From IMG/VR virus record IMGVR_UViG_3300035180_001778, positions 186,001 to 250,000 of that record: a DNA stretch of 64,000 nt; one strand, 5' to 3'. Of this stretch, positions 1 through 64,000 are shown piece by piece (within the stretch, counting starts at the first letter, position 1; each line of letters starts with the position of its first letter). The notes beneath the pieces were generated by a model. It did no database searches, was not told the origin of the DNA, and saw nothing but the letters and a program-made list of their open reading frames with translations. Origin of the DNA: a virus. The translations under genes were made by a program, and so were the position numbers.

Positions 1-109
1 CTCTGCCCCGGGATGTCCTTGTCAAGAGACAAACCGCGAGGCGAAGGACCCCCACCAGGGAGCTTGGACTCTCCAGTGGGACCCACCCAAGAGGACACAG
101 AGTATCGAC

Positions 110-430
110 TCACCATGCCGGCGGAGGCTTGAACTTCCGTAGCTTGTCCGCCAGAACTTCAGCGGAGCGAAATGCTTGACCGATTTGATGGTCAAGCTCG
201 TAGAGAACATCGCGGGTATCCTGAACCTGACGGTCGCCCGGACCAGGGTATCCGCTGACACCCTGAAAGTCCTCCTTCAGAGCTTGAACGTGATCGTTCA
301 CATCACGAAGAGGGCGACGCAATTCGATGCGTTTCTTCACGAGAGCTTCAAGCTCTCCGGCAAGCTTGTCCGGAGACACAGCATCGGATGCTTGAAGAAA
401 TCGCGCACTGACACGATCTTCAATAGACAT
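110..430 (-). CDS. hypothetical protein, 106 aa
   Basis: Small charged, helical protein beginning MSIEDRVSARF. The ATG at 430 sits one base after the TGA of the upstream gene (TGAG-ATG), so it is probably translationally coupled. An in-frame upstream start at 499 would run 23 Arg-rich residues into the upstream gene and was rejected. The central part is predicted coiled coil (repeated L/V heptads with E, K, R). No family recognised. It lies at the downstream end of the virion gene block, so a virion or assembly role is possible but only by position. Confidence 0.7.
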   Translation of the reverse strand: MSIEDRVSARFLQASDAVSPDKLAGELEALVKKRIELRRPLRDVNDHVQALKEDFQGVSGYPGPGDRQVQDTRDVLYELDHQIGQAFRSAEVLADKLRKFKPPPAW

Positions 431-431
431 C

Positions 432-1862
432 TCAGTGCTTGTCCTTGACGACGTTCTTGTTCTTCTCCCACTGGTCGGCGGCCTTCTCGGCATCCTCATC
501 CGACATGCTGGGGTTGGCCTTCTGGAAGCCCTTCATGACGTCCTCGCGGGAGTTGGCCTGCTGAAAGATGGCGGACTGCATGGTCGCCGCATCCATCTGC
601 ATCGAGTCGGCGAGCACCTTCCGAAGGACGGACGCGAGCTGCGTCCGGCTCGGGTTCTTCTGCGTCGACAGGGTCGTTGCCGCCTGTTGGAAGAAGCGTG
701 AAGCCTTCTTCGAGATGTCCCCAGCCTGACGCTGGTTCCCCTCCAGGTGGGCGATGAGAGAGACGAGACGAGCCATCGGGACCTTGCCCGTGGCATCGGC
801 AATCTCTGCCATCTTGAGGAGTTCCGCAGCCGCTTCTTTCGTGTTCTTCATGATCGTGTGCCTTTCTTGGGGGTGGTAACTTGCTTGTCTCGGTCCTGCA
901 CAGGCCTCACCAACAGCCCGTGCGAGATCCACCACCTGATCTCCCACGTAACTCAAGATGTTTTCGACAACCGCCTGTTTACCCAGATTGCCTTCAATCT
1001 GGTCAAGCGCGTTCTCAATGTCGCGGATGGCTTTGGGGAGCTTATCTCGACGAGGATTGGGGCTTTCAAGTCCCTGGTTGAAAGCGTTACCCATCTCCCG
1101 GAATGTTGCCGAGCCTGCCTGTTTTGTAGCCATTGTCGTGCTCTCATCTCTTGCGAAAAGCCCCAAAAACTTCGGGGGATTGATAGGCTTCAAGGGTTCA
1201 GGCCCATTGAACGGAGGCGGATCCTTGTTCAAGGCAGCCGTCATGCCCATCATCGACGCCAGGTTGTAACAGGCGTTGGCGAGCTTGTTGAGAAGAGGCT
1301 TGGGCTCTGCCTTCGGAGCGTTCTTCTTGGCGAATGCTTCGACTTCATTCAACACCGAGGTGCCTTCAGAGATCACCCCTCGGATGTCGACGTTGTCGGA
1401 GCCAAACCGACCCCCCGAATGGACCCCGCCCTCGTAAGAGGCGATCAGCTCCCGGAGAATCTTCTCCCCAACTTGAGCTTCCTTGTCTGTGGACCGGCGC
1501 TTCAAATAGGGCAGACGGATGTCCTGAAGAACACCTTCAAGTTCCTCCGCCTTTTCAGGCTTGAGATTCTGCTTGATTTCTTCGTAGTCGAGGCGAGCGG
1601 CAGCCATGGCCGATGCGTCCAAAGCCTTGTCGAGCTTGAACAGCATGTCGGGAATCCCGTGGATCAAATGCCCCGCCACCTCGAAGAGCTGATCCCGATT
1701 TTCGGCCTTGTCGATGAGGTCGACGGCTTCTTGAACGTACTTCTTGAGTTGTGCTGTACGGAGACGGGCGTCTCCCAGCTCTTCAATGAGGTACACGACG
1801 ACGCCGGAAGCGTTCTTTTCGTGTCCTGATCGACTCAGACAACCGCCGCTAGATTCTGTCAT
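432..1862 (-). CDS. large helical protein, possibly several in-frame products
   Basis: 476-codon uninterrupted frame, Lys/Glu/Ala-rich and helical, without a family I recognise. Two internal ATGs fall at apparent domain joints: 1133 (MATKQAGSATF) and 851 (MKNTKEAAAELL). The second is preceded by AAGAAAGG nine bases upstream, a good ribosome site. The frame could therefore be one polyprotein, or a long protein plus nested shorter products (139 aa from 851). The last segment resembles a compact helical domain of 139 residues ending in KNVVKDKH. It is adjacent to virion genes. Function unknown. Confidence 0.75.
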   Translation of the reverse strand: MTESSGGCLSRSGHEKNASGVVVYLIEELGDARLRTAQLKKYVQEAVDLIDKAENRDQLFEVAGHLIHGIPDMLFKLDKALDASAMAAARLDYEEIKQNLKPEKAEELEGVLQDIRLPYLKRRSTDKEAQVGEKILRELIASYEGGVHSGGRFGSDNVDIRGVISEGTSVLNEVEAFAKKNAPKAEPKPLLNKLANACYNLASMMGMTAALNKDPPPFNGPEPLKPINPPKFLGLFARDESTTMATKQAGSATFREMGNAFNQGLESPNPRRDKLPKAIRDIENALDQIEGNLGKQAVVENILSYVGDQVVDLARAVGEACAGPRQASYHPQERHTIMKNTKEAAAELLKMAEIADATGKVPMARLVSLIAHLEGNQRQAGDISKKASRFFQQAATTLSTQKNPSRTQLASVLRKVLADSMQMDAATMQSAIFQQANSREDVMKGFQKANPSMSDEDAEKAADQWEKNKNVVKDKH

Positions 1863-1908
1863 GAGCCATCTCCATCACCGGGAGACGGCTCACAAGAGAA
1901 CTATGGTT

Positions 1909-3138
1909 TCAGCCCTCGAAAGCCTGGGGGAACTCCGAGAGAAGCATCTGCTTCATGTCGTCGCCCTCGGCTGCGAAGACGGCCTTGAGGACATCGTGAC
2001 GATCCTCGTAGTCGGCCTGGAGGCGAGCGAGCTTCTTCCGGGGGGACACCGTGAAGTCGTAGTTGTCGGGGAAGTCCGCGCAGAACTGCTTGGCAACCAT
2101 CCGACGAACAGCCGCGGGGGCTTCCTTGACCGACACAGCCGGCGAAGGGTTGAGCGAAGCGACCACCCGAGTGGGGGCTCCCGAAGCTTCGGCCGAGAAA
2201 TGGACATCCTTCCGGGGACCGTTGGTGGTCCTGAAAGTCATCCCATCCTGGGTGAGAACCGAGGAGCGAGCCGGGGCCTGATCATATCCCGACATGTCAG
2301 CCGTCTCGGTCCCGCCGCCCGTGAAGAGGCTGGCGGTGATCCCCTCACGAGTCTCCGACCCACGGTTCTGAACGCGGCCCACGACACGCGAACCGCCGTT
2401 GTCCAGCATCGTCGGCTGGGAAGGACGGGGTTCCGAGACGTACTGCGAACGACGCATCTCGATCTGCGCGAGATACTCATCCCTCTGTCGAGGACTCATG
2501 CGAGCCAAGTACTCCTCTTCGGAGATACCCTCTCCCGGAGCGATCTGTCCCACGTTGTTCGCGTGATGCAGAAGACCACCGATGTTGTTGCCCGTGAGGT
2601 GAGCCCTGTTGAGGGCGTGCCGGTTTGCTTCATCTCCAGAGGGAGTCTGGAAACCAGAGCGAACCTCGACGCCGTCTTGCGGCTCGATGATGACCTGCCC
2701 CGTCACCCGCTGGCCGGGGACATACCCATTGTTGCGATCCCGAATCGAGTTCGCGTGGGCCGTGACGTTCCCCACCTCACGCTCATCGACATCTTCGCTC
2801 GTGGCCCGTGCGAAGTTCGACTGGTTCGGCCGTAGGGGGTTGCCACCATCCGCCGCGTGCTTGACCTGTATGTTCGCCGAACGAGGACGCTCCGACGTCG
2901 TGTCGAACTCGTCGTAGCTCGCCGCACGGATGAGCCAGCCCGCCTTGAATGCCCCTCGGAGCTGCGGCATCGGGTAGCGGCCCCCATTCACTTCCGCCGT
3001 GGTCCCATCGAACAGGACGTCCGTTCCCTTCGAGAGGGTCAAGGGCTGCCCGTTGCCGATGTTGCCGAGCGTGAAGCCCCGGGTCGTGATGAAGTGCTGG
3101 AGTTCGCCGTGCCGAAATGCAATCTGTTCCGATGCCAT
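1909..3138 (-). CDS. hypothetical protein of virion block, 409 aa
   Basis: Starts MASEQIAFRHGELQ with AGGAGAG a few bases upstream of the ATG. The N-terminal 110 residues contain a compact beta-rich stretch (GNGQPLTLSKGTDVLFDG, then GGRYPMPQLRGAFKAGWL). This phrase recalls short phage proteins that bind or plug capsids, but I cannot name the family. The middle is polar and probably disordered, with many Arg/Asp/Asn. The C-terminus (about 340-409) is helical and charged. It diverges from the plus-strand cluster that starts at 3248. Virion role inferred from location only. Confidence 0.7.
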   Translation of the reverse strand: MASEQIAFRHGELQHFITTRGFTLGNIGNGQPLTLSKGTDVLFDGTTAEVNGGRYPMPQLRGAFKAGWLIRAASYDEFDTTSERPRSANIQVKHAADGGNPLRPNQSNFARATSEDVDEREVGNVTAHANSIRDRNNGYVPGQRVTGQVIIEPQDGVEVRSGFQTPSGDEANRHALNRAHLTGNNIGGLLHHANNVGQIAPGEGISEEEYLARMSPRQRDEYLAQIEMRRSQYVSEPRPSQPTMLDNGGSRVVGRVQNRGSETREGITASLFTGGGTETADMSGYDQAPARSSVLTQDGMTFRTTNGPRKDVHFSAEASGAPTRVVASLNPSPAVSVKEAPAAVRRMVAKQFCADFPDNYDFTVSPRKKLARLQADYEDRHDVLKAVFAAEGDDMKQMLLSEFPQAFEG

Positions 3139-3232
3139 GTGTCCGCTCTCCTGAAGAAGATGTAGGTCCCCATCAAGAGCAAACGGATAAGTGTACTACC
3201 GCGTCCGAGAGGTTGATCTTGGAGCTGGTCGA

Positions 3233-3238
3233 GGTGTA
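3233..3238 (+). promoter_or_regulatory. GGTGTA start-proximal element
   Basis: GGTGTA followed by 9 nt and the GTG start at 3248. It is the only plus-strand copy in the recurring set described in the findings. Confidence 0.4.
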
Positions 3239-3247
3239 GGTAGAGGC

Positions 3248-3547
3248 GTGACTACCCCCAAAAAGTTCGTTGGCTATTGCGACCCCACCTCCTTCCAGGT
3301 GTGCAAAGGGCAATGGGTGACCATCCCCAAGGGCACCCTGCTGGGCTCTACTGGTCCAGGGAAACACGGACCAGCCGGTCGGACCTACAAGGTCCGGATC
3401 CACTCCATTACCAACGGCTGGAGCCGAGAGCAAAGGCACCCCGGGGATCCCGAGGCTATGGTGGTGAACCCCACCGTGCAGTGGGCCGGCGCTGGGGGCT
3501 ACTGGACGTGGGCCGACATGAACGACATCCCGGAAGCGGTCGGTTGA
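3248..3547 (+). CDS. hypothetical protein, 99 aa
   Basis: Reads VTTPKKFVGYCDPTSF and ends DMNDIPEAVG. The GTG start at 3248 was preferred over a GTG at 3191 because it has TAGAGGC just upstream and the GGTGTA element at 3233. The residues from 3191 would be Gly/Arg-rich filler. The body looks like a small beta barrel (KGQWVTIPKGTLLGSTGPG, RTYKVRIHSITNGW, VQWAGAGGYWTW). No family named. First gene of a three-gene plus-strand cluster that faces the minus-strand gene ending at 4066. Confidence 0.65.
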   Translation: MTTPKKFVGYCDPTSFQVCKGQWVTIPKGTLLGSTGPGKHGPAGRTYKVRIHSITNGWSREQRHPGDPEAMVVNPTVQWAGAGGYWTWADMNDIPEAVG

Positions 3548-3577
3548 TCCTCAACCCCTTCGCTCTGTAGAGGTGAG

Positions 3578-3778
3578 ATGGACGCTCTCGATACAGTTCA
3601 AGAAGTTGCTCAAGCTCAGCTCGATTGCCTTGGTCAAGGAGATCAAGCCCCTGCGATCGACGGCGTGGCCACCACCCTCGAACTCTTGCTCATCTGTCTG
3701 AAGTACATCAAGACCTCGACGGGACCGATCGACACCATCAGTCTGGAGAAAGACTTCCAGGCAGTGCTTCAAGCGTAG
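3578..3778 (+). CDS. hypothetical protein, 66 aa
   Basis: Short acidic helical protein (MDALDTVQEVAQAQLDCLG...). Upstream bases read TGTAGAGGTGAG-ATG, combining a TGTA element and a GAGGTGAG ribosome site. It sits 30 bp after the preceding plus-strand gene and 7 bp before the next, so one transcript is likely. No family recognised. Confidence 0.6.
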   Translation: MDALDTVQEVAQAQLDCLGQGDQAPAIDGVATTLELLLICLKYIKTSTGPIDTISLEKDFQAVLQA

Positions 3779-3785
3779 GAAGACC

Positions 3786-4064
3786 ATGGACAGCCTCCTC
3801 ACCATCATGCAGAAGAAGCGAGCCGAGGGGATCGAGGATCTGCGCGAGCTGGGACGAGCAGTTGCCAAGGTGGTCCCAGGCAACTGGAAGATCACGCTCT
3901 ACGCGTGCATGCGATCTGGGATTGCGAAGGAAGACTGCATCACGGTGATCCGCTCCTTCATCGAAGAGCAGCGTCAGAAACCCGTGAAGTTCAAGAAGGG
4001 CAAGGGCTCGAAGAAGGACGCCGTCATCGACGACGGACCGGAGCAGCTCGAACTCTTGGAGTAG
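3786..4064 (+). CDS. hypothetical protein, 92 aa
   Basis: Starts MDSLLTIMQKKRAEG with GTAGGAAGACC directly upstream of the ATG. Basic C-terminal stretch KFKKGKGSKKDAV then an acidic end (EQLELLE). The helical N-terminus with an ITVIRSFIEE segment could be a small HTH-like fold, but no clear motif is present. Last gene of the plus-strand trio. Its stop is one base from the stop of the convergent gene at 4066. Confidence 0.65.
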   Translation: MDSLLTIMQKKRAEGIEDLRELGRAVAKVVPGNWKITLYACMRSGIAKEDCITVIRSFIEEQRQKPVKFKKGKGSKKDAVIDDGPEQLELLE

Positions 4065-4065
4065 C

Positions 4066-4380
4066 TCAGGCCAAGGTCTGCAAGTGTGCCTTCAGCCGGC
4101 GAAGCTCATCAAGAAGCGACTGGAGCTTGGAGAAGACTTCGTCGGCTGACCGTTCCTCTTCGGGGACGGTCGCTAGAATCCTCTCCCCAAGAGCGATGTC
4201 CATGTCCGTCCCTTCGAGGGACATGCTGAGATCCAGCATCCTGGTATTCATCTCTCGGAACTCCAACCTCTGTCGAGTGGGGTAGAGGAAGGCGTTGCTG
4301 AGCTTGCTCCTTCCTTCCGGAGTGCGGGTGTACACCTGGAAGATTTGCTCTTTGAGAGCTGAGAGGTCTTGTTCGGGCAT
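4066..4380 (-). CDS. capsid N-arm-like small protein, 104 aa
   Basis: Starts MPEQDLSALKEQIFQVY; an upstream TTG/ATG extension to 4413 was rejected because it crosses the GGTGTA element and has no ribosome site. The first 40 residues match the N-terminus of the adjacent major capsid protein: both have LK-x-QI, a T-x-x-GR-x-KL core and a following P-x-R-x-R/L patch. The remainder is a charged helical tail absent from the capsid protein. Plausible roles are a capsid-interacting chaperone, competitor or minor shell component; this is inference from the shared arm. Directly downstream of the capsid gene terminator. Confidence 0.75.
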   Translation of the reverse strand: MPEQDLSALKEQIFQVYTRTPEGRSKLSNAFLYPTRQRLEFREMNTRMLDLSMSLEGTDMDIALGERILATVPEEERSADEVFSKLQSLLDELRRLKAHLQTLA

Positions 4381-4390
4381 GGCCCGAATA

Positions 4391-4396
4391 TACACC
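4391..4396 (-). promoter_or_regulatory. GGTGTA start-proximal element
   Basis: GGTGTA, 10-nt spacer TATTCGGGCC, then the ATG at 4380. It immediately follows the U-tract of the terminator at 4401-4442, which is where a new promoter would be expected. Confidence 0.45.
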
Positions 4397-4400
4397 AAAG

Positions 4401-4442
4401 AAAAAGGCTCCACCCGGTTTCCCGAGCAGGGCCTTTTCTTTT
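4401..4442 (-). terminator. intrinsic terminator after capsid gene
   Basis: AAAAGGC (4402-4408) pairs with GCCTTTT (431-437 of the 4 kb block, i.e. 4431-4437), with an inner CTCGG/CCGGG helix. On the minus strand the hairpin is followed by TTTTTC, the form of a Rho-independent terminator, 27 bp beyond the capsid stop. A weaker T-run also follows on the plus strand. Confidence 0.75.
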
Positions 4443-4468
4443 CAGGCCCTTTCAGGCCAGCTCAGCGA

Positions 4469-5350
4469 CTAGAAGCGCTGAACCACGACGCGGGTGAGAG
4501 CCTTCGGGTTGAAGGCGCCGATGCCCACGTTCTCGAAGCACGAGAAGCCGATCGTGCGTGCCTTGGGATCGTCGGCCGAGAGGACCGTCAGCTCCGTGCG
4601 GACCGGGAAGCGACCGAAGTTCTCGGGTTCCGCGCAGATGTAGACGAACCCGACGGGGACGAGCCTCGACGTGATGATCTGCGCGCCCCAGAGGACGGCC
4701 TGGAGGCCGGTCTTGAGGAGGGTGGCCTGGCTCTCGATGTCCAGGATGTCACGGCCGAACTTGCGGATGTCCGCGTAGTCGACCGCGTTCATGTAGATCC
4801 GGGCAACCCGGAGGTCGTGACGCTCGATCTCGGCGAACGCGTCCGCGAGGACGGCCGGAGAGATGGGAGCCACCACCGCGACGTCAGGGTTCGACTGCCC
4901 GGGGAGGGTGTCGAAGCCGGAGACGGCGATCGAGTCGAGAACCGTGAAGACGCGCTCGTCTTCCGCGGCCTGGATCTGGGCCTTCGCGAGGTCCTGCGAA
5001 CGCTCGATGAGGTCGAAGCGACGCTCCTTGATCTGCGTGAGCGGGATCTCGGGGTTCGAGGCGATCTCGAACAGCGGGAAGATGACCCGACGCGGCTTCT
5101 GGATCGCGAGGATGTTCTGACCCTCTTCGCCGACCACGAAGGCCGTGACGTCGGGATCCTTGTCGTAGATGGGCAGCGCTCCATCCGGTAGCTGCTCGAC
5201 GAGGAAGGTCTTGCGACCGACCGCGGTGTAGTCACGACGCAGCCGAAGGGGCTGGATCATCGATGCAGCGAGCTTTGCACGGCCGGCGGCCGTCTTGATG
5301 TACTCGCTGATGATTTGCTGCTTCAGCTCGTTGGAAACCTGGTTGTTCAT
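4469..5350 (-). CDS. major capsid protein
   Basis: 293 aa, starting MNNQVSNELKQQIISEYIK. The composition and order fit an HK97-fold shell protein of myovirus type: an extended helical N-arm (1-45), then a beta/alpha body with a long alternating E-loop-like region (IYDKDPDVTAFVVGEEGQ), a central spine-helix segment (FDLIERSQDLAKAQIQAAED, about 120-140), and a C-terminal P/A-like domain with ADIRKFGRDILD and TRLxPVG-type strands. No long cleavable prodomain is evident. It is followed by a strong terminator and preceded by the decoration-like gene, scaffold candidate and protease, the usual head order. Confidence 0.85.
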   Translation of the reverse strand: MNNQVSNELKQQIISEYIKTAAGRAKLAASMIQPLRLRRDYTAVGRKTFLVEQLPDGALPIYDKDPDVTAFVVGEEGQNILAIQKPRRVIFPLFEIASNPEIPLTQIKERRFDLIERSQDLAKAQIQAAEDERVFTVLDSIAVSGFDTLPGQSNPDVAVVAPISPAVLADAFAEIERHDLRVARIYMNAVDYADIRKFGRDILDIESQATLLKTGLQAVLWGAQIITSRLVPVGFVYICAEPENFGRFPVRTELTVLSADDPKARTIGFSCFENVGIGAFNPKALTRVVVQRF

Positions 5351-5387
5351 GTCGTCCTCTTTTGCTCCTCAGAAGTCCGGTGTTTGA

Positions 5388-6017
5388 TCAGACCCGCAGG
5401 TCGATCACGAGGAGCGACGAGTTGGCGTCCGGAGCCACCTTCACGATGCCGATCAGGGTCACGAAAGGCAGGCTGTTCTGCCCCGAGACGTTGTACTCGT
5501 AGGCGTCCGCGAGGACGTTGGTGACGAGTCCGTTGACCGAAGCGTAGACCGCATCCCCAGCCGCGTAGACGACCGCGGTCCCGGGAGAGCTGATCTGGGT
5601 CTTCGTCTCGTAGATCGAGAGACCCGCCGTGGTGCCCGAGCCACAGGCGTAGGGCCCACGGTTCGAGGCGACACCAGGGGTGTTCTCGAAGGCGTTCCCG
5701 AGGCTGTCGTTCAGGTAGATGCCCAGCGGCTTGATCTTGGCGTCGTAGGCAGCCGAGACCTTGACAGGCCCACCGTGGAACCCATTGCCGTAGTCGTAGC
5801 GAGTGAAGGCGATGGATCCGCCAAGCACTCCGAGCTTGCTGATGTTCGAGAGGGTGGCGGACTTCTGCGTGGTGACGACGGGGGGATTGGCCTGTGTGAA
5901 CGAATCCGGCGTCAGAACACCCACGGCATTGCGCGTGACGATGTTGAGAAGCTGGACCCGTGACGCGGTCTCCTTGAAGTCACCCGAAGACTGTCCGCCG
6001 ATGGCGAAGGAACTCAT
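5388..6017 (-). CDS. head decoration or minor structural protein
   Basis: 209 aa, starting MSSFAIGGQSSGDF. Beta-rich, Gly/Ser/Ala/Thr-rich with few charged residues (for example SLSNISKLGVLGGSIAF-like strands, SSPGTAVVYAAGDAVYASVNG), ending LLVIDLRV. This composition and its place directly upstream of the capsid gene fit a capsid-surface or vertex protein. I do not recognise a specific family. The gap to the capsid gene is 37 bp. Confidence 0.65.
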   Translation of the reverse strand: MSSFAIGGQSSGDFKETASRVQLLNIVTRNAVGVLTPDSFTQANPPVVTTQKSATLSNISKLGVLGGSIAFTRYDYGNGFHGGPVKVSAAYDAKIKPLGIYLNDSLGNAFENTPGVASNRGPYACGSGTTAGLSIYETKTQISSPGTAVVYAAGDAVYASVNGLVTNVLADAYEYNVSGQNSLPFVTLIGIVKVAPDANSSLLVIDLRV

Positions 6018-6113
6018 TTTGTATCTACTCCCTTAGCGTGGCGTGATTTCGGGTGTTAATTCGATTCGATCCCGCCCGTGAGGGCGTACCAGAGGTCCTT
6101 TCGGACGGCTGGT

Positions 6114-7370
6114 TCACTTCATGTTGAAGGCGTCGCGAACATCGGGAGCCGAGGGCCAGAGGGCCGAGAGCTTGTCGATGTCGTTGCCAGAGCGATTGCC
6201 CGAGCCAGCCACCCCGCCGCCGACCCGCGAGACACCGCCCGTGGGACGAGTCCCGACCGTGCGAGTCGAAGCCGTGCGGCCCATGCCAGCCTGCTTCTGC
6301 TGTTGCGCGCCCTGCTGAGCCTGCTGAGCCTGCTCCGCGTCCTGCGACTCCTGAGTTGCGAAGAGGGTCTTGAGGACGTCGTCCTCCGGACCGAGCTGCA
6401 TCTCCCCGCCATCGCCGAGGTCCATCGGAGGAGCGTCCAGCTCAATGTCCGATTCAGACATGTCGCCGCCGCCCATCCCGCCGCCCATGAGGTCGTCGAG
6501 GAGAGCGTCATCCGACTGCTGTTGCATCGGCATCTGCTGTTGCGAGACCTGCTGCTGTTGCGGCATCTGCTGCGACTGCTGCATCTGGGGCATCTGCTGC
6601 TGAGCCTGTTGCTGCTGCGGCATCTGCTGATCGTTCGCGCGAAGGACACCCGCCTGCTTGAGAGCAGCGGTGACAGCCGCCTGGACAACCTGCATGATGT
6701 CCGGAGACATCGCGGGAGCCTGGGTGGTCTGCGTGGCCGCGGGCGCAGCGACACTGGTCGATGAGGCCCTCGCCATGTCGACAGGAGCCGGCATGGCGAG
6801 GGCCTCATCGAGAGCCAGCTTGGCTCCAGCGAGGTCGCCAGCCTGGAAGGCCTTCTGAGCGCGGAGCTGAAGGGCAGCCTGCTTCTGCTGAGCCTTCTCC
6901 TTGTCCTGATCGTCCTGCGACTGACCCTGCTGAGCGAGACGCTCAGAGAGGCTGGCGTAGGTCGCGATGAGGGCCGCGTCCGGCACATGCATCAGATTGA
7001 CCGCCTGATCCTCGATGGCCAACTCGGGAGCCGTGTTGCCGAGCATCATTCGAGCGAGCTTGACGGTGAAATCTGCCTTCTTCATGTAGAACTTTTCAGA
7101 CGCAGCCGTCTTCTCAGGGTGGTTGTAGGTTTCGGGGCGCTTCTCCGGCATGCCGATCTCGTCACGCTTGGTCTGCCCACCCGAGTACTCCTTCTCCCAC
7201 TCATTGGGGGAGTGAATGTCCTCCGCCCACGAAGACGGATCTCCGTTGGTGTACTTGTCCGCCGAAGGCTGTTGGCTGAGGTGGTCCTGATTCATGGACC
7301 GGGGGTCCTCTGCCGTCCGCGACGACCCCTGCTTGATCTGATCTCGGTTCCAGGTGGTGCGTGTACGCAT
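6114..7370 (-). CDS. Gln-rich capsid assembly/scaffold candidate
   Basis: 418 aa. N-terminal 90 residues polar; a helical segment MKKADFTVKLARMMLGNTAPE (about 97-117) follows. The centre is extremely Gln-rich (QQMPQQQQ, QQMPQMQQ repeats, about 250-290), with Ala/Gln helices on both sides and a Gly/Met/Asp-rich acidic patch. A long, low-complexity helical protein between the protease and the capsid protein is typical for scaffolding proteins, but no conserved scaffold motif is visible, so this is inference. The repeat tract may vary in length between relatives. Confidence 0.6.
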   Translation of the reverse strand: MRTRTTWNRDQIKQGSSRTAEDPRSMNQDHLSQQPSADKYTNGDPSSWAEDIHSPNEWEKEYSGGQTKRDEIGMPEKRPETYNHPEKTAASEKFYMKKADFTVKLARMMLGNTAPELAIEDQAVNLMHVPDAALIATYASLSERLAQQGQSQDDQDKEKAQQKQAALQLRAQKAFQAGDLAGAKLALDEALAMPAPVDMARASSTSVAAPAATQTTQAPAMSPDIMQVVQAAVTAALKQAGVLRANDQQMPQQQQAQQQMPQMQQSQQMPQQQQVSQQQMPMQQQSDDALLDDLMGGGMGGGDMSESDIELDAPPMDLGDGGEMQLGPEDDVLKTLFATQESQDAEQAQQAQQGAQQQKQAGMGRTASTRTVGTRPTGGVSRVGGGVAGSGNRSGNDIDKLSALWPSAPDVRDAFNMK

Positions 7371-7459
7371 GTCTTGACTCCCTATCGGGACAGCCTCCGA
7401 AGACGATGAGAAGAAGTTCTCGACCGTGTTTTACGTAGGCTGACGAAATATAAACAGAA

Positions 7460-8947
7460 TCACGCACCCAACGAGAAGAGTTGACCCTTGACCAAGAGTG
7501 CCTTCTTCTCGTCCTCGGAGGGCTCACGTCCGAGGGCATGACAGCAAGCCGTCATGTATTGCGTGACATCACGGTAGCGGGACGTCCCCCCAACCGCGAC
7601 CACGGCCCGATAGATCCGGCCTTCCCCTGCCATCATGGTTCGCTTGCTTGCGAGGTCCACAATGCGGGAAACAGCCAGGATTTCACGTCCGCTGAGCCTT
7701 TTTGAAGCTTGCACAGCACCCCAACCACCCGTCTTGAGGAGGATGAGACCCAAAAGGGTTTGCCGTGCAGACCTACCACCCCCAACAGTCGCCACCAAGG
7801 AACGAGCCACCTCTTTCCAGACGGGATTCCGGAGAGCGGACTTGATGAGGGTATCGTTGTCGTTCGCGTCCCCAATCGGGGAATCGCTCTTGGCCATATC
7901 CCCACGCACCTTCTCCAGAGCCTTCTCCTGGAGAGTTGCGGCAAGGTCATCGACGGCCTTGTCGAAGGGAGCCTTCTCCGGGGCCTTGGGGGCGGGAGTG
8001 GGAGGCTTGGTGACATCCTCCTTTTCCTGAGAATCGTCACCCCCAAATTGAGCTTTCCGAATGAGGCTGTAGGCAGCCTTCTGGAAGAGATCCGGATTTG
8101 CCACCCGAGTACCCCCAGCGAATGCCGCCTGAATCTGACCCCCATAAGTGGCAATCTCTTCGGGGGATAGGATGCTGCGAAGGACGGCGCCCGTGAAAGC
8201 TGGGTTTGCAACCCAGCTCGCCTCGATGAATTTGACACTCCCGGGCTCGTCTGCGATGTGCCCGCACAGCTCTGCGATCCGACGTTTGTTGCCGAAGTCG
8301 TCAACCCACTCGTTGCCCTTGGCGTAGCGAATGTCGGGACAGAGCTGCGTCTCGTCGTAGGCGACGTTGCCGCACTTCGTGCAGACGGTGAACTCGACCT
8401 GGCACCCCATCGAGAGGGTCTGAAGCTGGCCGCTCGTGATGGCCGAGATGAGGGGGCGGTGCTTCCGATCCGTGGCCACGAGGATGTCCACATAGATGGA
8501 GTCCCCGATATCCCGAGCCGCAGCGTCGATGATCTTCCCGCGAGACATCTCTGGGATCTGAATGTGCTCGACGTAGTTCTCCCCGCCAATGAACGTACGG
8601 AAGCACGACAGAAGGAGCTTCCGCTCCCAGGCATCGTGGTTGTTGTTGATGTACTTCGACGTCTTGGGGGCGATCAGCCAGTCCTTGTACTTGCGGGTGA
8701 TCGGGAAGCCCGCGACAACCTGTTCCCCAAGCTCTGCCGGGCTCTCTTCCGTGTCGACCGAGGCGATGATCGTACAGTGGGAGAGCATGAAGCTCGAAGG
8801 GTCATACTTCTGGAAGACGACCTTGGCAGCGGCACGATCAGCGAAGGGGTTCCCCTTCATCTGACTCTTGCTCTTGACTTCATCCCAGCCCGCGAACTTG
8901 ATGTCCGGCTTGACGATGGCTGCGTTTGCGTAGCGTAGGAAGGCCAT
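7460..8947 (-). CDS. prohead maturation protease
   Basis: 495 aa. Residues about 90-240 carry the protease-like core: NNNHDAWERKLL, GGENYVEHIQIPEMSRGKI with a candidate catalytic His, DIYVDILVATDRKHR-like strand, and LSMGC with the candidate Ser nucleophile, matching the His...Ser layout of phage prohead proteases of the herpesvirus-assemblin fold. A Cys cluster (FTVCTKCGNVAYDETQLC) follows and could bind zinc. The C-terminal 200 residues are Ala/Lys-rich and helical and may serve as an internal scaffold, as in lambda C/Nu3, though no separate start was proven. Expected to trim head proteins during maturation. Confidence 0.8.
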   Translation of the reverse strand: MAFLRYANAAIVKPDIKFAGWDEVKSKSQMKGNPFADRAAAKVVFQKYDPSSFMLSHCTIIASVDTEESPAELGEQVVAGFPITRKYKDWLIAPKTSKYINNNHDAWERKLLLSCFRTFIGGENYVEHIQIPEMSRGKIIDAAARDIGDSIYVDILVATDRKHRPLISAITSGQLQTLSMGCQVEFTVCTKCGNVAYDETQLCPDIRYAKGNEWVDDFGNKRRIAELCGHIADEPGSVKFIEASWVANPAFTGAVLRSILSPEEIATYGGQIQAAFAGGTRVANPDLFQKAAYSLIRKAQFGGDDSQEKEDVTKPPTPAPKAPEKAPFDKAVDDLAATLQEKALEKVRGDMAKSDSPIGDANDNDTLIKSALRNPVWKEVARSLVATVGGGRSARQTLLGLILLKTGGWGAVQASKRLSGREILAVSRIVDLASKRTMMAGEGRIYRAVVAVGGTSRYRDVTQYMTACCHALGREPSEDEKKALLVKGQLFSLGA

Positions 8948-9493
8948 TCAGGGGCTCTTTTCTGAGTAGGAGCTGTGTAGCTTGGTCAACTCCCTTGACA
9001 GAGTTGAGACGACATTCGTGTCTCCACCAAGAGACACGAATGTCGAACCCAGAGGCAAGAGAATCCGATTTAGCTCTTGGAAGACGTTGTCGATATCCCC
9101 ATGGTGAGCTGCTTTTGCAGCATGCTCAAAACAAGAGGCAACTGCCTCCAGGCTATCCTTCAGGTCCCGCTCAAGGTGCTTGCCATCCTTCGATTCGGCT
9201 TGGAAACGAGCAAAGACCCGAGTCGCCATGACCCCCGTCATATACTCGTACTTCATGAAGTCGGCCTTGGAGAGAGCCAGTTTCTTGGCTTCCAAGAGGG
9301 TGGGCTCTACCCCCAGCTTGTCTCCAGCCTGTTGGACATGGAACAGACCGTCCTTCGCGTAGAAGTCGATCACGATCCCATGGTCAAACGGGTAGCGGAT
9401 ACCATTACGACCGGCGAGGTTGTAAGAGTTCCCCTCTCCATCCCCCAAGTCCTTCAGGTCCTTGTGGAACCACCCTGCATCGACAGCACTCAC
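8948..9493 (-). CDS. hypothetical head-block protein, 181 aa
   Basis: Starts MSAVDAGWFHKDLKDLGD, stop immediately adjacent to the protease start, start overlapping the upstream gene's stop by 4 bp. N-terminal part contains a short beta section (RYPFDHGIVIDFYAKDGLFHVQ), then a mainly helical region. No family recognised. The tight overlap implies co-translation with the protease and small coiled-coil gene. Confidence 0.7.
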   Translation of the reverse strand: MSAVDAGWFHKDLKDLGDGEGNSYNLAGRNGIRYPFDHGIVIDFYAKDGLFHVQQAGDKLGVEPTLLEAKKLALSKADFMKYEYMTGVMATRVFARFQAESKDGKHLERDLKDSLEAVASCFEHAAKAAHHGDIDNVFQELNRILLPLGSTFVSLGGDTNVVSTLSRELTKLHSSYSEKSP

Positions 9494-9756
9494 TTGGAGC
9501 CCTCCCCCTCAAAGGGAGCCTCACGGTCCAAGGCCATGACATGCTCAGCACGTTCGAGCTTCTGACGGTAGTCTCGGATCTTGGATCGAAGGCCATCGGC
9601 CCTACCGAGTTGTCCCGAGGCCTCAGCTTTTGAAGCCTGTCTTTGGGCCTTCTCAATAGCGCTCAACAGATCCTTGATCTGTTGAGCGAGGTCAGCAGAT
9701 TCGGAGGCTGCCTTCTCTTGGTAGAAGCGCTGGAGAACACGAGCACCTGTCACCAT
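9490..9756 (-). CDS. small coiled-coil protein, 88 aa
   Basis: MVTGARVLQRFYQEKAASE followed by a continuous heptad-like helix rich in A, Q, K, E (about 15-75) and an acidic end. Overlaps neighbours on both sides (4 and 7 bp). Length and composition fit an assembly cofactor, but no family is recognised. Confidence 0.7.
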   Translation of the reverse strand: MVTGARVLQRFYQEKAASESADLAQQIKDLLSAIEKAQRQASKAEASGQLGRADGLRSKIRDYRQKLERAEHVMALDREAPFEGEGSK

Positions 9757-10481
9757 TCGATGGGTTCTCCCCCAGGTCCGAGAAGGTCTGTCTGCTTGAC
9801 GAGGAAGAGATCCTTGGGACAGGCGAAGAGACGCATCCGTGCGCCCTTGTCCATCTTGTAGGTGGTCTTCCTCATCAAGCTACCGCACCGAGGGCAGAGA
9901 GGCTTCTGGCTGTTGTGCTCCTCGCTCGTCACCCGATACTGCCGGTTCTGCGAGACCCAGTACGCCGCGGTTTTGGTGGCGTGTTGCTGAATCCGAAGCT
10001 CCACAAGAGTTGAGGCGACGGTGTAGAACTTCTGCACCTCACTCTGTAGAACGGCGTCCGAGACCGAGGAGCCGTACTTCTTCCACAGCTCGTCGTAAGC
10101 CAAAACGTCGCTCGCCTTGCGAGCCCAGAGCTGCGCGAGGTTCCGATGGAAATCGGGAGGGACCTCCAGCGTGCGCCAGGTCCCAGCGGAGGCTTGCTTT
10201 TGGGTGTCGTACGAGGAGTACGACTGGTCGAGCGTCGGAGGAAGATACACGGACAGACGAGGGTCGACCCGAACGATGTCGTCTGGAAACATCCTGTCCA
10301 CACCATACGGCCACTGGACATCAAGCACCCCAAGACCAGGATGAACATGCGTCACTCGTCCCATAAACGGAGACAAGGAGAGCCCACCTAGCCCAGGAAC
10401 AAATCGTTGTACCGTGTCGCCGACACGGTAGTCTTTTGTGAGACTCCAATAGTCGATGCTCACGTCAACATCCCCCGCCAC
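9750..10481 (-). CDS. structural-block protein with zinc ribbon
   Basis: 243 aa. N-terminal 90 residues look like an SH3/KOW-type barrel (DYRVGDTVQRFVPG, GRVTHVHPGLGVLDVQWPYG). The middle is helical. The C-terminus has CPRCGSLMRKTTYKM...LFACPKD, three cysteines in a ribbon-like layout. The start overlaps the end of the upstream HNH gene by 22 bp. Role unknown; a nucleic-acid or capsid contact by the ribbon is possible. Confidence 0.65.
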   Translation of the reverse strand: MAGDVDVSIDYWSLTKDYRVGDTVQRFVPGLGGLSLSPFMGRVTHVHPGLGVLDVQWPYGVDRMFPDDIVRVDPRLSVYLPPTLDQSYSSYDTQKQASAGTWRTLEVPPDFHRNLAQLWARKASDVLAYDELWKKYGSSVSDAVLQSEVQKFYTVASTLVELRIQQHATKTAAYWVSQNRQYRVTSEEHNSQKPLCPRCGSLMRKTTYKMDKGARMRLFACPKDLFLVKQTDLLGPGGEPIEW

Positions 10482-10900
10482 TTCATCAGATAAGCGGCTG
10501 CTTGTTCCAACAGATGAGGGTCGTCCGAGCTGGCCCCCAAAACCCTATTGCACTTGCTGTGTATCAACCCTCGAACACAAGTGCCGCACGACTTAGGGCC
10601 GGCACAACAATTGTGGTCATGGTCGACGGCCACTGACATGGGGTGCTTCCCATTTGGAAGCATTGGGGTACTGCAAACAGCACAGAGACCACGTTGCTGA
10701 GCCCACATGGAGTTGAAGTCAATGGCGTACCTACCACGGTTCAGTAGAGATTGTGTGCTCTTGTGTGTCTTGACACATAGTTTGCACCAACTGTACCGGC
10801 CGTTTTGGTTGCGCGGCTCTTTGTAGAAATCGGACAGATCCTTGGGGTCTCCGCACTTCGTGCAGATTTTATCTTGCCCAATCTTCTGTCCGGTTTCCAC
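10460..10900 (-). CDS. HNH endonuclease VII-type, free-standing
   Basis: 146 aa. N-terminal zinc finger CTKCGDPKDLSDFYKE...WCKLC (about 13-42), then CAVCSTPM and the core VAVDHDHNCCAGPKSCGTC followed by RGLIHSKCNRVLG, which matches the recombination endonuclease VII family (DHDH with paired Cys and an N-x-x-LG end). It interrupts the head gene string, overlapping the next gene by 22 bp, as homing endonucleases often do. It may act in gene spread rather than in resolving junctions; the phage already has a RuvC-like resolvase. Confidence 0.85.
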   Translation of the reverse strand: METGQKIGQDKICTKCGDPKDLSDFYKEPRNQNGRYSWCKLCVKTHKSTQSLLNRGRYAIDFNSMWAQQRGLCAVCSTPMLPNGKHPMSVAVDHDHNCCAGPKSCGTCVRGLIHSKCNRVLGASSDDPHLLEQAAAYLMKWRGMLT

Positions 10901-10905
10901 GAGGA

Positions 10906-11283
10906 TCAGTGACCCTGTGCGAGAGGCCGACCGTTCTCCGCCTTGCCGTGGATCACAGCCGACGACTGGTCATCCCCGTAGGCCTTCATGTACGGCTCGT
11001 CGGACTCCGTCTGAATGGGGTACATGGGGTTCTTGAACGTCCCCATGTACCCCTCATCGGGCTCCTTCTGGATCACCTCCGCCTGGCGGGCGGTGAACGA
11101 CTCCTTGCCGAAGGAGTCGATCTCGACACGATCGGCCACCGTGTCGAGATCGTTGACCATCCCCTTGGCATCCTCGAAGGAGAACCCGAAGTCGGCGTAC
11201 TTCTCCTGTATGGTCTTGGCGAGGACGTCGAGACGCCCGAGGATACGGCTGGCGTCCTTGGACGCGAACTTCATGTTGCTCAT
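10906..11283 (-). CDS. hypothetical protein, 125 aa
   Basis: Starts MSNMKFASKDASRILGRLD with GGAGAATTCTCA just upstream of the ATG. Helical N-terminal half, polar C-terminal half (EPDEGYMGTFKNPMYP, DEPYMKAYGDDQ with a repeated YM motif). Located between portal-linked genes and the HNH gene. No family recognised. Confidence 0.65.
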   Translation of the reverse strand: MSNMKFASKDASRILGRLDVLAKTIQEKYADFGFSFEDAKGMVNDLDTVADRVEIDSFGKESFTARQAEVIQKEPDEGYMGTFKNPMYPIQTESDEPYMKAYGDDQSSAVIHGKAENGRPLAQGH

Positions 11284-11340
11284 TGAGAATTCTCCGGGGG
11301 TGGAAGGGGGTCGCTCAGAGGATCTGAGCGACTCAGGCCC

Positions 11341-14307
11341 TCAGCCGAGGTTCTTGATGGTCTGGAGAATCGGCCGGATGTGGGGACGCATCGCCGGGTT
11401 CTTCGTGGCGAAGTCGATGATCGACGCCTTCAGAGCACGGTAGGAGGCAGCCTGCTTCTGCTGTTCCTGACCCTGGTCCTTGTCGTCCTTCTTCTCGTCC
11501 TTCTTGTCGTCCCCCTTGCCCTTCATGTGCTCAAGGAACTGGGGAGGCACCTGTCCACCCTGCTTCTGCTGTTCCTGGGACTGCTGAGCCTTCTCCTGTT
11601 GCTCTTCCTGAGCAACCTTGTCCGCGAGGACGATGAAGTCGTACGCGGCGGAGGGGTTGGTGTATGCCATTTCGGCGGCCTGCTTGCGGATTACGGCGGA
11701 TGCGCTCATGGGTTCTTCTCCTGTAGCAACATAAACGGATCCGTGAGCAGCGGCTTCATGGACCGTCAACAGCGTTTCGTCTTCGGACTTCCCAGCCAAC
11801 CGAGCGAGAAGGGAATTGTACGTCTTGTGGTCGAAACCCGCAGAGTACCTCCCGTCTTCGAGCGTTTGAATGGCGAGGTCAAGAGCGGCCCGTAGCTGGG
11901 TGTCCCGCTCAATTCCCTCCACAGACTTCGACAACACAGGGGCCTTGAGCCACTCCCTTGCCGATTTGAGGACCTTCGTGTAGTCCTTCTCCCCAAGGTC
12001 ACGATCGTGGACTTGATTCCACTTCGTATAGGGGGCGAAGCCCTCATGCCCCTTCGGGTAGGGGGCAACCCCCCAATAGACAGCCTGGCGGTTCTGAGGA
12101 CCCATCGACTTGCACCCTGAATAAGAAGAAAACGAGGCTGTCACCTGGCGATTTTGCTCGTCCCAGAGCCGTTCCCGCTCCTCTTCCTGGTCCTCACCCC
12201 CCAAACCATACCGGACCGGCTTCGCCGGGGGCTCAGGGAGTTCAGGTTCCGGAGGCAGCTCAGGAGCTTCAGGCAAGTCCAGATCCGGCGGAGGCTTCGG
12301 AGCCACGGGGGGCTTCGGCGGTTCCATGCCCTCTGTGGGGGACTCGCGATAGTCCCCCACAGAGGGCATGGCTTCTTGCACGAGCTTCTGGTACTTGACC
12401 TTCTCCTTGACGTACTTTCGGTACTCCTTGTCGAACGCCTTTGCCTGCTCCTTGTACTCGTCGATGGTCCCCTCATGCTTCGAGCGGAGCTTCTCGATGA
12501 TCTTGTCGTGCTTGTCGATGACCTTCTGAACAACCTTCTCGTACCGATCCATGGTCCGCGTCACGAGCTTCTCATGACGGGCAGTCTCAGAATCGAAGAG
12601 CTGGCGCTCGTACTTGTCGACATGGTTCCGAACGAAGGGGTACTTCTCCGGGTTGAGAGTCTGAACATGCTTCAGAATTCGGGTCCGAAATGCCCCCGCC
12701 GGATCCTGAGTAATAGCCGTTGGCGGGTATAGCCGAGAGCGATCCATGAGGAACCGGCTGCCGTCGACCACCCCACGAGCAATGTCCGTAGGCCCCTGAT
12801 GCTCCGAGATGTGCTCAGGAGAGGAGGGGTCTAGAAAACGAGCACGAGCCGTCTGGTAGTCGCGAGCCTGGAAGTAGGAGACCGCAAGACGCTCGGCTGC
12901 CGGGTTGCTCTTCGTGAACTCCAGGACGTTCTTGATCGTCCCGGGGGCGATCTTCTCATCCTTGCCTTCCGTCAGAACCTTCTGGAATACCTTCGCGGCC
13001 AGCTCCTTCGACTGGGCGTTGTCCTTCTCAGGGTCGACCTGCTCGCCTTCCTTCGGCGGCTTCTGCTGTAGAAGGAAGGCAGAGAGGAAGTCGGCCAACG
13101 CCGGGGGAGCCCCCAACGTGCGGGTGAGCGACCGGGTCACCTGGTCATGCGCAGCAAGGCTCAAAGCCACCGTTCGATTTCGGTGTTGAGCCCCAGCTTC
13201 AGCCTGCTCTTCAGGTGAAAGCTCGGTGAACGGGATCTCATTTCCAGCCTGGTCCTTCCCTGTCTTCGGAAGAGGGACCTTCGTGGGATCCGGCTGAAAC
13301 CAATGTTGGGCCTTCCCAACCAGCTTCTCCGCCGCCTTTGCCCCCATGTCACCCGAGCGGGCAGCGTGGTAGGTCGCAAGGATATCCGCCACATCATCCG
13401 GATGGAGGTTCGCATCGAGCAAGCCCTCCCGCATGGCACCGCGGGGAAGGTTTTCGAGAATGGCTGACTTCGCAGCCATTTGCTCCCACTCTTCCGCTTG
13501 ACGCCTCTTCGGCTCAGGGGTCTTGCCCTTTTCCTTCGGAGCCTCTTCAGGGGCCTTCTCAGGCTCTTTCTCGTCTTCCTTGGGCTCCTCGTTGCCCTCA
13601 TCAGGTTCCGGAGGCGTACCAGGGTCTTCCCCCTTCGGAGCCTCGTCAGGGACCTTCTCAGCTTCCGGGGCCTTGGGACTCTCGGGGTCTTTGGGCGCTT
13701 CTTGAGTCTTGGGGGGGTTCTTCTTCCCCTGGTTCAGGACCTTGACGAGCTGCCCAAGCGTCTTGACGCCTTCAGGAAGAGGGCGCCCCCGCATCATGAT
13801 CTCGGCGGGCAGATTGGGAGTGCTCTTCGCCACGTACCCGCCACCTTGCGAGGTCGGGTTGAGCAGGTCCTTGAAGACAGACGCCAGCTCGGGATCCGCC
13901 TTCGAGGCGTCCCATAGCTTCTTGCCCTGTGCGTAGGATTCGTGATCCTCGGGCGCCCATGCCGGTCCCGAGTCCCCCTCTTCGGGCAAGGAGTACTCGT
14001 CGGAGCGTTGCTTCAACGTCTCCGGCTTGATGTAGGTGGTCTCCCCTGTCTCCTTGCGGACAACCTTGACTTTCCCGTTGTCCTTCGCGGCTTCGAGGAA
14101 GCGATCGAGGATACGGCCCCCCAAAGAACCCTTGTAGTTGAGTGACAAGTCCTTGTCGGACTCCTTCAAGTCAGGGTCGGCTTCAGGACGCATGTCTTCC
14201 CGACGACGATCCCGCCGAGGAGGCTTGATCTTCGGGGCGGGACGGACAAGGCGCTCAGCCTCTTCCTCTTCCCGCTCATGCGTATCCTTCGTCGCCCAAT
14301 GCAACAT
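11341..14307 (-). CDS. 988-aa low-complexity virion-block protein
   Basis: Starts MLHWATKDTHEREEEE (ATG at 14307; an adjacent GTG at 14310 is the alternative). The first 350 residues are Pro/Glu/Lys-rich and probably disordered, the middle is helical, and a long coiled coil occupies about 580-660 (repeats of RHEKLVTRTMDRYEKVV type) before a Pro-rich linker. An internal ATG at 11709 (MSASAVIRKQAAEM) has AGGAGAAGAACCC directly before it, an excellent ribosome site, so the last 122 residues may also be made separately. No known family; position next to the portal suggests an internal or neck component. Confidence 0.7.
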   Translation of the reverse strand: MLHWATKDTHEREEEEAERLVRPAPKIKPPRRDRRREDMRPEADPDLKESDKDLSLNYKGSLGGRILDRFLEAAKDNGKVKVVRKETGETTYIKPETLKQRSDEYSLPEEGDSGPAWAPEDHESYAQGKKLWDASKADPELASVFKDLLNPTSQGGGYVAKSTPNLPAEIMMRGRPLPEGVKTLGQLVKVLNQGKKNPPKTQEAPKDPESPKAPEAEKVPDEAPKGEDPGTPPEPDEGNEEPKEDEKEPEKAPEEAPKEKGKTPEPKRRQAEEWEQMAAKSAILENLPRGAMREGLLDANLHPDDVADILATYHAARSGDMGAKAAEKLVGKAQHWFQPDPTKVPLPKTGKDQAGNEIPFTELSPEEQAEAGAQHRNRTVALSLAAHDQVTRSLTRTLGAPPALADFLSAFLLQQKPPKEGEQVDPEKDNAQSKELAAKVFQKVLTEGKDEKIAPGTIKNVLEFTKSNPAAERLAVSYFQARDYQTARARFLDPSSPEHISEHQGPTDIARGVVDGSRFLMDRSRLYPPTAITQDPAGAFRTRILKHVQTLNPEKYPFVRNHVDKYERQLFDSETARHEKLVTRTMDRYEKVVQKVIDKHDKIIEKLRSKHEGTIDEYKEQAKAFDKEYRKYVKEKVKYQKLVQEAMPSVGDYRESPTEGMEPPKPPVAPKPPPDLDLPEAPELPPEPELPEPPAKPVRYGLGGEDQEEERERLWDEQNRQVTASFSSYSGCKSMGPQNRQAVYWGVAPYPKGHEGFAPYTKWNQVHDRDLGEKDYTKVLKSAREWLKAPVLSKSVEGIERDTQLRAALDLAIQTLEDGRYSAGFDHKTYNSLLARLAGKSEDETLLTVHEAAAHGSVYVATGEEPMSASAVIRKQAAEMAYTNPSAAYDFIVLADKVAQEEQQEKAQQSQEQQKQGGQVPPQFLEHMKGKGDDKKDEKKDDKDQGQEQQKQAASYRALKASIIDFATKNPAMRPHIRPILQTIKNLG

Positions 14308-14337
14308 CACCAGACATGCCTGATAGAAGGATACACG

Positions 14338-16176
14338 TCAACCAAATCGATCCTCACCCTCAGCTTCAGGCGCAGCCGTCATCTTGAGCTTGAGGTAGGT
14401 GGCGATCTTCTCCGCGACGTCCGTCGAGTCCGCCAGCTTTTGACCCACCGCACCGTAGATGCCGCGCATGACCTCGTTGAAGGTCGCGTCGTTGGTGGTG
14501 AACATGTCCTTCTCGATCTTGAGCTTGGTGTCGTTCGGGTCGATGTTGAACATTTCCAGGATGACGTCGATCGAAATCGAGCCCTTTTGATAGAGGTTGA
14601 AGAGTGCGTCGTACGTGTCTTGGCTGTCCCGAAGCGGAAGGCGGGTGAACGACAGACGAGGGTAGAGCACGACCTCTTCGCCCCATTCGTCCTTCTCGAC
14701 GAAGCCCATGCGACGGGCAACAGGCTTGAATAGGTACTCCTCGACGTACTCCTGAAGGATCTCCCGAAGGAACAAGTAGCGGGTGTTGATGACCTCCAGC
14801 TTGAGGCGGTCCCCCGAGTAGAGAGACTCCCCCGAGAGGAGCGATTCCGTGACGCCAAGCCCCGCATGGAGCTGGCGATCCGTGATCTCGTACTCTCCCG
14901 AGAGGTCCAAGAGACGGTCCTTCGACCCCATCTCTTCCCAGTGGATCTCGTAGTTGGCCACGATCGAGTAGTCGGGGTCGACCAACGAAAGGTCGACCTG
15001 CTCGCGGAGCTGCTCGCAATCGTCATCCGAGATGTCTTCGGCCCACACGATACGCTTCGGGGTCATCGCCCGGCTGGCGATCTGCGTCTGAGCCTGGCGG
15101 AGCTTCTCTCGGTAGTAGAGGGTCCGGAGGCAGCGATCCAGGATGCTCGCCCCCAGCTCTTCCCCTGCTTGTTTGCGCCCCGTCAGGATGAACGCAAAGC
15201 TCCCCTCATCAGGGTCCGTTCCAAGAGGGATGAGGCGCCCATCCTCGATGTGCTCCCGAACCTCATCCGGAATGTCCGACGCCATTTCCTCAGCGTCAGG
15301 GTCACCCATGCGAGCTTGCTCGACGATGGCCCGATCACGATCCGACGGGATCAGCTCCACACGAAAGCGATCAGAGAACGACCACGCCGTGACTCGGATC
15401 TGATCGACGGGGACGACGATCAGCCGGTCCCACCCCTTGTAGTTCTTCTGGTAGTGCGCGAGTTCCTGCTCTTCACGATCAGGCCGCTCGACCCAGATGT
15501 CTTCCTTCGTTTCGATCGGGTTGCCTTCGTCATCAATCGAGCTTCGAAGCTCGACTTGACGGTCATACCCAATTTCAGACGGCACCTGGACATCGGAGTC
15601 CTCAGCGAAGATGCAGCATGTCCCGTCGAGCCAGTAGTGGTGGACAGCCGTGATGAGCCGCTGGAAGAGCTTCACCTTCTTGCACATCTTCTCGAAGCGC
15701 GAGAGGATGTACTTGCCGTAGTCCTCGGGGCTCTTGAAACCCTTCGGGGTCGTGGTGGGCTTCGGAGTCGCCAGACGAACCTTCGAGAGGGGAAGCTCCG
15801 TGTGCAGGTCGATTGCCTGCCCCACGATCGGATCCGAGTTGTAGAAGTGCTTGTATATCTCCCGCTTCTCTTGGATCGACTGAGGAAGCTCCAGGAAGTC
15901 CGTGGACATCTGGACGGAGAAAGTCTGCTGTGCCCCAGCTTGGACCGTGTTGGAGCCCCCGATGTTGTCCACCGAGAACGCGCCATTCATCGCCGCGGTG
16001 CGGTTGTTTTGACGAAGGGCACGTTGCTGCCGCCGGGCTTCACGCTCGTTGGGGGTGAGGGGGGTTCGACCCCCACCTTCACCCTGCGCAATATGCGGAG
16101 TCGTATGCCGTCGATTTTGCGACGGCATCGAAGTGAAGCGAGTGGTGGCGTTGGAAATTCTACCGCGGGCGGGCAT
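14338..16176 (-). CDS. portal protein
   Basis: 612 aa. After a polar N-terminus, residues about 105-135 read KHFYNSDPIVGQAIDLHTELPL, the typical start of the portal wing, followed by SKVRL, a KLFQRLITAVHHYWLDGTC segment, an RVELIPSDRDRAI strand and the stem/crown helices with LREQVDLSLVDPDYSIV and REILQEYVEEYLFKPVARRMG. Expected to form the dodecameric DNA channel at one vertex and to dock the terminase at 18426-20462. Start chosen at the ATG 8 bp after AGGTCGTG. Confidence 0.85.
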   Translation of the reverse strand: MPARGRISNATTRFTSMPSQNRRHTTPHIAQGEGGGRTPLTPNEREARRQQRALRQNNRTAAMNGAFSVDNIGGSNTVQAGAQQTFSVQMSTDFLELPQSIQEKREIYKHFYNSDPIVGQAIDLHTELPLSKVRLATPKPTTTPKGFKSPEDYGKYILSRFEKMCKKVKLFQRLITAVHHYWLDGTCCIFAEDSDVQVPSEIGYDRQVELRSSIDDEGNPIETKEDIWVERPDREEQELAHYQKNYKGWDRLIVVPVDQIRVTAWSFSDRFRVELIPSDRDRAIVEQARMGDPDAEEMASDIPDEVREHIEDGRLIPLGTDPDEGSFAFILTGRKQAGEELGASILDRCLRTLYYREKLRQAQTQIASRAMTPKRIVWAEDISDDDCEQLREQVDLSLVDPDYSIVANYEIHWEEMGSKDRLLDLSGEYEITDRQLHAGLGVTESLLSGESLYSGDRLKLEVINTRYLFLREILQEYVEEYLFKPVARRMGFVEKDEWGEEVVLYPRLSFTRLPLRDSQDTYDALFNLYQKGSISIDVILEMFNIDPNDTKLKIEKDMFTTNDATFNEVMRGIYGAVGQKLADSTDVAEKIATYLKLKMTAAPEAEGEDRFG

Positions 16177-16585
16177 CGTTCACGACCTCCCCACCATAGA
16201 GGGACACAAGGTCTTCCATCGGATCATCGTCCTCGAACTCCGGGGCCAAGACTGGAAGAACAGCGGGTCGTTCCCTCTTGGGGGTCTCTTCGAGGTCGGG
16301 GGTGGTGTGCCGAGTGAAGACCCGATCGGTGCGTGCCATTCGCTGCACGCCATTCCGAAGAGAGCTGGACATCCTCGCCCACGAGTTCGCGAACACGATG
16401 TAGGGAACCGTATCCTTCGGCTCCTCTTGCCCGGGTAGGGCAAGCTTCCGACGGCGAGCCCTGCTGTAGAGGGACAGGGACAACTCCGAGATCCGCATGG
16501 TGTGCTGCTCGATTCCACTCTGAAGGGTTCGGATCTCGCGAACAATCTCCTCGGGAGCCATACGAGCGGGATTTTGGTGCGGCAT
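16160..16585 (-). CDS. hypothetical protein, 141 aa
   Basis: Starts MPHQNPARMAPEEIVRE. Helical first 80 residues with an Arg-rich patch (LYSRARRRKLAL), acidic C-terminal end (PEFEDDDPMEDLVSLY). Overlaps the portal start by 17 bp, so it is translated just before the portal. No family recognised; possibly a portal partner by analogy to the gene order. Confidence 0.65.
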   Translation of the reverse strand: MPHQNPARMAPEEIVREIRTLQSGIEQHTMRISELSLSLYSRARRRKLALPGQEEPKDTVPYIVFANSWARMSSSLRNGVQRMARTDRVFTRHTTPDLEETPKRERPAVLPVLAPEFEDDDPMEDLVSLYGGEVVNDARPR

Positions 16586-16591
16586 CGAAAC

Positions 16592-17125
16592 TCACATGCT
16601 CGTCTGAATGCCGAGCTGGAATTGGTTGTTGACCTTCGGAACTTGAACCACGAATCCCGTGAAGAAGCAGGGGGCCAGAGGGTCGGAAGACAGCGTCAGC
16701 TCATCCTCGTTCGTCCAGTACCCTCGAAGGGACAAGTACAAGATGTCGTGCGGCATGTAGACGATGGGAACGAGTGGGCCCATCAATCGACTTGCATACG
16801 TGTACTTTTCATAAGCAAGAGTCGAGATGAGCCCACGGCCCACCATCATCACAGCCGTCGAGTAGACGAGCTGTTGCTGGGTCATGGCTGTGTAGCGATC
16901 CGCCTGCTCATCGGACCCCCAAATGAGAATCCCTCCGTACAGACCCTTGGAATACGTGACGACGCGCTCATCCGTATCCGAGTCCACCCACTGTACACCT
17001 TGACCCCCAACCCACCCGTTCGCGAGCATGGCAGGGTCCACGGTCACAGCGTAGGTATCCCCCTTGATGAAGATCGTGCAGTCACGACCCCGGATGATAT
17101 TGATCCCTCGGAAGTTGATGTCCAT
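16592..17125 (-). CDS. tandem structural paralogue 1 (177 aa)
   Basis: Starts MDINFRGINIIRGRD; the ATG at 17125 lies 2 bp after the upstream gene's stop, and an upstream extension to 17239 would lie inside that gene. Beta-rich protein sharing with the next two genes the blocks GWxGGQxVxW, SxGxYGGxxxWGSxExxD, TAMTxxQ, YEKYTYASRxxGP and LRGYWTxEDExTLSxDPxA. This copy is the most divergent, for example SSDPLAP in place of SGDPRA. Lies between portal and terminase; likely virion component. Confidence 0.75.
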   Translation of the reverse strand: MDINFRGINIIRGRDCTIFIKGDTYAVTVDPAMLANGWVGGQGVQWVDSDTDERVVTYSKGLYGGILIWGSDEQADRYTAMTQQQLVYSTAVMMVGRGLISTLAYEKYTYASRLMGPLVPIVYMPHDILYLSLRGYWTNEDELTLSSDPLAPCFFTGFVVQVPKVNNQFQLGIQTSM

Positions 17126-17127
17126 GG

Positions 17128-17643
17128 TCAGATCGAGGTTTGAACCGTCAAGTAGTTCTTGGTGATGAGGCTCGGAGCTTGAGCAACATACCCGATGAAG
17201 TAGTCGTTGGGAGCACGAGGGTCCCCAGAGAGCGTCCACTCGTCCTCGGGTGTGAAGTACCCTCGAAGCGAGAAGGTCAACCGCCCCCCTTCAACGTACA
17301 GGTTCTCGACAAGAGGGCCAGCCATTCGACTCGCGTATGTATACTTCTCGAAGGTGGAAGTCGAGATGATCCAGGTCCCCGAGCACAGGGTCGCGTATCT
17401 GTAGATCGACTGTTGACCCGTCATCGCCGTGAGCTGGTCGGCCGCCTCGTTCGACCCCCACAGCAAGAAGCCTCCGTAGGTCCCGTCCGAAAACGTGACC
17501 ATGAAGGTGTCGTCAGGGCTGTCTTTCCACGTTACGGCTTGTCCCCCAGGCCAGCCTTGAGAGGCCATCTGGGCGTCAACGACCACGGGATTGGCTGTGC
17601 CTGAAACGAGAACGATGACGTCACGAGTTCGTTCGATTTCCAT
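17128..17643 (-). CDS. tandem structural paralogue 2 (171 aa)
   Basis: Starts MEIERTRDVIVLVSG. Same fold signature as its neighbours: GWPGGQAVTWKD, SDGTYGGFLLWGSNEAAD, TAMTGQQ, FEKYTYASRMAGPL, FSLRGYFTPEDEWTLSGDP. The last ten residues, TKNYLTVQTSI, resemble the ends of the other copies (FQLGIQTSM, YMTLQVSV). It is separated from the next copy by 6 bp, consistent with tandem duplication and co-expression. Fibre, decoration or neck roles are all possible. Confidence 0.75.
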   Translation of the reverse strand: MEIERTRDVIVLVSGTANPVVVDAQMASQGWPGGQAVTWKDSPDDTFMVTFSDGTYGGFLLWGSNEAADQLTAMTGQQSIYRYATLCSGTWIISTSTFEKYTYASRMAGPLVENLYVEGGRLTFSLRGYFTPEDEWTLSGDPRAPNDYFIGYVAQAPSLITKNYLTVQTSI

Positions 17644-17649
17644 AGCCCC

Positions 17650-18171
17650 TCAGACGGACACCTGGAGTGTCATGTACTCGTTTCGAGCCGGAGTAGGGCG
17701 TTGGATCAGGAAGCCGATGTAGTAGTTGTTGGCTCCCCGCGGGTCCCCTGAGAGAGTCCACTCATCCTCGTTCGTCCAGTACCCCCGAAGCGAGAACACC
17801 ATCCGGTCGCTGGCGTGGTAATCAATGGGCACGTAAGGAGGGCCTGCCATGCGAGAGGCATAGGTGTACTTCTCGTAGGTTGTCGTCATGATGACCCAAC
17901 CCCCAGCTCCAACGACCACGAACTTGTACGCCGGCTGGTTCTGCGTCATGGCCGTGAACTTGTCCGAAGACTCGTCCGACCCCCAAAGCATGAACCCTGC
18001 GTAGAGCCCGTCCGAGTAGTCGACCGTCACCTCATCCTTGGCAGAGGAGATGTACTGAACCCCCTGTCCGCCCTTCCAGCCACCCACAGCCATACGGTCC
18101 GTGATCGTGACGGTGAATGTATCCCCCTTCGAGAGGATGTAGGAGTCTCGGGTACGAGGTAGCTCAGGCAT
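17650..18171 (-). CDS. tandem structural paralogue 3 (173 aa)
   Basis: Starts MPELPRTRDSYILSKGD. Shares GGWKGGQGVQYISS, SDGLYAGFMLWGSDESSD, TAMTQNQ, YEKYTYASRMAGP and LRGYWTNEDEWTLSGDPRG with the other two copies. The start overlaps the upstream stop by one base. First of the trio to be translated. The paralogues keep the core but differ at the N-terminus (MPELPRTRD, MEIERTRD, MDINFRG), suggesting separate interaction partners. Confidence 0.75.
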   Translation of the reverse strand: MPELPRTRDSYILSKGDTFTVTITDRMAVGGWKGGQGVQYISSAKDEVTVDYSDGLYAGFMLWGSDESSDKFTAMTQNQPAYKFVVVGAGGWVIMTTTYEKYTYASRMAGPPYVPIDYHASDRMVFSLRGYWTNEDEWTLSGDPRGANNYYIGFLIQRPTPARNEYMTLQVSV

Positions 18172-18425
18172 CAGATTTCCCTGTCCGATTCCTTCTCACG
18201 GTCGGGCATCTGCCCCCATTCGACGACAATGTCCTTGAGGATCCCCAGGTCCTTCGTCGACCCTTCCCCAATCTCACTCCACGACCCCCCTTTGGCTCGG
18301 AAGGCCGTCCGCATGGTGAGGTAGTCCTCGGGCTCTGCGATCATGTCCTCCGCCAGCATGTGATCAATCATCTGCCGGATGACACGATTCGCAAAGACAC
18401 GAGGGGGATCGGGGCGGTCGTTCAC
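18171..18425 (-). CDS. hypothetical protein, 84 aa
   Basis: MNDRPDPPRVFANRVIRQMIDHML... Small charged helical protein, stop overlapping the next start by a base and start abutting the terminase stop. A short conserved companion of the terminase is common in phages, but no family can be named. Confidence 0.65.
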   Translation of the reverse strand: MNDRPDPPRVFANRVIRQMIDHMLAEDMIAEPEDYLTMRTAFRAKGGSWSEIGEGSTKDLGILKDIVVEWGQMPDREKESDREI

Positions 18426-20462
18426 CTACCGGCCTCCTCGCGACCGAGTCCCCATGCCGCTGCCCCTCGGCACGACCCTCTGAGAGAACCCTCCATGGTT
18501 GCGGGCTCGGGCCATCTGGTAGCGAGCGAGAGACATCCCCATCCCCGTCTGACCTCGGCTGTCCGAAGGCCCAAGAGCAAGCCGGGTATTCGTCATGCGC
18601 TGAGCAGACAGCCACACAGCTCGAACGAAGGCGTCCGCCATGTCGTCGTGCTGGCCAACCGTCTCGGAAGCCGAGACGATGACCAGGTTCCGAGAGACCT
18701 GTTCAGCCTGGAGGCCCAGCAACTCTTGAATGAAAGGAGAGTGCCGGTTCCCGACCTTCGCCTTGGGCCAGTCATAGAGACGGAGCTTCCGATCGAACAT
18801 CATGAGCTTCGTGTTCTGGTAAATCTGGCTCGACAAGTCGCGCTTGAAGTGCTCCGACTTGAACTGCTTGAGGCCCTTCTTGTTGAGGGCTTGCTCCAGC
18901 GGGATACCGTTCCAACGGTCGAAGATACCAGCGGTGATGAAGAACCTCTTGGTCAGGTTCTCGATCCAGTTCCCGATCTCCTCGAAGTCCAGACGCTCGA
19001 CGTCCTTCAGGCCGCGGGCATAGGCCATCGAAGGGGACCCCCCAAGATGGTCATTCGTCTCACGCCAGTCCACGCCAGCATACCACGACTCGTGATAGTC
19101 CAGAACGATCTCGTTGTTCTCGACGTGAGTGATGAAAATCGACGTCCCGTCCCCCATGAGCCCGATGTCGATCCCCATCTGGTGAGGTTCGCGAGGACGG
19201 CCCGACTCCTTGGGCCGTAGGTTGGCGTCGATGCAGTCCAGGAGATCCACCTCCCGCTCGATCCAACCACGGACGCGGTCAGAGAACTGCGCCCCGTGCT
19301 CGGTCATGAAGACCAGAGGATCGGCGTGGTACTTCTGCCGGTAGTAGTCGGCGGGGATCGTGGGATTGATCTCCCAGGTGGGAGCCTGAATCGCCAAGAT
19401 GTTCTCGGAGCTGGGACCCCCGCTCATTGCTTGGTGGTACAGCTCGTAGAACTTCCCCTGCTTGTTGAGGGGCGACGAAATGGCGATGATCCGAGACTCG
19501 ACGGGGCCAATCGGCTTCGTCGTATCGTTGGGGTCCTTTGGAGAGAAGGCGGCGGTCGAGGGAGTGACGGCGTCGTAGATGTCCTTCGCGCTCGACTGCC
19601 CCGTGTCCTTGAAGTGGGCCATCTCGTCCATGATGACGACGGCGTTACCCGCTCCACGAAGACCCTTCGCGATACAGGACTTGAAGGTGACCCTCATGGT
19701 CGCCTTGCCGTTGAACGAGGTGAACTTGCCGTTCTCGTGCCGGCTCGTCTGCCCGTACTTCTCGATGTCGTGTGGGGTCCTGAACTGAATGTGGCTCAGG
19801 GTGTTGTTGGCGATGTAGGGCTTGAAGTACTCGCAACGGCTCAAGTGGGAGGTCACCTCGTTGAAGAGGAGACCTGCCTGGTCCTTGTCCGTCGCGATGC
19901 TGACGATCTGAATCCGGTTACCGCCGGGGAGCCCGTAGTATCCCTGGGGGTGATGAAGGTTCAGAAGCCGGTAGACTTCGTAGCTCGCGAAGATGCCCGA
20001 CAGCGTCGTCTTGCCCCCACGACGGCCGATGGCCAGAAGCAGCTCGCGACGCATGTGATCCTGAACGCCGATGTTACAGCGGCCGTCTTCGTACAGGAAC
20101 TTGAGGTACTCCACTTCCGTGAGAAAGTGCGTTTGCACCGTGTTGAACATGTCCGTGACCTTGATGGTCTTGACCTTGCTCTCCAACGGAAGATGGTAGT
20201 AGAGCTTGACGATGAACTTCTGGACGGGATAGAGAGTGATCCCCAACCCCCAGGGCTGTTCGATGTAGTCGAGGATGCTGAAGATACGAGCCAGGGCGGG
20301 CCGTACTTGAGCCGGGGGCTCTCCCTCGACGACCTCGATTTGGGAGAGGGCCTCCTTTTCGAGGTTCTCGACAACCGTTGTCTTTGCGTGCTGTCCGGCT
20401 GTCCGGACGAGCGCTGCAAGGCTCGTCCCGGCGTTCTCAGCTTTGGTTTTGGGGGAGGCCAT
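18426..20462 (-). CDS. terL: terminase large subunit
   Basis: 678 aa. Packaging ATPase with Walker A IGRRGGKTT (about 145-153), Walker B VVIMDE (275-280) followed by MAHFKD, and a motif-III like AISSPL (about 328-332). The nuclease domain starts at MGIDIGLMGDGT (about 429-440), with the first catalytic Asp of the RNase H-like fold, and ends with a HDDMADAFVRA block supplying late acidic residues. N-terminal 60 residues are a variable linker. The small-subunit candidate lies just upstream (20466). Confidence 0.92.
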   Translation of the reverse strand: MASPKTKAENAGTSLAALVRTAGQHAKTTVVENLEKEALSQIEVVEGEPPAQVRPALARIFSILDYIEQPWGLGITLYPVQKFIVKLYYHLPLESKVKTIKVTDMFNTVQTHFLTEVEYLKFLYEDGRCNIGVQDHMRRELLLAIGRRGGKTTLSGIFASYEVYRLLNLHHPQGYYGLPGGNRIQIVSIATDKDQAGLLFNEVTSHLSRCEYFKPYIANNTLSHIQFRTPHDIEKYGQTSRHENGKFTSFNGKATMRVTFKSCIAKGLRGAGNAVVIMDEMAHFKDTGQSSAKDIYDAVTPSTAAFSPKDPNDTTKPIGPVESRIIAISSPLNKQGKFYELYHQAMSGGPSSENILAIQAPTWEINPTIPADYYRQKYHADPLVFMTEHGAQFSDRVRGWIEREVDLLDCIDANLRPKESGRPREPHQMGIDIGLMGDGTSIFITHVENNEIVLDYHESWYAGVDWRETNDHLGGSPSMAYARGLKDVERLDFEEIGNWIENLTKRFFITAGIFDRWNGIPLEQALNKKGLKQFKSEHFKRDLSSQIYQNTKLMMFDRKLRLYDWPKAKVGNRHSPFIQELLGLQAEQVSRNLVIVSASETVGQHDDMADAFVRAVWLSAQRMTNTRLALGPSDSRGQTGMGMSLARYQMARARNHGGFSQRVVPRGSGMGTRSRGGR

Positions 20463-20465
20463 GGG

Positions 20466-21155
20466 TCACCGTGCCACGCTTGAAGCGCGGTCCTCCCAAC
20501 CATCCATCTTCGTTGCGAAGCGGTTGAAGAAGAGATCGATCTGCTCCGGCGAGAGGATCTCCTCAGCGATCTCCTGTAGAGTCGAAACCCACAGTTGGAA
20601 GACCTTCTGGAACCGCTCCCCGCGGAAGTCGACGACGTCCCCGCCGAGCTTCTTCATCTCCAGCTCGATGTTGGCGATCTTCGTGAGAGCTTCGATCCGG
20701 CGGCTGGAGACTTGTGCCGTGTCCTTGCCGTACTTCTCGGTCTCACTCCGCTGGAAGGCCAGTGCAGCCTGCTCCTTCGCGATCTCGGAGCGAATGACAC
20801 GGAGCATGACCATCGCCTCGCCATGCCCACTGGCGGCAATGACGACGGGGTCCGTGGCGATGTACTTCCGCTTCTCCTCGCTCATCTCGGCGTGGTATTC
20901 GAGGTCCGAGATGTCCGGCTTCCGATTAACGGTGCGCGGACGACCTCGGCTCCTCTTGACCTTGATGATGCCGTCCTTGTCGGCGAGCGAGTGCAGAGGG
21001 AGCTTCCGCACGTTGTCCGGTAGGACCTCGGCTTCTTCTTCCTCCGCATCATCCGGCTCGACCGGATCCGCCCCCGGATCCGTCTCGTCATAGGCCTCAT
21101 CAACGGCGTCTTCGAGCGTCGCGTCCTTGATGGTTTCGTCGGTTGCAGTTGCCAT
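20466..21155 (-). CDS. terminase small subunit candidate
   Basis: 229 aa. Acidic N-terminus (DETDPGADPVEPDDAEEEE), then a basic KVKRSRGRPRTVNRK patch (about 66-80) that looks like an AT-hook-type DNA contact, then an all-helical oligomerisation-like domain (about 90-229). Its place 3 bp upstream of the large terminase gene and the DNA-binding patch suggest the small subunit, but sequence similarity to known ones was not seen, so alternative packaging roles remain. Confidence 0.5.
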   Translation of the reverse strand: MATATDETIKDATLEDAVDEAYDETDPGADPVEPDDAEEEEAEVLPDNVRKLPLHSLADKDGIIKVKRSRGRPRTVNRKPDISDLEYHAEMSEEKRKYIATDPVVIAASGHGEAMVMLRVIRSEIAKEQAALAFQRSETEKYGKDTAQVSSRRIEALTKIANIELEMKKLGGDVVDFRGERFQKVFQLWVSTLQEIAEEILSPEQIDLFFNRFATKMDGWEDRASSVAR

Positions 21156-21156
21156 T

Positions 21157-21558
21157 TTACTTCAGGTTCTTCCCGGCTGGAGGGGTGTCCCCGCCGCCTT
21201 CGGTCCGAATGAGGTACTGAGAGAGGTTCTTGACGGTGTCCCAACCCTTGTCCTTGTGGACCTGAGTACGAAGCACCTTGTCCTGGTCTTCGCCGGTCTC
21301 AGCGAAGTTGAGGACGCTCATGCTGCGAGGCGAAGGAGAAAAGACATCCGAAGGCCGGATGTCCCGTCGATCCGGCTCCACAGCATCATCGTGGCTGTCA
21401 TCCGTCCTCGCGTTGTCCTTTTGAATCTTCTCGTCAATCCCCCGTGTACGGTTGATGGGGGTCGCAAGCTCGCGATCCCGCTTCCGTTGCCCGGCGGGTT
21501 GATCCGCCTGAGCAAGGAAGCGAGCCACGACCCGCCTGACAAGAGCAGGGCCAATCAC
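21157..21558 (-). CDS. hypothetical protein, 133 aa
   Basis: Starts MIGPALVRRVVARFLAQAD. N-terminal basic helix, then a polar Arg/Asp-rich centre and a short end. Overlaps the upstream gene by 4 bp. The opening helix resembles N-terminal targeting helices of internal head proteins of other phages, but this is weak. No family recognised. Confidence 0.6.
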   Translation of the reverse strand: MIGPALVRRVVARFLAQADQPAGQRKRDRELATPINRTRGIDEKIQKDNARTDDSHDDAVEPDRRDIRPSDVFSPSPRSMSVLNFAETGEDQDKVLRTQVHKDKGWDTVKNLSQYLIRTEGGGDTPPAGKNLK

Positions 21559-23810
21559 AACCTGAACCCCTGGTTGGCCGTCCCCAGCTCGACATCGACG
21601 TCAGCCGCCGTCGTGACAGGGTTGAGGTCGATGTCCATCGCGCTGTGCTGCATCTCGTACTCGACCATCATCGACTGACCGTTGTTCATGATCTGGCTGA
21701 ACGGGATCTCGGTCGCCGCTCCCGAAGCCATAATCTCCCGCTGTTGAGCGAGCTTGTCGTAGTAGGGCGGCTCCTCAACCAGAGGCTTGTTGAGCTTCGA
21801 GCAGAAGCCCGAACGAGTCTGAAGAACACACGACCCACAGCGTGAGCCGGTCTTCACATACTCGACCAGGCGAGCCCGATGCAGCCGGGAGGCCTCATCG
21901 CACCCCTTGCCGTAATCGTCGTAGATGCTCGGGTCGACGAAGTAGATCCCCTGGAGACCCTGCTCCGCAATGACCGGCCTCAAGTCCTCCGCTGATGCCG
22001 CCAAGTCCCGCGAATCGAACCGCCCCTTGAGGGCCATGAGAAGGTCCTTCCCGTAGAGGCCCTCATTCATGAAGCGGGAGGCCACCTTCACGATGTCGCG
22101 ACGGACCAGCGCGCTGGTCCGTACCGCCTGAGACCGGCTGTGGAAGGCCTTGACAATCTCCATTCGAGTAGGTGTCGAGGTGGCCCCGCTCTTCAGAGAA
22201 GCCGACCGATGCATCTTCTGGAGAGCCTCCCGAGGAGAAGCACCCCATTCCGAAGCCGGGGGCCCCCACGGCTGAATACGCCCCGATGCCTTGTGCTCCT
22301 GGAGCTGGCGCTCTGCCGTATCCCAGGTGAGGACCGCTTCCGCGGACGCCACCAAGGGCTTCCCGTACAGGAGGCACCGACCGATCTTGTTGTAGATACA
22401 GCCACCACACTTGGAGCCGGCGACCATCACCTTGATGCCAGGGTTGTGCTTCGCGAGGAAGTCATGCCCAGTTCGGCAATCGTCGAAGCTCTCCTGTGTG
22501 GCGTAGAGCACCCCAAAGACACCCGCCTCACGGAAGATGGGACCCCAGTGGTCCTTGGTTGCCTGGAGGTCCGTCGATTGGAAGGACTGCTTCAAGATGC
22601 TCGCCACATCTTCCGCAGTTCGACCCTTGAGCATCTCCCTCCGAAGCAGCTCCACAACCGGCCGGGCTCGATCCGTGGACAGCATCATCTTGGTGGCCGC
22701 CTCCCTCTTCTTCGTGAGGTTGGCGACGGAGATGAGCTGTGCTTCCGCTTCGGTCCTGTCGATGAGCTGAGGTTTCGCCTGCTCTCCCATCCCCTGGTAG
22801 ACACGAGGAGCCAGCTCGACATCTGCGAGATCGGCCATGCGCTCCGCCATCTTGAGGAGGAAGCTCTCATCTTGAGAGTGAGCGATTGCGAAGAAGGTGT
22901 CTTGGGCTTGCGCGACCGTGAGCCCGCCCTTGGTAAAGGCCTTTGCCGCCGTCTCCCGAGCCGTTGCCCGGATGTAGGTGAGGTCCACCGGAAGCTGGAG
23001 CTGAGGCGTCTCTTCGATCGGACGAAGAAGACGGCCCGTTGCCTCTACAGGCTTCTGCTGAGGAGCCGGGCCTTCGAGACGGACGTTCGGAGCCAGCATG
23101 GCAAGACGCACACGTTCACGAGGAACGGAAGCCAAGTGCTGAATATCCTTCCCCTTTGCTCGCTGCATCTGCTCGACTTCCGCCGCGAGAGCATCCGAGT
23201 ACGGGACCTCGATCTGGATCTCCTTGTGGAAGACAGAGCAGGTCTGCGAAGCTCCCACAGGGCTCTTCTGGGAATGAATGCAGCCCGAGCACGCAGGCTT
23301 CGCAAGGACGAACTGAGCATCCCCTGCGAATTTGCGGACGAACTCGATGGGCTTCTTGGAGCCGCGATGGCAACCAGGGAAGTCCTCGGCAGAGATGTAG
23401 AGCTTGCCCAGAAGACCCCGCTCGGCGAGGACTCCAGCAATGACCGCACGATTCGCTCGAAGCGTGTTCTGGTCAAAGCGTCCCACAAGGGCCGCACGGA
23501 ACTTCTGGGTGTCGCTCGACTGCATCAGCGCGAGCCGAGCAACCTTCACGACATCCTCCGGCCCCGCCCGCAAGTTCCCTTGCGCGCTGAGATCGCCAAC
23601 CGTTCGAGGAGCATCCCCACGATTGGGGACGAAGCTCGTCGGATTCGACCCGTCATGCCCCCAGAGAGCCTCCAGGTCAGGAGACACGTCGAGGTTCTGC
23701 TTGGGGAGGTTGTCGAGATCCCGGTAGTCCGACTCATTGACGTTGAGCCAGTCGAGATTTGCGAGAGAACCATCCTTCAGAAATGAACCGAGATCGCCAA
23801 GATCACCCAC
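21555..23810 (-). CDS. 751-aa protein with three cysteine modules
   Basis: Three related modules, roughly residues 55-210, 380-510 and 565-700. Each has an FDxxxL-type helix, a GLxGxxYxxxxxF/YxDxC-like stretch, and four cysteines: one alone, then CxxC, then a single C 7-9 residues on. Examples are PGCHRG...ACSGCIHS...TCSVF, DDCRTG...KCGGCIYN...RCLLY and KGCDEA...RCGSCVLQ...FCSKL. This is the form of a repeated zinc or Fe-S site. Between modules lie helical Ala/Glu-rich linkers. Not a family I recognise. Located downstream in the operon from sigma-factor block and upstream of terminase. Confidence 0.7.
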   Translation of the reverse strand: MGDLGDLGSFLKDGSLANLDWLNVNESDYRDLDNLPKQNLDVSPDLEALWGHDGSNPTSFVPNRGDAPRTVGDLSAQGNLRAGPEDVVKVARLALMQSSDTQKFRAALVGRFDQNTLRANRAVIAGVLAERGLLGKLYISAEDFPGCHRGSKKPIEFVRKFAGDAQFVLAKPACSGCIHSQKSPVGASQTCSVFHKEIQIEVPYSDALAAEVEQMQRAKGKDIQHLASVPRERVRLAMLAPNVRLEGPAPQQKPVEATGRLLRPIEETPQLQLPVDLTYIRATARETAAKAFTKGGLTVAQAQDTFFAIAHSQDESFLLKMAERMADLADVELAPRVYQGMGEQAKPQLIDRTEAEAQLISVANLTKKREAATKMMLSTDRARPVVELLRREMLKGRTAEDVASILKQSFQSTDLQATKDHWGPIFREAGVFGVLYATQESFDDCRTGHDFLAKHNPGIKVMVAGSKCGGCIYNKIGRCLLYGKPLVASAEAVLTWDTAERQLQEHKASGRIQPWGPPASEWGASPREALQKMHRSASLKSGATSTPTRMEIVKAFHSRSQAVRTSALVRRDIVKVASRFMNEGLYGKDLLMALKGRFDSRDLAASAEDLRPVIAEQGLQGIYFVDPSIYDDYGKGCDEASRLHRARLVEYVKTGSRCGSCVLQTRSGFCSKLNKPLVEEPPYYDKLAQQREIMASGAATEIPFSQIMNNGQSMMVEYEMQHSAMDIDLNPVTTAADVDVELGTANQGFRL

Positions 23811-24990
23811 GGGGAACCCTCCTCATCATCGAATCGTCGAGCCTCTGATAAGGGTCGCGAATGTACGTTTCGTGTACCGGAGAATCCCAGTTGGGATGGG
23901 GGTTGCTGGGGTCTTGCCCACGAAGACTGGTGTTGGGGAGGTCGATGTCCTCCGTCGGAGGACCGCCATCCGCAGACGGAAGCTCGGACTCCGACACGGG
24001 CCCTGTAGCAACCCCATTGCCCTTCGGTCCCCGGTAGTAATCGGACCGATCGACTGCATCCTCCCCATCATTCGGGAGTTCCGAACCCCCTGACAGGTGC
24101 GGCAAAGTCGAAGCCGACCCGCCGGGTTGCCCCCTTTGGGCAATACCGTCACCGTGTGCTCCGAACCCCAAACCGTAGTCATTCGCATCGGTCGGAGTGA
24201 GGTCCATACCCGAGTCAGGCATCCCCGATTCGGCCACAGGGCCGCCCGTGTAGTCGTAGGAGTAGCGTGAAGACGCCTGCTTTTTGCTCGGAGGCTTGGG
24301 GCCTCCTCTATGCAAAGTCTCCTGGTCACCGCCGGCAGGAACCGCAGAGGCAGGTTCCTGCTTGTCGAAACGATCATCCCCTCCGGGCTTCCAGGAGACA
24401 TCCTTGCCTTCTCCGGGAGGCTTGCCCCCACCTTCCCCGTGCTCGACAGCCGCCATGTCCTCTTCAGCTTCCTCTTCGGGATTCTGGAGATTGTCTTCGG
24501 CGTCGGTGAGCAGGCGCTTCAGGTCGTCCGCCTCATCCTTCTCCAGCTCGGCAAGCCGGGGCTTCCAGTGGGGAGCGTTGATCTCGTCGTGAATCGTGTC
24601 GCAGATGGCCGACAGAGCTTCGGACGCCTCGTAGAGACGCTGCCGAATGTCCTTGACCCCCATGACATAGCCTCGGCCCCCCAACATCCCATCCGGGGAC
24701 ACCGTTGCAGACTTCACCCGGGCGAACTGACGGTGTGCCGTCAAGGTGTGGCCAAGGGAGATCGACAAGGCCCAGAGGGTCTGCGCAAGAGGCTTGAGCG
24801 AATGGGGGTCGAACTTGAAGTTCGCCGGGATGGTCCGCTTCGCATTGTCCGCGAAAGGAGAGGGCGCCATCCCGCCAGGCGGGGCTCCCGGAGGGGCCCC
24901 GGATGTGTCAGGAGGCAATACAGGACCCGCCGCGAGCCTCATACGCTCGGTCTTTGCGAGAGCCGCCAACGTCTTCTTGTACGCCACCAT
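23803..24990 (-). CDS. hypothetical protein, 395 aa
   Basis: ATG at 24990 with GAGAGGATCC immediately before; a GTG start four residues earlier at 25002 overlaps the upstream gene and was not preferred. N-terminal basic helix (MVAYKKTLAALAKTERMRLA), a Pro/Gly-rich linker, a helical region (about 85-190) with conserved-looking acidic patches, and a long polar Gly/Ser/Pro/Asp C-terminus likely disordered (SGGSELPNDGEDAV, GPPTEDIDLPN). Overlaps the 751-aa gene by 8 bp. No family recognised. Confidence 0.65.
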   Translation of the reverse strand: MVAYKKTLAALAKTERMRLAAGPVLPPDTSGAPPGAPPGGMAPSPFADNAKRTIPANFKFDPHSLKPLAQTLWALSISLGHTLTAHRQFARVKSATVSPDGMLGGRGYVMGVKDIRQRLYEASEALSAICDTIHDEINAPHWKPRLAELEKDEADDLKRLLTDAEDNLQNPEEEAEEDMAAVEHGEGGGKPPGEGKDVSWKPGGDDRFDKQEPASAVPAGGDQETLHRGGPKPPSKKQASSRYSYDYTGGPVAESGMPDSGMDLTPTDANDYGLGFGAHGDGIAQRGQPGGSASTLPHLSGGSELPNDGEDAVDRSDYYRGPKGNGVATGPVSESELPSADGGPPTEDIDLPNTSLRGQDPSNPHPNWDSPVHETYIRDPYQRLDDSMMRRVPRG

Positions 24991-24998
24991 GGATCCTC

Positions 24999-25265
24999 TC
25001 ACCCCTTCACAGGCTCGACATCATCGAACAAGCGCTCGATGTAGAAAGAACCGTTCGATTCCTTGCGGATCGCCCAGAGGTCGTTGTCGCTCTTTCGGAC
25101 CAGAGTGTCCTCCGAAACCCTTTGAAACCCCTTGAGGTCCTGAAGGGAAGCCACCCGGCGCCGGGTGGTCTTGAGGGGCTTCACGATCTGCGGTTCTCGA
25201 TCGAACAGAGAGTCGAAGCCAGATGCCCCGGAGATCTGAATTTGGCTGAGATCAAAATTGGCCAT
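24999..25265 (-). CDS. hypothetical protein, 88 aa
   Basis: MANFDLSQIQISGASGFDSLFD..., acidic and basic mixed, with a small SH3-like ending (TLVRKSDNDLWAIRKESNGSFYIERLF). ATG preceded by GAGGATCT. Coupled to the Ig-like protein gene upstream (6 bp gap). No family recognised. Confidence 0.65.
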   Translation of the reverse strand: MANFDLSQIQISGASGFDSLFDREPQIVKPLKTTRRRVASLQDLKGFQRVSEDTLVRKSDNDLWAIRKESNGSFYIERLFDDVEPVKG

Positions 25266-25271
25266 AGATCC

Positions 25272-26174
25272 TCACGAAATGACAAGAGTCACAACGACGT
25301 CTTGAGTGTAGTTCTGGCTGTACCCACTCACACGTAGGGTCTCTGTATAGGTCCCCGAACACAAGGTATCCGGAGGCTGAACCATGACCGTTGTTGTTTG
25401 AGAGGCCCCAGCGGCAAGAGTGTTGTAAGGAGGGTTGAAGGATACCAACCAATCGGTACAACCACAGAGCTTCTGGATCTGGTAATCGAGAAGAGACCCC
25501 GTAGGACCTGTGTTGGTGATCTGGAAGGTTTGGGTAGGAACCCCAGGGAACGGTCCGCTGATCGGCTTCGTCACAGCGAAGTTGAGAACAGTGGGGTTGA
25601 GGCTGATGATGGCCAACGGTCGAACCACAATCGCGATCGAGACTGTCTGCGGATTGTTCACCGCCGAGGGGTCTTGAATCAGGATCGTGGCTGCATACGG
25701 GCTGTTCGCAGACACGAGGGTCGTCGAGTCCACCGCAACACTCGACACGCCGGCAGAACCCGAGGCCAAACCCCCCACTCGTTGAGGGTCCATTGTGACC
25801 CAAGGAGCGGAGGTTGTGAGCACCGTGCCGAGGAGGGACCCGAAGACCCCGTTGTTGGTGATCTGAAGGTCTTGGGGGAGACTGAAGCCTCGACCCTCAT
25901 CAACCACAAAAGTCAGACTCGACAACCCCAACAGAATCGACGGAGCGAACTGTTGCTGGAGCAGCGTAATCGAGTTGCCCATCTCCTGAACGACAGCGCC
26001 AGGAAGCGGGATGGAGTCTCGAAGCAGCCCATAGGGGGTGGTGATGTCACGGATCTGGTAGGCAGGGGTTGCCTGCGAAAGATCGACGCGAGTTGTCCAC
26101 CGCCACAGACCGGAGGGGGTCTGGACTTTGAACTGGTATTCTTGGGTCTGAAGATTGGACGCAGAGATAGGCAA
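25272..26174 (-). CDS. Ig/BACON-like domain structural protein
   Basis: 300 aa. After an N-terminal helix (EYQFKVQTPSGLWRWTTR and QEMGNSITLLQQQF, 1-85), two BACON-like beta sandwiches follow. Domain 1 (about 87-190) shows LSSLTFVVDEG..., QDLQITNNG, APWVTMDP and GSAGVSSVAVDSTTL. Domain 2 (about 195-300) shows LNFAVTKPIS, TFQITNTG, DWLVSFNPPYNTLAAG, SGTYTETLRVSG. The alternating strands with W in the third strand match BACON/Ig-like folds found in phage virions and gut enzymes. Such domains usually bind glycans or host surface, suggesting a tail or fibre role. Confidence 0.65.
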   Translation of the reverse strand: MPISASNLQTQEYQFKVQTPSGLWRWTTRVDLSQATPAYQIRDITTPYGLLRDSIPLPGAVVQEMGNSITLLQQQFAPSILLGLSSLTFVVDEGRGFSLPQDLQITNNGVFGSLLGTVLTTSAPWVTMDPQRVGGLASGSAGVSSVAVDSTTLVSANSPYAATILIQDPSAVNNPQTVSIAIVVRPLAIISLNPTVLNFAVTKPISGPFPGVPTQTFQITNTGPTGSLLDYQIQKLCGCTDWLVSFNPPYNTLAAGASQTTTVMVQPPDTLCSGTYTETLRVSGYSQNYTQDVVVTLVIS

Positions 26175-26308
26175 GGCTCGGCCTCATCTCTGCGTAAACG
26201 ATAAAAGAAAACACTGATGTTTGCTGGAAAACAGCCGTGTTTCGAGATTTGCTGCCTCAGTGAGGCAAGGTGCCGCGACAAGAGCACCCTTCAGACGAAG
26301 CGAAATAC

Positions 26309-26347
26309 GAAAATGCCAGGCTACCCCGAGACCTCGGGACCTGGCAT
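26309..26347 (-). terminator. intrinsic terminator candidate
   Basis: ATGCCAGG (26313-26320) pairs with CCTGGCAT (26340-26347) with an inner CCCG/CGGG helix. On the minus strand the hairpin is followed by TTTCG, a short T-run. It lies about 80 bp beyond the stop of the sigma-like gene and upstream of the Ig-like gene. Confidence 0.5.
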
Positions 26348-26370
26348 AGGGTCTGCTTTGAGAAGGGCAT

Positions 26371-26454
26371 GGATCGTGGAGGCGATGTTCCGATGCGTAC
26401 CTTCCGCCCTCTCGGGGGGCTACCTACCCGTCGAGAGCATCGCCTCCACGATCC
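26371..26454. repeat. 17-bp perfect inverted repeat spanning the sigma gene end
   Basis: GGATCGTGGAGGCGATG at 26371-26387 is the exact reverse complement of 26438-26454, with CTCTCG/CGAGAG closing part of the 50-nt loop. The right arm codes the last residues of the sigma-like protein (RGGDALDG), and the left arm is a non-coding copy beyond the stop. The transcript would fold into a long hairpin across the stop codon. Confidence 0.8.
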
Positions 26455-27131
26455 GCCCACTGAGGGAGCTTCACTTCACGGAGGATGTTGAACTTCTTGT
26501 TCGAGATGGCAGCGAAGACCTTGTGGTAGCGAAGGAAGCGACCATCCTTCCCCGAAGCCTCTCCAAGAAGCTTCACCGCCTTGAAGAACCGATGCCGGAC
26601 TCGACCTTGGGTCAAGCCAAGTCGCATCGCCACTTCGCTCTGACAGGTCGTCGACCACATCCCCACCAGAATGTCCACATCGATAGCCTTGAACGCAGGC
26701 TTGAGATGGCCATCTTGAATGAGGGGAAGGTCCCGCCGAAGCTCGGTCTCAGTGACTTGGGGGATTGACAGGAGGAACTTGATCCTCTGAAGACCTCGAT
26801 CAAGACGATAGGAGATGGCAGCTTGGGTGACGTCGAAGATCTCGGCGATATCCGCCTGACGCTTCTTTTGAATGTAGTAGAGGTAGATGAGATCGGCTTC
26901 CCTTTTGGGGATGCGATCTAGGAGCGGAGCCAGACGATCTTCGTAGTCCCCCGAGTAGAGGAACTCTGCGATGGGGTCGTCATCGTCCTCTTCTTGAATG
27001 AGGCCCGCGGCCGTATCCTCAAGAACCTGGAGACGATCGAGAAGGAGATCCTCCTCCTCGTTCCCTCGACCAGAAGGAAAGCGGTTGGCCAAAGTAGCCG
27101 GGTCTACCGAAATCACGTATCCAGTCGACAT
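26424..27131 (-). CDS. sigma-factor-like transcription regulator
   Basis: 235 aa. The ATG at 27131 was chosen because GGAAGGAAA ends 4 nt before it; a second ATG one codon earlier would be too close. Residues about 74-125 form a sigma region 4-like helix-turn-helix: RIPKREADLIYLYYI, QADIAEIFDVTQAAISYRLDRGLQRIKFLL, the usual layout of a sigma-70 domain 4. A second HTH-like region (STTCQSEVAMRLGLTQGRVRHRFFKAV, about 165-190) follows. No region 2 was seen. Placed at the head of the replication block, it probably directs a phase of phage transcription, possibly the GGTGTA elements (inference). Confidence 0.7.
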   Translation of the reverse strand: MSTGYVISVDPATLANRFPSGRGNEEEDLLLDRLQVLEDTAAGLIQEEDDDDPIAEFLYSGDYEDRLAPLLDRIPKREADLIYLYYIQKKRQADIAEIFDVTQAAISYRLDRGLQRIKFLLSIPQVTETELRRDLPLIQDGHLKPAFKAIDVDILVGMWSTTCQSEVAMRLGLTQGRVRHRFFKAVKLLGEASGKDGRFLRYHKVFAAISNKKFNILREVKLPQWADRGGDALDG

Positions 27132-27145
27132 CATTTTCCTTCCGC

Positions 27146-29122
27146 CTACGTTGTATTCGTAGAGGACTCCGCCAGACGGAAGAACGCCGTCAGCATCGGC
27201 TCGACCTTCACATCAACATCTTGGAGGTGCTTCGAGGCTGCCTCCGGGTTCGTCATCGGGTGGACGAAAGTGAGATCCAGGTTCGAGACGAGGGCCATGA
27301 GTCCCACGTTCTTCCTGACCTGTGCCTCCGAGGCACGAATCTTCTCCTGCTGAGATTTTGTCAACTCTGGCAGAGAAGATGAAAAAACGCCATCAATGGA
27401 TCCGTATGTACGAATCAAATGCACGATGGTCTTCTCCTGGAGCCTGAAAACACCAGGAATCTTGTCCGAGCTGTCTCCCGACATGGCCCGGAAGTAGACC
27501 ATCTTGCCCGGAGGAACCCCGTATTCCTCCTTCACGGCATCGACATCGAAGAGCTTCTCGGGGCGAAGACCACTCGAAGGAGCGAGGACAGTCGTCGTTG
27601 CGGTCACGAGCTGGAGAAGATCCCGGTCGTTCGAGAGGATGACGTTCACATCCTCCTTGAGGCGCCCCGTGACGAGAGTCGCGATGGCATCGTCGGCCTC
27701 TTCCACCTCGTTGTAGGCCTGGACGACCCCAAAAGACGGTAGGGCCGCCTTCAGCCATTCGATCTGATCGCGACCCTCGAAGGGGATCCTCCCTGCCTTG
27801 TACCCGGGGAAGACGCTCATCCGACGCTGCGAGGAGTAGTCCCAGCACACGTAGATGGTGGCCTTGGGGAACCTCTTGCGAAGAGATATCAGGCTCCGAA
27901 GGAACCCCGTCACCACCCCAGAAGGACGCCCCTGCTTGTCCTTGAGCTGGTCGAGTCCCGGTGCCCGGCCACAGCGGACCGCGAGGTTGTTGCCGTCGAT
28001 GATGAGATTTTGGGTCATTGCAGGGTCTTCCACATCGTCTTCGATGTCCGTCAACTTGTCGCTCAAGGCCTTCAACCGGAGCTGAATGTCTTGGAGCCAC
28101 TCCAATTCGAGATACCGAGATTCGATGGGGGTGAGAGAGGGGGTGGTGTTGAAGGCTCGGACGACCGTCACCAACTGGTTGACGTCCGCAGTCCACCGAG
28201 AGAGACGTTGGACCTCCTCACCAAGCTGGAGCAGATGCTCCGTGGAAGAAGTCGAGGACATCGCCCGAAGGAAGTTCACCTGCTTCTGCCCCACCGAGAT
28301 CCACGTTGAAAGCTTGGCGTGCTCCCCCCACAACAGCTCCAACCGGATGGGTTCGAGGTCGAGCGCGTAACCAGCAACCAGGTCTTGATCGAGAAGGGCT
28401 CGCTCCTTGGTGGTCCACACATCAAGCATTGTGTAGGACGCCAATACATCAAGGAGCCCGTCAAAACCCTCCGAAGACCACTGCATGACAGGGAAAGCCG
28501 CCTCTCCCCATTGCTGAAGGGTCATCCATCGGGTCTGGTAGGTCAGAGAACTCTTCTCCCCCTTCGCAACAAGCCGGAGTCCAGCTCGGGGGAAGGTGAT
28601 GAGAGACTCCTTTGAGCGGAGCTGAATGTAGACCTGGACTTCATCCTTCTCCGGGATGTCCTCGATGACCTTCGCCTTGACCAGCCGGTAGGGCCCCGAG
28701 AGAATGAGCACGAGGTCCCCCACCTCGATCCCCTGGTTCTCTTCTGCTTCAATCTGACGACGAAGCTTGAGCACATCCCGATCTGGAACGTAGGCGATTC
28801 TGCGTGTCGACCGAAAACGACTCCGGTCGACGTGGCTGATGACCCCCTGTACGTATTTGCTTCCTTCGAGCCGGTAGTACTTCTCTTCGGCATGAGCCCG
28901 CCGAATGAAGGCGTACCCTTCGAGGAGGTACTTGATGACCCTGTCCCCACCCACCTGAGTGACGGACGCGGGGATGAACACGTCCGCATCTCGAAGATGG
29001 TGCCGGATGGACTGCTTGATGAGATCCGGATCTTCCCCATCCGCCTTGGGCCCAAGCTCAAGAGCAACCCACTCCGACGGCTTTGCGGGGTCAATGACAG
29101 GTTTGATTTGGCGTGATGCCAT
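27146..29122 (-). CDS. NusG-like / KOW domain fused to 5'-3' exonuclease (FEN)
   Basis: 658 aa. Residues about 30-105 resemble the NusG NGN domain (HHLRDADVFIPASV, GDRVIKYLLEGYAFIRR), and 130-185 a KOW domain (EVGDLVLILSGPYRLVKAKV). The middle (about 200-365) is helical. From 369 a complete FEN-type nuclease begins with MTQNLIIDGNNLAVRC, then FLRSLISLRKRFPKATIYVCWDYSSQRR, EADDAIATLV, ILSNDRDLLQLV and SGDSSDKIPGVF, the acidic residues of Pol I-like 5'-3' exonucleases and T4 RNase H. An internal ATG at 28018 with GGAAGA upstream could also give the nuclease alone. Expected to remove RNA primers or flaps. Confidence 0.75.
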   Translation of the reverse strand: MASRQIKPVIDPAKPSEWVALELGPKADGEDPDLIKQSIRHHLRDADVFIPASVTQVGGDRVIKYLLEGYAFIRRAHAEEKYYRLEGSKYVQGVISHVDRSRFRSTRRIAYVPDRDVLKLRRQIEAEENQGIEVGDLVLILSGPYRLVKAKVIEDIPEKDEVQVYIQLRSKESLITFPRAGLRLVAKGEKSSLTYQTRWMTLQQWGEAAFPVMQWSSEGFDGLLDVLASYTMLDVWTTKERALLDQDLVAGYALDLEPIRLELLWGEHAKLSTWISVGQKQVNFLRAMSSTSSTEHLLQLGEEVQRLSRWTADVNQLVTVVRAFNTTPSLTPIESRYLELEWLQDIQLRLKALSDKLTDIEDDVEDPAMTQNLIIDGNNLAVRCGRAPGLDQLKDKQGRPSGVVTGFLRSLISLRKRFPKATIYVCWDYSSQRRMSVFPGYKAGRIPFEGRDQIEWLKAALPSFGVVQAYNEVEEADDAIATLVTGRLKEDVNVILSNDRDLLQLVTATTTVLAPSSGLRPEKLFDVDAVKEEYGVPPGKMVYFRAMSGDSSDKIPGVFRLQEKTIVHLIRTYGSIDGVFSSSLPELTKSQQEKIRASEAQVRKNVGLMALVSNLDLTFVHPMTNPEAASKHLQDVDVKVEPMLTAFFRLAESSTNTT

Positions 29123-29125
29123 GGA

Positions 29126-30586
29126 CTATCCTCGGCTGGGCCAAGTTCGCTCGAACTCTCGCCGCCATTCATCCGGAGTCAACATACGAAGGTCGTCTGC
29201 CGGATCCCCACGTCGGGGAAAAGAAACCGGGACATGGACGTGATCGCGACCCCGAGCTTTGTTCACAGGGACGCCCTTGTGATCCAGCTCAGTCAGGGCA
29301 CAGACATCGCCAGAACCAATGGGACCCACCCCATCGAATCGAGTACCGTCGGGCTTCTTCTCCGGCTTCTTCACTTCCGGCAAGACCTGGACTGCCGGCG
29401 GAATATACCCAGCCGGGGCCACCACACTGGGAGTGATCGAAGGGTCAACCGTCAAGCTGATCACAGGAGCTTGAACAGGAGCCGGAGCCTGAACGGGAGC
29501 TGCCGTGACCACCTGAATGGGAGCCGCCATGGGGACCCCCGCGACCGACGGAGCAGGAATGCCCCCTGCCAGATTGAGGATGTCGCAGAAGAGATTCACC
29601 CTTGTGGTGTTCCTCCGCTGAAGGAAGTACTCCGAGAGCTTGAGGGTGTTCACGCCGAACGCTTCGTAGACCTTCTGACCGAGTGCGCGGTCGACGTAGA
29701 CGAAGTCAGCGAACATGTTGTTCGCCATTCGGTATGAATTCATGGCCGCTTCGGCGAGGCCATCAGCCACATCTTGAGGAGAGACCTGCTCACAAGCCTG
29801 TCCTACCAACTCGATCGCACGCTGAGGAGTCCCGAGTGAGAGCATGATCTCGTAGTACGTCGAGACGAGCGGGAGGCGGAGGTACTCCCGCACATTGGCG
29901 AGATTGACATCCCCCATTTGCCCGATCATCTCCAGCCGGTTGAGGACATCCCGAACGTGCCCCCCGGAGTAGTCGATGACAGTGAGCACAGCGTCATCCT
30001 CGAAGGAGACCCCTTCCGCCGTGAGGATGGACTTCATCCTTCCGAGGATGTCCTCTCGGGTCACCTTTCGAATGGCGTAGTCTTCGCACCGGGACCGAAT
30101 CGTCGCCCGGATCTTCTCCACTTCCGTCGTGCAGAAGATCCCGACGAGCTTGTTCTCCTCCAAAGGCTTGAGGAGAACATCCTGTGCATCCCGGGTCATG
30201 CGATGCGCCTCATCGAAGAGGTGGATCCGCTTCGAGGCCCCATAGACCGCGAAGGGCAGCTCCTCGACGAGGGCTCGCATGTGGTCGACAGTCCCGCAGC
30301 TCGCCGCATCTCGCTCGACGAATGCGAGCGAGGTTTCGGAGAGAATATACAGGCAGTTGTCGCACTCGTTACAAGGCTCAGGGTTGGCCAAGTCGATCGC
30401 CTGGCAGAGCATGGCCCTTGCCATGATCCGAGCAAGCGTCGTCTTCCCCTGACCGTGACCCCCAGCGAAGATGTAGTTCTTGCTGAGGGCCGTTCCGTCA
30501 CGAAGGCGTGTCTGGAGGATCTGGACAGTGCCTCGCTGGCCGAGGACGTCCGAGAACTTACGGGGCCTGTACTTGGTGTCCCACAC
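29126..30586 (-). CDS. dnaX: DNA polymerase III gamma/tau-like clamp loader subunit
   Basis: 486 aa. N-terminus WDTKYRPRKFSDVLGQ is the DnaX opening; the GTG start was kept for this reason. Walker A GGHGQGKTT (42-50), a Cys cluster PCNECDNC (about 71-78) of the zinc module, DEAH Walker B (125-128), and sensor IRSRC with the SRC finger (163-167). Domain III-like helices follow to about 350. Then a Pro/Ala-rich linker and a short basic tail of unknown role. Works with the HolA- and HolB-like subunits at 50-52 kb. Confidence 0.88.
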   Translation of the reverse strand: MWDTKYRPRKFSDVLGQRGTVQILQTRLRDGTALSKNYIFAGGHGQGKTTLARIMARAMLCQAIDLANPEPCNECDNCLYILSETSLAFVERDAASCGTVDHMRALVEELPFAVYGASKRIHLFDEAHRMTRDAQDVLLKPLEENKLVGIFCTTEVEKIRATIRSRCEDYAIRKVTREDILGRMKSILTAEGVSFEDDAVLTVIDYSGGHVRDVLNRLEMIGQMGDVNLANVREYLRLPLVSTYYEIMLSLGTPQRAIELVGQACEQVSPQDVADGLAEAAMNSYRMANNMFADFVYVDRALGQKVYEAFGVNTLKLSEYFLQRRNTTRVNLFCDILNLAGGIPAPSVAGVPMAAPIQVVTAAPVQAPAPVQAPVISLTVDPSITPSVVAPAGYIPPAVQVLPEVKKPEKKPDGTRFDGVGPIGSGDVCALTELDHKGVPVNKARGRDHVHVPVSFPRRGDPADDLRMLTPDEWRREFERTWPSRG

Positions 30587-30592
30587 AGGTTT

Positions 30593-31084
30593 TCAGTGCG
30601 CCGTAGCGGACTCCCCCTCAGAGGACGACATCACGATATCGTCCACCATGTCTTCGATCTCGATGGCCTTGGCGACGCTCGCGAACGCAGATAGGGTCTC
30701 GTTCCAGGCACCGTGCCGACGGAGAATCGAGGTGAACTCCTCGACATCCGGCGTACGGAGAACCCAGACCATGTCCCCGGTCTTGTCGTCTTCCTCTCCC
30801 GTGCAGTGCTCCAGGAGGTGATCGACGAGCGCCGTTCGCTTGTTCTCCGTCAGCTCATTCCAGGTGTCCTCGGCGACCTCGATGATGAAGTCGCAGTCGA
30901 TGAAGAACTGCGAGATGCCCGATAGCTTTCGGGCCTTGCCGAGGACGGGACGGCCAGACTTCGTCGAGCCCTTGTCCACGAAGGCGTACTTCAACCGTGC
31001 GGTGGCCAGCTCCGGGTGATACCCGGGGATCAGGTTCTTCGCAATGGTTGCGATCGTCTCACTCTCACTGTAAATCTTACCCAT
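30593..31084 (-). CDS. putative phage metallopeptidase, atypical active site
   Basis: 163 aa. Central block DCDFIIEVAEDTWNELTENKRTALVDHLLEHC resembles the phage zinc-peptidase family with W-x-x-L, KR-x-ALVDH and a His pair. In the common form the motif is DHELxHC; here it reads DHLLEHC, so the usual Glu position is Leu and a Glu sits one residue before the second His. The protein may be inactive or use another acid. Located between DnaX and primase with stop/start overlap of 8 bp to primase. Confidence 0.5.
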   Translation of the reverse strand: MGKIYSESETIATIAKNLIPGYHPELATARLKYAFVDKGSTKSGRPVLGKARKLSGISQFFIDCDFIIEVAEDTWNELTENKRTALVDHLLEHCTGEEDDKTGDMVWVLRTPDVEEFTSILRRHGAWNETLSAFASVAKAIEIEDMVDDIVMSSSEGESATAH

Positions 31085-31808
31085 AGGGAAACTCCATCAG
31101 GCTACCCGACCTCACATGAGATCGGAGGTACTCTCCAAGTCGGGCATCTCCCCAGGCCTCCCAGAGGTCTCCAGGATCCTTGACCAGCTTGCCGCCAACC
31201 AAAGTGACCCGGGGGTAAACTACCCGACGAACATCGAATTCCCGGCCGTACTGTTGGCGAAACCTATCGTACGCCCTATTTCCGGCGGAATCCATATCAT
31301 ATCCGATCCACACGCGACGTACAAGACGTCGTAGGATCCGAACAAATCCCTCCGTGACCCGAGCAGTCAGCGTCGAAGCAATACCAGGAAGGAACCTCTG
31401 GAGGGGTAGAAGATCGAAGCCACCCTCGACCAGAAGGATCTCCCCCGTCTCCCACACTGTGGGCATTGCCTGAGCGAGCCCGAACCCCACAGCCTCATCC
31501 TGCGCGAGGATGAAGTCCATGTAGCCCCCACGCTCCCTATCGACGTGCCGAAACTGGAGGCCTCGAATCTCGCCGATGGTGTTCGTAATCGGAAGGACGT
31601 AGCAATCGTCGAGCTTCCCCCCATCCCCCGACCAAGACACGAAGTCTTGGGGGTAGTTGATTGCCGGTAGAACCCGGTCAACGTACCCAATTTGAAATTG
31701 ACTGATCTGTTCGTCAGTGACCCCGCGTCCCCACAAGGACTCACGAACACGCTCGGGTAGCTCAGCTCCAGATTCAGATTCAGCGACGAACTCGTCAAGC
31801 CAGGTCAC
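31077..31808 (-). CDS. DNA primase, TOPRIM type
   Basis: 243 aa. DnaG-like core without the N-terminal zinc finger: DEFVAESESGAELPERVRESLWGRG, then YVLPITNTIGEIRGLQFRH (substrate-binding basic domain), the TOPRIM Glu in LLVEGGFDLLPL, and DxD as WIGYDMDSAGNRAYDRF, followed by PGDLWEAWGD. Length suits a primase domain with no helicase or C-terminal extension. Lies in a block with DnaX and the FEN fusion, consistent with lagging-strand synthesis. Overlaps the upstream gene by 14 bp. Confidence 0.8.
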   Translation of the reverse strand: MTWLDEFVAESESGAELPERVRESLWGRGVTDEQISQFQIGYVDRVLPAINYPQDFVSWSGDGGKLDDCYVLPITNTIGEIRGLQFRHVDRERGGYMDFILAQDEAVGFGLAQAMPTVWETGEILLVEGGFDLLPLQRFLPGIASTLTARVTEGFVRILRRLVRRVWIGYDMDSAGNRAYDRFRQQYGREFDVRRVVYPRVTLVGGKLVKDPGDLWEAWGDARLGEYLRSHVRSGSLMEFPYG

Positions 31809-32394
31809 GGCCGACCACCATGATCGTCTGGTTGGCTCGCTGGATCATGACCCCCACGTAATCGCGGACTCGCGTGTAGAACCCCAACTTCTCCGGTGAA
31901 GGAAGCACGAGAGCTGCCCCATCAGGAAGAGCAGCCACGAAGACACGGAGGTCGCCCTCCAAGGTCGTCACGAACCCCCCCTTCACAGATGCCGCCTTCT
32001 CCCCGCAGACTTCCTTGAGGGTGGACGACGAGAGGATGAGGGACTTCGGTTCGAGTCCTGATCTTCGGAGACGCTCAACTGCCACGGGGACCGAGCTACA
32101 CCGATTTCCCCACTGGCTTCGAGTCGAAAGATCCAGAACATCCCGGTAGAGAGCAAGGACGAGCACATCCGGGTCCCCTTCCTCGGAGAGAGGGGAGAAG
32201 CCGTACCTGGCGTCCCCCTCCTTGGAAGGCCGTGTGCCGACGAAGCCACCCCGGGCATTGGTGACCACCAAGGGAACCGAGCTGGGGTTCACCTTCGCAG
32301 CACACAGGTAGGGGGTAGAGAACCCCTGCTTACCCGAAGCCCTCTGCCGATGCCGGTCGACAACCAGCACTTGCTCCAGGATTGAGAAGCTCAT
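31795..32394 (-). CDS. hypothetical protein, 199 aa
   Basis: Starts MSFSILEQVLVVDRHRQ; ATG at 32394 overlaps the upstream TGA as ATGA, and a longer frame to 32568 would cover most of the upstream gene. Mixed alpha/beta. The last third reads as strands (GGFVTTLEGDLRVFVAAL, LVLPSPEKLGFYTRV, YVGVMIQRANQTIMVVG), a pattern seen in small shell-like proteins, but no firm family match was seen. Co-transcribed with primase. Confidence 0.6.
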   Translation of the reverse strand: MSFSILEQVLVVDRHRQRASGKQGFSTPYLCAAKVNPSSVPLVVTNARGGFVGTRPSKEGDARYGFSPLSEEGDPDVLVLALYRDVLDLSTRSQWGNRCSSVPVAVERLRRSGLEPKSLILSSSTLKEVCGEKAASVKGGFVTTLEGDLRVFVAALPDGAALVLPSPEKLGFYTRVRDYVGVMIQRANQTIMVVGRDLA

Positions 32395-32927
32395 TGCAGG
32401 GAGTTGGGGTCCGGGAGGTACTTCACGAGGTCCGTGGGGATTCGGATGGGCTCGGGTCGAATCTGAGTCAGGCGAAACCACAGACGGGCCCACCAAGGAA
32501 TCCGAGGCATTCCTTCTCCCAGGGCCCACGCGAGGCCATGAACCTCGGGCATGTTCTCTCGAAGCCAATCGGGGCTATCGATCTGCTCCGCGTACTCCGT
32601 CCACAACTGGTGCTTGTTGAGGGTGGGCTCGAACAAGGGACACTGCTGTGCATCGGAGGGATCTTCACAGATCCGGATCGCGGCTGAGGTGATGTCCTCG
32701 ACCCCATACATGCAGAGACCGATCGTCTGAAGGACAGGAAGGTGGCGACCCCCAGGACCCGAGCCCATCGTGATTCGGTTGTAGTTCGGGTTGGGCTCGT
32801 CATCGATGGTCCGACGAACATCGAGGGGCTGCCTGTAGTTGTACGTGCAGCGGTGAGGCAACCTCTCCCTGGCAGCCTTCACGCGATCCTCCAGCTCCTT
32901 CACGAGCAGAAAACGAATGCGGCCCAT
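32391..32927 (-). CDS. hypothetical protein, 178 aa
   Basis: Starts MGRIRFLLVKELEDRVKAARE. The ATG at 32927 was preferred to a GTG at 32981, which would overlap the SbcC-like gene by 37 bp and lacks a clear ribosome site. Contains four cysteines (HRC, LCM, ICED, QC) and a Trp/Arg-rich WWARLWFRLTQIRPEPIRIP segment at the C-terminus that could be membrane-associated or a binding helix. No family recognised. Confidence 0.6.
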   Translation of the reverse strand: MGRIRFLLVKELEDRVKAARERLPHRCTYNYRQPLDVRRTIDDEPNPNYNRITMGSGPGGRHLPVLQTIGLCMYGVEDITSAAIRICEDPSDAQQCPLFEPTLNKHQLWTEYAEQIDSPDWLRENMPEVHGLAWALGEGMPRIPWWARLWFRLTQIRPEPIRIPTDLVKYLPDPNSLQ

Positions 32928-32944
32928 GATTTCAGATTGCGTTC

Positions 32945-33604
32945 TCACCGATGACTCCGAAGGCGGCGAATGTCTAGCCACGTCGTCTCATCCGCACCCA
33001 GCTCTTCAGACCCTTGGTACGCGATGTCCGCGTGTTCGAGGAAGGCTTGCTTGTGGGTGACAAACAAAATGTCGATGTTGGTCGATTCCGCGAGACGCTG
33101 AAGGAAACGTCCGGCTGCATCCACGTACTCATCCGAGACTGCCGCAAGCGTCTCGTCGAGTAGGAGCACAGGGAACCGCTTCAAGCGGAGAAGAAGAAGG
33201 AGACGGAGGATCAGGGAGACGATGCTCGCGGGTCCACCCCCAAAAGAATCAAGGGGGTGTCCTCGAACGCCCGTCTCCTCGTCTCCCTGTCGAATGAAGA
33301 AGTCGATGGAGACCCTGTTCCGCGCCTGTCCGATCGCTGCCTCGAAAGATAGCTTCTGATCGAAGAAGATGGTCTTCAACCCCTCGGAGACAAGAGCCTC
33401 CAAAGTTTTGACGCGATCCGTGACGAGCTTGTCCAGAAGAACGCGAAGAAGCTCCCCAACCTTGAAGAGCTTCTCGATCTGGGCCGAGAGGGTCAACACT
33501 TCCGCGCTTTTCGACTCCAAGTCCGCCCGCTTTTGATCGCGGAGGGCCTGGAGTCGAGCTGCTTTCAACGCGAGAGCTTCGGTCCTCGCAACCCAGTCCT
33601 TCAT
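32945..33604 (-). CDS. SbcC/Rad50-type ATPase, C-terminal half
   Basis: 219 aa. Opens with a coiled-coil arm (residues 1-70), then signature-like SFGGGPASIVSLILRLL (about 120-136), Walker B and D-loop VLLLDETLAAVSDEY (about 146-160), and the His switch ILFVTHKQAF (about 179-188). It lacks a Walker A, which is supplied by the separate gene at 37117-38340. Together they would make one split SbcC-like head with the SbcD nuclease at 36125. GGTGTA precedes its start. Confidence 0.78.
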   Translation of the reverse strand: MKDWVARTEALALKAARLQALRDQKRADLESKSAEVLTLSAQIEKLFKVGELLRVLLDKLVTDRVKTLEALVSEGLKTIFFDQKLSFEAAIGQARNRVSIDFFIRQGDEETGVRGHPLDSFGGGPASIVSLILRLLLLLRLKRFPVLLLDETLAAVSDEYVDAAGRFLQRLAESTNIDILFVTHKQAFLEHADIAYQGSEELGADETTWLDIRRLRSHR

Positions 33605-33614
33605 GCTTCTGTCC

Positions 33615-33620
33615 TACACC
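33615..33620 (-). promoter_or_regulatory. GGTGTA start-proximal element
   Basis: GGTGTA, 10-nt spacer GGACAGAAGC, then the ATG at 33604 of the SbcC C-terminal half. Confidence 0.45.
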
Positions 33621-33633
33621 CGTCCGCCCCGAA

Positions 33634-34914
33634 TCAGTCCTTCGAGGGCATGTACCGGGTCACGCGGCACTCGTGCGACCCTTCCGGCCGGTTCTCCGCC
33701 GTGATGTCCCCGACCACCTTGCCGTTGTCGTCCATGAGGAACTCGTCGATGGTGCGGAACATGGCCCGTTCCTTGGGGGACTTGTCGTCGGCCTTGATGA
33801 CCGCGATCCGAAGCTGGACGTCCATGCCCTTCACGCCGTCGATGAGGTCGATGAGCCGATCGATGTTGACGTTGAAGGTGATCTCTTGCTCCTCGGAGCC
33901 GTCGATGACGACAGCCGGGAGCGGGAAGCTCCGAGCCTTGCCCTTCGTCTCCGCGACCCGGAAGAGCATCGTGGCCTGGCGTTGCACCTTCTCGCCCACC
34001 TCGACGTCACGGAACTCGTTGACGACCAGAGTGATCTTGTCTTCCTTGGAATCCAGCTCCGAGCGCATGAAGCGGAGGGCGTCCACCGTCAGCGACTTGG
34101 GGAGCCCAAGGATGAGCTTGTCCATCGTCTTCGAGTAGTACGAGAACTTCCCGTGAACGGCCTCGTGCTTCGCCCACCCAAGGGCGTTCCCCTTGGAGTC
34201 GACGGCGAAGATCATGTTGTCGCCCGTCACGAGCTTCACTTCCCCGTCCGACTTCGCGAGGAAGCTCGTGAAGAAAGACATGTGCTGGACGTGGATCGAG
34301 AAACCCTTGTCCACGAAGGCAGCGCTGTAGAACCAGAACGCCTGGAAGGTGTTCGCAGCGAAGAGGTGCCCTGAGCCCTTCTCCCACTCGTGCTTGGACT
34401 TGTCGAAGAGCTGGAGCGTCTTGAAGTGCTCCGGGATCCGCGTGTCGTCGGCCTTCCCGAGGAAGGGCTTGGCCAGCGTCATCGCCTCCTTGAATAGGCC
34501 CACGGGGAAGGACCGCTCATCCTTGGCTCCGGCGAGATCCCGATCACACGAGGCCATGAGCTTCGGGTCGAAGCTCGCGCGATCGGCCCCAGCTCCCGAG
34601 TTCGTGCTCCAGGAGACCGTGAAGTTGTCCGCTTCCACCTTGGACTCGATCGTGATCTCGTCATCCCGAAGGAAGCGAAAGCCGCTCGTGAACTCCGAGG
34701 GGAAGATGAAGGATCCCTCGGTGTCCGTCTCGTCACAGGAGATCGTGGCGCGAGCGACGTGGAGAGCATCGCGGGAGTAGATCGAGCAGAGGCCTCCCGT
34801 TCGGATGACGAAGAGGTAGCCGGCCCCGCCCGCGGGGGTCAGGGGACGCGGAGGGACGATCGAAACGATTGCGAGGGCCTTGATCAGGTCGGCGAGCTTG
34901 AGCGTGATTTTCAT
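33634..34914 (-). CDS. sliding clamp (DNA polymerase III beta-like)
   Basis: 426 aa from MKITLKLADLIKALAIV (ATG at 34914; the frame extends upstream only in low-quality sequence). The pattern of three topologically similar domains, the clamp-typical opening, and a C-terminal YMPSKD end fit a beta-clamp. Blocks such as GLCSIYSRDALHVARATI, FSIHVQHMSFFTSFLAK, GDNMIFAVDSKGNALG and RVTRYMPSKD fit ring strands, though direct motif identity is weak, so I rely on length, fold pattern and the DnaX/HolA/HolB context. It is flanked by SbcC halves. Confidence 0.6.
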   Translation of the reverse strand: MKITLKLADLIKALAIVSIVPPRPLTPAGGAGYLFVIRTGGLCSIYSRDALHVARATISCDETDTEGSFIFPSEFTSGFRFLRDDEITIESKVEADNFTVSWSTNSGAGADRASFDPKLMASCDRDLAGAKDERSFPVGLFKEAMTLAKPFLGKADDTRIPEHFKTLQLFDKSKHEWEKGSGHLFAANTFQAFWFYSAAFVDKGFSIHVQHMSFFTSFLAKSDGEVKLVTGDNMIFAVDSKGNALGWAKHEAVHGKFSYYSKTMDKLILGLPKSLTVDALRFMRSELDSKEDKITLVVNEFRDVEVGEKVQRQATMLFRVAETKGKARSFPLPAVVIDGSEEQEITFNVNIDRLIDLIDGVKGMDVQLRIAVIKADDKSPKERAMFRTIDEFLMDDNGKVVGDITAENRPEGSHECRVTRYMPSKD

Positions 34915-34936
34915 TCCATCCTCATTTGGAGAGTCG

Positions 34937-35209
34937 TTACTTCTTGTCGTAGCCGGCCAAGGAAGTCTCCACGGCCAGCAACTTGGTCTCGTACTCGGCA
35001 ATCTCCTGAAGGAGACTTGCCTCCGCCTTGTCCCTCTCCGCCGAGAGGTTCTTGGGGTCGTAGCCCGCAGCCTTCACTTCGGTGACCAGATCCGCGAGGT
35101 CTTCCTTGACCTTCTGGAGCTGCCCCTCGTACTGCGACTTCTTCTTCTGGGCGACTTCGGTTCGCCTCGATAGGTCGTCGATCTTCTTCTTGATCTCGTC
35201 CGGAGTCAT
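34937..35209 (-). CDS. small coiled-coil protein, 90 aa
   Basis: MTPDEIKKKIDDLSRRTEVAQKKKS followed by an almost uninterrupted coiled coil to the C-terminus (LVTEVKAAGYDPKNL break in the middle). It lies between the Cas4-like nuclease and the clamp, inside the split SbcCD block, and may be an arm piece of the split Rad50-like complex (inference). Confidence 0.65.
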   Translation of the reverse strand: MTPDEIKKKIDDLSRRTEVAQKKKSQYEGQLQKVKEDLADLVTEVKAAGYDPKNLSAERDKAEASLLQEIAEYETKLLAVETSLAGYDKK

Positions 35210-35219
35210 ACGTGTCCTT

Positions 35220-36125
35220 TCAATCCCCGATGCCCACGTCTTCTACACCCTCTCCAGCGTAGACGGGGATCTGATGTTTCGCTGTGAAGCTCTGACCTTC
35301 AGGGCAAAGCGCGAGGTAGGAGCAGAGCTTGCACTTGCCCTGTCCAGGTTGAGCCTGGAACACATCCTCCATCACCTTTTTCTGAACTTCCCTGCTCCCC
35401 GAGATGAAGGTGTTGATACCCTCATCAATCTTCCGCACCGTGTTGAGGACATGGGCTAGGAGCCCATCGAGGTCCGCCGCGGTGAAGTTGATCCAGTCCA
35501 GGCTCTCCTCCGGCTCATACCGCCAGAAGACGAACCCCAAACGATCGGGGGGATATCCATGACGAATTCGATGAAGCATCGCGTACCACACGAGCTGGCG
35601 ATCATCGACGTATTTCTCTCGATGACGGGACCCCTTCCCATCGAGTAGAACGAGGTCTCGATGAGGGGCGACTCGACGTAGAACGAAGTCAGCACGACCC
35701 CCAATCGTGTGCCCCTCGATCATTGTGTCGTACTTGACCTCTGCCGCTGCATCAGCACCGATCAGCCGGTGGTGCCTGATGATGGCAATTCCTCGGGGAA
35801 TCGCCGCTCGGATGTCCGCAACAAGGAGGTCACGGGATGCGTAGTTCGACCTCTTGTCCGTGTAGTCGATGACCCCATTCCGCCGCTCTTTTTGAATGGT
35901 GTCGTCCAGCTCGGGCTCGACCATCCCCAAAAGAGTCTCGATGGTGTTCGACTGTTTCCAAATCTGGTTGACGTAGAACAGCTCGAACAGACGGCCCACT
36001 GTGCTGCCGTAGAGGGAGTTGACCTTGTTCTCCGGCTCGGAGAGAGGGGTCTTGCCCACGTAGCGATACCAGTACGACTTGGGACAGGAATCGTACGACT
36101 TGAACCCAGAATACGACAGATACAT
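35220..36125 (-). CDS. Cas4/RecB-like PD-(D/E)XK nuclease with Fe-S cluster
   Basis: 301 aa. Opening LSYSGFKSYDSCPKSYWYRYVGK carries the first Cys and the RecB-family QWxxF-like start. The nuclease core is GRADFVLRRV then LVLLDGKGSRHREKYVDDRQLVWYAML: D...D-x-K with Q-x-x-x-Y. The late CKLCSYLALC (about 268-277) supplies three more Cys for a 4Fe-4S cluster. Layout matches Cas4-like exonucleases used in phage recombination. Stop of the SbcD gene overlaps its start by one base. Confidence 0.82.
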   Translation of the reverse strand: MYLSYSGFKSYDSCPKSYWYRYVGKTPLSEPENKVNSLYGSTVGRLFELFYVNQIWKQSNTIETLLGMVEPELDDTIQKERRNGVIDYTDKRSNYASRDLLVADIRAAIPRGIAIIRHHRLIGADAAAEVKYDTMIEGHTIGGRADFVLRRVAPHRDLVLLDGKGSRHREKYVDDRQLVWYAMLHRIRHGYPPDRLGFVFWRYEPEESLDWINFTAADLDGLLAHVLNTVRKIDEGINTFISGSREVQKKVMEDVFQAQPGQGKCKLCSYLALCPEGQSFTAKHQIPVYAGEGVEDVGIGD

Positions 36126-37105
36126 CAGCCCACCTCCGCCCGCGCTCGCTCCAAATACCCTTGTGCGAGATCACGCACATCACGGGCATAGTCAAGACTA
36201 TTCAGCGATTCCTCAATCCCCAAAGAGGGGTCGAACATCGCGTCGGCCTTGATACGAGCTGCAAAGGCATCGATTGCCGTATCCTCGGCTTCTTCTCGTT
36301 CCTTGCGTTCGATGTCGAAGACATCCTCCGCCGGGGCAACGATCAGGGGGACAGGCCAGACCCGAAGCACACCGTTTTCAATCACGATGTGGGACACCTG
36401 GGGGGTCCTCAAGGTGTTCTCTCGAACGAGAGCACCTCGGCTCACAGCCCCTTGGTTGACGAACTGCTTGCCCCCCACGGTCACGATGCCCTGGTCCTTG
36501 TGCCAGTGCCCGAAGCACCAAGCATCCGGACCATTCTCAGTCACGAGGTCGCCGTACCGGAAGACTGGCTCCCCGAAGAAACCCTCGACATTGGGAGGGG
36601 GCTCTTGAGCTGCGAGGGCGTGGACAACCGCTATGATGAAGTCGTCCCCCGGCTTCTTCTGGATCCTCTTCAGCTCCGCCACGGTTCGATGCGGGCTGTA
36701 GGGAACCCCCACCACCCGAACTCGAACCCCACCATCTTCGAAGACCTGCTCTCGAAGATGGTGGAAGACCCCCGTTGCGAGGAGCACGCCGAGAGGCTGC
36801 TTCGCCAGGGTGTCCAGGTTGTTGTAGGCGATGTCGTGGTTGCCTTCGACAGACCACACAGGACAGGGGTAGGCCTGATGGATCCGAGCGGCCCTCTCAA
36901 CGAGAGCGTGAGGATTCCGGCTTGCTGCCTTGACGTGGAAGAAGTCTCCCCCGTCAAGAACAGCCGTCACCTCGAACTGCTTCGCGAACTGCCCGATCTG
37001 TTCGAGATTCGACCAAATCTCCGACGGGTAGTCCGCTTTCCACGACGCCGGGCTCCGATCCGCTACGTGGGTGTCGGTCCTAAAAAGGAAAGATAGTCGA
37101 GACAT
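36125..37105 (-). CDS. SbcD/Mre11-type nuclease
   Basis: 326 aa from MSRLSFLFRTDTHV (ATG at 37105; a GTG two codons earlier is possible). Metallophosphoesterase motifs in order: TDTHVAD (about 9-15), GGDFFH (about 53-58), VEGNHDIAY (about 86-94), VVHALA, and GHWH in WCFGHWHKDQG, the set that binds two metal ions. Ends in a helical capping part (residues 270-326). Partner of the split SbcC halves. Preceded by GGTGTA. Confidence 0.87.
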   Translation of the reverse strand: MSRLSFLFRTDTHVADRSPASWKADYPSEIWSNLEQIGQFAKQFEVTAVLDGGDFFHVKAASRNPHALVERAARIHQAYPCPVWSVEGNHDIAYNNLDTLAKQPLGVLLATGVFHHLREQVFEDGGVRVRVVGVPYSPHRTVAELKRIQKKPGDDFIIAVVHALAAQEPPPNVEGFFGEPVFRYGDLVTENGPDAWCFGHWHKDQGIVTVGGKQFVNQGAVSRGALVRENTLRTPQVSHIVIENGVLRVWPVPLIVAPAEDVFDIERKEREEAEDTAIDAFAARIKADAMFDPSLGIEESLNSLDYARDVRDLAQGYLERARAEVG

Positions 37106-37116
37106 CCACACTCACT

Positions 37117-38340
37117 CTACACCTGTTCGGGGTGAGAATCGGAATGAAAAGGACGAGAACATGTCGAACAGACCCCCAGCTCAGCCCACTCCCGATTGAG
37201 GGCCTCTTCCTCCAGATAGATGAGGCTGCATCCTCGTTCAAAGGTGGCGAGATTACGAAGAGTCACCTCGTAATCTCGCGCGAACTCGACCAGGTCTTCG
37301 TGTTTCTCGTAGGCCGCACGGACTGAGGCAAGGGCTGGCACCTCAAGGGTCCTCACATCCTTGAGACGGCCCATGCTCTCCTTGAACCCCCGAAGGCGAG
37401 CGATCCACCCTTCGAGGAGCTGGAAGGTCACCTCCGCGAAGGTCCGAAGATCCGTCACACTCGGGATCTCGATCTTGTCCACCCCGTCGAGAGAAGCCAG
37501 GGCCGCCCTCCGGGTGTTGTTCTGAAGACAGAGCCTCTGGAGAAGAGCGAAGGTCTTCTGGCCTTCCTGTAGGTCAGAAGGATTTGGGGGTGTTTGAGCA
37601 ACGACACCCTCAAGACCCATGACCCGAGCTTCGAGAGCAGCTCGACCGTCGATGAAGTAGTCGAGCTGTGTGACCTTGGCTTGAGTCGCCTGGACAACCC
37701 CCAACTTCGTCTTGACGGTCTTGACGTCGCGAAGGGCTGTGTCGAGCCCTTCGTACGCAGCGAGCTGTGTCGTTGCCTCAATGACGTCCTTCTCCCGAAC
37801 CTTCCGTGTAGCTGTTGCCTCCCTCCGGTCCTTCTCGACCATCCTCATGGCGAGATTGACCTGATCGAGCTTGGCCATGTCCGAGAGGACATCCGCGACA
37901 ACCCCAGGGGATTGGTCGAGCAGGAAGATGGGGTTGAATTGATCGGAGACTTGTAGGAGGACGTTCCTATCCCCCACCTTGACCTCGTTGAAAGCCGCGG
38001 TCAGAAAGTCCGGCATCCCACGCTCGGCAGCGGGGTACTCCGCTCCATTGAAGACGTAGCGATTGATCGAATCGCCCTTCTCCCAAAGGAGATCGAAGTC
38101 CGCAGACTGGAGATGCACGGAGACGTGGCACTTGCACGTCTTCTGCTTCTTCAGCTTGCGGGCACAAGAAGGCCCGTGACGTACGAATGACGCCACGGGC
38201 GCTCCAGTGAGAGCACAACGAATCGCCCGAATGAGCGCGCTCTTTCCGATGTTCGACCGGCCCACAAGAGCCGTGAAGCCGTCAATCTGGAAAGAAACCC
38301 GCTCGATCGATTGAAAGTTGCAGACCTCGACCGAGATCAT
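37117..38340 (-). CDS. SbcC/Rad50-type ATPase, N-terminal half with CxxC hook
   Basis: 407 aa. N-terminal head: MISVEVCNFQSIERVSFQI, Walker A GRSNIGKSA (27-35), then the Q-loop-like FLLDQSPGVVADVLSD. A long coiled coil occupies about 160-385. The chain stops at LGVCSTCSRPFHSDSH, a CxxC of the zinc hook (Cys 391 and 394) only 13 residues before the end. There is no Walker B; that half is the separate gene at 32945. The hook would dimerise two such chains through zinc. Overlaps RecA by 4 bp. Confidence 0.82.
   Translation of the reverse strand: MISVEVCNFQSIERVSFQIDGFTALVGRSNIGKSALIRAIRCALTGAPVASFVRHGPSCARKLKKQKTCKCHVSVHLQSADFDLLWEKGDSINRYVFNGAEYPAAERGMPDFLTAAFNEVKVGDRNVLLQVSDQFNPIFLLDQSPGVVADVLSDMAKLDQVNLAMRMVEKDRREATATRKVREKDVIEATTQLAAYEGLDTALRDVKTVKTKLGVVQATQAKVTQLDYFIDGRAALEARVMGLEGVVAQTPPNPSDLQEGQKTFALLQRLCLQNNTRRAALASLDGVDKIEIPSVTDLRTFAEVTFQLLEGWIARLRGFKESMGRLKDVRTLEVPALASVRAAYEKHEDLVEFARDYEVTLRNLATFERGCSLIYLEEEALNREWAELGVCSTCSRPFHSDSHPEQV
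37118..37123 (-). promoter_or_regulatory. GGTGTA start-proximal element
   Basis: GGTGTA, 12-nt spacer, ATG at 37105. The TAG that follows GGTG is also the stop codon of the SbcC N-terminal gene, so in this copy conservation of the element could be coincidental. Confidence 0.35.
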
Positions 38341-39650
38341 TCGCCGTCGGACTCGTCCTCAGCCGAATCTTCCACGATCGGATCGTCAGTGTCGATCGTG
38401 ATTTCCTGCGTCCCCCCAGACGCATCGTCATCATCGTCCCCCAGCTCGCCACTGAGGTCCGCCTGCATCGCGTCCTCATCCGAGATCTCCTCGTCAGGGA
38501 TCGCCGTCGGGATGGCCGAAGAGATGGCCTCGACAACCTTCCCCTTGATCTCCGCTGCCAGCTTGGGGTTGGCGATCAAGTGCGCGCGCAGCTTGTCCTT
38601 CCCCATGAAGGCCTCGCCTGCACAGGTGTACTTCGAGCCCTCGCGCTTGATGATCCCGTTGGCCTCGGCTGCCATGATGATGCTGTAGAGGTCGTCGATT
38701 CCAAAGCCGTACCGAATGAAGATCGTCGCTTCGTGTCCCTGCTTGGCGTCGGCCTTTGCCTTGATGACCTTCACGGAGGTGAGGTTGCCGAAGGGGTACT
38801 TCTTGATCTTCCCCGTGGCGGGGTCCTTCCGCTCGACACGCTCCGAGAGAATCCGAGCGAGTCGCAGCCGAACGTAGGCGAAGTACTTGAGAGCCTTTCC
38901 ACCGGCCGTGTTGGCTTCCGGAGCACCGTGACCCCCACCCGTGCTGATGGTGGCTCGCTCCTGGTTGAGCAGGATGAGTGCCGTCCCGAGACGCTCGGGG
39001 TCGGAAATCTTGCTCTCCCCTGCTCCCTTCGTCGGGTACTTGGCGAGCCACAAGACGAGCTTGGGTAGGGTCTCGCTCATCTTCTTCGCCACAGCACCGA
39101 TCTTGGCGGTGTCCTCGATCTTCTTCTCCAGCTCCAGAGCAGGAACCATCGAGGCGACCGAGTCGACGACGATGATATCCACGCCGGCCATGATGCCGAC
39201 GAGAATCATCTTGAAACCATCTTCCATCGTGTCGGGAGCGTAGAGAAGGAGGTCTTCGAACTGAACCCCAATCTGCTTCGCGTAGCCGTGGTGAAGAGCG
39301 TGCTCGAAGTCGAGGAACATCGCCGTCCCCCCGTTCTTCTGGACGTTCGCGATGGCCGTGAGAGCCACCGTCGTCTTGCCACTCGACTCAGGACCGTAGA
39401 TTTCCGTGATGCGACGCCGGGGGTAGCCAGGGCAAACGAAGCCCTTCCCATCTGCCGTTCGCGAACCACCGATGCTCGTGTCGAGAATGACCGAGCCCGA
39501 AGGAACGTGAGGTAGGGTCGTTTGCTGGGCCGTCATCGGCCGCTGCTTGGTGGTCTTGAGGATCATGGCCCTGGCAAGGGTCGCCACTGCCGATGCATTG
39601 GTGACATGTGCCTTGGCCTTCTTGTCTTTCGTGGTCGTCGCAGTCGTCAT
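38337..39650 (-). CDS. recA: RecA recombinase
   Basis: 437 aa. Core motifs: PSGSVILDTSIGG, Walker A GPESSGKTT (about 86-94), TAMFLDFEHALH, Walker B IIVVDSVASMVPALELE, the LNQERATIS loop, and GGKALKYFAYVRLRL before the C-terminal domain. The C-terminus has a long acidic tail (DEEISDEDAMQAD and DDDDDASGG). RecA of this length is bacterial-type rather than T4 UvsX-like in layout. Stop overlaps the SbcC start as ATGA; start overlaps the HNH stop the same way. Confidence 0.9.
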   Translation of the reverse strand: MTTATTTKDKKAKAHVTNASAVATLARAMILKTTKQRPMTAQQTTLPHVPSGSVILDTSIGGSRTADGKGFVCPGYPRRRITEIYGPESSGKTTVALTAIANVQKNGGTAMFLDFEHALHHGYAKQIGVQFEDLLLYAPDTMEDGFKMILVGIMAGVDIIVVDSVASMVPALELEKKIEDTAKIGAVAKKMSETLPKLVLWLAKYPTKGAGESKISDPERLGTALILLNQERATISTGGGHGAPEANTAGGKALKYFAYVRLRLARILSERVERKDPATGKIKKYPFGNLTSVKVIKAKADAKQGHEATIFIRYGFGIDDLYSIIMAAEANGIIKREGSKYTCAGEAFMGKDKLRAHLIANPKLAAEIKGKVVEAISSAIPTAIPDEEISDEDAMQADLSGELGDDDDDASGGTQEITIDTDDPIVEDSAEDESDGE

Positions 39651-40108
39651 TTAGACTCCAGTTGGGAGAAGCTTGGCCATGCGTGTCTGCGTCGATGACA
39701 GGTTGCGCACAGCAAAACACATTTCAGAACCTCAGCTCGAACTTGCTCTTGGTTCTTTTTCAGAAGCATGGGACCTATCTCCATATCCTTGGCTTCTACC
39801 CCAAGATGATGGAAATCGAACACGTCAATAGGCCACTCACTACCAGGGGCAATCCCACAGTCTCTACACCGCCCTCCGAGGAGAGTTATGTATTCGTGTT
39901 TCCGTGCATCCCGAGTGTTTTTCATCCGAACTAGAATATTTGTTCGGCGCCTCTGGTAACTATCGCGTCCTTTTTGAGGGTCGTATGTTCCACGGCCTTT
40001 ATCACTGATGCACTGCTTACAGGTGACGCCAACCCCCAATTTCGTACGAGGGTGAGCGTAGAAAGCCTCCAGAGGCTTCCCCTCTCCACAAGACTTGCAA
40101 GTCTTCAC
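39647..40108 (-). CDS. HNH endonuclease with N-terminal zinc finger
   Basis: 153 aa. CKSCGEGKPLEAFYAHPRTKLG...CKQC (about 4-33) then a core CRDCGIAPGSEWPIDVFDFHHLG...KCVLLCATCHRRRHA with the His and Cys residues of the HNH/ββα-metal type. It lies between RecA and RuvC with 4-bp ATGA overlaps on both sides, fully integrated into the operon. Free-standing homing nuclease is likely; a replication role cannot be excluded. Confidence 0.8.
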   Translation of the reverse strand: MKTCKSCGEGKPLEAFYAHPRTKLGVGVTCKQCISDKGRGTYDPQKGRDSYQRRRTNILVRMKNTRDARKHEYITLLGGRCRDCGIAPGSEWPIDVFDFHHLGVEAKDMEIGPMLLKKNQEQVRAEVLKCVLLCATCHRRRHAWPSFSQLESK

Positions 40109-40758
40109 TTGGGGGTGTCAAGTTGAGAGAATCGGAAGAAACGACGATTCTCTTTGAAAGCCGCCCCCTGCATCACCGTTTGACCCGCCCGATCCCCTTT
40201 TGTGAAGGTGTGTATCTTGGCGAATGCTTGGTATTCTGCTGGAGATAGGCTGTCTTCGAGGATGGCCCCTTTGAGAAAGAGCCAGAAACGAGCGGCAAAC
40301 CGAGCCACATGATAGGCATCTGCTTCATCATGTGTGATACGCCCTTTGAGACCAGTGTCCGCTTTGGCAGCGTCCACCATATCTGCTTTGAACATCTTCC
40401 CCAATCTGATCTTGGGGTCGACCTTCGTGAGCATTTTCAAAGTGCCGGGATCGAAGTACACCACATCCTTGCGTCGAGTGTAGATCGCCTCGTTCACCAT
40501 GATGAAAAGGGCATAAGCCCCTGGAGACCACTGCTCTCCGAATGCAGGGGATTCCACGCCCACGGCTTCAATAGCGGAGTATCTGTCGAGCAGATCACCC
40601 ACGCCCTCACGAAGCGTCATGTAGCGTTGAACGAAGATGTCCTTCGCGACGGTCGAGATCAAACCTCGACCGACAATGCGTGCGGGACCTTCAGCCTCGG
40701 AGTCGTGGACACACCACCCGAGATTCGTCAGGGATGGGTCGAGCCCGAGGGTAATCAT
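40105..40758 (-). CDS. RuvC-like Holliday junction resolvase
   Basis: 217 aa. Opening MITLGLDPSLTNLGWCV gives the first catalytic Asp; VGVESPAFG supplies the Glu (about 67); a helical middle region follows; and THDEADAYHVARFA (about 143-156) gives the late DxxD acids. This is the RuvC/YqgF fold layout. The start lies at the last base of a terminator-bounded SSB-RuvC gap. Together with RecA and SbcCD it forms the recombination set. Confidence 0.85.
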   Translation of the reverse strand: MITLGLDPSLTNLGWCVHDSEAEGPARIVGRGLISTVAKDIFVQRYMTLREGVGDLLDRYSAIEAVGVESPAFGEQWSPGAYALFIMVNEAIYTRRKDVVYFDPGTLKMLTKVDPKIRLGKMFKADMVDAAKADTGLKGRITHDEADAYHVARFAARFWLFLKGAILEDSLSPAEYQAFAKIHTFTKGDRAGQTVMQGAAFKENRRFFRFSQLDTPK

Positions 40759-40762
40759 AAAG

Positions 40763-40798
40763 AGGACGGGGGAGGAACCGAAGCCCCTCCCCGTCTCC
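40763..40798 (-). terminator. terminator-like hairpin after SSB gene
   Basis: GACGGGG (40765-40771) pairs with CCCCGTC (40789-40795) around a CTTCGG-type loop. On the minus strand CTCTTTATG follows, with only a short T-run. It separates the SSB candidate (stop at 40809) from the RuvC gene. Confidence 0.5.
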
Positions 40799-40808
40799 TA
40801 CCAGGGTA

Positions 40809-41699
40809 TCAGACCTGATCCAGAAGGTCGGTGAAGTCCCCGCCGCTGGCGTTGGCCGCACCGAGAGCCCCTGCCCCGATGTCCGACACCGACGACCCGC
40901 CCATCCCGAGCTTCGCACGGACCGCGTCCGTGGTCATGTCCCGGAACGGCATCAGCTTGTCGTACATGCTGACAGCCTTGTCCAGGACCGCAGCCTGGAA
41001 CTTGGGAACCTTCCGCCAGATGGCCTGACCGACGAACGAGACGTCGATGTTCTGGTACTGCGCGTCCTTGCACTCCAGCTTGAGATCCTGGGTGTGAAGG
41101 CCCATGCCGTTCTCGCGCAGACCCGCGTTCAGCTTCCAGATCATCTCGTAGGTCTTCTGGCCGAAGCGCCAGGGGATGATCTGCCAGTCGGTCGCGAGTG
41201 CGGGCTTGTTGATCTCACCCTTCCGATCGGTCGGGTAGAGAATCAGGAGGGTGGTGTACGCCGTCTTCGGCGCCTCCAGCCGCTTCCACACCGTATCCGC
41301 CTCCGACCCATCGAGGCCGAGACGGCTCAGCACGTAGCCCATGCCCTGCTGATAGTGGAACGACATGCGCTTGAACTTGCACTCGTCGAGGAAGAGCTTG
41401 TCGACCTGCGTGAGCTGATCGACGCTCTTGCCCAGACTCTCGGCACGCTCCGCCAGGATCTTCTGGCCGATCGCCCGCATCTGGTCGGGGGTGTTCTTCT
41501 CCCCCTTGTCCTTGGCGGCCTTGTTGGCCCGCTGGACCCCGACGATGTCGGCAGCGTGGAAGTACACGAAGGAGCCCCGTAGGACCTGACCCTTCGTCAT
41601 CTTCAGCCACTCTTCGCGCTGCTTGAAGTTGTTCTTGTCCTCCTCGCCCAGACCCACGTCATCGTCGAAGGACTCGTAAGAAACCGGATCGTTGCTCAT
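40809..41699 (-). CDS. ssDNA-binding protein candidate
   Basis: 296 aa. The N-terminal 35 residues are acidic (DDDVGLGEED), then an OB-like body with aromatic/basic strands (VLRGSFVYFHAADIV, TTLLILYPTDRKGEI, QIIPWRFGQKTYEMIWKLN). It ends GGDFTDLLDQV, an acidic/hydrophobic tail like those of SSB and gp32 that recruit partners. Placed beside RecA, RuvC and RecD2. No signature OB motif was seen, so the call is by tail and context. Start chosen by AGAGTGCAGAGCG-ATG. Confidence 0.5.
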   Translation of the reverse strand: MSNDPVSYESFDDDVGLGEEDKNNFKQREEWLKMTKGQVLRGSFVYFHAADIVGVQRANKAAKDKGEKNTPDQMRAIGQKILAERAESLGKSVDQLTQVDKLFLDECKFKRMSFHYQQGMGYVLSRLGLDGSEADTVWKRLEAPKTAYTTLLILYPTDRKGEINKPALATDWQIIPWRFGQKTYEMIWKLNAGLRENGMGLHTQDLKLECKDAQYQNIDVSFVGQAIWRKVPKFQAAVLDKAVSMYDKLMPFRDMTTDAVRAKLGMGGSSVSDIGAGALGAANASGGDFTDLLDQV

Positions 41700-41801
41700 C
41701 GCTCTGCACTCTTTCGGTGTGAAATCGCCTTCACTGCTACATGTGTCGGTTACGACGGGTAGCGAAGGACGACGTTGGAACCCTTGATGTCGCCGACTCC
41801 G

Positions 41802-41821
41802 ACTGAGAAGACTCAGTTTTT
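41802..41821 (+). terminator. plus-strand intrinsic terminator
   Basis: ACTGAG (41802-41807) and CTCAGT (41812-41817) form a 6-bp stem followed by TTTTT on the plus strand. No plus-strand gene runs into it nearby, so it may guard against antisense transcription. It lies in the 152-bp gap upstream of the SSB candidate. Confidence 0.6.
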
Positions 41822-41851
41822 GCCGGTCGCCGATTGTACGCTACTGACGTA

Positions 41852-42625
41852 TCAAAGTCCTGAAAATACGTCCTCGTAATCGTCTTCAGTGACGATTGCC
41901 GGGGAGGCTCCGAGGAAGTTCTGAATGGCTTGCTCGTCGGAGGTCTCTGTGGCCGTGACCGAGGGGAGAACAGGAGACCGATTCGTCGTAGGAACCACGA
42001 CCACGGGCTCGGGCTCATCTGCTTCGGGCTCCACAGCCTTTGCAGTATCCCCCTCCAAGAGAAGAAGCAGCTCCTCTTCGTTGACGTCATCTCCCCCGAG
42101 AGGGGATGACGATCCACCACCGCTCCCAGGCAGCTTGTTGATCCGCTCGTCCCCGTAGAAGGACTTCGTATCAAGCTCATCCCTGATAAGCGATCGTTGC
42201 ACTTTGACGGCAGCCATGGTGTCCGACAGCTCCTTGTGGCGATGTCGGACGACCTTCTCCATCGACTCCAGGTCCTTCTGCTCAGCTTCGAGCCGAGCGA
42301 TGGCCTGGCGATCTTCACGAAGCATCACGTTGGCCGTCGCCTTGCGATCCTCGATGTTCGGGAGCCGGCTGACATGCTGGTTGTTTGCCAGAAGATCATC
42401 GAAGGAGACCTGGTAGGCAGACAGCCGTGTCTGAAGCTCTCGGGTGACGAGATGCTTCTGTTGCAGCAACTGAATGAGGATCCCCGAGACCTCATTCTTG
42501 TAGTTGTTGCAGGTAGCCGTGACGTCCTGTAGGTACTTCGGCCCCAGCGACGAAGGGTCCGAGTGGAGATCGATCGTCAACCTGGAGACGGTGCTGTAGA
42601 TGACCTTGATTTGCTCGGGTGTCAT
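41852..42625 (-). CDS. helical protein next to RecA/SSB block, UvsY-like position
   Basis: 257 aa. Two-thirds is helical with coiled-coil parts (KHLVTRELQTRLSAYQVSF, RQAIARLEAEQKDLESMEKV, RSLIRDELDTKSFYG); a Gly/Ser linker and an acidic low-complexity C-terminus follow (EADEPEPVVVVP, ending EDVFSGL). It sits between the SSB and a RecD2 gene, the usual place of a mediator such as UvsY, but direct similarity is not shown. Alternative: general structural partner. Confidence 0.5.
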   Translation of the reverse strand: MTPEQIKVIYSTVSRLTIDLHSDPSSLGPKYLQDVTATCNNYKNEVSGILIQLLQQKHLVTRELQTRLSAYQVSFDDLLANNQHVSRLPNIEDRKATANVMLREDRQAIARLEAEQKDLESMEKVVRHRHKELSDTMAAVKVQRSLIRDELDTKSFYGDERINKLPGSGGGSSSPLGGDDVNEEELLLLLEGDTAKAVEPEADEPEPVVVVPTTNRSPVLPSVTATETSDEQAIQNFLGASPAIVTEDDYEDVFSGL

Positions 42626-43047
42626 GCCTTGGGCTCGTTGGGGGTGAGGATCTTGACGAGGGCCTCATCGTAGGAGTTGAGGATGGCCTCCGCTGCCTGC
42701 TTGCGACCAAGGATCCCTCGCTTGATCGCGTCGTCGTAGGTGACCGCCACGACGTGCTTGGCGAGAATGCACCGGACCACCCGAACCTCTTCGAGGTTGA
42801 AGCCCACCGAAGGGGAGTCGTCATGGAGCTGGGTCAACTCAGCTCCGTGTCCCCAGCTGGCCGTCGCGGAGTAGAAGGTGCTCTTCTTCCCGTTTTGAGT
42901 GCGTTCCTCGATCGAGAAGGAAGTCGTGAGCTTGTTGAGAGAGACTTCGGACTGAAGCTTCGTCAGTTTTGCCCTCAGCTCAGGAGTGAGGCTGTCCAGG
43001 GGGCTTCTCTGCTTCTGCGAGTCCGGTTCCGTCTTCGTTTCGTTCAT
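42622..43047 (-). CDS. hypothetical protein, 141 aa
   Basis: Starts MNETKTEPDSQKQRSPLDS. Beta-rich centre (KSTFYSATASWGHG, HDDSPSVGFNLEEVRVVRCILAKHVVAV), helical end. Preceded by a GGTGTA element 10 nt upstream with GGGCC at the end of the spacer, identical to the spacer end at the capsid-arm gene at 4380. Overlaps the next gene by 4 bp. No family recognised. Confidence 0.65.
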   Translation of the reverse strand: MNETKTEPDSQKQRSPLDSLTPELRAKLTKLQSEVSLNKLTTSFSIEERTQNGKKSTFYSATASWGHGAELTQLHDDSPSVGFNLEEVRVVRCILAKHVVAVTYDDAIKRGILGRKQAAEAILNSYDEALVKILTPNEPKA

Positions 43048-43057
43048 GGCCCACAGC

Positions 43058-43063
43058 TACACC
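43058..43063 (-). promoter_or_regulatory. GGTGTA start-proximal element
   Basis: GGTGTA, 10-nt spacer GCTGTGGGCC, ATG at 43047. The spacer ends in GGGCC like the copy at 4391. Confidence 0.5.
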
Positions 43064-43072
43064 AACGAAAGC

Positions 43073-45262
43073 TCAAACAGCTTCAGCCACGGCGTTGCCG
43101 AAAACCGTGTTGCGGAAGACCACGCGATCGTTCGCCACAGCCCGCTCAACGGCATTGGCTTCCCCGATGAGCCACACCTTCCGCTTCGCTCGCGTGATGG
43201 CCGTGTAGAACAGCTCGCGTTGCAGCATCCTCCCCTGGCTCTTCACCACAGGAAGAATCACCGTGTCGTACTCCGAGCCCTGGCTCTTGTGGACCGTGGT
43301 CGCGTAGGCAAGCCGGAGCATCTCAGGAGCCTTCTCCTTCGGGATGTCGACGTACATATACACGCTGCCAGCTCCCACCCCATGGATCCGAACAACCAGC
43401 TCGTCTTTACGGACGTCATGGAGCTTGCCCATGTCGCCGTTGTAGACACTCAAGTCGTAGTTGTTCCGAATGACCATGAGACGATCCCCAACACGAAAAT
43501 GGGTATCGAAGAGCTTGTACTCCTTCTTGTTGTCATCCGCCGGGTTGAGGGCTTCCCTCAAGCAAGAGTTCAAGTTGTCGACTCCCACAGGGCCGGCATA
43601 CTTGGGGGACAACACCTGGAAATTGGCGTCTCGTTCCTTGAGCTTGACTGCCATCCTCACGATGAGGTCCGCGATCGTGCTCTCATCGGAGCAGTTCACG
43701 AACTGAAACTCAGACGGCGTGCTGTTGAGGGTCGGGGTCTCTCCCCGGTTGACCTTGTGGGCCGCCTGCACAATCTCACTCGTCAAAGCCTGACGATGGA
43801 TCTGCGTGAGCCGCACATGAGGGATCGCCGGACACGAGAGAAGCTCTCGTAGAACGTTGCCCGCCCCCACCGAAGGAAGCTGTGCGTCGTCACCCACAAG
43901 AACGAGCATGGCACTCGGGTCAAGGGCATCCAGGAGCCGATAGAACAGCTCTTGATCCACCATGCTCATCTCGTCGACAACCACGGCTCCGACGAGGAGC
44001 TTGTTGTAGCTGTTGTACCCCCAGCCCTCCCCATCGTACCGGAGCGATCGATGAATGGTCATTGCATCGGTCCCCGTGACGGCTGCCAGACGCTTCGCAG
44101 CAATCCCCGTGGGGGCCATGAGCATGTGGGAAAGCCCGGCCGCCTTGAAGAGGTGGACGAACGAGCGGACCAGCGTCGTCTTGCCCGTACCAGGGAGTCC
44201 CGTGAGAACCAGGACACGATTCTGAATGAGCTGGAAAACGCCCGCCTTTTGCGCCTCCGACAACCCAATCCGCTGATTCTTCTCGTACGTTTCGAGGAAT
44301 CCCCCAAGATCAATCTGGAGGTCGACGGGCGTCTTGAATCGAGCGAGCTTGTTCGCCGCCTCCCGTTCGTAGAGGAACGACTGAGGAAGGTAGACCCCAA
44401 CGCCCGGGTCAACGCGAACCGTCTTGCGGGCCTCCAGGCGAAGGAGACCCTCTGCCACGGTCGTGGGTAGGTCCTGCCCCTCAAAAGGCTCAGCATGCTC
44501 TTCCTGGAGCATCTCGTGAATGCTCTGGGGGATGTCTCCCCGGCGAAGAAAGAGGTGCCCCTGGTTCAGGGCCTTGCGAAGAACCCACAGGATGGCCCCC
44601 TCAACCCGGCGAGGATCCCCCATCGAGATCCCCAACCGAAGAGCGAAACGATCCGCTTTTGCGAAGTCGAAGCCCGCGATTTCGAGGAGGCGGTAGGGAT
44701 CCTGTAGAATCGTCTCCAGCGCCCCAACCCCAAAGGCTCGCGAAATCTGCTCCACGAGCTGGGAAGGGAGGTCGTAGTCCTTGAGGAAGGCCGCGAGCCC
44801 GCTCAACGAGCGGGACTGTGCCCACAAGAGTAGGGCGCGATCGAGCTTCTCTCGTAGGGGGTCGTCTTCCCCCGCGAGTAGGCGAACCCTGTCCGGTTCG
44901 TTCGAGAGGACCTGGTAGGTATCCATCCCGAAGCGATCCGAGACGAGCTTCGCAAGGCCCGGCTCAGCAAAGCCCTCGATGCAATCGGAGAGAAACCTCT
45001 CCACATCTTGGACTTGCCTCGTGTAGGGGAGCCACCCCGAAGGGACGAACTGACGGCCGTGCTTTTGATGAGACTTCCACTCACCTTGAAACCCGACCGT
45101 CGTTCCCGGACGCACCTGGACAAGACCGAACAGACGACCAGCAACCGTTGCCGTGGTCTCGGGGATACTGGGCTCCGCGTCGTTCACCACCATCTTGAAG
45201 ACCCAGAACCCGTTCTCTCCCCTGCATCGCATGGAGAGAACCACGCCACTGATCGTTGCCAT
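43073..45262 (-). CDS. RecD2-type helicase
   Basis: 729 aa. N-terminal OB/β domain (GRLFGLVQVRPGTTVGFQGEW), the helix-hairpin-helix region (about 100-230 with FAEPGLAKLVSDRFG, FGVGALETILQDPYRLLEIAGFDF), then SF1B motifs: LTGLPGTGKTTLVRSF (motif I), APTGIAAKRL (Ia), VVVDEMSMVDQE (II), LVLVGDDAQLPSVG (III), and late YATTVHKSQGSEYDTVILPV plus FYTAITRAKRKVWLIG (V-VI). This is a 5'-3' helicase of the RecD2 family without a UvrD-like C-terminal addition. Roles in replication or recombination. Confidence 0.9.
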   Translation of the reverse strand: MATISGVVLSMRCRGENGFWVFKMVVNDAEPSIPETTATVAGRLFGLVQVRPGTTVGFQGEWKSHQKHGRQFVPSGWLPYTRQVQDVERFLSDCIEGFAEPGLAKLVSDRFGMDTYQVLSNEPDRVRLLAGEDDPLREKLDRALLLWAQSRSLSGLAAFLKDYDLPSQLVEQISRAFGVGALETILQDPYRLLEIAGFDFAKADRFALRLGISMGDPRRVEGAILWVLRKALNQGHLFLRRGDIPQSIHEMLQEEHAEPFEGQDLPTTVAEGLLRLEARKTVRVDPGVGVYLPQSFLYEREAANKLARFKTPVDLQIDLGGFLETYEKNQRIGLSEAQKAGVFQLIQNRVLVLTGLPGTGKTTLVRSFVHLFKAAGLSHMLMAPTGIAAKRLAAVTGTDAMTIHRSLRYDGEGWGYNSYNKLLVGAVVVDEMSMVDQELFYRLLDALDPSAMLVLVGDDAQLPSVGAGNVLRELLSCPAIPHVRLTQIHRQALTSEIVQAAHKVNRGETPTLNSTPSEFQFVNCSDESTIADLIVRMAVKLKERDANFQVLSPKYAGPVGVDNLNSCLREALNPADDNKKEYKLFDTHFRVGDRLMVIRNNYDLSVYNGDMGKLHDVRKDELVVRIHGVGAGSVYMYVDIPKEKAPEMLRLAYATTVHKSQGSEYDTVILPVVKSQGRMLQRELFYTAITRAKRKVWLIGEANAVERAVANDRVVFRNTVFGNAVAEAV

Positions 45263-45267
45263 TCAGC

Positions 45268-45447
45268 TCATCCTTGTCGGTAACTGCCCTCGGGTTTATC
45301 GAAGGCTTTCTTCTCGTCCCTTGCCTTCAATTCAGCAAGAGCTTCATCCGCTTTCTCAGCGGCATCTTTGAGGGAGTGGGAATGCCTTGCGTAATACCCC
45401 GAAATGATAGCGGCGTAAAACTGGCACCAGAGATCGCGGTCGCTCAT
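45268..45447 (-). CDS. small conserved-type phage protein, 59 aa
   Basis: Starts MSDRDLWCQFYAAIISG; ATG at 45447 overlaps the ligase TGA as ATGA. Body: YYARHSHSLKDAAEKADEALAE, a helix typical of tiny proteins widespread in phage early regions (LWxQFYxA, ADxALxE). Role unknown. Confidence 0.65.
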   Translation of the reverse strand: MSDRDLWCQFYAAIISGYYARHSHSLKDAAEKADEALAELKARDEKKAFDKPEGSYRQG

Positions 45448-47432
45448 CGGCCAGCCATCTTGAGGAAGGCCTCTTCCGAGATGCACGAGACCCCCGCCTT
45501 CCGAGCTGCAACGGCCTTGGTGCTCGTCGAGTCCGGGTCGGCGATGACGAGGTAAGTGACCCCCTTGCCAGCCGAAGACTTTACCACACCGCCGTTGTCG
45601 GTGACGAGGGTTTCCAGCTCTTTTCGAGGAAGAGTGCTCTTGCCCGTGAAGCAGAAAGACTGCCCCGTGAGAGTCCCCTTGACCCGACCCCGAATCTCGA
45701 TTCCGAGGGTCAGAATCTCCTGGAGCATTGCTTCGTTCGTGGGGTTGGTGAACCACTTGGCGAGGTCGCCTGCCTTCACCGGACCGATGCCCGCGATGGA
45801 GTGGAAGGGGCCCGTACGGTTCCCCGCGATGGCCTTCGACGTCTCCAAGCTCCCCGCCTGAATCGCAGCCATCGTGTCGTAGCCCGCGTCCATCAACAGG
45901 AGGAAGGTCGAAGACCCGCAGCCCGAGATCGACATGGCCCCCAAGAACTCCTCCAGGGGGATCGGGTTCTTGGCCCAGAGGAGCTTGTGGACCTTGGCCG
46001 CGCTCTTGTCCCCCATGCGATCGATGCTGGAGAGCTGCTCGACCGTGAGCTTGTAGAGGTCCATGACCGTCTTGACGTGACCCCCATCCACGAGCTTCTC
46101 GATGAGGCCGTCACCCCATTCCTTGATGTCGAGGACCTGGACGTAGCGCTTGATCCGGCCCGCCGACTGAGCGGAGCATTCGAGGGTGTTCGGACAGATG
46201 AGGTACTCCCCCTCCATCTCCGTGCTCGTCCCGCACACAGGACACTTGAGCGGACCCTCCTCGACCTTCTCGGGCTTCTGGTGAACCGCAGCGACCCGCG
46301 GGATGACGTCGTTGGCCCTGACGATCATGACCTCGGCCCCGACGCCGATCCCCAGGTCTCGGATGTACTTGAGGTTGTAGACGCTCGCGTTGGTGATCGT
46401 CGCGCCCATGACGTGGACGGGAAGGAAGATGGCCACGGGCGTCACTCGACCCGTCCCCCCAACCTGCCACTCGATCTTGGTGATCGTCGTGAGCTTCCCC
46501 TCCGCCTCGAACTTGAAGGCGACAGCACCCTTGGGACGGCCGTCCTTCTCCCCCAGCTCGTGTTGCTTGGCGAGGTTGTTGATGCGGATCACGAGCCCGT
46601 CGATCTCGTAATCGAGACGAGCCCGCTCCGTCTCCTGGTAGACCTTCCAGTACTCGACCGGGCCCCGCGCGTCAGACCCGGGGGCGTAGGTGTTGTAGGG
46701 AGGCGTCACGAACCCCATCATCCGGAGCATCTTGAACTGCTCGTCTTCGGTCACGGGCTGGACGTTGCCTTCGACGATCTCGTAGGCCATGACCGAGAGG
46801 TGCTCGGAGCCGGTCCCATCGAACCGTTTCGAGATCCCCGAGGCTGCGTTCCTGGGGTTGGCGTAGGAGGGGAAGTGCTTCTTGAGGTCGCTCTTCAGGA
46901 GGACGATCTCCGCCCGAATCGCTCCCGTGAAGGGATGCTCGCTCCCCAGGGTGATGGAGCGATACACGGCCGACTTCGAGACGCCCTTCATACGCTGGAC
47001 GTTGGATGTAATGTCCTCGCCCTCGATTCCATCCCCACGGGTGATCGCCTGGATCAGCTTCCCGTCCTCGTACTTGAGGTCGATGCTGATCCCGTCCAGC
47101 TTCTCCGTGATGAACAGGACCTCGCTCTTGCCCGCCGTGGTGGCTGCCCAGAGCCTCATCTCGACCGGCGTGTTCACCTTGTCGAGGCTGCCCATCACGT
47201 ACCCGTGGGAAGCCTTCTTCCACTCCGAGACGACCGGCACGGGGGCTCCGATGGCCGTGATCGCTGTGCTATCGGGCTTGATCTCCCGAAGCTCGGCGAT
47301 CCAGCCATCGAAGACGGCGTCGAGGACCGTGGGGGTTCCGTTGAAGTAGTCGAGCCGGGCCTGGTTGATCTTCTTCTCCAGAGCGCCGGCCGCGAGGTCC
47401 TTCGCCTGGTCCATCATCTCGTCGAAATCCAT
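45444..47432 (-). CDS. ligA: NAD-dependent DNA ligase
   Basis: 662 aa from the ATG at 47432 (a TTG at 47450 is possible but lacks a ribosome site). N-terminal region without a clear complete Ia domain, then adenylation motif TEKLDGISIDLKY (KxDG), RGDGIEGEDITSNVQ, LRAEIVLLKSDL-like strand, EIDGLVIR, AFKFEAEG and WQVGGTGRVTPVA. The OB part is followed by the zinc finger CPVCG...CPN-x-x-C, HhH repeats and a C-terminal BRCT domain (SFCFTGKSTLPRKELETLV). An NAD rather than ATP ligase is unusual for tailed phages but known. Confidence 0.9.
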   Translation of the reverse strand: MDFDEMMDQAKDLAAGALEKKINQARLDYFNGTPTVLDAVFDGWIAELREIKPDSTAITAIGAPVPVVSEWKKASHGYVMGSLDKVNTPVEMRLWAATTAGKSEVLFITEKLDGISIDLKYEDGKLIQAITRGDGIEGEDITSNVQRMKGVSKSAVYRSITLGSEHPFTGAIRAEIVLLKSDLKKHFPSYANPRNAASGISKRFDGTGSEHLSVMAYEIVEGNVQPVTEDEQFKMLRMMGFVTPPYNTYAPGSDARGPVEYWKVYQETERARLDYEIDGLVIRINNLAKQHELGEKDGRPKGAVAFKFEAEGKLTTITKIEWQVGGTGRVTPVAIFLPVHVMGATITNASVYNLKYIRDLGIGVGAEVMIVRANDVIPRVAAVHQKPEKVEEGPLKCPVCGTSTEMEGEYLICPNTLECSAQSAGRIKRYVQVLDIKEWGDGLIEKLVDGGHVKTVMDLYKLTVEQLSSIDRMGDKSAAKVHKLLWAKNPIPLEEFLGAMSISGCGSSTFLLLMDAGYDTMAAIQAGSLETSKAIAGNRTGPFHSIAGIGPVKAGDLAKWFTNPTNEAMLQEILTLGIEIRGRVKGTLTGQSFCFTGKSTLPRKELETLVTDNGGVVKSSAGKGVTYLVIADPDSTSTKAVAARKAGVSCISEEAFLKMAGR

Positions 47433-47442
47433 CCTCGACGAG

Positions 47443-47448
47443 TACACC
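47443..47448 (-). promoter_or_regulatory. GGTGTA start-proximal element
   Basis: GGTGTA, 10-nt spacer CTCGTCGAGG, ATG at 47432 of the NAD ligase. The GAGG touches the ATG, too close for a normal ribosome site, which fits a promoter rôle with a very short leader. Confidence 0.5.
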
Positions 47449-47456
47449 AAGGACGC

Positions 47457-47696
47457 CTAATCCTCGAAGGAATCGTCGAGGTGTTCCCATGCAACTCTGT
47501 ACGAAACCTGTACTTGAGGGTCATGTTTTGGGGCCTCGATAGGAGGCGAAACCATGGGTGCCATCAACTGCTCTGCAAGCCGTGTTCTCCCTTCTACTGT
47601 ACGAAGAAAGTCGTGCAGTAGATCCCCTGCTGTCAGGGATATATTAGGGATGGATATGGTGGCCTGATAGGTTATTTCCCCAGGCTCCCCATTCAC
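47457..47696 (-). CDS. capsid-arm motif protein, start uncertain
   Basis: Frame open from 47789; I use the GTG at 47696 (VNGEPGEITYQATIS). Start position is weak; no ATG with a good ribosome site lies nearby. The body reads SLTAGDLLHDFLRTVEGRTRLAEQLMAP, which matches the capsid N-arm and the 4066-4380 protein at T-x-E/A-GR-x-x/K-L and following A/S, P. Short tail VSYRVAWEHLDDSFED. It overlaps the 3' end of the 61-aa gene in another frame. Possible third arm-containing protein far from the head genes. Confidence 0.45.
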   Translation of the reverse strand: MNGEPGEITYQATISIPNISLTAGDLLHDFLRTVEGRTRLAEQLMAPMVSPPIEAPKHDPQVQVSYRVAWEHLDDSFED

Positions 47697-47829
47697 AGCA
47701 AGGGGCCCACGCCGCGTACCCCAAAAGGGGCGGGTCATCAGCGGGGATGACCTGCGCTCCAGGGTGAAGGACGACAAATGCTCGAACATCTACGAGCATT
47801 TGTCTGACGTCCGTATGTGTTGCAGGCAT
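47644..47829 (-). CDS. hypothetical protein, 61 aa
   Basis: MPATHTDVRQMLVDVRAFVVL...GNNLSGHHIHP. ATG at 47829 lies 9 nt after a GGTGTA element. It has an even codon pattern and three tryptophans (AWAPCCEWGAWG) but no family match. Its last 50 bp overlap the arm-motif gene in a different frame, so at least one of the two starts may be wrong. Confidence 0.5.
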   Translation of the reverse strand: MPATHTDVRQMLVDVRAFVVLHPGAQVIPADDPPLLGYAAWAPCCEWGAWGNNLSGHHIHP

Positions 47830-47838
47830 ACGGACGTC

Positions 47839-47844
47839 TACACC
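47839..47844 (-). promoter_or_regulatory. GGTGTA start-proximal element
   Basis: GGTGTA, 9-nt spacer GACGTCCGT, ATG at 47829. The surrounding bases 47815-47838 contain an ACGGACGTC... repeat of the start region (ATACGGACGT before and after). Confidence 0.45.
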
Positions 47845-47846
47845 AC

Positions 47847-50102
47847 CTAGATCAGGCAGGCACCGCCAGCACAGGCGAGTTCACTGCTGAGGGTGGTGTC
47901 GTCCGTGTTCTCGACGATCATCGTGTAGTCGACGGGCTTGTAGCCAGCCAAGATGGCATTCCACCTCGCCTCATCAACAGGCGTCGTGACAGCCTCGTTG
48001 GGGGCAAACGCGTAGTCCTTGTCTCCCGTGGCCGCGAGCATCGAGACCCCAGTGAAGTACTCCCGGTGCTCCCACACGTACTCCGCGACCTTGTCCCACT
48101 CCTCGGGGAGGACCGTCACCGTGTTGGAGACGTTGTGGGTCAGACCAGGTGAAGACTCGGGACGCGCCGTTCCAGGGATGACCCAGTTCTGTTGCGTCGA
48201 CCGGATCATGTCGAGGAAGGGTAGGGCCGTGATGTCGTCCTTCACCGTTGCCAGAGCAGGCGCCTCGACAGGGAACTCGATCACCCACTTCCCATCGGGC
48301 TTCCTCACACACATGTGGGGATTGATCGCCCGGAAGGCCTGGAAGACGTACTCCATCTCGTCCGCAGTCACCCGGCGGATGTAGCGGCGGGCGTGATGAG
48401 CGTGATGCCCAGAGGCAACGCAACCCAGCTCCAGGGAGGTCGTGCCCGAAGGCTTGACACACGTCGTTCGGGCCGCGGGCTCGATCCCCAGACGAGCCGC
48501 ATACTCGGCGTTCCACTGGACGACCTTCAGCGCCACTTCCCGCTGGTATTCCGGGTTGCAGGCGATGTGGGGAGCATCGAGCATCCCCGTCATCCCAATG
48601 CCAAGAAGAGCATCCCTCTTGGCAATCAGCTCGGAAATGGGCCCAAGGTAGGGCATGTTCGTGTAGGTGGCCTGAAGCGTCCCGATGAGGGTTGCTGCCT
48701 TTGCCGCTGCCAGGAAGTCTTCGAGACTCGTGAACTTGGCGGCATTGAGTTCACAGAGGTTGCAGAAGGCCCACCCCGTGACGGTGTCCCCCACTTCCTT
48801 GAAGGTGAACACACGGGCAAGGAGTTCTTGGATCGCGGGCGTGATCACGAGAAGGGGGTTGAGGCCGATCTCACAGCAGGGATTGGTCCCGTAGTCGTAG
48901 TCGCTCGTGAAGTAGAAGCCGGGCTCGCCCCATTGCTTCGTCATTTGGAAGATGCGCTTGAAGCTCTTCTTCCGGACATCATCCCTCTTGAGGACGACCG
49001 AGTTGTTGGAGTTCGCGAGCCAGGGCTCACGGACATACCAGTCACCCGTCTTGACGTTGATCATCTCCGAGTCGTCCAGGGAGAAGAGACAGATCATCGC
49101 CGATCGACGGATGCCCCCCGAGAGGACAGCATCCGCGGCGTGACACATGATCATGTGACACTCGACAGGACGCAGCTTCCGCCCCTGCACGGAGTTCAGA
49201 ACCCCACGGATGTACTCCAGGGAGGCCTTGAGCTTCACATGGCCGGGAGCACGTCCCCCAGAGGTCCGGAGAGGCGTCCCCGCCGGCCGGATCTTGTAGT
49301 AGCTGAGTTCGAGGTAGACCCCATCGATGTAGCTCCGAAGCAGAGCCTTGAGAGCGTCGGCCCAGCCCTCGATGGTATCCTCGACGACGTGATGCCGGAT
49401 CTTGGTGGGATCGATGTACGGGATCGTCGGGAGCTTCTCGACGTGATCGAACTGAACCGAGTAGCCCACACCACACCCCGAAAGGAGTAGGAAGAGAGCT
49501 TCGGAGAAGACGTCGAGCCGATCCACGAGGGAGAAGCTGCAATTGTAGATGCGGTTGTGGTTGGCCAGAATGGCGTCACCCCCAAACTGCATCGAGCGCA
49601 TCGACGGGAGCACACGCTTCTCCCGAACGAGGTCGAAGGCCTCCTTGATCTCCTCGGCGAAAGCAGGGTGCTGTTGGCTGTGCATGCCTTCCACCCGGGC
49701 CACCGTCTCAGCGTAGACTTCTCGCCGCCGTTGCTCCGGGAGATACCGAGCGTACTTGCTGGCGTGAATGTACCCTGAGATGGCCAGAGGATCCGGGCCC
49801 GTATGCTGGCGAGCCAGACGAGCCTCTGCCCGCTGATGCCGGTAGAGAATGAACGACTTTGCCACGGCGAACTGACTGTGGCGCATGAGGGCGGTCTCCA
49901 CAGCATCCTGAACCGTTTCGACGTCGACCGTCTCCTCGGTCAGAGCATCGGTCACGGTGTTCAAGACCTTGTTGAGGGCCTTCTCGTCCGTGGAGCCCGT
50001 GCTCTCTTTCCATGCTCGGCTGATGGCATTTTTCAGCTTCGAGACATCGAAGGGCTGAAGGGTCTTGCCATCCCGCTTCCGAGTTGTCTGCGTACGAATC
50101 AT
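47847..50102 (-). CDS. nrdJ: adenosylcobalamin-dependent ribonucleotide reductase (class II)
   Basis: 751 aa. N-terminal ATP-cone (about 1-95, RKRDGKTLQPFDVSKLKNAI). Then NrdJ-type core with NCSFSLVDRLDVF, SGCGVGYSVQFDHV, GGIRRSAMICLFSLDD, NPCCEIGLNP with the Cys region, CNLCELNAAKFT, GIGMTGMLDAP, KPSGTTSLELGCVASGHHAHHARRYIRRV and PVDYTMIVENTD. The end CAGGACLI has the redox pair CxxxxC of class II enzymes. Reduces ribonucleotides for phage DNA synthesis using B12, without oxygen need. Stop and start are tightly flanked by HolA. Confidence 0.87.
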   Translation of the reverse strand: MIRTQTTRKRDGKTLQPFDVSKLKNAISRAWKESTGSTDEKALNKVLNTVTDALTEETVDVETVQDAVETALMRHSQFAVAKSFILYRHQRAEARLARQHTGPDPLAISGYIHASKYARYLPEQRRREVYAETVARVEGMHSQQHPAFAEEIKEAFDLVREKRVLPSMRSMQFGGDAILANHNRIYNCSFSLVDRLDVFSEALFLLLSGCGVGYSVQFDHVEKLPTIPYIDPTKIRHHVVEDTIEGWADALKALLRSYIDGVYLELSYYKIRPAGTPLRTSGGRAPGHVKLKASLEYIRGVLNSVQGRKLRPVECHMIMCHAADAVLSGGIRRSAMICLFSLDDSEMINVKTGDWYVREPWLANSNNSVVLKRDDVRKKSFKRIFQMTKQWGEPGFYFTSDYDYGTNPCCEIGLNPLLVITPAIQELLARVFTFKEVGDTVTGWAFCNLCELNAAKFTSLEDFLAAAKAATLIGTLQATYTNMPYLGPISELIAKRDALLGIGMTGMLDAPHIACNPEYQREVALKVVQWNAEYAARLGIEPAARTTCVKPSGTTSLELGCVASGHHAHHARRYIRRVTADEMEYVFQAFRAINPHMCVRKPDGKWVIEFPVEAPALATVKDDITALPFLDMIRSTQQNWVIPGTARPESSPGLTHNVSNTVTVLPEEWDKVAEYVWEHREYFTGVSMLAATGDKDYAFAPNEAVTTPVDEARWNAILAGYKPVDYTMIVENTDDTTLSSELACAGGACLI

Positions 50103-50115
50103 CTAGGGGAACTCC

Positions 50116-51084
50116 TCAAGCAGAAATCGACAGGACCGCGAGTTCGACATGTGTACGTTTGGAGCGCGCCGAACTCTTGACGTCAGCGTCCAATTTGCAG
50201 AGACGGCTCATGTGCCCGATGAGCTTCACCATCTCGTGCCGTCGCACGAGGGGGAGAAAGTGATTCTTGAATCGCCAGGGGTGCATCCCAAGAGCACCCG
50301 CGATGTCTTCTTCAGAAGCTCGTTGATCCAGCATCCGGCGAGCAACAACGAGCTTCTCGACCTGCTTCATGAGGGCATAGGTCAAGGGCACGTTGACCTC
50401 CTCACCCTGGTTCCGGTACAGAACCGAGAGGAGGTTCATCGCCTTCTTGGTGTTCTTCTCGATCGCAGCTTCAGCCACTTGCCAGGGCTCCGCAGCCGGC
50501 GAAGGAGAGACCACGATGTTGAGGTGTGCCCCTGTGACGGTCTCCCCTTTTTTGGTGATGACCCGGAGCTTCTCCAGCTCATTCGCCAAGCGGTGAAGGT
50601 CAGGCCCCACAAGCTGGAAGAGACCCGGAGCGATCCCCTTATCCAGGGTCAACCCCAACCTCTTCGCTTCACCCTCGACCCACTTGACGACCTCGTTGTT
50701 GGTGTCGAAGGTCTTGAGCTTCTTGTGCTCGATGAGGCGACCCTTCTTTGCCGCTGTGGCCCACAGCTCAGGAAGCTTTTCCCCTCGAATGATCGCCACA
50801 AGGACCACAGAGGTGTCCCCCGGGACCTTGTCCGCGATGTACCTCTTGAGGTACTTGTCCCCCTTGATCTTCCCTGCATCGTCAACGACGACAACTCGAT
50901 CTAGACCGTCGAAGGATCGTGACTCACAAAAAGACACGAGGTCATGATCAAGAAGGCCATCTCCGTCAAGAAGAGCAACGGACTTCCCTTCCCAATGCCG
51001 TGCTCGTTCGAGGTCCTTGTCCAGGAAGTAGGGCTCTCCCCCATAGGAGACAATGAATGACGCGACGTTCTTTGCGGCGGCCAT
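50116..51084 (-). CDS. holA: DNA polymerase III delta-like clamp loader subunit
   Basis: 322 aa. Opens with MAAAKNVASFIVSYGGEPYFLDKDLERAR, the YGxExFLxxxxL style of HolA. Later KVPGDTSVVLVAIIRGEKL, KLKTFDTNNEVVKWVEGEAKRLGL, LDKGIAPGLFQLVGPDLHRLANELEKL (ELEKL motif), and a C-terminal collar (VAEAAIEKNTKKAMNLLSVL, MHPWRFKNHFLPLVRRH) all follow the delta-subunit order. Without ATPase motifs, as expected. Lies next to HolB. Confidence 0.82.
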   Translation of the reverse strand: MAAAKNVASFIVSYGGEPYFLDKDLERARHWEGKSVALLDGDGLLDHDLVSFCESRSFDGLDRVVVVDDAGKIKGDKYLKRYIADKVPGDTSVVLVAIIRGEKLPELWATAAKKGRLIEHKKLKTFDTNNEVVKWVEGEAKRLGLTLDKGIAPGLFQLVGPDLHRLANELEKLRVITKKGETVTGAHLNIVVSPSPAAEPWQVAEAAIEKNTKKAMNLLSVLYRNQGEEVNVPLTYALMKQVEKLVVARRMLDQRASEEDIAGALGMHPWRFKNHFLPLVRRHEMVKLIGHMSRLCKLDADVKSSARSKRTHVELAVLSISA

Positions 51085-51085
51085 G

Positions 51086-52048
51086 TCAGACTCCGAAGAC
51101 GTCGAGGAACAGAGACTTGACGTGAAAAGAGAGGTTGATAGACGTCGTCCAATGAAGAGTCTGAATCTCCCTCAACCCTTGCCGGAGCTTCTGCCAGACA
51201 GCATCACTCGACGCAGCGCGGATCTTCCCCAAGGTCTCCAGGATATCGGAGTTGATAGTGCTTTGGGGGTCCAAACGAAGCATGAGGATATCGTGCAGCA
51301 ATTGCCCTAGAAAACGGAGCGCCAAAACGAAGTCTTTGTCAATGGCGTCCACCATCGAGAACAAGCGAGGGTAGTCTTTTTCAAGACCCGTTTGAAGGAG
51401 CACAACGACTTTGTCGCGAAGCGCAAGTCGGCCAGCCCCGCAGAAGCGGACCGAACGACCCAACGATCCTTCACCCATCCGGGCATATACAAGAGCTTTA
51501 GTGGGGTCCTCCTCGAACTTCTGAACCACAGACAGCACGTAGGCCTCGGACAATCGCTTGTAGCGGATAAGGCCGCAGCGCGAACGGATCGTGGGGATGA
51601 CGTGATGAGCCTCTTCCGCGAGGAGAAAGAAACGCGCTCGACTCGGGGGCTCCTCCAGAGTCTTGAGGAGCGCGTTCGCGGCAGCATCCGTCAGACGGTC
51701 GGCCCCATCGATCATGAATACCCGATAGGGTGCCATGGTCGGGTAGGAGCCGGCGTTCACGATCATCTCCCGAATGGCGTCGATCCCGATGTCTCGATCA
51801 TCAATGGGAGCGAGAACCATGAAATCAGGGTGATTGCCCTGATCGATCTGCGTGCAGTCGAGACAGGTACAACCCGTGCGTTGGGTCCCCGTACAAAATA
51901 TCTCCTTGACTGCCTGGAGGACAGAGAAGCGACGTCCCACCCCTTCTTCCCCCACAAGAAGGAGCGGGGACGTCAACTTCCTTTCAACTGAGCGCCGGAG
52001 GTATAGAACCCCCTCGGTCTGCTCCCGTACCTCCTCCAACATCCTCAT
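51086..52048 (-). CDS. holB: DNA polymerase III delta'-like clamp loader subunit
   Basis: 320 aa. Degenerate P-loop GEEGVGRRFS (about 33-42), zinc module Cys (FCTGTQRTGCTCLDC, about 51-65), MIDGADRLTDAAANALLKTLEEPP (DExx-like position replaced), and SRC in IRSRCGLIRY. This pattern of lost ATP binding with kept SRC finger is the delta' hallmark. Collar helices fill the rest. Preceded in the operon by zinc ribbon genes. Confidence 0.85.
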   Translation of the reverse strand: MRMLEEVREQTEGVLYLRRSVERKLTSPLLLVGEEGVGRRFSVLQAVKEIFCTGTQRTGCTCLDCTQIDQGNHPDFMVLAPIDDRDIGIDAIREMIVNAGSYPTMAPYRVFMIDGADRLTDAAANALLKTLEEPPSRARFFLLAEEAHHVIPTIRSRCGLIRYKRLSEAYVLSVVQKFEEDPTKALVYARMGEGSLGRSVRFCGAGRLALRDKVVVLLQTGLEKDYPRLFSMVDAIDKDFVLALRFLGQLLHDILMLRLDPQSTINSDILETLGKIRAASSDAVWQKLRQGLREIQTLHWTTSINLSFHVKSLFLDVFGV

Positions 52049-52223
52049 GCTCCATCAGGGCAGCTCGCCGTAGAGGCTCGACAGGTTCGAGCCTCATGGC
52101 AGCGAGGAAGTTCTGCCCGCAGTCCTCGCAGATGAATCGATAGGGTTCTTGGCCACTCGGGCTCAACGTCCCACGGCATCGACTACACCGCATAAAACCG
52201 ACGGGCACTGAATCTTCAGGCAT
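51984..52223 (-). CDS. zinc-ribbon protein, 79 aa
   Basis: Starts MPEDSVPVGFMRCSRCRG (ATG at 52223, five bases after the upstream stop). Pair CSRC-x15-CEDCGQN forms a zinc ribbon (about 13-34). The C-terminus overlaps the HolB start by 65 bp in another frame. A small nucleic-acid-binding or transcription protein is possible. Confidence 0.6.
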   Translation of the reverse strand: MPEDSVPVGFMRCSRCRGTLSPSGQEPYRFICEDCGQNFLAAMRLEPVEPLRRAALMEHEDVGGGTGADRGGSIPPALS

Positions 52224-52227
52224 GGGC

Positions 52228-52446
52228 TCAGCCGAGGTTGAAGTTGCCACCCGTGGCAATACCCCACGTCGTCTTGCAAGCGACGCAGGCATACATGTGA
52301 GCCCCGACAGGATACCCAGGCGGAGTCACCTCCGTCACCTGGATCGAAGGGCAGTTCGGGGCCTTGCACTTCATGTGGACGACCTTCGGCTTCTCGTGCT
52401 CGACGGGGGGAAGTCCAGGAGTCGTTCCAGTGTAATCGATGGGCAT
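52228..52446 (-). CDS. zinc-ribbon protein, 72 aa
   Basis: Starts MPIDYTGTTPGLPPVEHEKP. Cys pairs CKAPNC and YACVACKTTW are set 24 residues apart, a zinc-ribbon spacing. ATG lies at the end of TTTGTAGGACGAGC. Adjacent to another ribbon gene (5 bp away), perhaps a duplicate. Function unknown. Confidence 0.65.
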   Translation of the reverse strand: MPIDYTGTTPGLPPVEHEKPKVVHMKCKAPNCPSIQVTEVTPPGYPVGAHMYACVACKTTWGIATGGNFNLG

Positions 52447-52453
52447 GCTCGTC

Positions 52454-52819
52454 CTACAAATTTGAGAGAGGGAAAGCCGTGGTGAAGATCCCCTGAAGCG
52501 TCCTCAAGACCAGAGCGTAGAAAACGGGATCTTGAAAGTCCGCCACCGAAGCGTCTGAAACCATGGCCGAAGAAACAGCCGTGGGTTTGAACGTACCGTC
52601 TTGAAGGAAGGGGACGATGAGCTTCCAGTCCTCATTCAAAACGGTAACATCCACACCCAAGCCGACCAGGCGCACAAATCCTACACCATGGCGAAAGTAT
52701 TGTGCCGCTTTCGCTTTGCCCCGGACCTGAGCCACGATGGCCAAAGCCACCCCAGGCAGATCCGATGTTCGAAGCCTTGCCGGCAGTCGCCCATGTACGA
52801 AGAAGAGCCGCTCGTCCAC
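52454..52819 (-). CDS. hypothetical protein, 121 aa
   Basis: The open frame continues upstream through the terminator at 52841, so the GTG at 52819 (VDERLFFVHGRLPAR) was chosen. Mixed beta/alpha (FVRLVGLGVDVTVLNEDWKLIVPFL), no family. Separated from the next gene upstream by the terminator. Confidence 0.55.
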   Translation of the reverse strand: MDERLFFVHGRLPARLRTSDLPGVALAIVAQVRGKAKAAQYFRHGVGFVRLVGLGVDVTVLNEDWKLIVPFLQDGTFKPTAVSSAMVSDASVADFQDPVFYALVLRTLQGIFTTAFPLSNL

Positions 52820-52840
52820 GCCTGAGCTGGAGCACAAATG

Positions 52841-52876
52841 AAAAAGGCCGGACCCCCTTTCGGGAGCCCGGCCTTT
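52841..52876 (-). terminator. intrinsic terminator
   Basis: AAAGGCCGG (52843-52851) and CCGGCCTTT (52868-52876) form a strong stem around a C/G-rich loop. On the minus strand it is followed by TTTTTC, so it ends transcripts of the gene stopping at 52905. Also a possible weak terminator on the plus strand. Confidence 0.8.
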
Positions 52877-52904
52877 GCTGGGGTCGATCAAAGAAACGAA
52901 AGGT

Positions 52905-53099
52905 CTACGGGAAGACCTGCGTCAGCGACGTCATCGAGAAGATGGCGTAGTAGTTCCCGTCCAGCTCGCTGGACTCGTGGGTGCCGCCGCCGGTATACGT
53001 GCTCCATTGAGCGTCCGCTTCCGGGCGGGTGAGAGGGTCAGTGGAAAGGACAGTCCACCCGTCGTAGATGTCCCAGTAGTAGATGGCAAAGGTTTCCAT
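52905..53099 (-). CDS. hypothetical protein, 64 aa
   Basis: Starts METFAIYYWDIYDGWTVLS and ends FSMTSLTQVFP; acidic/aromatic, GG-THESSELDGNYY in the middle. ATG preceded by TCACGTAGAGC. Composition suggests a small stand-alone beta domain; unknown function. Confidence 0.6.
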   Translation of the reverse strand: METFAIYYWDIYDGWTVLSTDPLTRPEADAQWSTYTGGGTHESSELDGNYYAIFSMTSLTQVFP

Positions 53100-53165
53100 G
53101 CTCTACGTGAGCTATAAAACCTTCCGTGATCTCGACTGAGAAATCAAGAATTTGCCACCCAGCAC

Positions 53166-53492
53166 TTAGGTCCATCGAGGGTCGTTCAGCTCAACCTTGT
53201 CTTCCGGCTCATGTTGGCAAGTCGAGAGCCCCGTGAACGTGGTCAGGCTCTCCTGTTGCGCATTCATGTGCGCTCCGAACTGCACTTGAATTTTGCGAAG
53301 AGCACCACCCTTGTAGATGGCCGCCAGCTTGTTCACATACGCGCCGTACTCACGAAGAAAAGCCTCGTCGTGGTAGAAATCGTCATGGTCCACAACATTA
53401 CGGACCACGATGTGTTGCACAGCGGTTTCGCTGTGCTTGCCCTTCTTGCCGTAGGTAGGGACGCGAAAACTGAATCGTAGGGAGATGTTCAT
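53166..53492 (-). CDS. hypothetical protein, 108 aa
   Basis: MNISLRFSFRVPTYGKKGKH..., charged with several His (HHDDFYHDE). ATG preceded by TTTGTAGGAGAGAC, a good ribosome site. A near-identical TGTAGGAGAG-x-C leader occurs before the gene at 53753, so both probably share translation control. No family recognised. Confidence 0.65.
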   Translation of the reverse strand: MNISLRFSFRVPTYGKKGKHSETAVQHIVVRNVVDHDDFYHDEAFLREYGAYVNKLAAIYKGGALRKIQVQFGAHMNAQQESLTTFTGLSTCQHEPEDKVELNDPRWT

Positions 53493-53522
53493 GTCTCTCC
53501 TACAAAGCGAAGAAGTCCCTGA

Positions 53523-53753
53523 TCAACCCCTTCTTTTCGTCCCTCTCCGCTTCATCCGGGCGGCAGCCGAAACAGCATCGGCCGCTGCGTACAGCTCGTG
53601 AAGGTCCTCAAACGCCAAGTATGTATCGGCAGCCCGCTCGGCACTCTCGGCGAACGCGTCCAGGTCCTCTTGCTCGAAAGAGGCGGCGAGATCAGGGGTT
53701 CTATGCCGGTAGGATGAGCGTGCTTCGCCCACCTCCGGCTGGAGATGGTTCAT
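53523..53753 (-). CDS. hypothetical protein, 76 aa
   Basis: MNHLQPEVGEARSSYRHRTPDL, Ala/Glu-rich helical centre (EDLDAFAESAERAADTY), basic end KRRGTKRRG that could bind nucleic acid. ATG preceded by ATGTAGGAGAGGC. No family recognised. Confidence 0.6.
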   Translation of the reverse strand: MNHLQPEVGEARSSYRHRTPDLAASFEQEDLDAFAESAERAADTYLAFEDLHELYAAADAVSAAARMKRRGTKRRG

Positions 53754-53783
53754 GCCTCTCCTACATGAGCACCATGAACGGGA

Positions 53784-54254
53784 TCAACCGAGGGGAAGCG
53801 AGGCCACCCGAAGACAGGCCGTCGTGAGCTTCCGCACCCCTTCGAGAAGAGTCTCGGGGGTGAACGGCATGGGTCCGAGGTGAAGGAGCCCCAAGGGGTC
53901 GATCTCAACCCCAAATTCTCGAAGGACCACCATGGTGCCGGAAGGAAATGCCCAGGTCAAGCCATTGATGTTCCGGCGGTTGACCGCTGCTTGATTCGTC
54001 TCGGGCTCGACGAGGTGCAACAGGCCGTCCTCAACCCTTGCTTCGAGGTCGAGCCAGGCGCCTTGGGGGTACTTGCTGTGGGTGCGGATCGTCACCGGCC
54101 CGCCAGGTACGGCAGCCTCAAGCAGGCGGATTTGGGGGTGTTGGCAGATGACTGCTCTCTCTTTGCTGGAGAGAAAGCCTACCGGACCGACGCGAAGATC
54201 GTTGGTCCGGTGCGTGGGGAGGAAGAAGGAACGGAGAGCGTGTCCAAATCCCAT
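53784..54254 (-). CDS. hypothetical protein, 156 aa
   Basis: Starts MGFGHALRSFFLPTHRTND. Beta-rich, small globular domain (SGTMVVLREFGVEIDPLGLLHL). Preceded by GGTGTA with a 9-nt spacer; the element lies in the loop of CCAAAT/ATTTGG. Downstream of GroEL in the transcript. No family recognised. Confidence 0.65.
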   Translation of the reverse strand: MGFGHALRSFFLPTHRTNDLRVGPVGFLSSKERAVICQHPQIRLLEAAVPGGPVTIRTHSKYPQGAWLDLEARVEDGLLHLVEPETNQAAVNRRNINGLTWAFPSGTMVVLREFGVEIDPLGLLHLGPMPFTPETLLEGVRKLTTACLRVASLPLG

Positions 54255-54263
54255 ACCCCCAAA

Positions 54264-54269
54264 TACACC
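54264..54269 (-). promoter_or_regulatory. GGTGTA start-proximal element
   Basis: GGTGTA, 9-nt spacer TTTGGGGGT, ATG at 54254. CCAAAT and ATTTGG flank the element, so it sits in a small hairpin. Confidence 0.45.
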
Positions 54270-54296
54270 GATTTGGAGATATGGGACGGAAGACGG

Positions 54297-56015
<1,719 letters not shown>

Positions 56016-56399
56016 TCAATTTCTCCGGTTGGTCTGCCCCGACCTATACACCACGGCGATCTCATCAGGGTCAAGATCCGCCGGGTCAGGCACAGGGATA
56101 CCAGGATGAGACATCGGACCGGGTTTCGGAGGGGGCGTCTCGAAGTGTCGAGGCCTCCAGAAGGGACGCGAGGCCTCATTCTTCCGCGCCCAGAGCCACC
56201 CATACGCATCGAGCAACACGATACGAAGGTCGGGGTTCTCGCGAGCCCAGACAACCTTCTCATCCGCGTCCGTGTAGGAGGCCCAGTAGAAGCTCTCAAC
56301 CAGCTCGAAGCTGAACCGCCAACCAGGAGGGAGGGCGGTATGTACCGCAGCCTCGATCTCCCCCGGAGTCCAGGCGGTCATCTCCTGGAGTGAGAACAT
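56016..56399 (-). CDS. hypothetical protein, 127 aa
   Basis: [22 protein letters not shown] at 56399 is one base after a TAG stop (TAG-ATG). Contains several Trp and acidic patches and ends [16 protein letters not shown]. It is directly upstream of GroEL and includes a GGTGTA copy near its end, 31 nt before GroEL's start. No family recognised. Confidence 0.65.
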
Positions 56400-56621
56400 C
56401 TACTTCCAACGTCCGCGTTTTTCGCGAGGCACAGGCCAGAGTCCTTGTGCCTCCAAAACAGAACGAAGCTCCAAGATCCGGATCTTGGAGCTTCGTCTCC
56501 AACGTCGAAGTGACCAGCGTAGCTTCAGAGCTAGACGATGCGCTCGTGACTTCCCAATCGACAGAGCCCACTCGGCTTCGTGCTCTTTTGAGACTGCCCG
56601 AGATTTACGACTGGGGGTCAT
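56400..56621 (-). CDS. small basic protein candidate, 73 aa
   Basis: MTPSRKSRAVSKEHEAEWAL then a very basic region (KLRWSLRRWRRSSKIRIL, REKRGRWK). The ATG at 56621 begins only 3 nt after the 3' end of tRNA-Thr, so processing would give a near-leaderless message. A 34-bp perfect palindrome lies in its second half, and that may be the real reason for the open frame. Stop is joined to the next gene as TAG-ATG. Moderate confidence. Confidence 0.4.
   Translation of the reverse strand: MTPSRKSRAVSKEHEAEWALSIGKSRAHRLALKLRWSLRRWRRSSKIRILELRSVLEAQGLWPVPREKRGRWK
56463..56496. repeat. 34-bp perfect palindrome
   Basis: ACGAAGCTCCAAGATCC at 56463-56479 is exactly repeated as reverse complement at 56480-56496, with no spacer. 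It codes part of the small basic ORF. Could fold into a 15-bp hairpin in RNA or bind a dimeric protein. It lies upstream of the GroEL operon in transcription order. Confidence 0.85.
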
Positions 56622-56623
56622 TT

Positions 56624-56698
56624 TGGAGCTGACGAGGGGAGTCGAACCCCTAACCAACAGTTTACAAAACTGCTGCACTTCCATTGTGCTACGCCAGC
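56624..56698 (-). tRNA. tRNA-Thr (anticodon TGT)
   Basis: Acceptor GCTGGCG/CGTCAGC with one G-T pair, D-arm GTAGCACAATGGAAGTGC, anticodon stem GCAGT/ACTGT with loop TTTGTAA, T-arm AGGGGTTCGACTCCCCT, CCA encoded. Complete class I cloverleaf. Confidence 0.9.
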
Positions 56699-56775
56699 AT
56701 AGACCTCGCCCCACCTCGACCTAACATCTCTTTGATATGGTTTGTCGCCCCTTTGGGGAATGTGTGAAGAAAGGT

Positions 56776-56860
56776 TGGCGGAAGAAGGAGGATTCGAACC
56801 CCGAGGTTTTTAGGCCCCAACTGTTTAGCAAACAGCCCCCAGCCCTGCTGGTCATCTTCC
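56776..56860 (-). tRNA. tRNA-Ser (anticodon GCT)
   Basis: Class II: acceptor GGAAGAT/TTCTTCC (last pair T-T mismatched), anticodon stem GCTGT/ACAGT with loop TTGCTAA, long variable arm (GGGGCCTAAAAACCTC), T-loop TTCGAAT, CCA encoded. Serves AGC/AGT codons. Confidence 0.85.
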
Positions 56861-56934
56861 AAGTCCCATCCCGCAGACCGTACCAAGGGCCCGCTTGCTT
56901 TTTGGTGGAAAGCCAGGCCGATGGGGAGCCTGAG

Positions 56935-57021
56935 CGGAAGAAGGAGGTCTTGATCCCCACCCCCATTTCTGGGAGCACACTGTTTTCGAGGCAGGTCCGA
57001 CCCCCGGTCGGTTCTTCTTCC
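56935..57021 (-). tRNA. tRNA-Ser-like (anticodon CGA), degenerate
   Basis: Acceptor GGAAGAA/TTCTTCC perfect. Variable arm of class II size. Anticodon loop reads CTCGAAA, but the stem has only three good pairs, and the T-loop reads ATCAAGA rather than TTCGA-like. So the gene may be decayed or unusual. Without CCA. Confidence 0.5.
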
Positions 57022-57072
57022 AAAGTGACCTCCCTCTGTTACACCGAAGTGTGAGGGACGGTCAAGGGTTTT

Positions 57073-57285
57073 CTACTTCCCGGCGTCGAGAAGCATCTTG
57101 CCCGTGGAGCTGGACGAAGACGAGCTGGAGGCCGTCGAGCTACCCGAGCTGGACGAGACCGAGCTGGAAGCCGAGCCGCCCGTTCCCGTGCTGGTCGTCG
57201 CGGTCGGTTGAACCGACGAGCAGGCGGACAGGATGATGGCACAAGCCAGAAGAGCGAGGGACTGCGTGAAACCCTTGAAAAGCAT
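57073..57285 (-). CDS. poly-serine lipoprotein, 70 aa
   Basis: MLFKGFTQSLALLACAIILSAC then a Ser-rich tail (about 60% Ser, with runs of eight). Signal peptide with lipobox LSAC: cleavage and lipidation of Cys expected, anchoring to a membrane. GGAG lies 9 nt before the ATG at 57285. It is wedged between two serine tRNA genes. Possible spanin-type outer-membrane lipoprotein or superinfection factor; inference only. Confidence 0.75.
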   Translation of the reverse strand: MLFKGFTQSLALLACAIILSACSSVQPTATTSTGTGGSASSSVSSSSGSSTASSSSSSSSTGKMLLDAGK

Positions 57286-57321
57286 CGGGAAAGTCTCCAA
57301 TTCCGTTCCAATAGAAGCGAA

Positions 57322-57407
57322 TGGCGGAAGGCGGAGGAGTCGAACCCCAACGTGTCTAGCGCTCCCTGGCGTTCAAAACCAGTTTGCCTCCAATGGCGGC
57401 GCCTTCC
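57322..57407 (-). tRNA. tRNA-Ser (anticodon TGA)
   Basis: Acceptor GGAAGGC/GCCTTCC perfect, anticodon stem CTGGT/GCCAG with loop TTTGAAC, long variable arm (GGGAGCGCTAGACACGTT), T-arm with TTCGACT, CCA encoded. Class II. Confidence 0.85.
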
Positions 57408-57444
57408 AAGCGGACGTACTACCTACGTCCTTTCTACAAATCGA

Positions 57445-58026
57445 TCAAGGGTTTGTAGACGGAATCTCGATGTAGCCCCGGAAGGTAAGAGAGATCCTCT
57501 CACCACACTGCACGGGGCTCTTGGGGATCCTGTGCATGTGCGTGTTCTGCATCCCGGGGGCCATGAGGGCGAGGGACCCGTGCTGGAGCTTCAGCCGCTC
57601 GGGATCGAGCTGAACCGGAAGCTCAGGGCGAGCTTCCATGATCTGCTTGAACCAAATCTCGCGCTCGAATACAAGCGACACGATCCCGATGGGACGGGCG
57701 TCGTCCATCTCGGGCGAGTCATCGGCGTGCCACCCAAGCTGGTCCTTCTGATCCAGGTAGCGGTTGAGGAAGCAGACCTCGAAGGTCGCCCCCGTGAGCG
57801 CTTCGAGGTCCTTCCTGATCTCCCGGATGACGGGATGGTACGGACGAGGCTCGTACAGCCGGCGTCCCTTGCCCCGTCCGTAGACGTAGGGGGTCGGGGT
57901 GTCGTTGCAGTAGTACTCGCACCTGGGAGCGTCACCACGGCGCTCCCAGTCCAGATCATTCCGAAGAGCCGCGAACGCCTTGTCAGGGTCCGAGACGAAC
58001 TTGTAGGTGACGGGGGCCTTTTCCAT
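57445..58026 (-). CDS. AlkB-type 2-oxoglutarate/Fe(II) dioxygenase
   Basis: 193 aa from MEKAPVTYKFVSDP (ATG at 58026, 10 nt after GGTGTA). Motifs: PRCEYYCNDTPTPYVYGRG, LNRYLDQKDQLGWHADDSP (HxD iron ligands), HGSLALMAPGMQNTHMHRIP (second His), and ERISLTFRGY (Arg for 2-oxoglutarate). This is the AlkB order. It may repair alkylated phage nucleic acids or act against host modification defences. Flanked by tRNA genes. Confidence 0.85.
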   Translation of the reverse strand: MEKAPVTYKFVSDPDKAFAALRNDLDWERRGDAPRCEYYCNDTPTPYVYGRGKGRRLYEPRPYHPVIREIRKDLEALTGATFEVCFLNRYLDQKDQLGWHADDSPEMDDARPIGIVSLVFEREIWFKQIMEARPELPVQLDPERLKLQHGSLALMAPGMQNTHMHRIPKSPVQCGERISLTFRGYIEIPSTNP

Positions 58027-58036
58027 GGGGTCTAGA

Positions 58037-58042
58037 TACACC
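58037..58042 (-). promoter_or_regulatory. GGTGTA start-proximal element
   Basis: GGTGTA, 10-nt spacer TCTAGACCCC, ATG at 58026. A hairpin (AAGCTCCC.../...GGGGAGCGCTT, 58043-58069) lies immediately upstream, as seen at 4391 and 62931. Confidence 0.5.
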
Positions 58043-58264
58043 GAAGCGCTCCCCTTTGGGAGGGAGCTTGGACTCGGCGTTTGGGGGTCGTGGCGAGGTG
58101 AAGCGCGAGATCCCCATCCTATGGTCGGGCGGAGAATCCTGTTCGAGGCCTTCCGCGCGACACCGACCGGGGTTCCTGGTTGAGGACTCCCGGCTGTCCA
58201 AGCTCCCTTCCAGAAGGGAGCGCTGTGATCATCCTACAGGTTGATGCCGCTGGGGATCAACCCG
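58043..58264. other. non-coding gap with hairpins
   Basis: No supported gene. Hairpins: 58043-58069 next to the GGTGTA element; GCTCCCTTC/GAAGGGAGC (about 58200-58224), without a T-run; GGTTGAT/ATCAACC around 58240-58262 directly left of the inverted-repeat element. Looks like a processed leader or trailer zone of RNA genes. Confidence 0.5.
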
Positions 58265-58545
58265 TTCGTTCGTATTCTGAGAAGAGTCCCCGAACAACCC
58301 CTTGGGACCAGCCTCAAGGCTGTTCGGGACACCGGGATCTCACCCCCAATGCTCTCTTGCCACGTTTTTCCGTCAGAACACCTGGTCGCGTCCTTGCGGC
58401 ACTCTTCGGAAGTCAGCTCGGTTTACGCCGAGCTGCTCCTCTCCGTGGGGACTGCCTTGTATGGCTCCCATCCCCATTCGAGAGCATTTCATGCTGACCG
58501 TGGGGTTTCCACAGTCGAGAGGACTCTTCTCAGAATACGAACGAA
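58265..58545. repeat. structured RNA candidate closed by 25-bp inverted repeat
   Basis: 58265-58289 is the exact reverse complement of 58521-58545. Inside are nested helices: 290-296 with 321-327, within it 300-304 with 315-319; 348-356 with 480-488 (9 bp AATGCTCTC/GAGAGCATT); and 414-421 with 428-435 (CAGCTCGG hairpin), all numbered from 58000. No ORF is credible on either strand. On the minus strand it begins 2 nt after a tRNA-Trp-like gene. Probably a folded non-coding RNA, possibly processed by RNase III. Confidence 0.7.
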
Positions 58546-58547
58546 AC

Positions 58548-58625
58548 AACCAAGGGCGGATTCGAACCGCCTACCAATGGCGACCCTTTTGGAGAGTGCC
58601 CACCGCACCATGCGATGTCCTTGGT
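58548..58625 (-). tRNA. tRNA-Trp-like (anticodon CCA)
   Basis: Acceptor ACCAAGG/CCTTGGT perfect, T-arm GGCGG-TTCGAAT-CCGCC perfect, anticodon loop CTCCAAA with a weak stem (GCACT/AGGGT), variable loop longer than usual. CCA not encoded. It looks like Trp but its middle is 5 nt too long. Its 5' sequence also pairs with the preceding GAGAGT/ACTCTC, so alternative folds exist. Confidence 0.5.
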
Positions 58626-58930
58626 TAAAAAACTGGGCGTCCTATCACTTAGACGACTCTCGTGAGAGAGGAAGGTGTCGAACCTTCATACCCAACGGGG
58701 TGCCCGATACCAACGGACAGATGGGACTCGAACCCACCTCGACCCCTACTCTAAGAAGTCCGAACACGTTGGAAATTCACAGGTCTGCTTTCCACCGCAG
58801 AGCAAGCTTTAATCGTGTTCAGTCTTCGGTCGCAAGCCAGGGAGTCGAACCCCGCTTCACATCGATCACCTTGGAAGGCTGGCCGCCCGGCCACTTTTCG
58901 TCGATGCCCTGCGATGAGGGTCCTACAACG
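58626..58930 (-). other. tRNA-derived region with three orphan T-arms
   Basis: T-arm signatures occur at 58671-58687 (GAAGG-TTCGACA-CCTTC), 58721-58737 (GTGGG-TTCGAGT-CCCAT) and about 58838-58854 (CGGGG-TTCGACT-CCCTG). No normal acceptor, D-arm and anticodon set can be built for them: neighbouring half-molecules such as GAGAGTCGTCTAAG look like 5' halves. They may be decayed tRNAs or a tRNA-like array. No gene is supported on either strand here. Confidence 0.5.
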
Positions 58931-59402
58931 GGAGGACCTGCCCGATCAACCTCAAAGACTTCTGAATAGTCGATCTGTGTGGCCGCTCAGGTGCAATCAC
59001 GGTAGTCATGTACCGGAGGATTGCCGATCCCGCCGCCTGGGTCTTCGGTCCGGGGGTGCCAGTTCGCCCTCTACGCTGGCACCCTTGTCCTTCCACACAG
59101 AATCAGAAACCTCAAGTCAGACCTACGTGGTCTTGACGTTGGCCGTTCCGGTGAGTCATGTCACCGAGGCTGCTCCCGCGTTGGCGTTGGGGTCTTGGGT
59201 CAGTGTTGGCGTCGAGTATCTTACCCACCTTGGAGGCATGGGTACCTTCTGAGCGCGCTTCTGACTTGTCCCTGCCACGCAGGCCTGACTTGAGGCGTCG
59301 TACTATTCAGTTGTCAATGACCGAGTCGGCTTTCGTTCTCCGTCTCGTAGTAGTTCTACAGTCTGAGTCGTTCCCTGATCAACCTCGGGGTGTTTTTTCT
59401 TG
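58931..59402. other. non-coding stretch, 470 bp
   Basis: No convincing coding frame or tRNA. A 9-bp hairpin GTGCCAG/CTGGCAC lies at about 59055-59086. AACCTC/GAGGTT with a T-run loop (59375-59406) precedes the second inverted-repeat element. Small plus-strand frames here have no homology-like features and cross RNA genes. Confidence 0.5.
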
Positions 59403-59551
59403 AGGTTCGGGTTGAGCAGAGCACAACCTTCGTGCTGACTCGAACAGCCACACCCAACCTTGGGATACCGGACTCGAACCGGAATACAGAGGCTTATGCT
59501 GCCCCTGTGAGATACCCTTCTCTCCAGTTGTGCTCTGCTCAACCCGAACCT
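59403..59551. repeat. tRNA-like element closed by 25-bp inverted repeat
   Basis: 59403-59427 is the exact reverse complement of 59527-59551. On the minus strand the interior contains two T-arms (CCGG-TTCGAGT-CCGG and GCTG-TTCGAGT-CAGC), a D-arm-like GAGA-GAAGGGTA-TCTC and a hairpin with loop AGCATAA on a GGGGC/GCCTC stem. So it resembles tRNA parts set on a very long acceptor stem. It starts 2 nt after tRNA-Ser(GGA) on the minus strand, like the element at 58265. Confidence 0.7.
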
Positions 59552-59553
59552 AG

Positions 59554-59638
59554 CGGAAGATAGAGGCGTCGAACCCCGGCAGATAAATCCGCCACACCGT
59601 TTTCCAAACGGGCCTCGCTCCGAGCGAGAATATCTTCC
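59554..59638 (-). tRNA. tRNA-Ser (anticodon GGA)
   Basis: Acceptor GGAAGAT/ATCTTCC perfect, D-arm CTCGCTCGGAGCGAG, anticodon loop TTGGAAA on CCGT/ACGG-based stem, variable arm GGCGGATTTATCTGCC, T-loop TTCGACG. CCA not encoded. Confidence 0.8.
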
Positions 59639-59646
59639 AAAACGTG

Positions 59647-59762
59647 GGGGAGTGTCCAGGAATCGAACCTGGCTAGCTTTTCAGCAGGTCATTGAGAGAA
59701 GGAGCATGTGGCCACATGCTCAAACCTCATAAAAACCCTCGTCTTCCAAGACGAACACTCCC
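59647..59762 (-). other. tRNA-like element, 116 nt
   Basis: Acceptor GGGAGTG/CACTCCC and T-arm CCAGG-TTCGATT-CCTGG are perfect, but the middle is about 40 nt too long and holds hairpins CGTCTTGGAAGACG and a 20-bp palindrome at 59702-59721 (GAGCATGTGG/CCACATGCTC). No normal anticodon arm is evident. Could be a tRNA with an insertion or a mimic. Confidence 0.6.
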
Positions 59763-59764
59763 TT

Positions 59765-59834
59765 TTTGCCGAGGGGAGTTGAACCCCCAACCTTCCCCTT
59801 GTGGGGGATGTTCTACCATTGGAACTACGGCTAC
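59765..59834 (-). other. tRNA-like element, unusual anticodon loop
   Basis: D-arm GTTCC-AATGGTA-GAAC and T-arm GGGGG-TTCAACT-CCCCT are canonical. The anticodon arm is TCCCC-CACAA-GGGGA, a 5-nt loop, and the acceptor pairs only GCCG/CGGC. So it is probably decayed or modified; identity undetermined. Confidence 0.5.
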
Positions 59835-59850
59835 ATCTTGAGGGGGAAGC

Positions 59851-59898
59851 GACTCTGGCCTTACCCGCGGCCCCCAAGGGGGCGGGCCAGAGTCTTTT
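59851..59898 (+). terminator. plus-strand intrinsic terminator
   Basis: GACTCTGGCC (59851-59860) pairs with GGCCAGAGTC (59885-59894), extended by a GGCCCCC/GGGGGC inner helix, followed by TTTT on the plus strand. It is the clearest plus-strand stop signal in the RNA region, although no plus-strand gene is visible upstream. Confidence 0.65.
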
Positions 59899-60230
59899 CA
59901 CCAAGGCCGGCGACCCTGGACTTCACGGCCCCGCTGCCTTTGGCAGATTCGGGGTAGTCTTACTCGCCTTCATCAGGGGAGCCCGTTTGAGTTTTCCTGT
60001 GGAGGGGTAACTCAGAAACCCAGGGATGTTTTGGACGGCCTTATCCCACCGAGCCGCCAAGCCTCGCATTGTAGCCCGGTATCACCCGGGGGCTTGGTCT
60101 ACGCGGTCTTTGTCCCGCATGGTCATCTGCATGTTTTCACTGTATCTCCTTCCGTCTCCTTTTCGTTTCAGCGTCTCGATGTAACCTCTACAGGCCGACC
60201 CCCAAGACGATCAACCGAATCGGATCTTTT
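59899..60230. other. non-coding stretch, 330 bp, folded
   Basis: No gene supported. Hairpins: TGAGTT/AACTCA (about 59986-60013), and a two-stem arrangement CCAAGCC.../...GGCTTGG (60057-60099) enclosing CCCGG/CCGGG. It lies just after the stop of the frameshifted ATP-grasp gene on the minus strand, so it could be its 3' region or another structured RNA. Confidence 0.4.
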
Positions 60231-61156
60231 CTACTGCGTCTCGGAAATGACGCGGAGCGTATGGTAGAACTGCGGTGCGTCATTCTCGTTCGGGATCCCG
60301 GCGGAGTTGCCGTCGTTGACCTCGATCACCCACCACTTCCCCTCGACATCCTGTGCAATGTCCAGGGCAGCGAAGGGGGTGCCCAGACGAGCCCCCACAG
60401 CTTGGAGCCAGGAAGCCGGGGATGCGCGTCGATGCTCTCGATGTAGGTAGCCCCCTCCGTCCAGTACCGATAGGTCGCGAAGGGCTGCCCCCTCAAGAAG
60501 AAGGTGCGGAACTCCTGAACCAGGGGCATCCGGCTCTTCGTGTGAATGCCCACTTGCTTGAGGTTCAAGAACTCGCGGAAGACCAAGCCTCCGTAGAAGT
60601 CGTCACCCTGCAACCGGATGAAGTTCGAAGCGACTCGGGTCACCTCCGTGGCGTCGCTCGCATCACGGATGAAGCAGGCGTCGAACCACTCGTGCTTCCG
60701 GCTCTTGAGGAAGTCCTTCACCATCACCGGCTTCGGGCCGAAGTTCATCTCCACAAGTGCGGCGACCTGCTCCATGGTCGGAGGCTTCTTCCACGAGATG
60801 ATCGAAGACCTCGGCGTCAGCTCCTTCAGATCGGCGTACCACCGAGGGAGGTCGTGCGACCACATGTAGTTCTCGGGGGTCGTGAGAAGACCCGGGACCA
60901 GCTCGACGAGCTGCTCGAACTCTTGGGGCTTGAGAATACACCCCCGGTAGAGAGCCGGACCCTTGATGCCGCTCCAGTGCTGTCGGTTGAGTGCCTCGTT
61001 TTCGGGAGTCACTCGGAAGGGCTCCCCGAAGACCCCGCCGCTCAAGAACGCGATCTGAAATCCAACCGAACGCGCAACTTCGATCTCGCCCACCCAGGAC
61101 GGGTCAGGAGTTCGGATCGTTCCGGGTTGTGCGGGGAATACCAGAGTGCAGTCCAT
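60231..61156 (-). pseudogene. ATP-grasp protein gene with frameshift
   Basis: Frame 1 (61156 to about 60421) starts MDCTLVFPAQPG and gives ATP-grasp elements: KPVMVKDFLKSRKHEWFDACF, GGLVFREFLNLKQVG, LVQEFRTFFLRGQPFATYRYW. The expected end, ARLGTPFAALDIAQ...KWWVIEVNDGNSAG and SETQ, is in frame -1, joined at a CCCC run at 60418-60421. Together they make about 308 aa, the normal length for phage R2K-like ATP-grasp proteins. Either a real mutation, a programmed -1 shift, or an assembly error in the C-run. The stop is TAG at 60231. Confidence 0.75.
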
Positions 61157-61163
61157 GGGAGCC

Positions 61164-61778
61164 TCAGCGGGGGTTCAGATTCTCGCAGAGCATGTTCATG
61201 AACATCTCGCCCTGCTCGATCGCATCGTCAATAGCGACGTGCGTGTGCCTCTTCTTCGAGAACCAGCGCTTCGGCATGGTCCTCTTGGTCGTCCCGCGGT
61301 AGGGCAGGCGTAGGACAGCGCTCGCGTAGGACTTCACGTCCATGGCCGAGAAGCTGAACGGGCTCATCCCACCGAAGTACATGAGGTACCAGTACACGAA
61401 CAGGAAGTCGAAGCCCGCCGGATACCCAACGAACACGAGGTTCGTCGAGGTCCCAGACGGAACCAAGAGGTTGACTCCCGGTAGCTTCTGGAGCCAGGTG
61501 CAATACCTGCCCATGGCCTCAAGAGGTTCCTCCTGATCCTTCTGGCAGGCATCCCACGCCGCGGGTTGCGTCTTCCACCAGGCCATCGTATCAGGATGGC
61601 CCGCAGCACCCAGTAGGGGTTTCAGGTTCGCGGAGAAGCCTCCGAGGAAAACCTTCTCGTAACGTCCGTTGGTCTCTCGAAGCACAAAGGCAGCGGAGCC
61701 GATGCTCAGCATCGAGTGAGGCCCGGGAATGGGGCCATCGGCCTCGATGTCGGTGCTGACGTAAATCTCAGTAGTCAT
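61164..61778 (-). CDS. DEDD-type 3'-5' exonuclease
   Basis: 204 aa from MTTEIYVSTDIEADGP (ATG at 61778, 11 nt after GGTGTA). Motifs: STDIEADGPIPGPHSMLSIG (Asp and Glu of ExoI), GYPAGFDFLFVYWYL (ExoII area), and RHTHVAIDDAIEQGEMF (His/Asp of ExoIII). This fits DnaQ/RNase T-like exonucleases acting on RNA or DNA 3' ends, relevant in a region full of tRNAs. Directly upstream of the ATP-grasp gene. Confidence 0.75.
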   Translation of the reverse strand: MTTEIYVSTDIEADGPIPGPHSMLSIGSAAFVLRETNGRYEKVFLGGFSANLKPLLGAAGHPDTMAWWKTQPAAWDACQKDQEEPLEAMGRYCTWLQKLPGVNLLVPSGTSTNLVFVGYPAGFDFLFVYWYLMYFGGMSPFSFSAMDVKSYASAVLRLPYRGTTKRTMPKRWFSKKRHTHVAIDDAIEQGEMFMNMLCENLNPR

Positions 61779-61785
61779 TGACCTG

Positions 61786-62064
61786 TCAGTACACCAAAAC
61801 ACCCGCCGCCTGAGCAAGCGCGATCAGAGCTTCATCGACCGTCCCAGCATGCTCGTGCGTCAGAACGATGGTCTCCGACTTGGGGGTGTTGAAGTCAGAG
61901 CCGTAGAGCCGCTCCTTCCGGACCACGGACGCGGACACAGTGTCACAGCCGTCGAAGTTCAGGGGGTGGGGTTCGCACTCAACACGAACGACATAATCTT
62001 CCGACCGCTCGCGCTTCAGGTAGAATGCGTTGACGATCTTTCGGCACAAAGCCATGTATTCCAT
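61786..62064 (-). CDS. hypothetical protein, 92 aa
   Basis: MEYMALCRKIVNAFYLKRE..., small alpha/beta (YVVRVECEPHPLNFDG, TVDEALIALAQAAGVL). ATG at 62064 follows GGTGTA with a 9-nt spacer directly behind the tRNA-Ser gene. No family recognised; ends 8 bp before the exonuclease start in transcript order. Confidence 0.6.
   Translation of the reverse strand: MEYMALCRKIVNAFYLKRERSEDYVVRVECEPHPLNFDGCDTVSASVVRKERLYGSDFNTPKSETIVLTHEHAGTVDEALIALAQAAGVLVY
61790..61795 (-). promoter_or_regulatory. GGTGTA start-proximal element
   Basis: GGTGTA, 11-nt spacer CTGACAGGTCA, ATG at 61778 of the exonuclease. The element lies inside the last codons of the upstream 92-aa gene. Confidence 0.45.
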
Positions 62065-62073
62065 GGCTAGCCA

Positions 62074-62079
62074 TACACC
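62074..62079 (-). promoter_or_regulatory. GGTGTA start-proximal element
   Basis: GGTGTA, 9-nt spacer TGGCTAGCC, ATG at 62064. It lies 2 nt past the 3' end of tRNA-Ser, so tRNA maturation might also free the message. Confidence 0.45.
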
Positions 62080-62081
62080 AG

Positions 62082-62168
62082 CGGAAGAAGGAGGAGTCGA
62101 ACCCCGGGCAGGTTTCCCCACCCACTTCGCTTTCCAAGCGAGCCCCGCTCCGAGCAGGAACATCTTCC
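62082..62168 (-). tRNA. tRNA-Ser (anticodon GGA), second copy
   Basis: Acceptor GGAAGAT/TTCTTCC, D-arm-like CTGCTCGGAGCGGG, anticodon stem TCGC/GCGA with loop TTGGAAA, variable arm GTGGGTGGGGAAACCTGCCC, T-loop TTCGACT. CCA not encoded. Duplicate isoacceptor of the gene at 59554. Confidence 0.8.
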
Positions 62169-62222
62169 AAGTCTGCAACTACTGAATCCGTAACTGAAAT
62201 TCCCTACTGAGGCTCTTTCTAT

Positions 62223-62240
62223 CCCCACTTTCAAGTGGGG
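62223..62240 (+). promoter_or_regulatory. hairpin at ribosome site of small zinc protein gene
   Basis: CCCCACTT-TC-AAGTGGGG precedes the ATG at 62244 by 3 nt and includes most of the G-rich ribosome site. If transcribed from upstream, it could hide the site, as in a translational switch. Confidence 0.5.
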
Positions 62241-62243
62241 GGT

Positions 62244-62504
62244 ATGACCATGAAACGCAGCAAGTCTCAAGACCGTCTACGCCTTCGAGCGACTCTCCCC
62301 CGAGAGCGCCAGGAGACCCTTCTTCCTTGCCCCGCGTGCGCTGGCAACAAGCTCCTCTTGAAAGAGACTCCCGACGGTCTCTACAAGATGAAGCCGTGCC
62401 GTTGGTGCGACGGTACAGGAGCGGTTGATCGCATCATTCAGCGCATGTGGGCCCGCTGGACCAAGATGCTCGCGTACAACCGCAACAAGGGTCACTGCGG
62501 CTAG
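62244..62504 (+). CDS. small DnaJ-like zinc finger protein, 86 aa
   Basis: MTMKRSKSQDRLRLRAT. Two CxxC sites CPACAGN and CRWCDGTG (the CxxCxGxG style of the DnaJ cysteine-rich domain) are 23 residues apart in LLPCPACAGNKLLL...KMKPCRWCDGTG. Basic, likely RNA or protein binding. It overlaps the stop of the convergent gene by 4 bp. A second ATG two codons later is possible. Confidence 0.7.
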   Translation: MTMKRSKSQDRLRLRATLPRERQETLLPCPACAGNKLLLKETPDGLYKMKPCRWCDGTGAVDRIIQRMWARWTKMLAYNRNKGHCG

Positions 62505-62920
62505 TCGTCGTCAGCCAGGAGGTGCTCTTGCCAGGGACGACCCTCTACACGAGGAACATGCGGCCAGAGAAGAGCGAAGACACTCGGGCTGCACGTTGCC
62601 TTGCCGATGTCCCCGGTTGTGGCTGCCAACAAGTTCTTCTTCACCACGGCATCCCCATCCGAGTACACCTCTTCGATGTAGTACGCATGGTACAGCATGA
62701 CCTTGGGCAAGTTGACTCCAGGTCGCCTCCAGATTTGAAGACGACACAGATCGGGGTGTACACCCCAGTACACCCCCGAAAACATCTTGTTGAGCTTCTC
62801 GACTGCCTCAACTCGAAGGGGGGAGTCATAGGGAGTCTGCTCTTCTGGTCTTGAAAGAATGCTCAGAAGCACCCCCGCGCGCTTCGCTTTCTCTGCGTAC
62901 TGGACAGGATCTTCGGACAT
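62501..62920 (-). CDS. hypothetical protein, 139 aa
   Basis: MSEDPVQYAEKAKRAGVLLSIL. Start at 62920, 10 nt after GGTGTA; an in-frame GTG at 62935 is inside that element. Contains SGVYWGVHPDLCRLQIW and YIEEVYSDGDAVV, possibly an alpha/beta fold; no family recognised. Its GGTGTA lies in the 3' arm of a terminator. Confidence 0.6.
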   Translation of the reverse strand: MSEDPVQYAEKAKRAGVLLSILSRPEEQTPYDSPLRVEAVEKLNKMFSGVYWGVHPDLCRLQIWRRPGVNLPKVMLYHAYYIEEVYSDGDAVVKKNLLAATTGDIGKATCSPSVFALLWPHVPRVEGRPWQEHLLADDD

Positions 62921-62921
62921 G

Positions 62922-62961
62922 AAAAAGGGGTACACCGACCCGAGAGTCAGCGTACCCCTTT
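62922..62961 (-). terminator. intrinsic terminator after HNH gene
   Basis: AAAGGGGTAC (62924-62933) and GTACCCCTTT (62952-62961) form a 10-bp stem; on the minus strand it ends in TTTTTC. It stops transcription of the HNH gene, and its 3' arm includes the GGTGTA start element of the following gene. Confidence 0.8.
62931..62936 (-). promoter_or_regulatory. GGTGTA start-proximal element
   Basis: GGTGTA, 10-nt spacer CCCCTTTTTC, ATG at 62920. It lies inside a terminator stem-loop, so a new transcript begins exactly where the previous one ends. Confidence 0.5.
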
Positions 62962-62964
62962 CAG

Positions 62965-63525
62965 TCAGCCCGAGGCCTGGTTCTGCTGGAACCCCACGAG
63001 GAAGGGTTCCCAGAGGTCCGACTTGACGTCATGCCGGATCTGGGGAGCCCCCAACGGCAGAGTCTTCGGAGCGTGCGGATGCGCGATGCCCTTCCACGTT
63101 GCCGGGGGCTTGAGCCTCATGCCCGCTTCTGCCGGCGTGCGACCAGCCTTGCGGCCGTTGCACGGGTAGCAGCTCGTCACGATGTTCTCCCACACCGTCT
63201 TCCCACCCTGGCGCCTCGGAACCACATGGTCGTAGTTCAGGTCCTTCCGCGACTTGGTGGTGCCGCAGTAGCAGCACATGAAGTTGTCGCGAGCGAAGAC
63301 GTTCTCCCGTGAGAACTTGACGCCCCGCTTGCGATACGGGACGACCTTCTTGAGCATGGCGACCGCGGGCATCTTGACGACCTGCCCATCACGCTCGCAG
63401 AGGACCTCGTCGTACTCTTCCAGGATTTGGATTTTGCCGTTGCAGAAGTCGACCATTGCGACCTGCCACGGCACGACTCTGTGTGGGGCCATCCACGAGT
63501 TCAAGATCAGCGTATGCGAGTTCAT
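62965..63525 (-). CDS. HNH endonuclease, McrA-like
   Basis: 186 aa from MNSHTLILNSWMAPHRVV (ATG at 63525; the long frame upstream runs through tRNA genes). Core: VFARDNFMCCYCGTTKSRKDLNYDHVVPRRQGGKTVWEN, followed by SCYPCNGRKAGRTPAEAGMRL, giving the CxxC pairs, DH and N...N/H of the HNH fold. Widely spread phage type; may be a homing nuclease or act on DNA processing. Ends at a strong terminator. Confidence 0.85.
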   Translation of the reverse strand: MNSHTLILNSWMAPHRVVPWQVAMVDFCNGKIQILEEYDEVLCERDGQVVKMPAVAMLKKVVPYRKRGVKFSRENVFARDNFMCCYCGTTKSRKDLNYDHVVPRRQGGKTVWENIVTSCYPCNGRKAGRTPAEAGMRLKPPATWKGIAHPHAPKTLPLGAPQIRHDVKSDLWEPFLVGFQQNQASG

Positions 63526-63577
63526 GGGACACCTTCGTGATGCGCCCCAACTTGGAGCGGCTACCGTTTCAATTGCA

Positions 63578-63654
63578 TGGTGCCCGCCGGGGGATTCGAA
63601 CCCCCAACCTTCCGTTTTTGAGGCGGACGCCGCTGCCAGTTGGGCTAGACGGGC
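63578..63654 (-). tRNA. tRNA-Leu-like (anticodon CAA), short variable loop
   Basis: Acceptor GCCCGTC/GGCGGGC, T-arm GGGGG-TTCGAAT-CCCCC, CCA encoded. Anticodon loop CTCAAAA on TCCG/CGGA gives CAA. The variable loop is of class I size, unusual for leucine tRNA. Confidence 0.75.
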
Positions 63655-63661
63655 ATAATAC

Positions 63662-63697
63662 AGGAAGGCCCTGGTTGCGATCAACCAAGGCCTTCCA
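63662..63697 (-). terminator. hairpin between tmRNA and tRNA
   Basis: GGAAGGCC (63663-63670) pairs with GGCCTTCC (63689-63696), with inner TGGTT/AACCA. No T-run follows on the minus strand (TGTATTATG), so it is likely a processing or weak stop structure after tmRNA. Confidence 0.5.
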
Positions 63698-63708
63698 ATT
63701 CGAGAATT

Positions 63709-64000
63709 TGGAGCTGCCGGGAATCGAACCCGGGTCCGCAAAGCTTCCGTTCCGCTTTCGTTTACGTGCGTAGCCGCCATATCCCTGGCGGCTGGGTTCG
63801 CGGATTTGGCCGCGAACTATCTCGTCTGCTTGTCTCGAAGGGGTAGCCGCCGAGCACGCTTCCCCTTCCAGCCCTGTGGGTTGACACCGGAAATCCAGCT
63901 ACTAGGACGATCTTGCTGGCCGATGGTCACTACGCAGCCATCTGCATGGGGACGAGAGCGTTGTCGTTCGCAGGTATACGTCTCGATTGATTACGGCGGG
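63709..64000 (-). ncRNA. ssrA: tmRNA (partial at right edge)
   Basis: The 3' tRNA-like domain is clear on the minus strand: ...AAGCTTTGCGGACCCGGGTTCGATTCCCGGCAGCTCC, ending in CAGCTCC plus A as in bacterial tmRNAs. A tag reading frame at 63930-63971 encodes ANDNALVPMQMAA followed by TAG, starting with the typical AND and ending in hydrophobic-AA. Pseudoknot-rich GC stretches lie between. The 5' end with the GGGGCTG-like acceptor should lie just past the edge. Would rescue stalled ribosomes and mark peptides for proteolysis. Confidence 0.88.

Follow-up and report, generated by a model that had tools for sequence, protein, structure and literature searches.

FEN is a standard nuclease for primer removal in DNA replication. 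Transcription elongation factors of the NusG/RfaH/LoaP/Spt5 type have a different make-up, with an NGN (NusG N-terminal) domain followed by a KOW domain. In excerpts of a review of NusG, NusG/Spt5 is described as the sole universally conserved transcription factor family, and an extra domain is mentioned there only for T. maritima (PMC7819879). A survey of jumbo phages records FENs in some groups and leaves KOW unmentioned (PMC7824862). A described system in which a phage joins the two processes is late transcription in phage T4, where the sigma factor gp55, the coactivator gp33 and the sliding clamp gp45 connect replication to transcription by the host RNA polymerase (RNAP) (PMC2988020, PMC7892883). 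No published NusG-FEN fusion was found in the open-access literature searched, an absence that is not proof, and within that literature the statement of an earlier note on this DNA, that no described protein joins an elongation factor to a primer-removal nuclease, is upheld.

Such a fusion is encoded in the window, the whole 64,000-nucleotide stretch of DNA analysed here, which spans bases 186001-250000 of a 350,469-base IMG/VR virus record. The gene (658 aa; 27146..29122, minus strand), characterised by ORF analysis and by Pfam, PHROG, profile and fold searches, starts with ATG at 29122 and runs down to 27146 with no internal stops. Its product consists of three parts: an NGN-KOW module (residues 17-187), a helical linker (residues 188-368) and a FEN-type 5′ nuclease (residues 369-658). 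The earlier note had read a NusG-like NGN plus KOW joined to a full FEN from motifs that are indeed present in the ORF, and sequence, fold, comparative genomics and selection all bear this reading out.

The nuclease domain (27149..28018, minus strand) was assigned by Pfam, PDB profile and fold searches and by its invariant acidic residues. Pfam 5_3_exonuc_N (PF02739) covers residues 373-535 (E 1.8e-27; 96.5 bits against a cut-off of 34.3) and 5_3_exonuc (PF01367) covers residues 536-619 (E 3e-13; 50.5 against 40 bits). With both families above cut-off and nine acidic residues (D376, D428, E475, D477, D478, D499, D501, D550 and D553) invariant in ten relatives, the full FEN nuclease claimed for residues 369-658 stands, and the carboxylates of the two-metal active site are present. 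By profile the domain matches the T5 5′ nuclease and the nuclease part at the N-terminus of DNA polymerase I from M. smegmatis and Taq; by fold it matches mycobacterial FEN (M. smegmatis 6c33, TMt 0.77), Taq, ExoIX and T5 D15. The phage domain thus has the Pfam families, the nine acidic residues and the fold in common with described FENs (the Pol I N-terminal domain, T5 D15, ExoIX/Xni and mycobacterial FEN); it differs in its setting, being joined behind NusG and not ahead of a family-A polymerase. Membership of the DNA polymerase I family was rejected, as the ORF contains no polymerase domain and the FEN is not joined to a family-A polymerase here. The family-A polymerase of the same record is a separate 954-aa ORF with a Pfam polymerase domain only, and Pfam finds no FEN domain in it.

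The N-terminal domain (NTD) is made up of the NGN domain and a following helix (residues 17-128; 28739..29074, minus strand), assigned from AlphaFold2 (AF2) secondary structure, fold search and profile, and the KOW domain (residues 130-187; 28562..28735, minus strand), assigned from Pfam KOW and a Foldseek match to 2mi6. When the single sequence is submitted to Pfam, both matches are below cut-off (KOW E 0.004-0.06, NusG E 0.06). The best sequence match in the PDB of an NTD profile built from 11 relatives is T. maritima NusG (E 3.5e-8), the PHROG family 'transcription antiterminator' (E 5e-5) is matched by 11/11 relatives, and the NCBIfam nusG and LoaP models find matches in all 11 as well. 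A fold prediction of the N-terminus followed by a structure search had been proposed in the earlier note as a check on its NusG assignment; the AF2 model of residues 1-199 (pLDDT 78) returned NusG/Spt5/RfaH-type structures as its first 46 PDB matches, which together with the T. maritima profile match confirms the assignment. The KOW domain superposes on the M. tuberculosis NusG CTD (2mi6) with an rmsd of 1.1 Å and a TMt of 0.80 (Foldseek). Because the whole-domain TM-scores of the NTD model are low, about 0.2-0.5, probably owing to a different placement of the two small domains, the fold evidence rests on the E-values and the KOW match.

The AF2 model has the order and fold of the superfamily, NGN then KOW, likewise seen in NusG, RfaH, LoaP and Spt5, but the phage protein is phage-borne and adds a helical linker and a C-terminal FEN nuclease. 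Curated cut-offs are not reached by TIGR00922 nusG (24.3 against 135.7 bits), NF033641 LoaP (19.1 against 125) or PF02357 (14.3 against 22.2 bits), and judged from these profiles the NTD is a distant branch of the NusG/RfaH/LoaP superfamily and not an equivalog. It also differs in detail: the PGY of NusG is replaced by [ED]GY in the fused-phage family, and in the KOW loop the family profile alignment places I/V and A where the Rho/S10-binding DFxG of NusG has F and G.

The fusion is conserved. When IMG/VR was searched with the NTD and with NTD alignments, the fused frame was found in 37 contigs, own record not counted; several of these are near-copies, and the tree takes in 28 different fused sequences. 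A split gene was seen only in L003 (407 kb), in which two genes of 320 and 309 aa overlap by ATGA. That the ORF itself represents two genes, joined by chimeric assembly or by an overlooked stop codon, is vanishingly improbable; the two genes of L003 lean that way, but the frame is continuous in all 37 fused contigs, which come from many metagenomes, and purifying selection acts on the linker. Chimeric assembly was ruled out by the independence of these contigs and by the linker selection. The earlier note had allowed that relatives might carry two separate genes; L003 alone does so, and the other fused-clade relatives keep one frame.

The fusion appears to have a single origin. In the NTD tree the fused and split sequences form a group apart from 13 standalone NusG genes (support 100/100), and within it the fused L012 is the sister of L003, a pairing supported at 99/97 in this tree, at 99/95 in one built from fewer NTDs and at 100/100 in a tree of the FENs. 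The simplest history would be one fusion and one later split, with the root assumed between the two groups on midpoint rooting only. No fusion was found among the isolate phages of INPHARED, where the whole-protein matches listed span the FEN side alone and the NTD matches are phage G gp582 and LR745208 only. No cellular relatives were found in GTDB genome contigs, and a cellular origin of the fusion was dropped on that basis. The largest phage record bearing the fusion is L111 (528,957 bases).

The linker (28019..28561, minus strand), defined from AF2 helices of low confidence, length comparison and dN/dS, varies between 81 and 184 aa among the phages and is poorly conserved in sequence; because it is so poorly conserved and is modelled at low confidence, it does not allow a particular docking surface to be pinpointed. 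Purifying selection nonetheless extends across NTD, linker and FEN alike. The dN/dS of the linker is 0.14 against the nearest relative and 0.09-0.35 in pairs with measurable dS, which on sequence evidence argues that the phages produce the joined polypeptide and that it is under selection. Irregular LxxW-like motifs can be seen by eye in the linkers (window 28019-28561; also L010, L012 and L019) and may derive from a helical repeat that has diverged and differs in copy number, although no repeat unit could be firmly established in the fused linkers.

The sister clade offers a view of the locus without the nuclease. At its 13 loci, as in the uncultured huge phage LR745208 of this clade, an orthologous NusG gene lies between the clamp loader and a sigma-like gene, as in the window; the NusG of the LR745208 clade is standalone and no FEN was detected in the LR745208 record, whereas in the window phage NusG is fused to FEN. 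A FEN family match was found in 0/7 of the larger sister-clade records tested, an absence that is provisional as the records may be incomplete; one of the seven looks like a second record of the LR745208 phage. Exactly one FEN match was found in 17/17 fused or split records tested; it is part of the fused gene except in L003, where it adjoins the NusG gene. The clamp loader ORF of LR745208 (L053:4161-6047) has two dnaX stretches around an inserted CFTEDAQL...VSN segment, which looks like a short intein, and its family-A polymerase match falls into three pieces within a 1763-aa frame.

The neighbours of the fused gene combine replication and transcription functions, all on the minus strand. Directly upstream is a clamp loader (DnaX/gamma-like AAA+; 29126..30586; Pfam, PHROG, synteny), then a putative phage metallopeptidase (30593..31084; Pfam PF18894, synteny) and a toprim/DnaG-like primase protein (31077..31808; Pfam, PHROG, synteny), and directly downstream is a sigma-like protein with sigma-70 region 4 (26424..27134; Pfam, NCBIfam, synteny). 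This order, from toprim gene to sigma gene, is kept at every examined fused or split locus with enough sequence to show it (the short contigs L014 and L036 end before the toprim gene), and clamp loader, NusG(-FEN) and sigma follow one another in fused and sister clades alike. The window also contains a probable sliding clamp (DNA polymerase processivity factor; 33634..34914; PHROG phrog_947, E 2e-5) and a NAD-dependent DNA ligase (45444..47450; Pfam), and the phage encodes delta-type subunits. The metallopeptidase, which adjoins the clamp loader in nearly all fused-clade loci, carries a PHROG label of a transposase family. The sigma-like neighbours (window 26424-27134; L053:6579-7172) have sigma-70 region 4 with no region 2 match and an apparent second helix-turn-helix, and the protein may be a minimal sigma or a gp33/gp55-like factor. 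In L004, an inserted gene with three similar parts, HNH-like by eye (8363-9484), separates the sigma gene from the conserved gene next to it. Five minus-strand tRNA genes (Thr, Ser, Trp, Ser, Leu) occupy 56624-63654 of the window.

This setting bears on the partner of the NGN-KOW half. No RNAP beta subunit match was found in 14 records, so a phage RNAP was dropped as partner, which would leave the host polymerase as the natural one. The NGN-KOW module could instead be an adaptor to the replisome or clamp machinery, or a nucleic-acid binder, that places FEN at forks; the clamp loader, primase-like protein and sliding clamp nearby would fit, as would a KOW loop unlike the Rho/S10-binding loop of NusG, since its partners may differ. 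Such an adaptor is nevertheless unlikely, given that the other constant neighbour is the sigma-like gene and that NusG without FEN beside a sigma factor in the sister clade suggests a protein that served transcription before it was fused.

At the FEN boundary lie a candidate internal start codon, ATG (M369; 28016..28018, minus strand), and a candidate Shine-Dalgarno sequence, GGAAGA (28026..28031, minus strand), which is weak in the window phage and stronger in many relatives. The earlier note suggested that the nuclease alone might be made from here. Both elements are present, but the Shine-Dalgarno score does not stand out in the window phage, where 41% of in-frame positions are as good or better. 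The suggestion gains its support at the level of the family: an in-frame ATG, GTG or TTG is found 3-9 codons ahead of the first FEN strand in 27/28 distinct fused sequences (a first set of 19 and 9 more), the sole exception being L111, which has ACG. The cases other than Met are Val encoded by GTG (L012, L036, L085, L102, L113) and Leu encoded by TTG (L046/L047), the start codon in L012 being one position upstream, and the chance that all of them would be start codons is ~0.006 under the codon usage of the genes with L036/L085 counted once. The idea was formed post hoc from the first cases; L085, L102 and L113 were read later and fit. In L003, the actual FEN gene starts at the same place.

Ribosome-binding signals give a more divided picture. 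Outside the subclade with 'MT/ME' junctions, Shine-Dalgarno-like pairing is clearly stronger than at the remaining codons of these genes (p 7e-5, uncorrected for shared ancestry), whereas no enrichment was found within that subclade (p 0.18). By strength of pairing the FEN start is 10th among 588 alignment columns, and those above it lie in conserved protein stretches; a weak reduction of synonymous change at the site (combined p 0.03-0.07 for different sizes of the interval compared) is no more than suggestive. Taken together, many phages of the clade probably also make free FEN from the internal start. The conserved start could be taken to mean that a separate FEN alone matters and that the part upstream is a decaying NusG relic; with an NTD dN/dS of 0.03-0.12 and 42 invariant columns among 11 NTDs, this is highly improbable.

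The reading preferred here, tentative and just short of an even chance, is a bifunctional jumbo-phage protein in which the one nuclease that the phage has for primer removal is tethered to a host-RNAP elongation factor, with free FEN made besides. The NGN-KOW half, as a phage version of NusG/RfaH/LoaP, would by its family dock on the elongating host RNAP and keep it moving on phage DNA. The FEN half, judged by family and genome content, would be the only 5′ nuclease of the phage, removing RNA primers and flaps before ligation. The linker would tether the nuclease to the transcription complex, where it could process primers, R-loops or flaps on the spot at transcribed or colliding phage DNA, and the internal start probably supplies untethered FEN as well, for routine tasks on the lagging strand. 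Tethering of this kind would be of benefit to the phage and would couple transcription to replication; the removal of RNA or R-loops at the transcribing polymerase, the function proposed in the earlier note, may be part of it. A more specific version, in which a transcription-coupled primer/R-loop nuclease on host RNAP serves primer removal, R-loop clearing or conflict repair wherever phage DNA undergoes transcription and replication simultaneously, and one gene yields tethered FEN and, through the conserved internal start, free FEN, is possible but doubtful.

Several observations weigh against a tether. NGN binding to RNAP is deduced from a family whose curated NusG cut-offs the protein does not reach, the covalent link has been lost in one lineage (L003), the linker is variable and its model of low confidence, and the fusion could serve mainly co-expression should free FEN be produced as well. 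On this last account the elongation factor and FEN would each work alone, with the internal start giving free FEN and the fused form having no special role. Short or overlapping junctions between neighbouring genes are the usual path to fusions, and the ATGA overlap of the two L003 genes, the start codons at the FEN boundary in nearly all fusions and the variable linker are consistent with it. Co-expression alone is thus a possibility to be taken seriously, if a doubtful one, and is nearly as likely as tethering. What argues that the link is worth something is the retention of one fused gene, with a single split seen, among phages that have diverged to about 40-50% identity, and the purifying selection on the linker.

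In a stable covalent NusG-FEN, transcription would be joined to replication or R-loop clearance within one molecule, directly and in a form open to test, and the gene is a candidate for two products through a conserved internal start. The family contains its own natural controls in the fused clade, the sister clade, where NusG stands alone and FEN was not detected, and the one re-split lineage. These findings suggest that this group of giant phages physically links gene reading to DNA replication. Among described phages, the jumbo Bacillus phage G has a NusG-like protein, gp582, that matches the NTD profile (E 1.1e-5), but its FEN gene is elsewhere in the genome, unlinked and ~64 kb away in the linear record, whereas the two are fused in the window phage. 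Phage T4 offers a parallel by analogy, drawn from the gene neighbours (clamp loader and sigma): replication and transcription are linked in T4, and clamp loader, NusG and sigma genes adjoin in the window phage. T4 has no elongation factor-nuclease fusion, whereas in the window phage the link would be covalent, in the form of NusG-FEN itself.

Follow-up and report, generated by a model that had tools for sequence, protein, structure and literature searches.

A Rad50/SbcC-type ATPase that appears to be divided between two genes in a conserved recombination operon of giant phages

Gene content of the locus

The window analysed here is a stretch of 64,000 bases from the 350,469-base virus record of a jumbo phage, in which it covers bases 186001-250000, and all positions given below are window positions unless another record is named. 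The operon comprises, in this order, genes for RecA, the N-terminal half of Rad50/SbcC (N-half), SbcD, a PD-(D/E)XK nuclease, a 90-residue coiled coil (cc90), a sliding-clamp candidate, and the C-terminal half of Rad50/SbcC (C-half). All of them lie tightly packed on the minus strand, and the positions that the original prediction gave for its open reading frames hold (Table 1). The stop codon of RecA overlaps the start of the N-half (ATGA), and that of SbcD overlaps the start of the nuclease.

Table 1. Genes and motifs of the operon, in window positions
Feature	Position	Strand	Remarks
RecA-type recombinase	38337..39650	-	Same place upstream of the N-half in nearly all relatives
N-half of Rad50/SbcC, 407 aa	37117..38340	-	N-lobe 1-157, helical arm 158-390, CSTC 391-394
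Walker A GRSNIGKS, N-half residues 27-34	38239..38262	-	G27, G32, and K33 invariant, 58/58
Zinc-hook half-motif CSTC, N-half residues 391-394	37159..37170	-	At the N-half C-terminus, 13 residues short of the end
SbcD/Mre11-type nuclease, 328 aa	36125..37111	-	Metallophos 2.8e-11 (Pfam); phrog_100 SbcD-like 3.1e-8
RecB/Cas4-type PD-(D/E)XK nuclease, 301 aa	35220..36125	-	PDDEXK_1 9.4e-16 (Pfam)
cc90, 90 aa	34937..35209	-	Two helical stretches flanking a conserved (G/I)DP turn
Sliding-clamp candidate, 426 aa from ATG 34914	33634..34914	-	PHROG 947; conserved operon place
C-half of Rad50/SbcC, 219 aa	32945..33604	-	Helix 2-79, then C-lobe
Degenerate ABC signature LDSFGGG, C-half	33233..33253	-	Aligned to Rad50 LSGG; G122 and G123 invariant, 61/61
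Walker B VLLLDE, C-half	33152..33169	-	D150 and E151 invariant, 61/61

The presence of SbcD between the two halves, as had been proposed, is borne out by its profile matches and by a full set of phosphoesterase motifs read from the sequence (DTH, GDFFH, GNHD, VHA, and GHWH); the gene adjoins the N-half. The neighbouring nuclease had been described as Cas4-like. Its PD-(D/E)XK character stands, but it scores only 21.8 bits against the Cas4 model TIGR00372, for which the cut-off is 65, and its sequence is better called a RecB-family PD-(D/E)XK nuclease than Cas4. The protein has four cysteines, one N-terminal and three in CKLCSYLALC, in a pattern like that of Fe-S Cas4/AddB nucleases. For the clamp candidate, PHROG 947 ("DNA polymerase processivity factor") is the sole match (1.5e-5), with none in Pfam; ATG 34914 is preferable as its start to the TTG at 35001. 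Farther downstream (27146-31808) lie genes for a 5'-nuclease-like protein, a DnaX-like clamp-loader ATPase, and a Toprim primase-like protein, owing to which the phage appears to have a bacterial-type replisome.

Two complementary lobes

The N-half matches PHROG 16465 (2.2e-20) and Pfam AAA_23 (8e-6), and the Walker A motif and long coil ending in CSTC that had been read from it are both present. Q134 of the Q-loop is found in 57 of 58 aligned N-halves, and mean conservation is 0.53 in the head vs. 0.27 in the arm. In an AlphaFold2 model built from alignments of the locus proteins (mean pLDDT 83.2), the N-lobe is good and the arm has low global confidence (pTM 0.43); the closest solved structure is chain A of P. 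furiosus Mre11-Rad50 (9a9j_A, Z 11.3 over 167 residues, rmsd 3.8).

The C-half matches PHROG 15167 (1e-19). When its profile is compared with the PDB, separately expressed Rad50 C-terminal chains come first (3qkr_B, 8.2e-11; 1ii8_B, 3e-10; also 1f2t_B). Its model, obtained in the same way, is confident (pLDDT 94.2), with a single helix at residues 2-79, and matches the Rad50 C-lobe 9a9j_B (Z 13.2 over 166 residues, rmsd 4.5) and 1f2u_B (Z 12.9). The original prediction had credited this gene with a signature motif, Walker B, His switch, and a short coil. The last three are there, with H184 of the His switch in 60 of 61 aligned C-halves; the signature is present in degenerate form, with the two glycines invariant but the usual serine of canonical LSGG replaced, and with variants among relatives. 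Because this serine is missing, ATP sandwiching and nucleotide contacts may differ from those of other Rad50 proteins.

The two proteins are thus complementary: their best structural matches are partner chains of a single entry, the Walker A residues are confined to the N-half, the Walker B pair is confined to the C-half, and all are invariant. Together with the 53 loci described below, this upholds the proposal that one Rad50/SbcC is spread over two genes. Lobe homology, joint conservation, and the operon all suggest that the two proteins associate, in which case the N-half (Walker A, Q-loop, and long arm) and the C-half (Walker B, His switch, and short helix) would build one ABC ATPase head in trans.

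Distribution of the split pair

Among 50,697 phage records, the pair was found in only four phages, namely LR745208, an uncultured phage of 485 kb, and three cultured phages with both halves: Microbacterium phage Magritte, Tunturiibacter phage Tunturi_5, and Bacillus phage vB_BboS-125. The pair is common in IMG/VR contigs. Profile searches of the fetched loci yielded 53 distinct loci with both halves, 44 of which share the identical seven-gene order on one strand; the remaining loci are truncated at contig ends or, as judged by these profiles, are short of individual genes. The same split therefore recurs in relatives, as had been put forward for checking. Such conservation, along with annotated phage records, also excludes a sequencing error or frameshift as its cause. 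A contig binned with an Altiarchaeales MAG, which carries the same seven genes in the same order, is probably viral. The seven proteins have diverged to mean pairwise distances of 0.53-0.74, so the synteny is old. The best reading is an ancient split variant of Mre11-Rad50.

SbcD accompanies the pair in 52 of the 53 loci, and a phosphoesterase is found in six of seven outlying records. In vB_BboS-125 (L118, NC_048735.1), an unannotated open reading frame for an SbcD-like phosphoesterase (approx. 22411-23417, E 2.9e-12) occupies the gap right after the C-half and gp36. Where the halves are not neighbours, the partner lies elsewhere in the same record (Magritte, Tunturi_5, G001, G010-G013, and G017), and in records of more than 80 kb it was always located except in the 139-kb G002, which has an N-half without a C-half, as do several short fragments. 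The distance matrices of the two halves correlate at 0.90, and the partial correlation given RecA (0.61) is the highest value for the N-half, although this mirror-tree signal is only slightly higher than that for neighbouring genes.

No fused single-chain form was seen among approx. 60 distinct N-halves, the longest of which has 485 residues, except for the 706-residue L043 with an intein. Over-long open reading frames that might be taken for fusions (L065, L066, L067, and L043) are overlapping-frame start artefacts or, again, the intein. The latter (L043, 4609-6729), judged from the sequence, is approx. 290 residues long, sits in the Walker A loop after GK, and ends in HN before T. A hidden full-length SbcC elsewhere was also rejected: the PHROG 77 model found none in 19 records, and only one AAA_23 gene is present in the 350-kb record from which the window comes. 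Matches in Erythrobacter ZS04 and Pseudomonas Dolphis are different single-gene ATPases with no hook or C-half nearby.

A zinc-hook motif at a free C-terminus

The terminal CxxC, whose conservation among relatives had been singled out for checking, is present in 57 of 58 aligned N-halves, and few residues of the protein are as well conserved as C391 and C394. At the observed cysteine frequency, the chance of a CxxC within the last 30 residues is approx. 0.0035. Sampling was not keyed to the hook; most N-halves were recruited by an N-terminal FQS motif, and other loci via the C-half. The top PDB matches to a profile of the last 67 residues are crystals of the P. furiosus Rad50 zinc hook (1l8d, 3.5e-7; 6zff, 5.8e-6), and the alignment spans the ascending helix and the hook, with the phage chain stopping where the descending helix of Rad50 would begin. 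In Rad50, one zinc is shared by the CxxC motifs of two protomers, and short hook peptides dimerise tightly (PMC9569753). By analogy, the terminal motifs of two N-halves would share one zinc and so hold the arm tips together.

Alternatively, the CxxC could form a self-contained zinc knuckle in each N-half, with a nearby histidine or cysteine completing the site and no intermolecular hook. Such a site is suggested by the window's own tail (CSTCSRPFHSDSH) and by the presence of at least two His/Cys residues after the CxxC in 35 of 55 N-halves. Nonetheless, of the 55 tails, eight lack any additional His/Cys and 12 carry a single one. Where such residues occur, their spacing is not conserved, and the best matches to the tail profile in the whole PDB are Rad50 hooks. 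A knuckle is unlikely.

The CxxC is absent from Magritte, which is inside the alignment, and from record G012 (L110), which is outside it, and is kept in the related records G010, G011, and G013. From these sequences, it seems that the hook was lost in one sub-lineage (Magritte L003/L004; L110) that retained the split N- and C-halves. With their distant, separate N and C genes lacking the terminal CxxC, Magritte and L110 constitute a natural hook-less control.

Unequal arms and a third helical protein

In the window, the N-half has 233 helical residues in its arm vs. approx. 55 residues outside the head in the C-half. Measured from the end of the N-lobe (residue 158), the N-arm ranges from 152 to 322 residues across relatives, with clusters near 155, 200, 235-243, and 281-290. 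The spacing of prolines within the arm peaks at 41 residues (z 14.5) and again near 82. The length clusters and the proline periodicity indicate that the arm is a chain of approx. 41-residue helical units. The leading segment of the C-half, in turn, stays constant, at 66-96 residues up to G75, irrespective of the length of the N-arm (rho -0.25, p 0.08), which implies that most of the normal descending arm is absent. The N-arm itself may be straight or folded back, or may pair with a second N-arm or with cc90.

These measurements bear on the original proposal that a break at the hook would let the two arms join non-covalently, read here as two full arms, with cc90 as a piece, that re-associate along their length into a nicked version of the ordinary Rad50 coiled coil. 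It is true that the N-half terminates at the hook and that helical cc90 accompanies the pair, lying between N and C even in vB_BboS-125. However, the cut is asymmetric and the N-arm varies in steps while the C-arm stays the same, so a simple rejoining of the arms from end to end does not fit; nor is similarity of cc90 to either arm demonstrable. A merely nicked coil is therefore distinctly unlikely, and two complete arms that join at the hook are not supported.

The suggestion that cc90 is an arm piece fared better in one respect, in that the protein does travel with the split pair. A profile model detects it in 49 of the 53 loci, the remaining four (L048, L049, L083, and L089) have weak candidates, and homologues are found in vB_BboS-125 (gp34, 6.4e-14) and Tunturi_5 (gp180, 6.2e-6), where it adjoins the N-half. 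The vB_BboS-125 cluster has no clamp or nuclease annotation, and cc90 tracks the split pair better than it tracks the clamp. In Magritte and most relatives of this phage, no cc90 was found. The arm similarity is not significant (hhalign 47% and 33%) and the PDB matches are generic coiled coils, which leaves an origin as a duplicated arm unproven. We consider cc90 a likely third structural subunit of the complex. In vB_BboS-125 (L118, 10398-10970), a gene with an AP2 domain, probably a homing element, lies between the N-half and cc90.

A probable role in DNA-end processing

The association of RecA, SbcD, a RecB-type nuclease, and a clamp in one operon points to DNA-end processing and recombination-dependent replication, the processes served by T4 46/47. 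Two heads and an SbcD dimer would form a Mre11-Rad50 core. The most likely task of the complex is to prepare DNA ends, by opening and trimming them, for the RecA encoded next to it, presumably aided by the RecB/Cas4-type nuclease. Overall, this is very probably a natural two-polypeptide Rad50 whose halves form the head in trans, that is, a variant of Mre11-Rad50 whose single arm bears the hook at its tip and whose genes belong to a phage operon for end processing and recombination. We also lean, with considerably less assurance, towards regarding it as a new architecture, in which each head is made of two proteins, a single modular arm of approx. 41-residue repeats ends in the hook, the descending strand is absent or nearly so, and a further conserved helical protein serves as third subunit.

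It could be argued that the split Rad50 serves mainly replication, acting as a loader or processivity device together with the clamp, since 49 of the 53 loci have the clamp gene between the halves and primase-like and clamp-loader-like genes follow downstream. However, the closest partners of the pair are SbcD and RecA, the clamp was not found beside it in L046, L047, L049, and L087, and a clamp-SbcC-SbcD adjacency is already familiar from T4, which makes a mainly replicative role highly unlikely. It is hardly credible that the halves are decayed remnants, or pieces of unrelated ATPases that each have a partner of their own: they are separate genes, tens of kilobases apart in Magritte, Tunturi_5, and G001, but each lacks half of the catalytic residues, those retained are invariant, and both are kept across very divergent phages.

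Comparison with known systems

Like the Mre11-Rad50/SbcCD systems of P. furiosus, E. coli, and T4 (gp46-gp47), the phage two-gene Rad50 has the head lobes, a CxxC hook motif, a phosphoesterase as probable partner, and nearby genes for a recombinase and a candidate clamp. It departs from them in its division into two polypeptides, in the loss of most of the descending arm and of the signature serine, and in carrying the hook at a free C-terminus. Crystals of the P. furiosus Rad50 catalytic domain (1f2t, 1f2u, and 3qkr) show the same partition, with an N-lobe chain and a C-lobe chain making up one head; however, these are laboratory constructs without a hook, whereas the phage split is natural and its N chain keeps the arm and hook.

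The PHROG families matched by the halves, 16465 ("exonuclease") and 15167 ("ATPase"), are listed separately, and neither label, under which the vB_BboS-125 and Tunturi_5 genes are annotated, indicates that together they make one Rad50. Mre11/Rad50 fusion proteins are described in Mimivirus and others (PMC3175470), and these also have a rearranged layout but in the opposite direction, by fusion rather than by splitting Rad50. Jumbo phages are described as having split DNA polymerase III and RNA polymerase subunits, likewise one catalytic unit over two genes although the enzymes differ, and the passages on SbcC in the same survey, of 224 jumbo phages, treat it as a single ABC ATPase and mention no split (PMC7824862). 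Within the open PMC literature, no description of a split Rad50 was found. Thus, the natural two-gene dissection of the usually one-piece Rad50, in a large family of mostly uncultured giant phages, appears to be undescribed.

Rad50 is the ATPase component of a machine that repairs DNA breaks. It has long been asked how its distant hook and its ATPase head communicate across the coiled coils, and in the cellular protein, the two coil strands are inseparable without breaking it. The architecture proposed above, if true, would let hook, arm, and head be separated and recombined. The phages offer a natural series in which the chain is cut, one strand is mostly dropped, the arm length comes in discrete repeats, and the hook is lost in Magritte and L110. 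This series is testable because the cultured Tunturi_5, vB_BboS-125, and Magritte carry members of it.

Follow-up and report, generated by a model that had tools for sequence, protein, structure and literature searches.

Huge phages carry tRNA arrays that are commonly regarded as aids to translation. Y RNAs reportedly lie close to Ro60 in both bacteria and phages. In the alignment of the bacterial Y RNA YrlA (RF02553), a Ro60-binding helix carrying GAAUGC on its 5′ side and CUUGUC on its 3′ side encloses an interior that runs from a T-arm to a D-arm. Ro60/TROVE proteins are already known in jumbo phages (PMC7824862), and the GOLLD and ROOL RNAs are large structured phage RNAs found near tRNA islands (PMC12286853). 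Phage T4 encodes, within its tRNA cluster, a 139-nt RNA that is annotated as stable, species 1 RNA (rnaC).

The locus described here belongs to an IMG/VR phage record of 350,469 bases (G000), of which a 64-kb stretch, positions 186001–250000, was analysed and is called the window. The record encodes GroEL, a ribonucleotide reductase and a Dda-like helicase. Its tRNA array, on the minus strand, is reached by the end of the window, extends to ~265.7 kb and contains ~45 tRNAs, together with a tmRNA whose tag is ANDNALVPMQMAA; no RNase P RNA was found in G000. The window holds 13 T-arms on the minus strand, all inside the array, and one on the plus strand. Between the tRNAs lies a 149-nt element (59403–59551) whose ends form a perfect 25-bp inverted repeat and which is very probably the gene of a stable non-coding RNA, predicted to be tRNA-like on a 25-bp handle. 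The reading to which we assign a probability of about one half is that of a lineage-specific tRNA-mimic RNA, which is freed from the array by tRNA processing and engages tRNA-binding proteins.

Closing repeat and internal arms

An earlier note on this DNA had described a 25-bp terminal inverted repeat that starts 2 nt after a minus-strand tRNA-Ser and encloses D-arm, anticodon-like and T-arm hairpins, as if a tRNA had been placed on an enlarged acceptor stem. The repeat is real: its two 25-nt arms, separated by 99 nt, are 100% complementary, whereas in 300 Markov simulations of this region the perfect inverted repeats reached 16 nt at most. The minus-strand RNA folds with −84.2 kcal/mol (z = −8.8 against dinucleotide shuffles). 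When a T-arm is defined as a TTCRANY loop on a stem of at least 4 bp, one or more are found in 0.14% of simulated 99-nt interiors, and two in none of 100,000. The combination of the 25-bp repeat and the arm set is not a chance product.

The D, anticodon and T arms are present on the tRNA-coding strand only (Table 1). On this strand the 5′ arm is followed by TG, the D-arm-like hairpin, A, the anticodon-like hairpin, TATT and the first T-arm, and then by 19 nt, the second T-arm, ACGAAG and the 3′ arm, which leaves the second T-arm 6 nt ahead of the 3′ arm. The spacers TG, A and TATT are near the arm spacing of class I tRNAs. The anticodon-like stem is a perfect helix of 7 bp, compared with 5 in a tRNA, and its 7-nt loop has CAU at positions 34–36 and a G, not a U, at position 33. 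The TATCCC that follows the first T-arm has no pairing partner, and a 7-bp acceptor stem would lack its 5′ half; in the predicted fold, the 25-bp helix substitutes for such a stem. The image of a tRNA on an enlarged acceptor stem agrees well with the fold and the pair probabilities, and the hairpins listed in the earlier note are present, with the second T-arm left uncertain by its pair probability. The G at position 33 and the 25-bp stem argue against a role as a translating tRNA.

Two conventional identities were rejected. A canonical tRNA (RF00005) was called neither by ARAGORN nor by the Rfam model, and the stem has 25 bp, not the 7 bp of an acceptor stem. An intrinsic terminator would require a U-run beyond the 25-bp stem, and none is found on either strand, where CAAGAAAAAAC (minus) and AGCGGAAG (plus) follow.

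The start 2 nt after tRNA-Ser is exact and is read directly from the sequence: the discriminator G of the tRNA is the complement of 59554, and it is followed by CT (59553–59552) and by the repeat from 59551. ARAGORN gave no call for this tRNA, which cmscan with Rfam found as a tRNA-Sec-like match (35.6 bits, 59555–59638); it is a paralogue of the tRNA-Ser(GGA) at 62081–62168 (82% over 49 nt). A perfect 25-bp inverted repeat could also form a cruciform or a protein site, and thus work at the DNA level as a replication, packaging or recombination hairpin, but an RNA better suits both the 99-nt interior, whose tRNA arms are strand-specific, and the position, which is fixed exactly by tRNA ends, and we regard the DNA-level role as extremely unlikely.

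Unusual tRNA-like genes are found elsewhere in the array. An aberrant tRNA-like RNA at 59640–59762 of the window (minus) has a 7-bp acceptor stem and a good T-arm, without a recognisable D-arm, and contains a 16-nt near-palindromic hairpin. Two oversized tRNA-like genes (L010:7433–7566 and L010:8006–8143, minus; 257.4 and 258.0 kb of the genome) have in common an insert of ~70 nt within their variable regions (GAGCGAAAGCTCC CAGTACCACACCTCG ... GTTCTTACAAGT), and a third expanded gene of this kind lies at L010:7680–7945.

Table 1 Features of the element and of its surroundings in the window
Feature	Position	Strand	Remarks
tRNA-Ser(GGA)	59554–59638	minus	directly upstream of the element; no encoded CCA
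5′ arm of 25-bp closing stem	59527–59551	minus	pair probability ~1.0
D-arm-like hairpin, GAGA-GAAGGGTA-TCTC	59509–59524	minus	pair probability 0.73
Anticodon-arm-like hairpin, CAGGGGC-AGCATAA-GCCTCTG	59487–59507	minus	pair probability 1.0
First T-arm, CCGG-TTCGAGT-CCGG	59468–59482	minus	pair probability 0.97–0.99
Second T-arm, GCTG-TTCGAGT-CAGC	59434–59448	minus	pair probability 0.33–0.53, competing pairings
3′ arm of 25-bp closing stem	59403–59427	minus	perfect complement of 5′ arm
Other RNA with perfect 25-bp inverted repeat, 281 nt	58265–58545	minus	multi-branched; fold z = −9.15
180-nt element with 29-nt closing inverted repeat, 90% complementary	58045–58224	minus	fold z = −6.25; repeat arms 58045–58073/58196–58224

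Relatives and other long-stem RNAs

The region is present at 100% identity over 16 kb in a separately assembled contig (IMGVR_UViG_3300035181_001045). The repeat is therefore not a mis-assembly of a single contig, although an identical contig does not amount to independent conservation. The same contig was the only match to the exact stem pattern across all IMG/VR and the only one returned by protein scans using the neighbouring genes; nhmmer and blastn searches with this and the other elements found no homologue of it in 1.74 Mb of related loci. The element is single copy in the G000 genome, its similarity to rRNA is limited to matches of 13–15 nt, at chance level, and Rfam searched over the whole cluster at permissive thresholds gave, of note, tRNA-type matches only. 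A GroEL profile recovered ~28 related huge phages (G001–G027), and the tRNA arrays of about ten of them were compared.

The 281-nt RNA begins 0 nt after tRNA-Trp (58546–58627) and has no T-arm. The earlier note took it and the 149-nt element, with the same repeat length and the same placement, as a sign of a common system. The equal repeat length stands and the placement differs (0 against 2 nt); no homology connects the two, which have unrelated stems, different lengths (149 and 281 nt) and T-arms in one only. The idea does hold in the wider sense that structured RNAs 0–5 nt after tRNAs recur in this group of phages. A further long-stem RNA, outside the window at 252177–252315 of the genome, begins 0 nt after tRNA-Leu and is closed by 24 bp with small interruptions; the stem sequences of all three are mutually unrelated. 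An additional structured inter-tRNA region was observed at 58930–59340 of the window (minus; z = −4.7), with closing repeats at 58952–58970/59302–59320, and Rfam gave no match for it or for the 180-nt element.

These comparisons bear on the possibility of a small, MITE-like mobile element with terminal inverted repeats. The perfect terminal repeats, the compact size and the restriction to one lineage would be in keeping with it, but the 149- and 281-nt elements have unrelated terminal repeats and different flanks, neither has a target-site duplication, and the 149-nt one is present once in the genome. The MITE identity, which we consider highly improbable, was rejected for the lack of target-site duplications and of common repeats and for the single copy.

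The stem might also merely punctuate the precursor, either as a long RNase III site at which the array transcript is cut apart or as a shield of the tRNA-Ser 3′ end, the interior then being a decaying tRNA copy. A helix of 25 bp, about two helical turns, has the usual length of an RNase III substrate, stems abut tRNA ends both here and at 58545, and the array contains other odd or incomplete tRNA-like copies. However, two T-arms, a D-arm-like hairpin and a perfect 7-bp anticodon-like stem exceed what is expected of a decaying copy, and the majority of the tRNA junctions have no such stem, so that we hold punctuation alone to be rather unlikely.

The architecture itself was searched for in ~1.7 Mb of related sequence with a descriptor consisting of a T-arm, at most 8 nt, and then a long helix that extends back beyond the body. 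Only two loci scored well above the threshold of 13, the 149-nt element (25) and L111:9928–10068 of phage G006 (19.8); one further match, in two overlapping loci, spans a whole tRNA and is likely an artefact, and each of three shuffles gave one match at this threshold. The G006 RNA is 141 nt long, with a near-perfect 24-nt closing stem on which the T-arm sits directly, and is located between tRNA-Thr and tRNA-Glu, which are 3–7 nt away. It differs in that no sequence similarity was found, in having a single T-arm, and in a minimum-energy fold without a D-arm, which appears in an alternative fold only. What the two have in common, as far as the predicted folds go, is the T-arm on a long stem alone. 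More inter-tRNA RNAs with closing stems of 15–27 nt are found at L013:10307–10456, L100:17798–17962 and L099:16258–16382, the last of which is a Y RNA whose stem is extended; that in L100 has a GAATGC-like motif. This gradient suggests that inter-tRNA RNAs of the phage group may repeatedly have gained a long closing stem.

YrlA-type RNAs in sister phages

A permissive Rfam scan of L013 revealed full-length YrlA matches between tRNAs, together with an RNase P RNA (262 bits). A good alignment was obtained for 14 of these phage RNAs, in which 17 of the 22 predicted pairs show compensatory changes, and a covariance model built from them found ~45 copies of varying completeness in seven phages; the 14 seed RNAs match the model by construction, the remaining copies do not. 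Of the 47 full-model matches, 38 begin within 9 nt of the upstream tRNA end, and for 33 the next tRNA is no more than 14 nt from their own end. The sister-phage arrays contain dozens of YrlA-type genes, usually 0–5 nt after a tRNA, and in L013, L096–L104 and others these RNAs were seen interleaved with tRNAs, in at least seven huge phages. Their Rfam scores (24–55 bits) are below the curated threshold of 69, and the name YrlA-type is therefore the best one. Partial YrlA matches at tRNA–tRNA junctions were discarded, since a T-arm and the D-arm that opens the following tRNA suffice for a score, and control genomes match too.

Full-length Ro60 (phrog_850) is encoded in five of the phages (G003, G014, G018, G025 and G026), one of which was compared and matches RSR 2nvo (E = 9.5e-13). 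RNase P RNA of class A (259–300 bits) is present in the arrays of G001, G003, G006 and G012 (e.g. L013:7054–7396), and at least three of these four carriers have YrlA-type RNAs nearby; RNase P is not mentioned in the main text of the huge-phage paper (PMC7162821). Separately, two Y-RNA-type RNAs, at L013:10530–10760 (minus, G001) and L104 ~15680–15870 (minus, G026), were observed to contain in their interior a stretch matching 23S rRNA helix 69/70, ATAACGGTCCTAAGGTAGCGA, which agrees with E. coli 23S positions ~1913–1936 at 21/21 and 23/24 nt; in each RNA a hairpin and TAGCGAYGG come next. By its sequence, it looks like an rRNA mimic within a Y RNA.

Could the 149-nt element be a diverged Y RNA of the YrlA type that binds Ro60? 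Its slot after a tRNA is the same and its interior is tRNA-like; the sister phages abound in Y RNAs, some of which have extended outer stems, as in the L099 and L100 RNAs above. On the other hand, the GAAUGC/CUUGUC motif is absent from its stem and from the G000 array, and its parts come in the order D, anticodon-like, T, T, whereas YrlA has a T-arm, an acceptor-like hairpin and a D-arm. The phage-Y covariance model aligned to its T-arm part only (model positions 42–93, 11.7 bits, filters off), and no Ro60 (PF05731, phrog_850) was found in the 350-kb G000, a record that may be incomplete and whose host may supply Ro60. Membership (RF02553) was rejected on four counts with Rfam and the clade-specific model, and we consider Y RNA descent very unlikely.

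The two carriers of a long-acceptor RNA, G000 and G006, have neither Ro60 nor clear Y RNAs in the sequence searched, a coincidence that is a hint from two incomplete records. A more novel reading is that of a new class of phage non-coding RNA, a tRNA mimic that does not depend on Ro60 and is borne on a double-stranded "super-acceptor" stem; it would replace Y RNAs in the Ro60-less G000 and G006 and would titrate or scaffold tRNA-processing or tRNA-cleaving proteins during infection. We regard this proposal as unlikely.

Proposed role and comparison with known systems

For the lineage-specific tRNA mimic that we favour, strand and spacing suggest that the element would be transcribed together with the minus-strand tRNA array. 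The RNA would then fold into D-, anticodon- and T-type arms on the 25-bp helix, which stands where a tRNA has its 7-bp acceptor stem. Maturation of the tRNA-Ser 3′ end would produce the 5′ end of the RNA, if the 0–5-nt slot rule of the sister-phage Y RNAs applies here, and the 25-bp duplex may serve as a natural RNase III substrate for trimming or as a cap against exonucleases. Judging by its arms, the product would be a tRNA mimic, most likely binding proteins that recognise tRNAs, such as processing, modifying or cleaving enzymes, possibly as a decoy or scaffold. Its mode of action may follow that of bacterial Y RNAs and, perhaps, of T4 species 1 RNA. Of the examples given in the earlier note, decoys or processing guides, a decoy would fit the data as well as other tRNA-mimic roles would, and nothing observed speaks for a guide.

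The pattern at the level of the array, tRNAs with Y RNAs, RNase P RNA and long-stem RNAs, outweighs the single element in interest. The arrays resemble composite RNA operons whose tRNAs are interspersed with RNAs that mimic or process tRNAs, namely Y RNAs, RNase P RNA, tmRNA and orphan long-stem RNAs. If the mimics interact with RNA-repair systems or with defences directed at tRNAs, they would form a testable layer of counter-defence; if they merely punctuate processing, they would show how dozens of tRNAs are matured from one transcript.

Compared with GOLLD and ROOL, which measure hundreds of nucleotides and have other folds, the element, without an Rfam match, is alike in being a structured phage RNA near tRNAs. 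With YrlA it shares ends paired in a long helix, a tRNA-mimic interior with T- and D-arms and, considering the YrlA-type RNAs of the sister phages, the slot 0–5 nt after a tRNA; the difference lies in the helix, which in YrlA binds Ro60 and has the GAAUGC/CUUGUC loops and here is an uninterrupted 25 bp. T4 species 1 RNA, which has one T-arm, resembles the element in the place of a T-arm near the 3′ end, in a length of ~140 nt and in being encoded in a phage tRNA cluster, but its predicted fold lacks a long perfect closing stem and it is located at the downstream end of the cluster, beside rnaD. The element is best read as a variant within the already-known tRNA-mimic RNAs of phage tRNA clusters.
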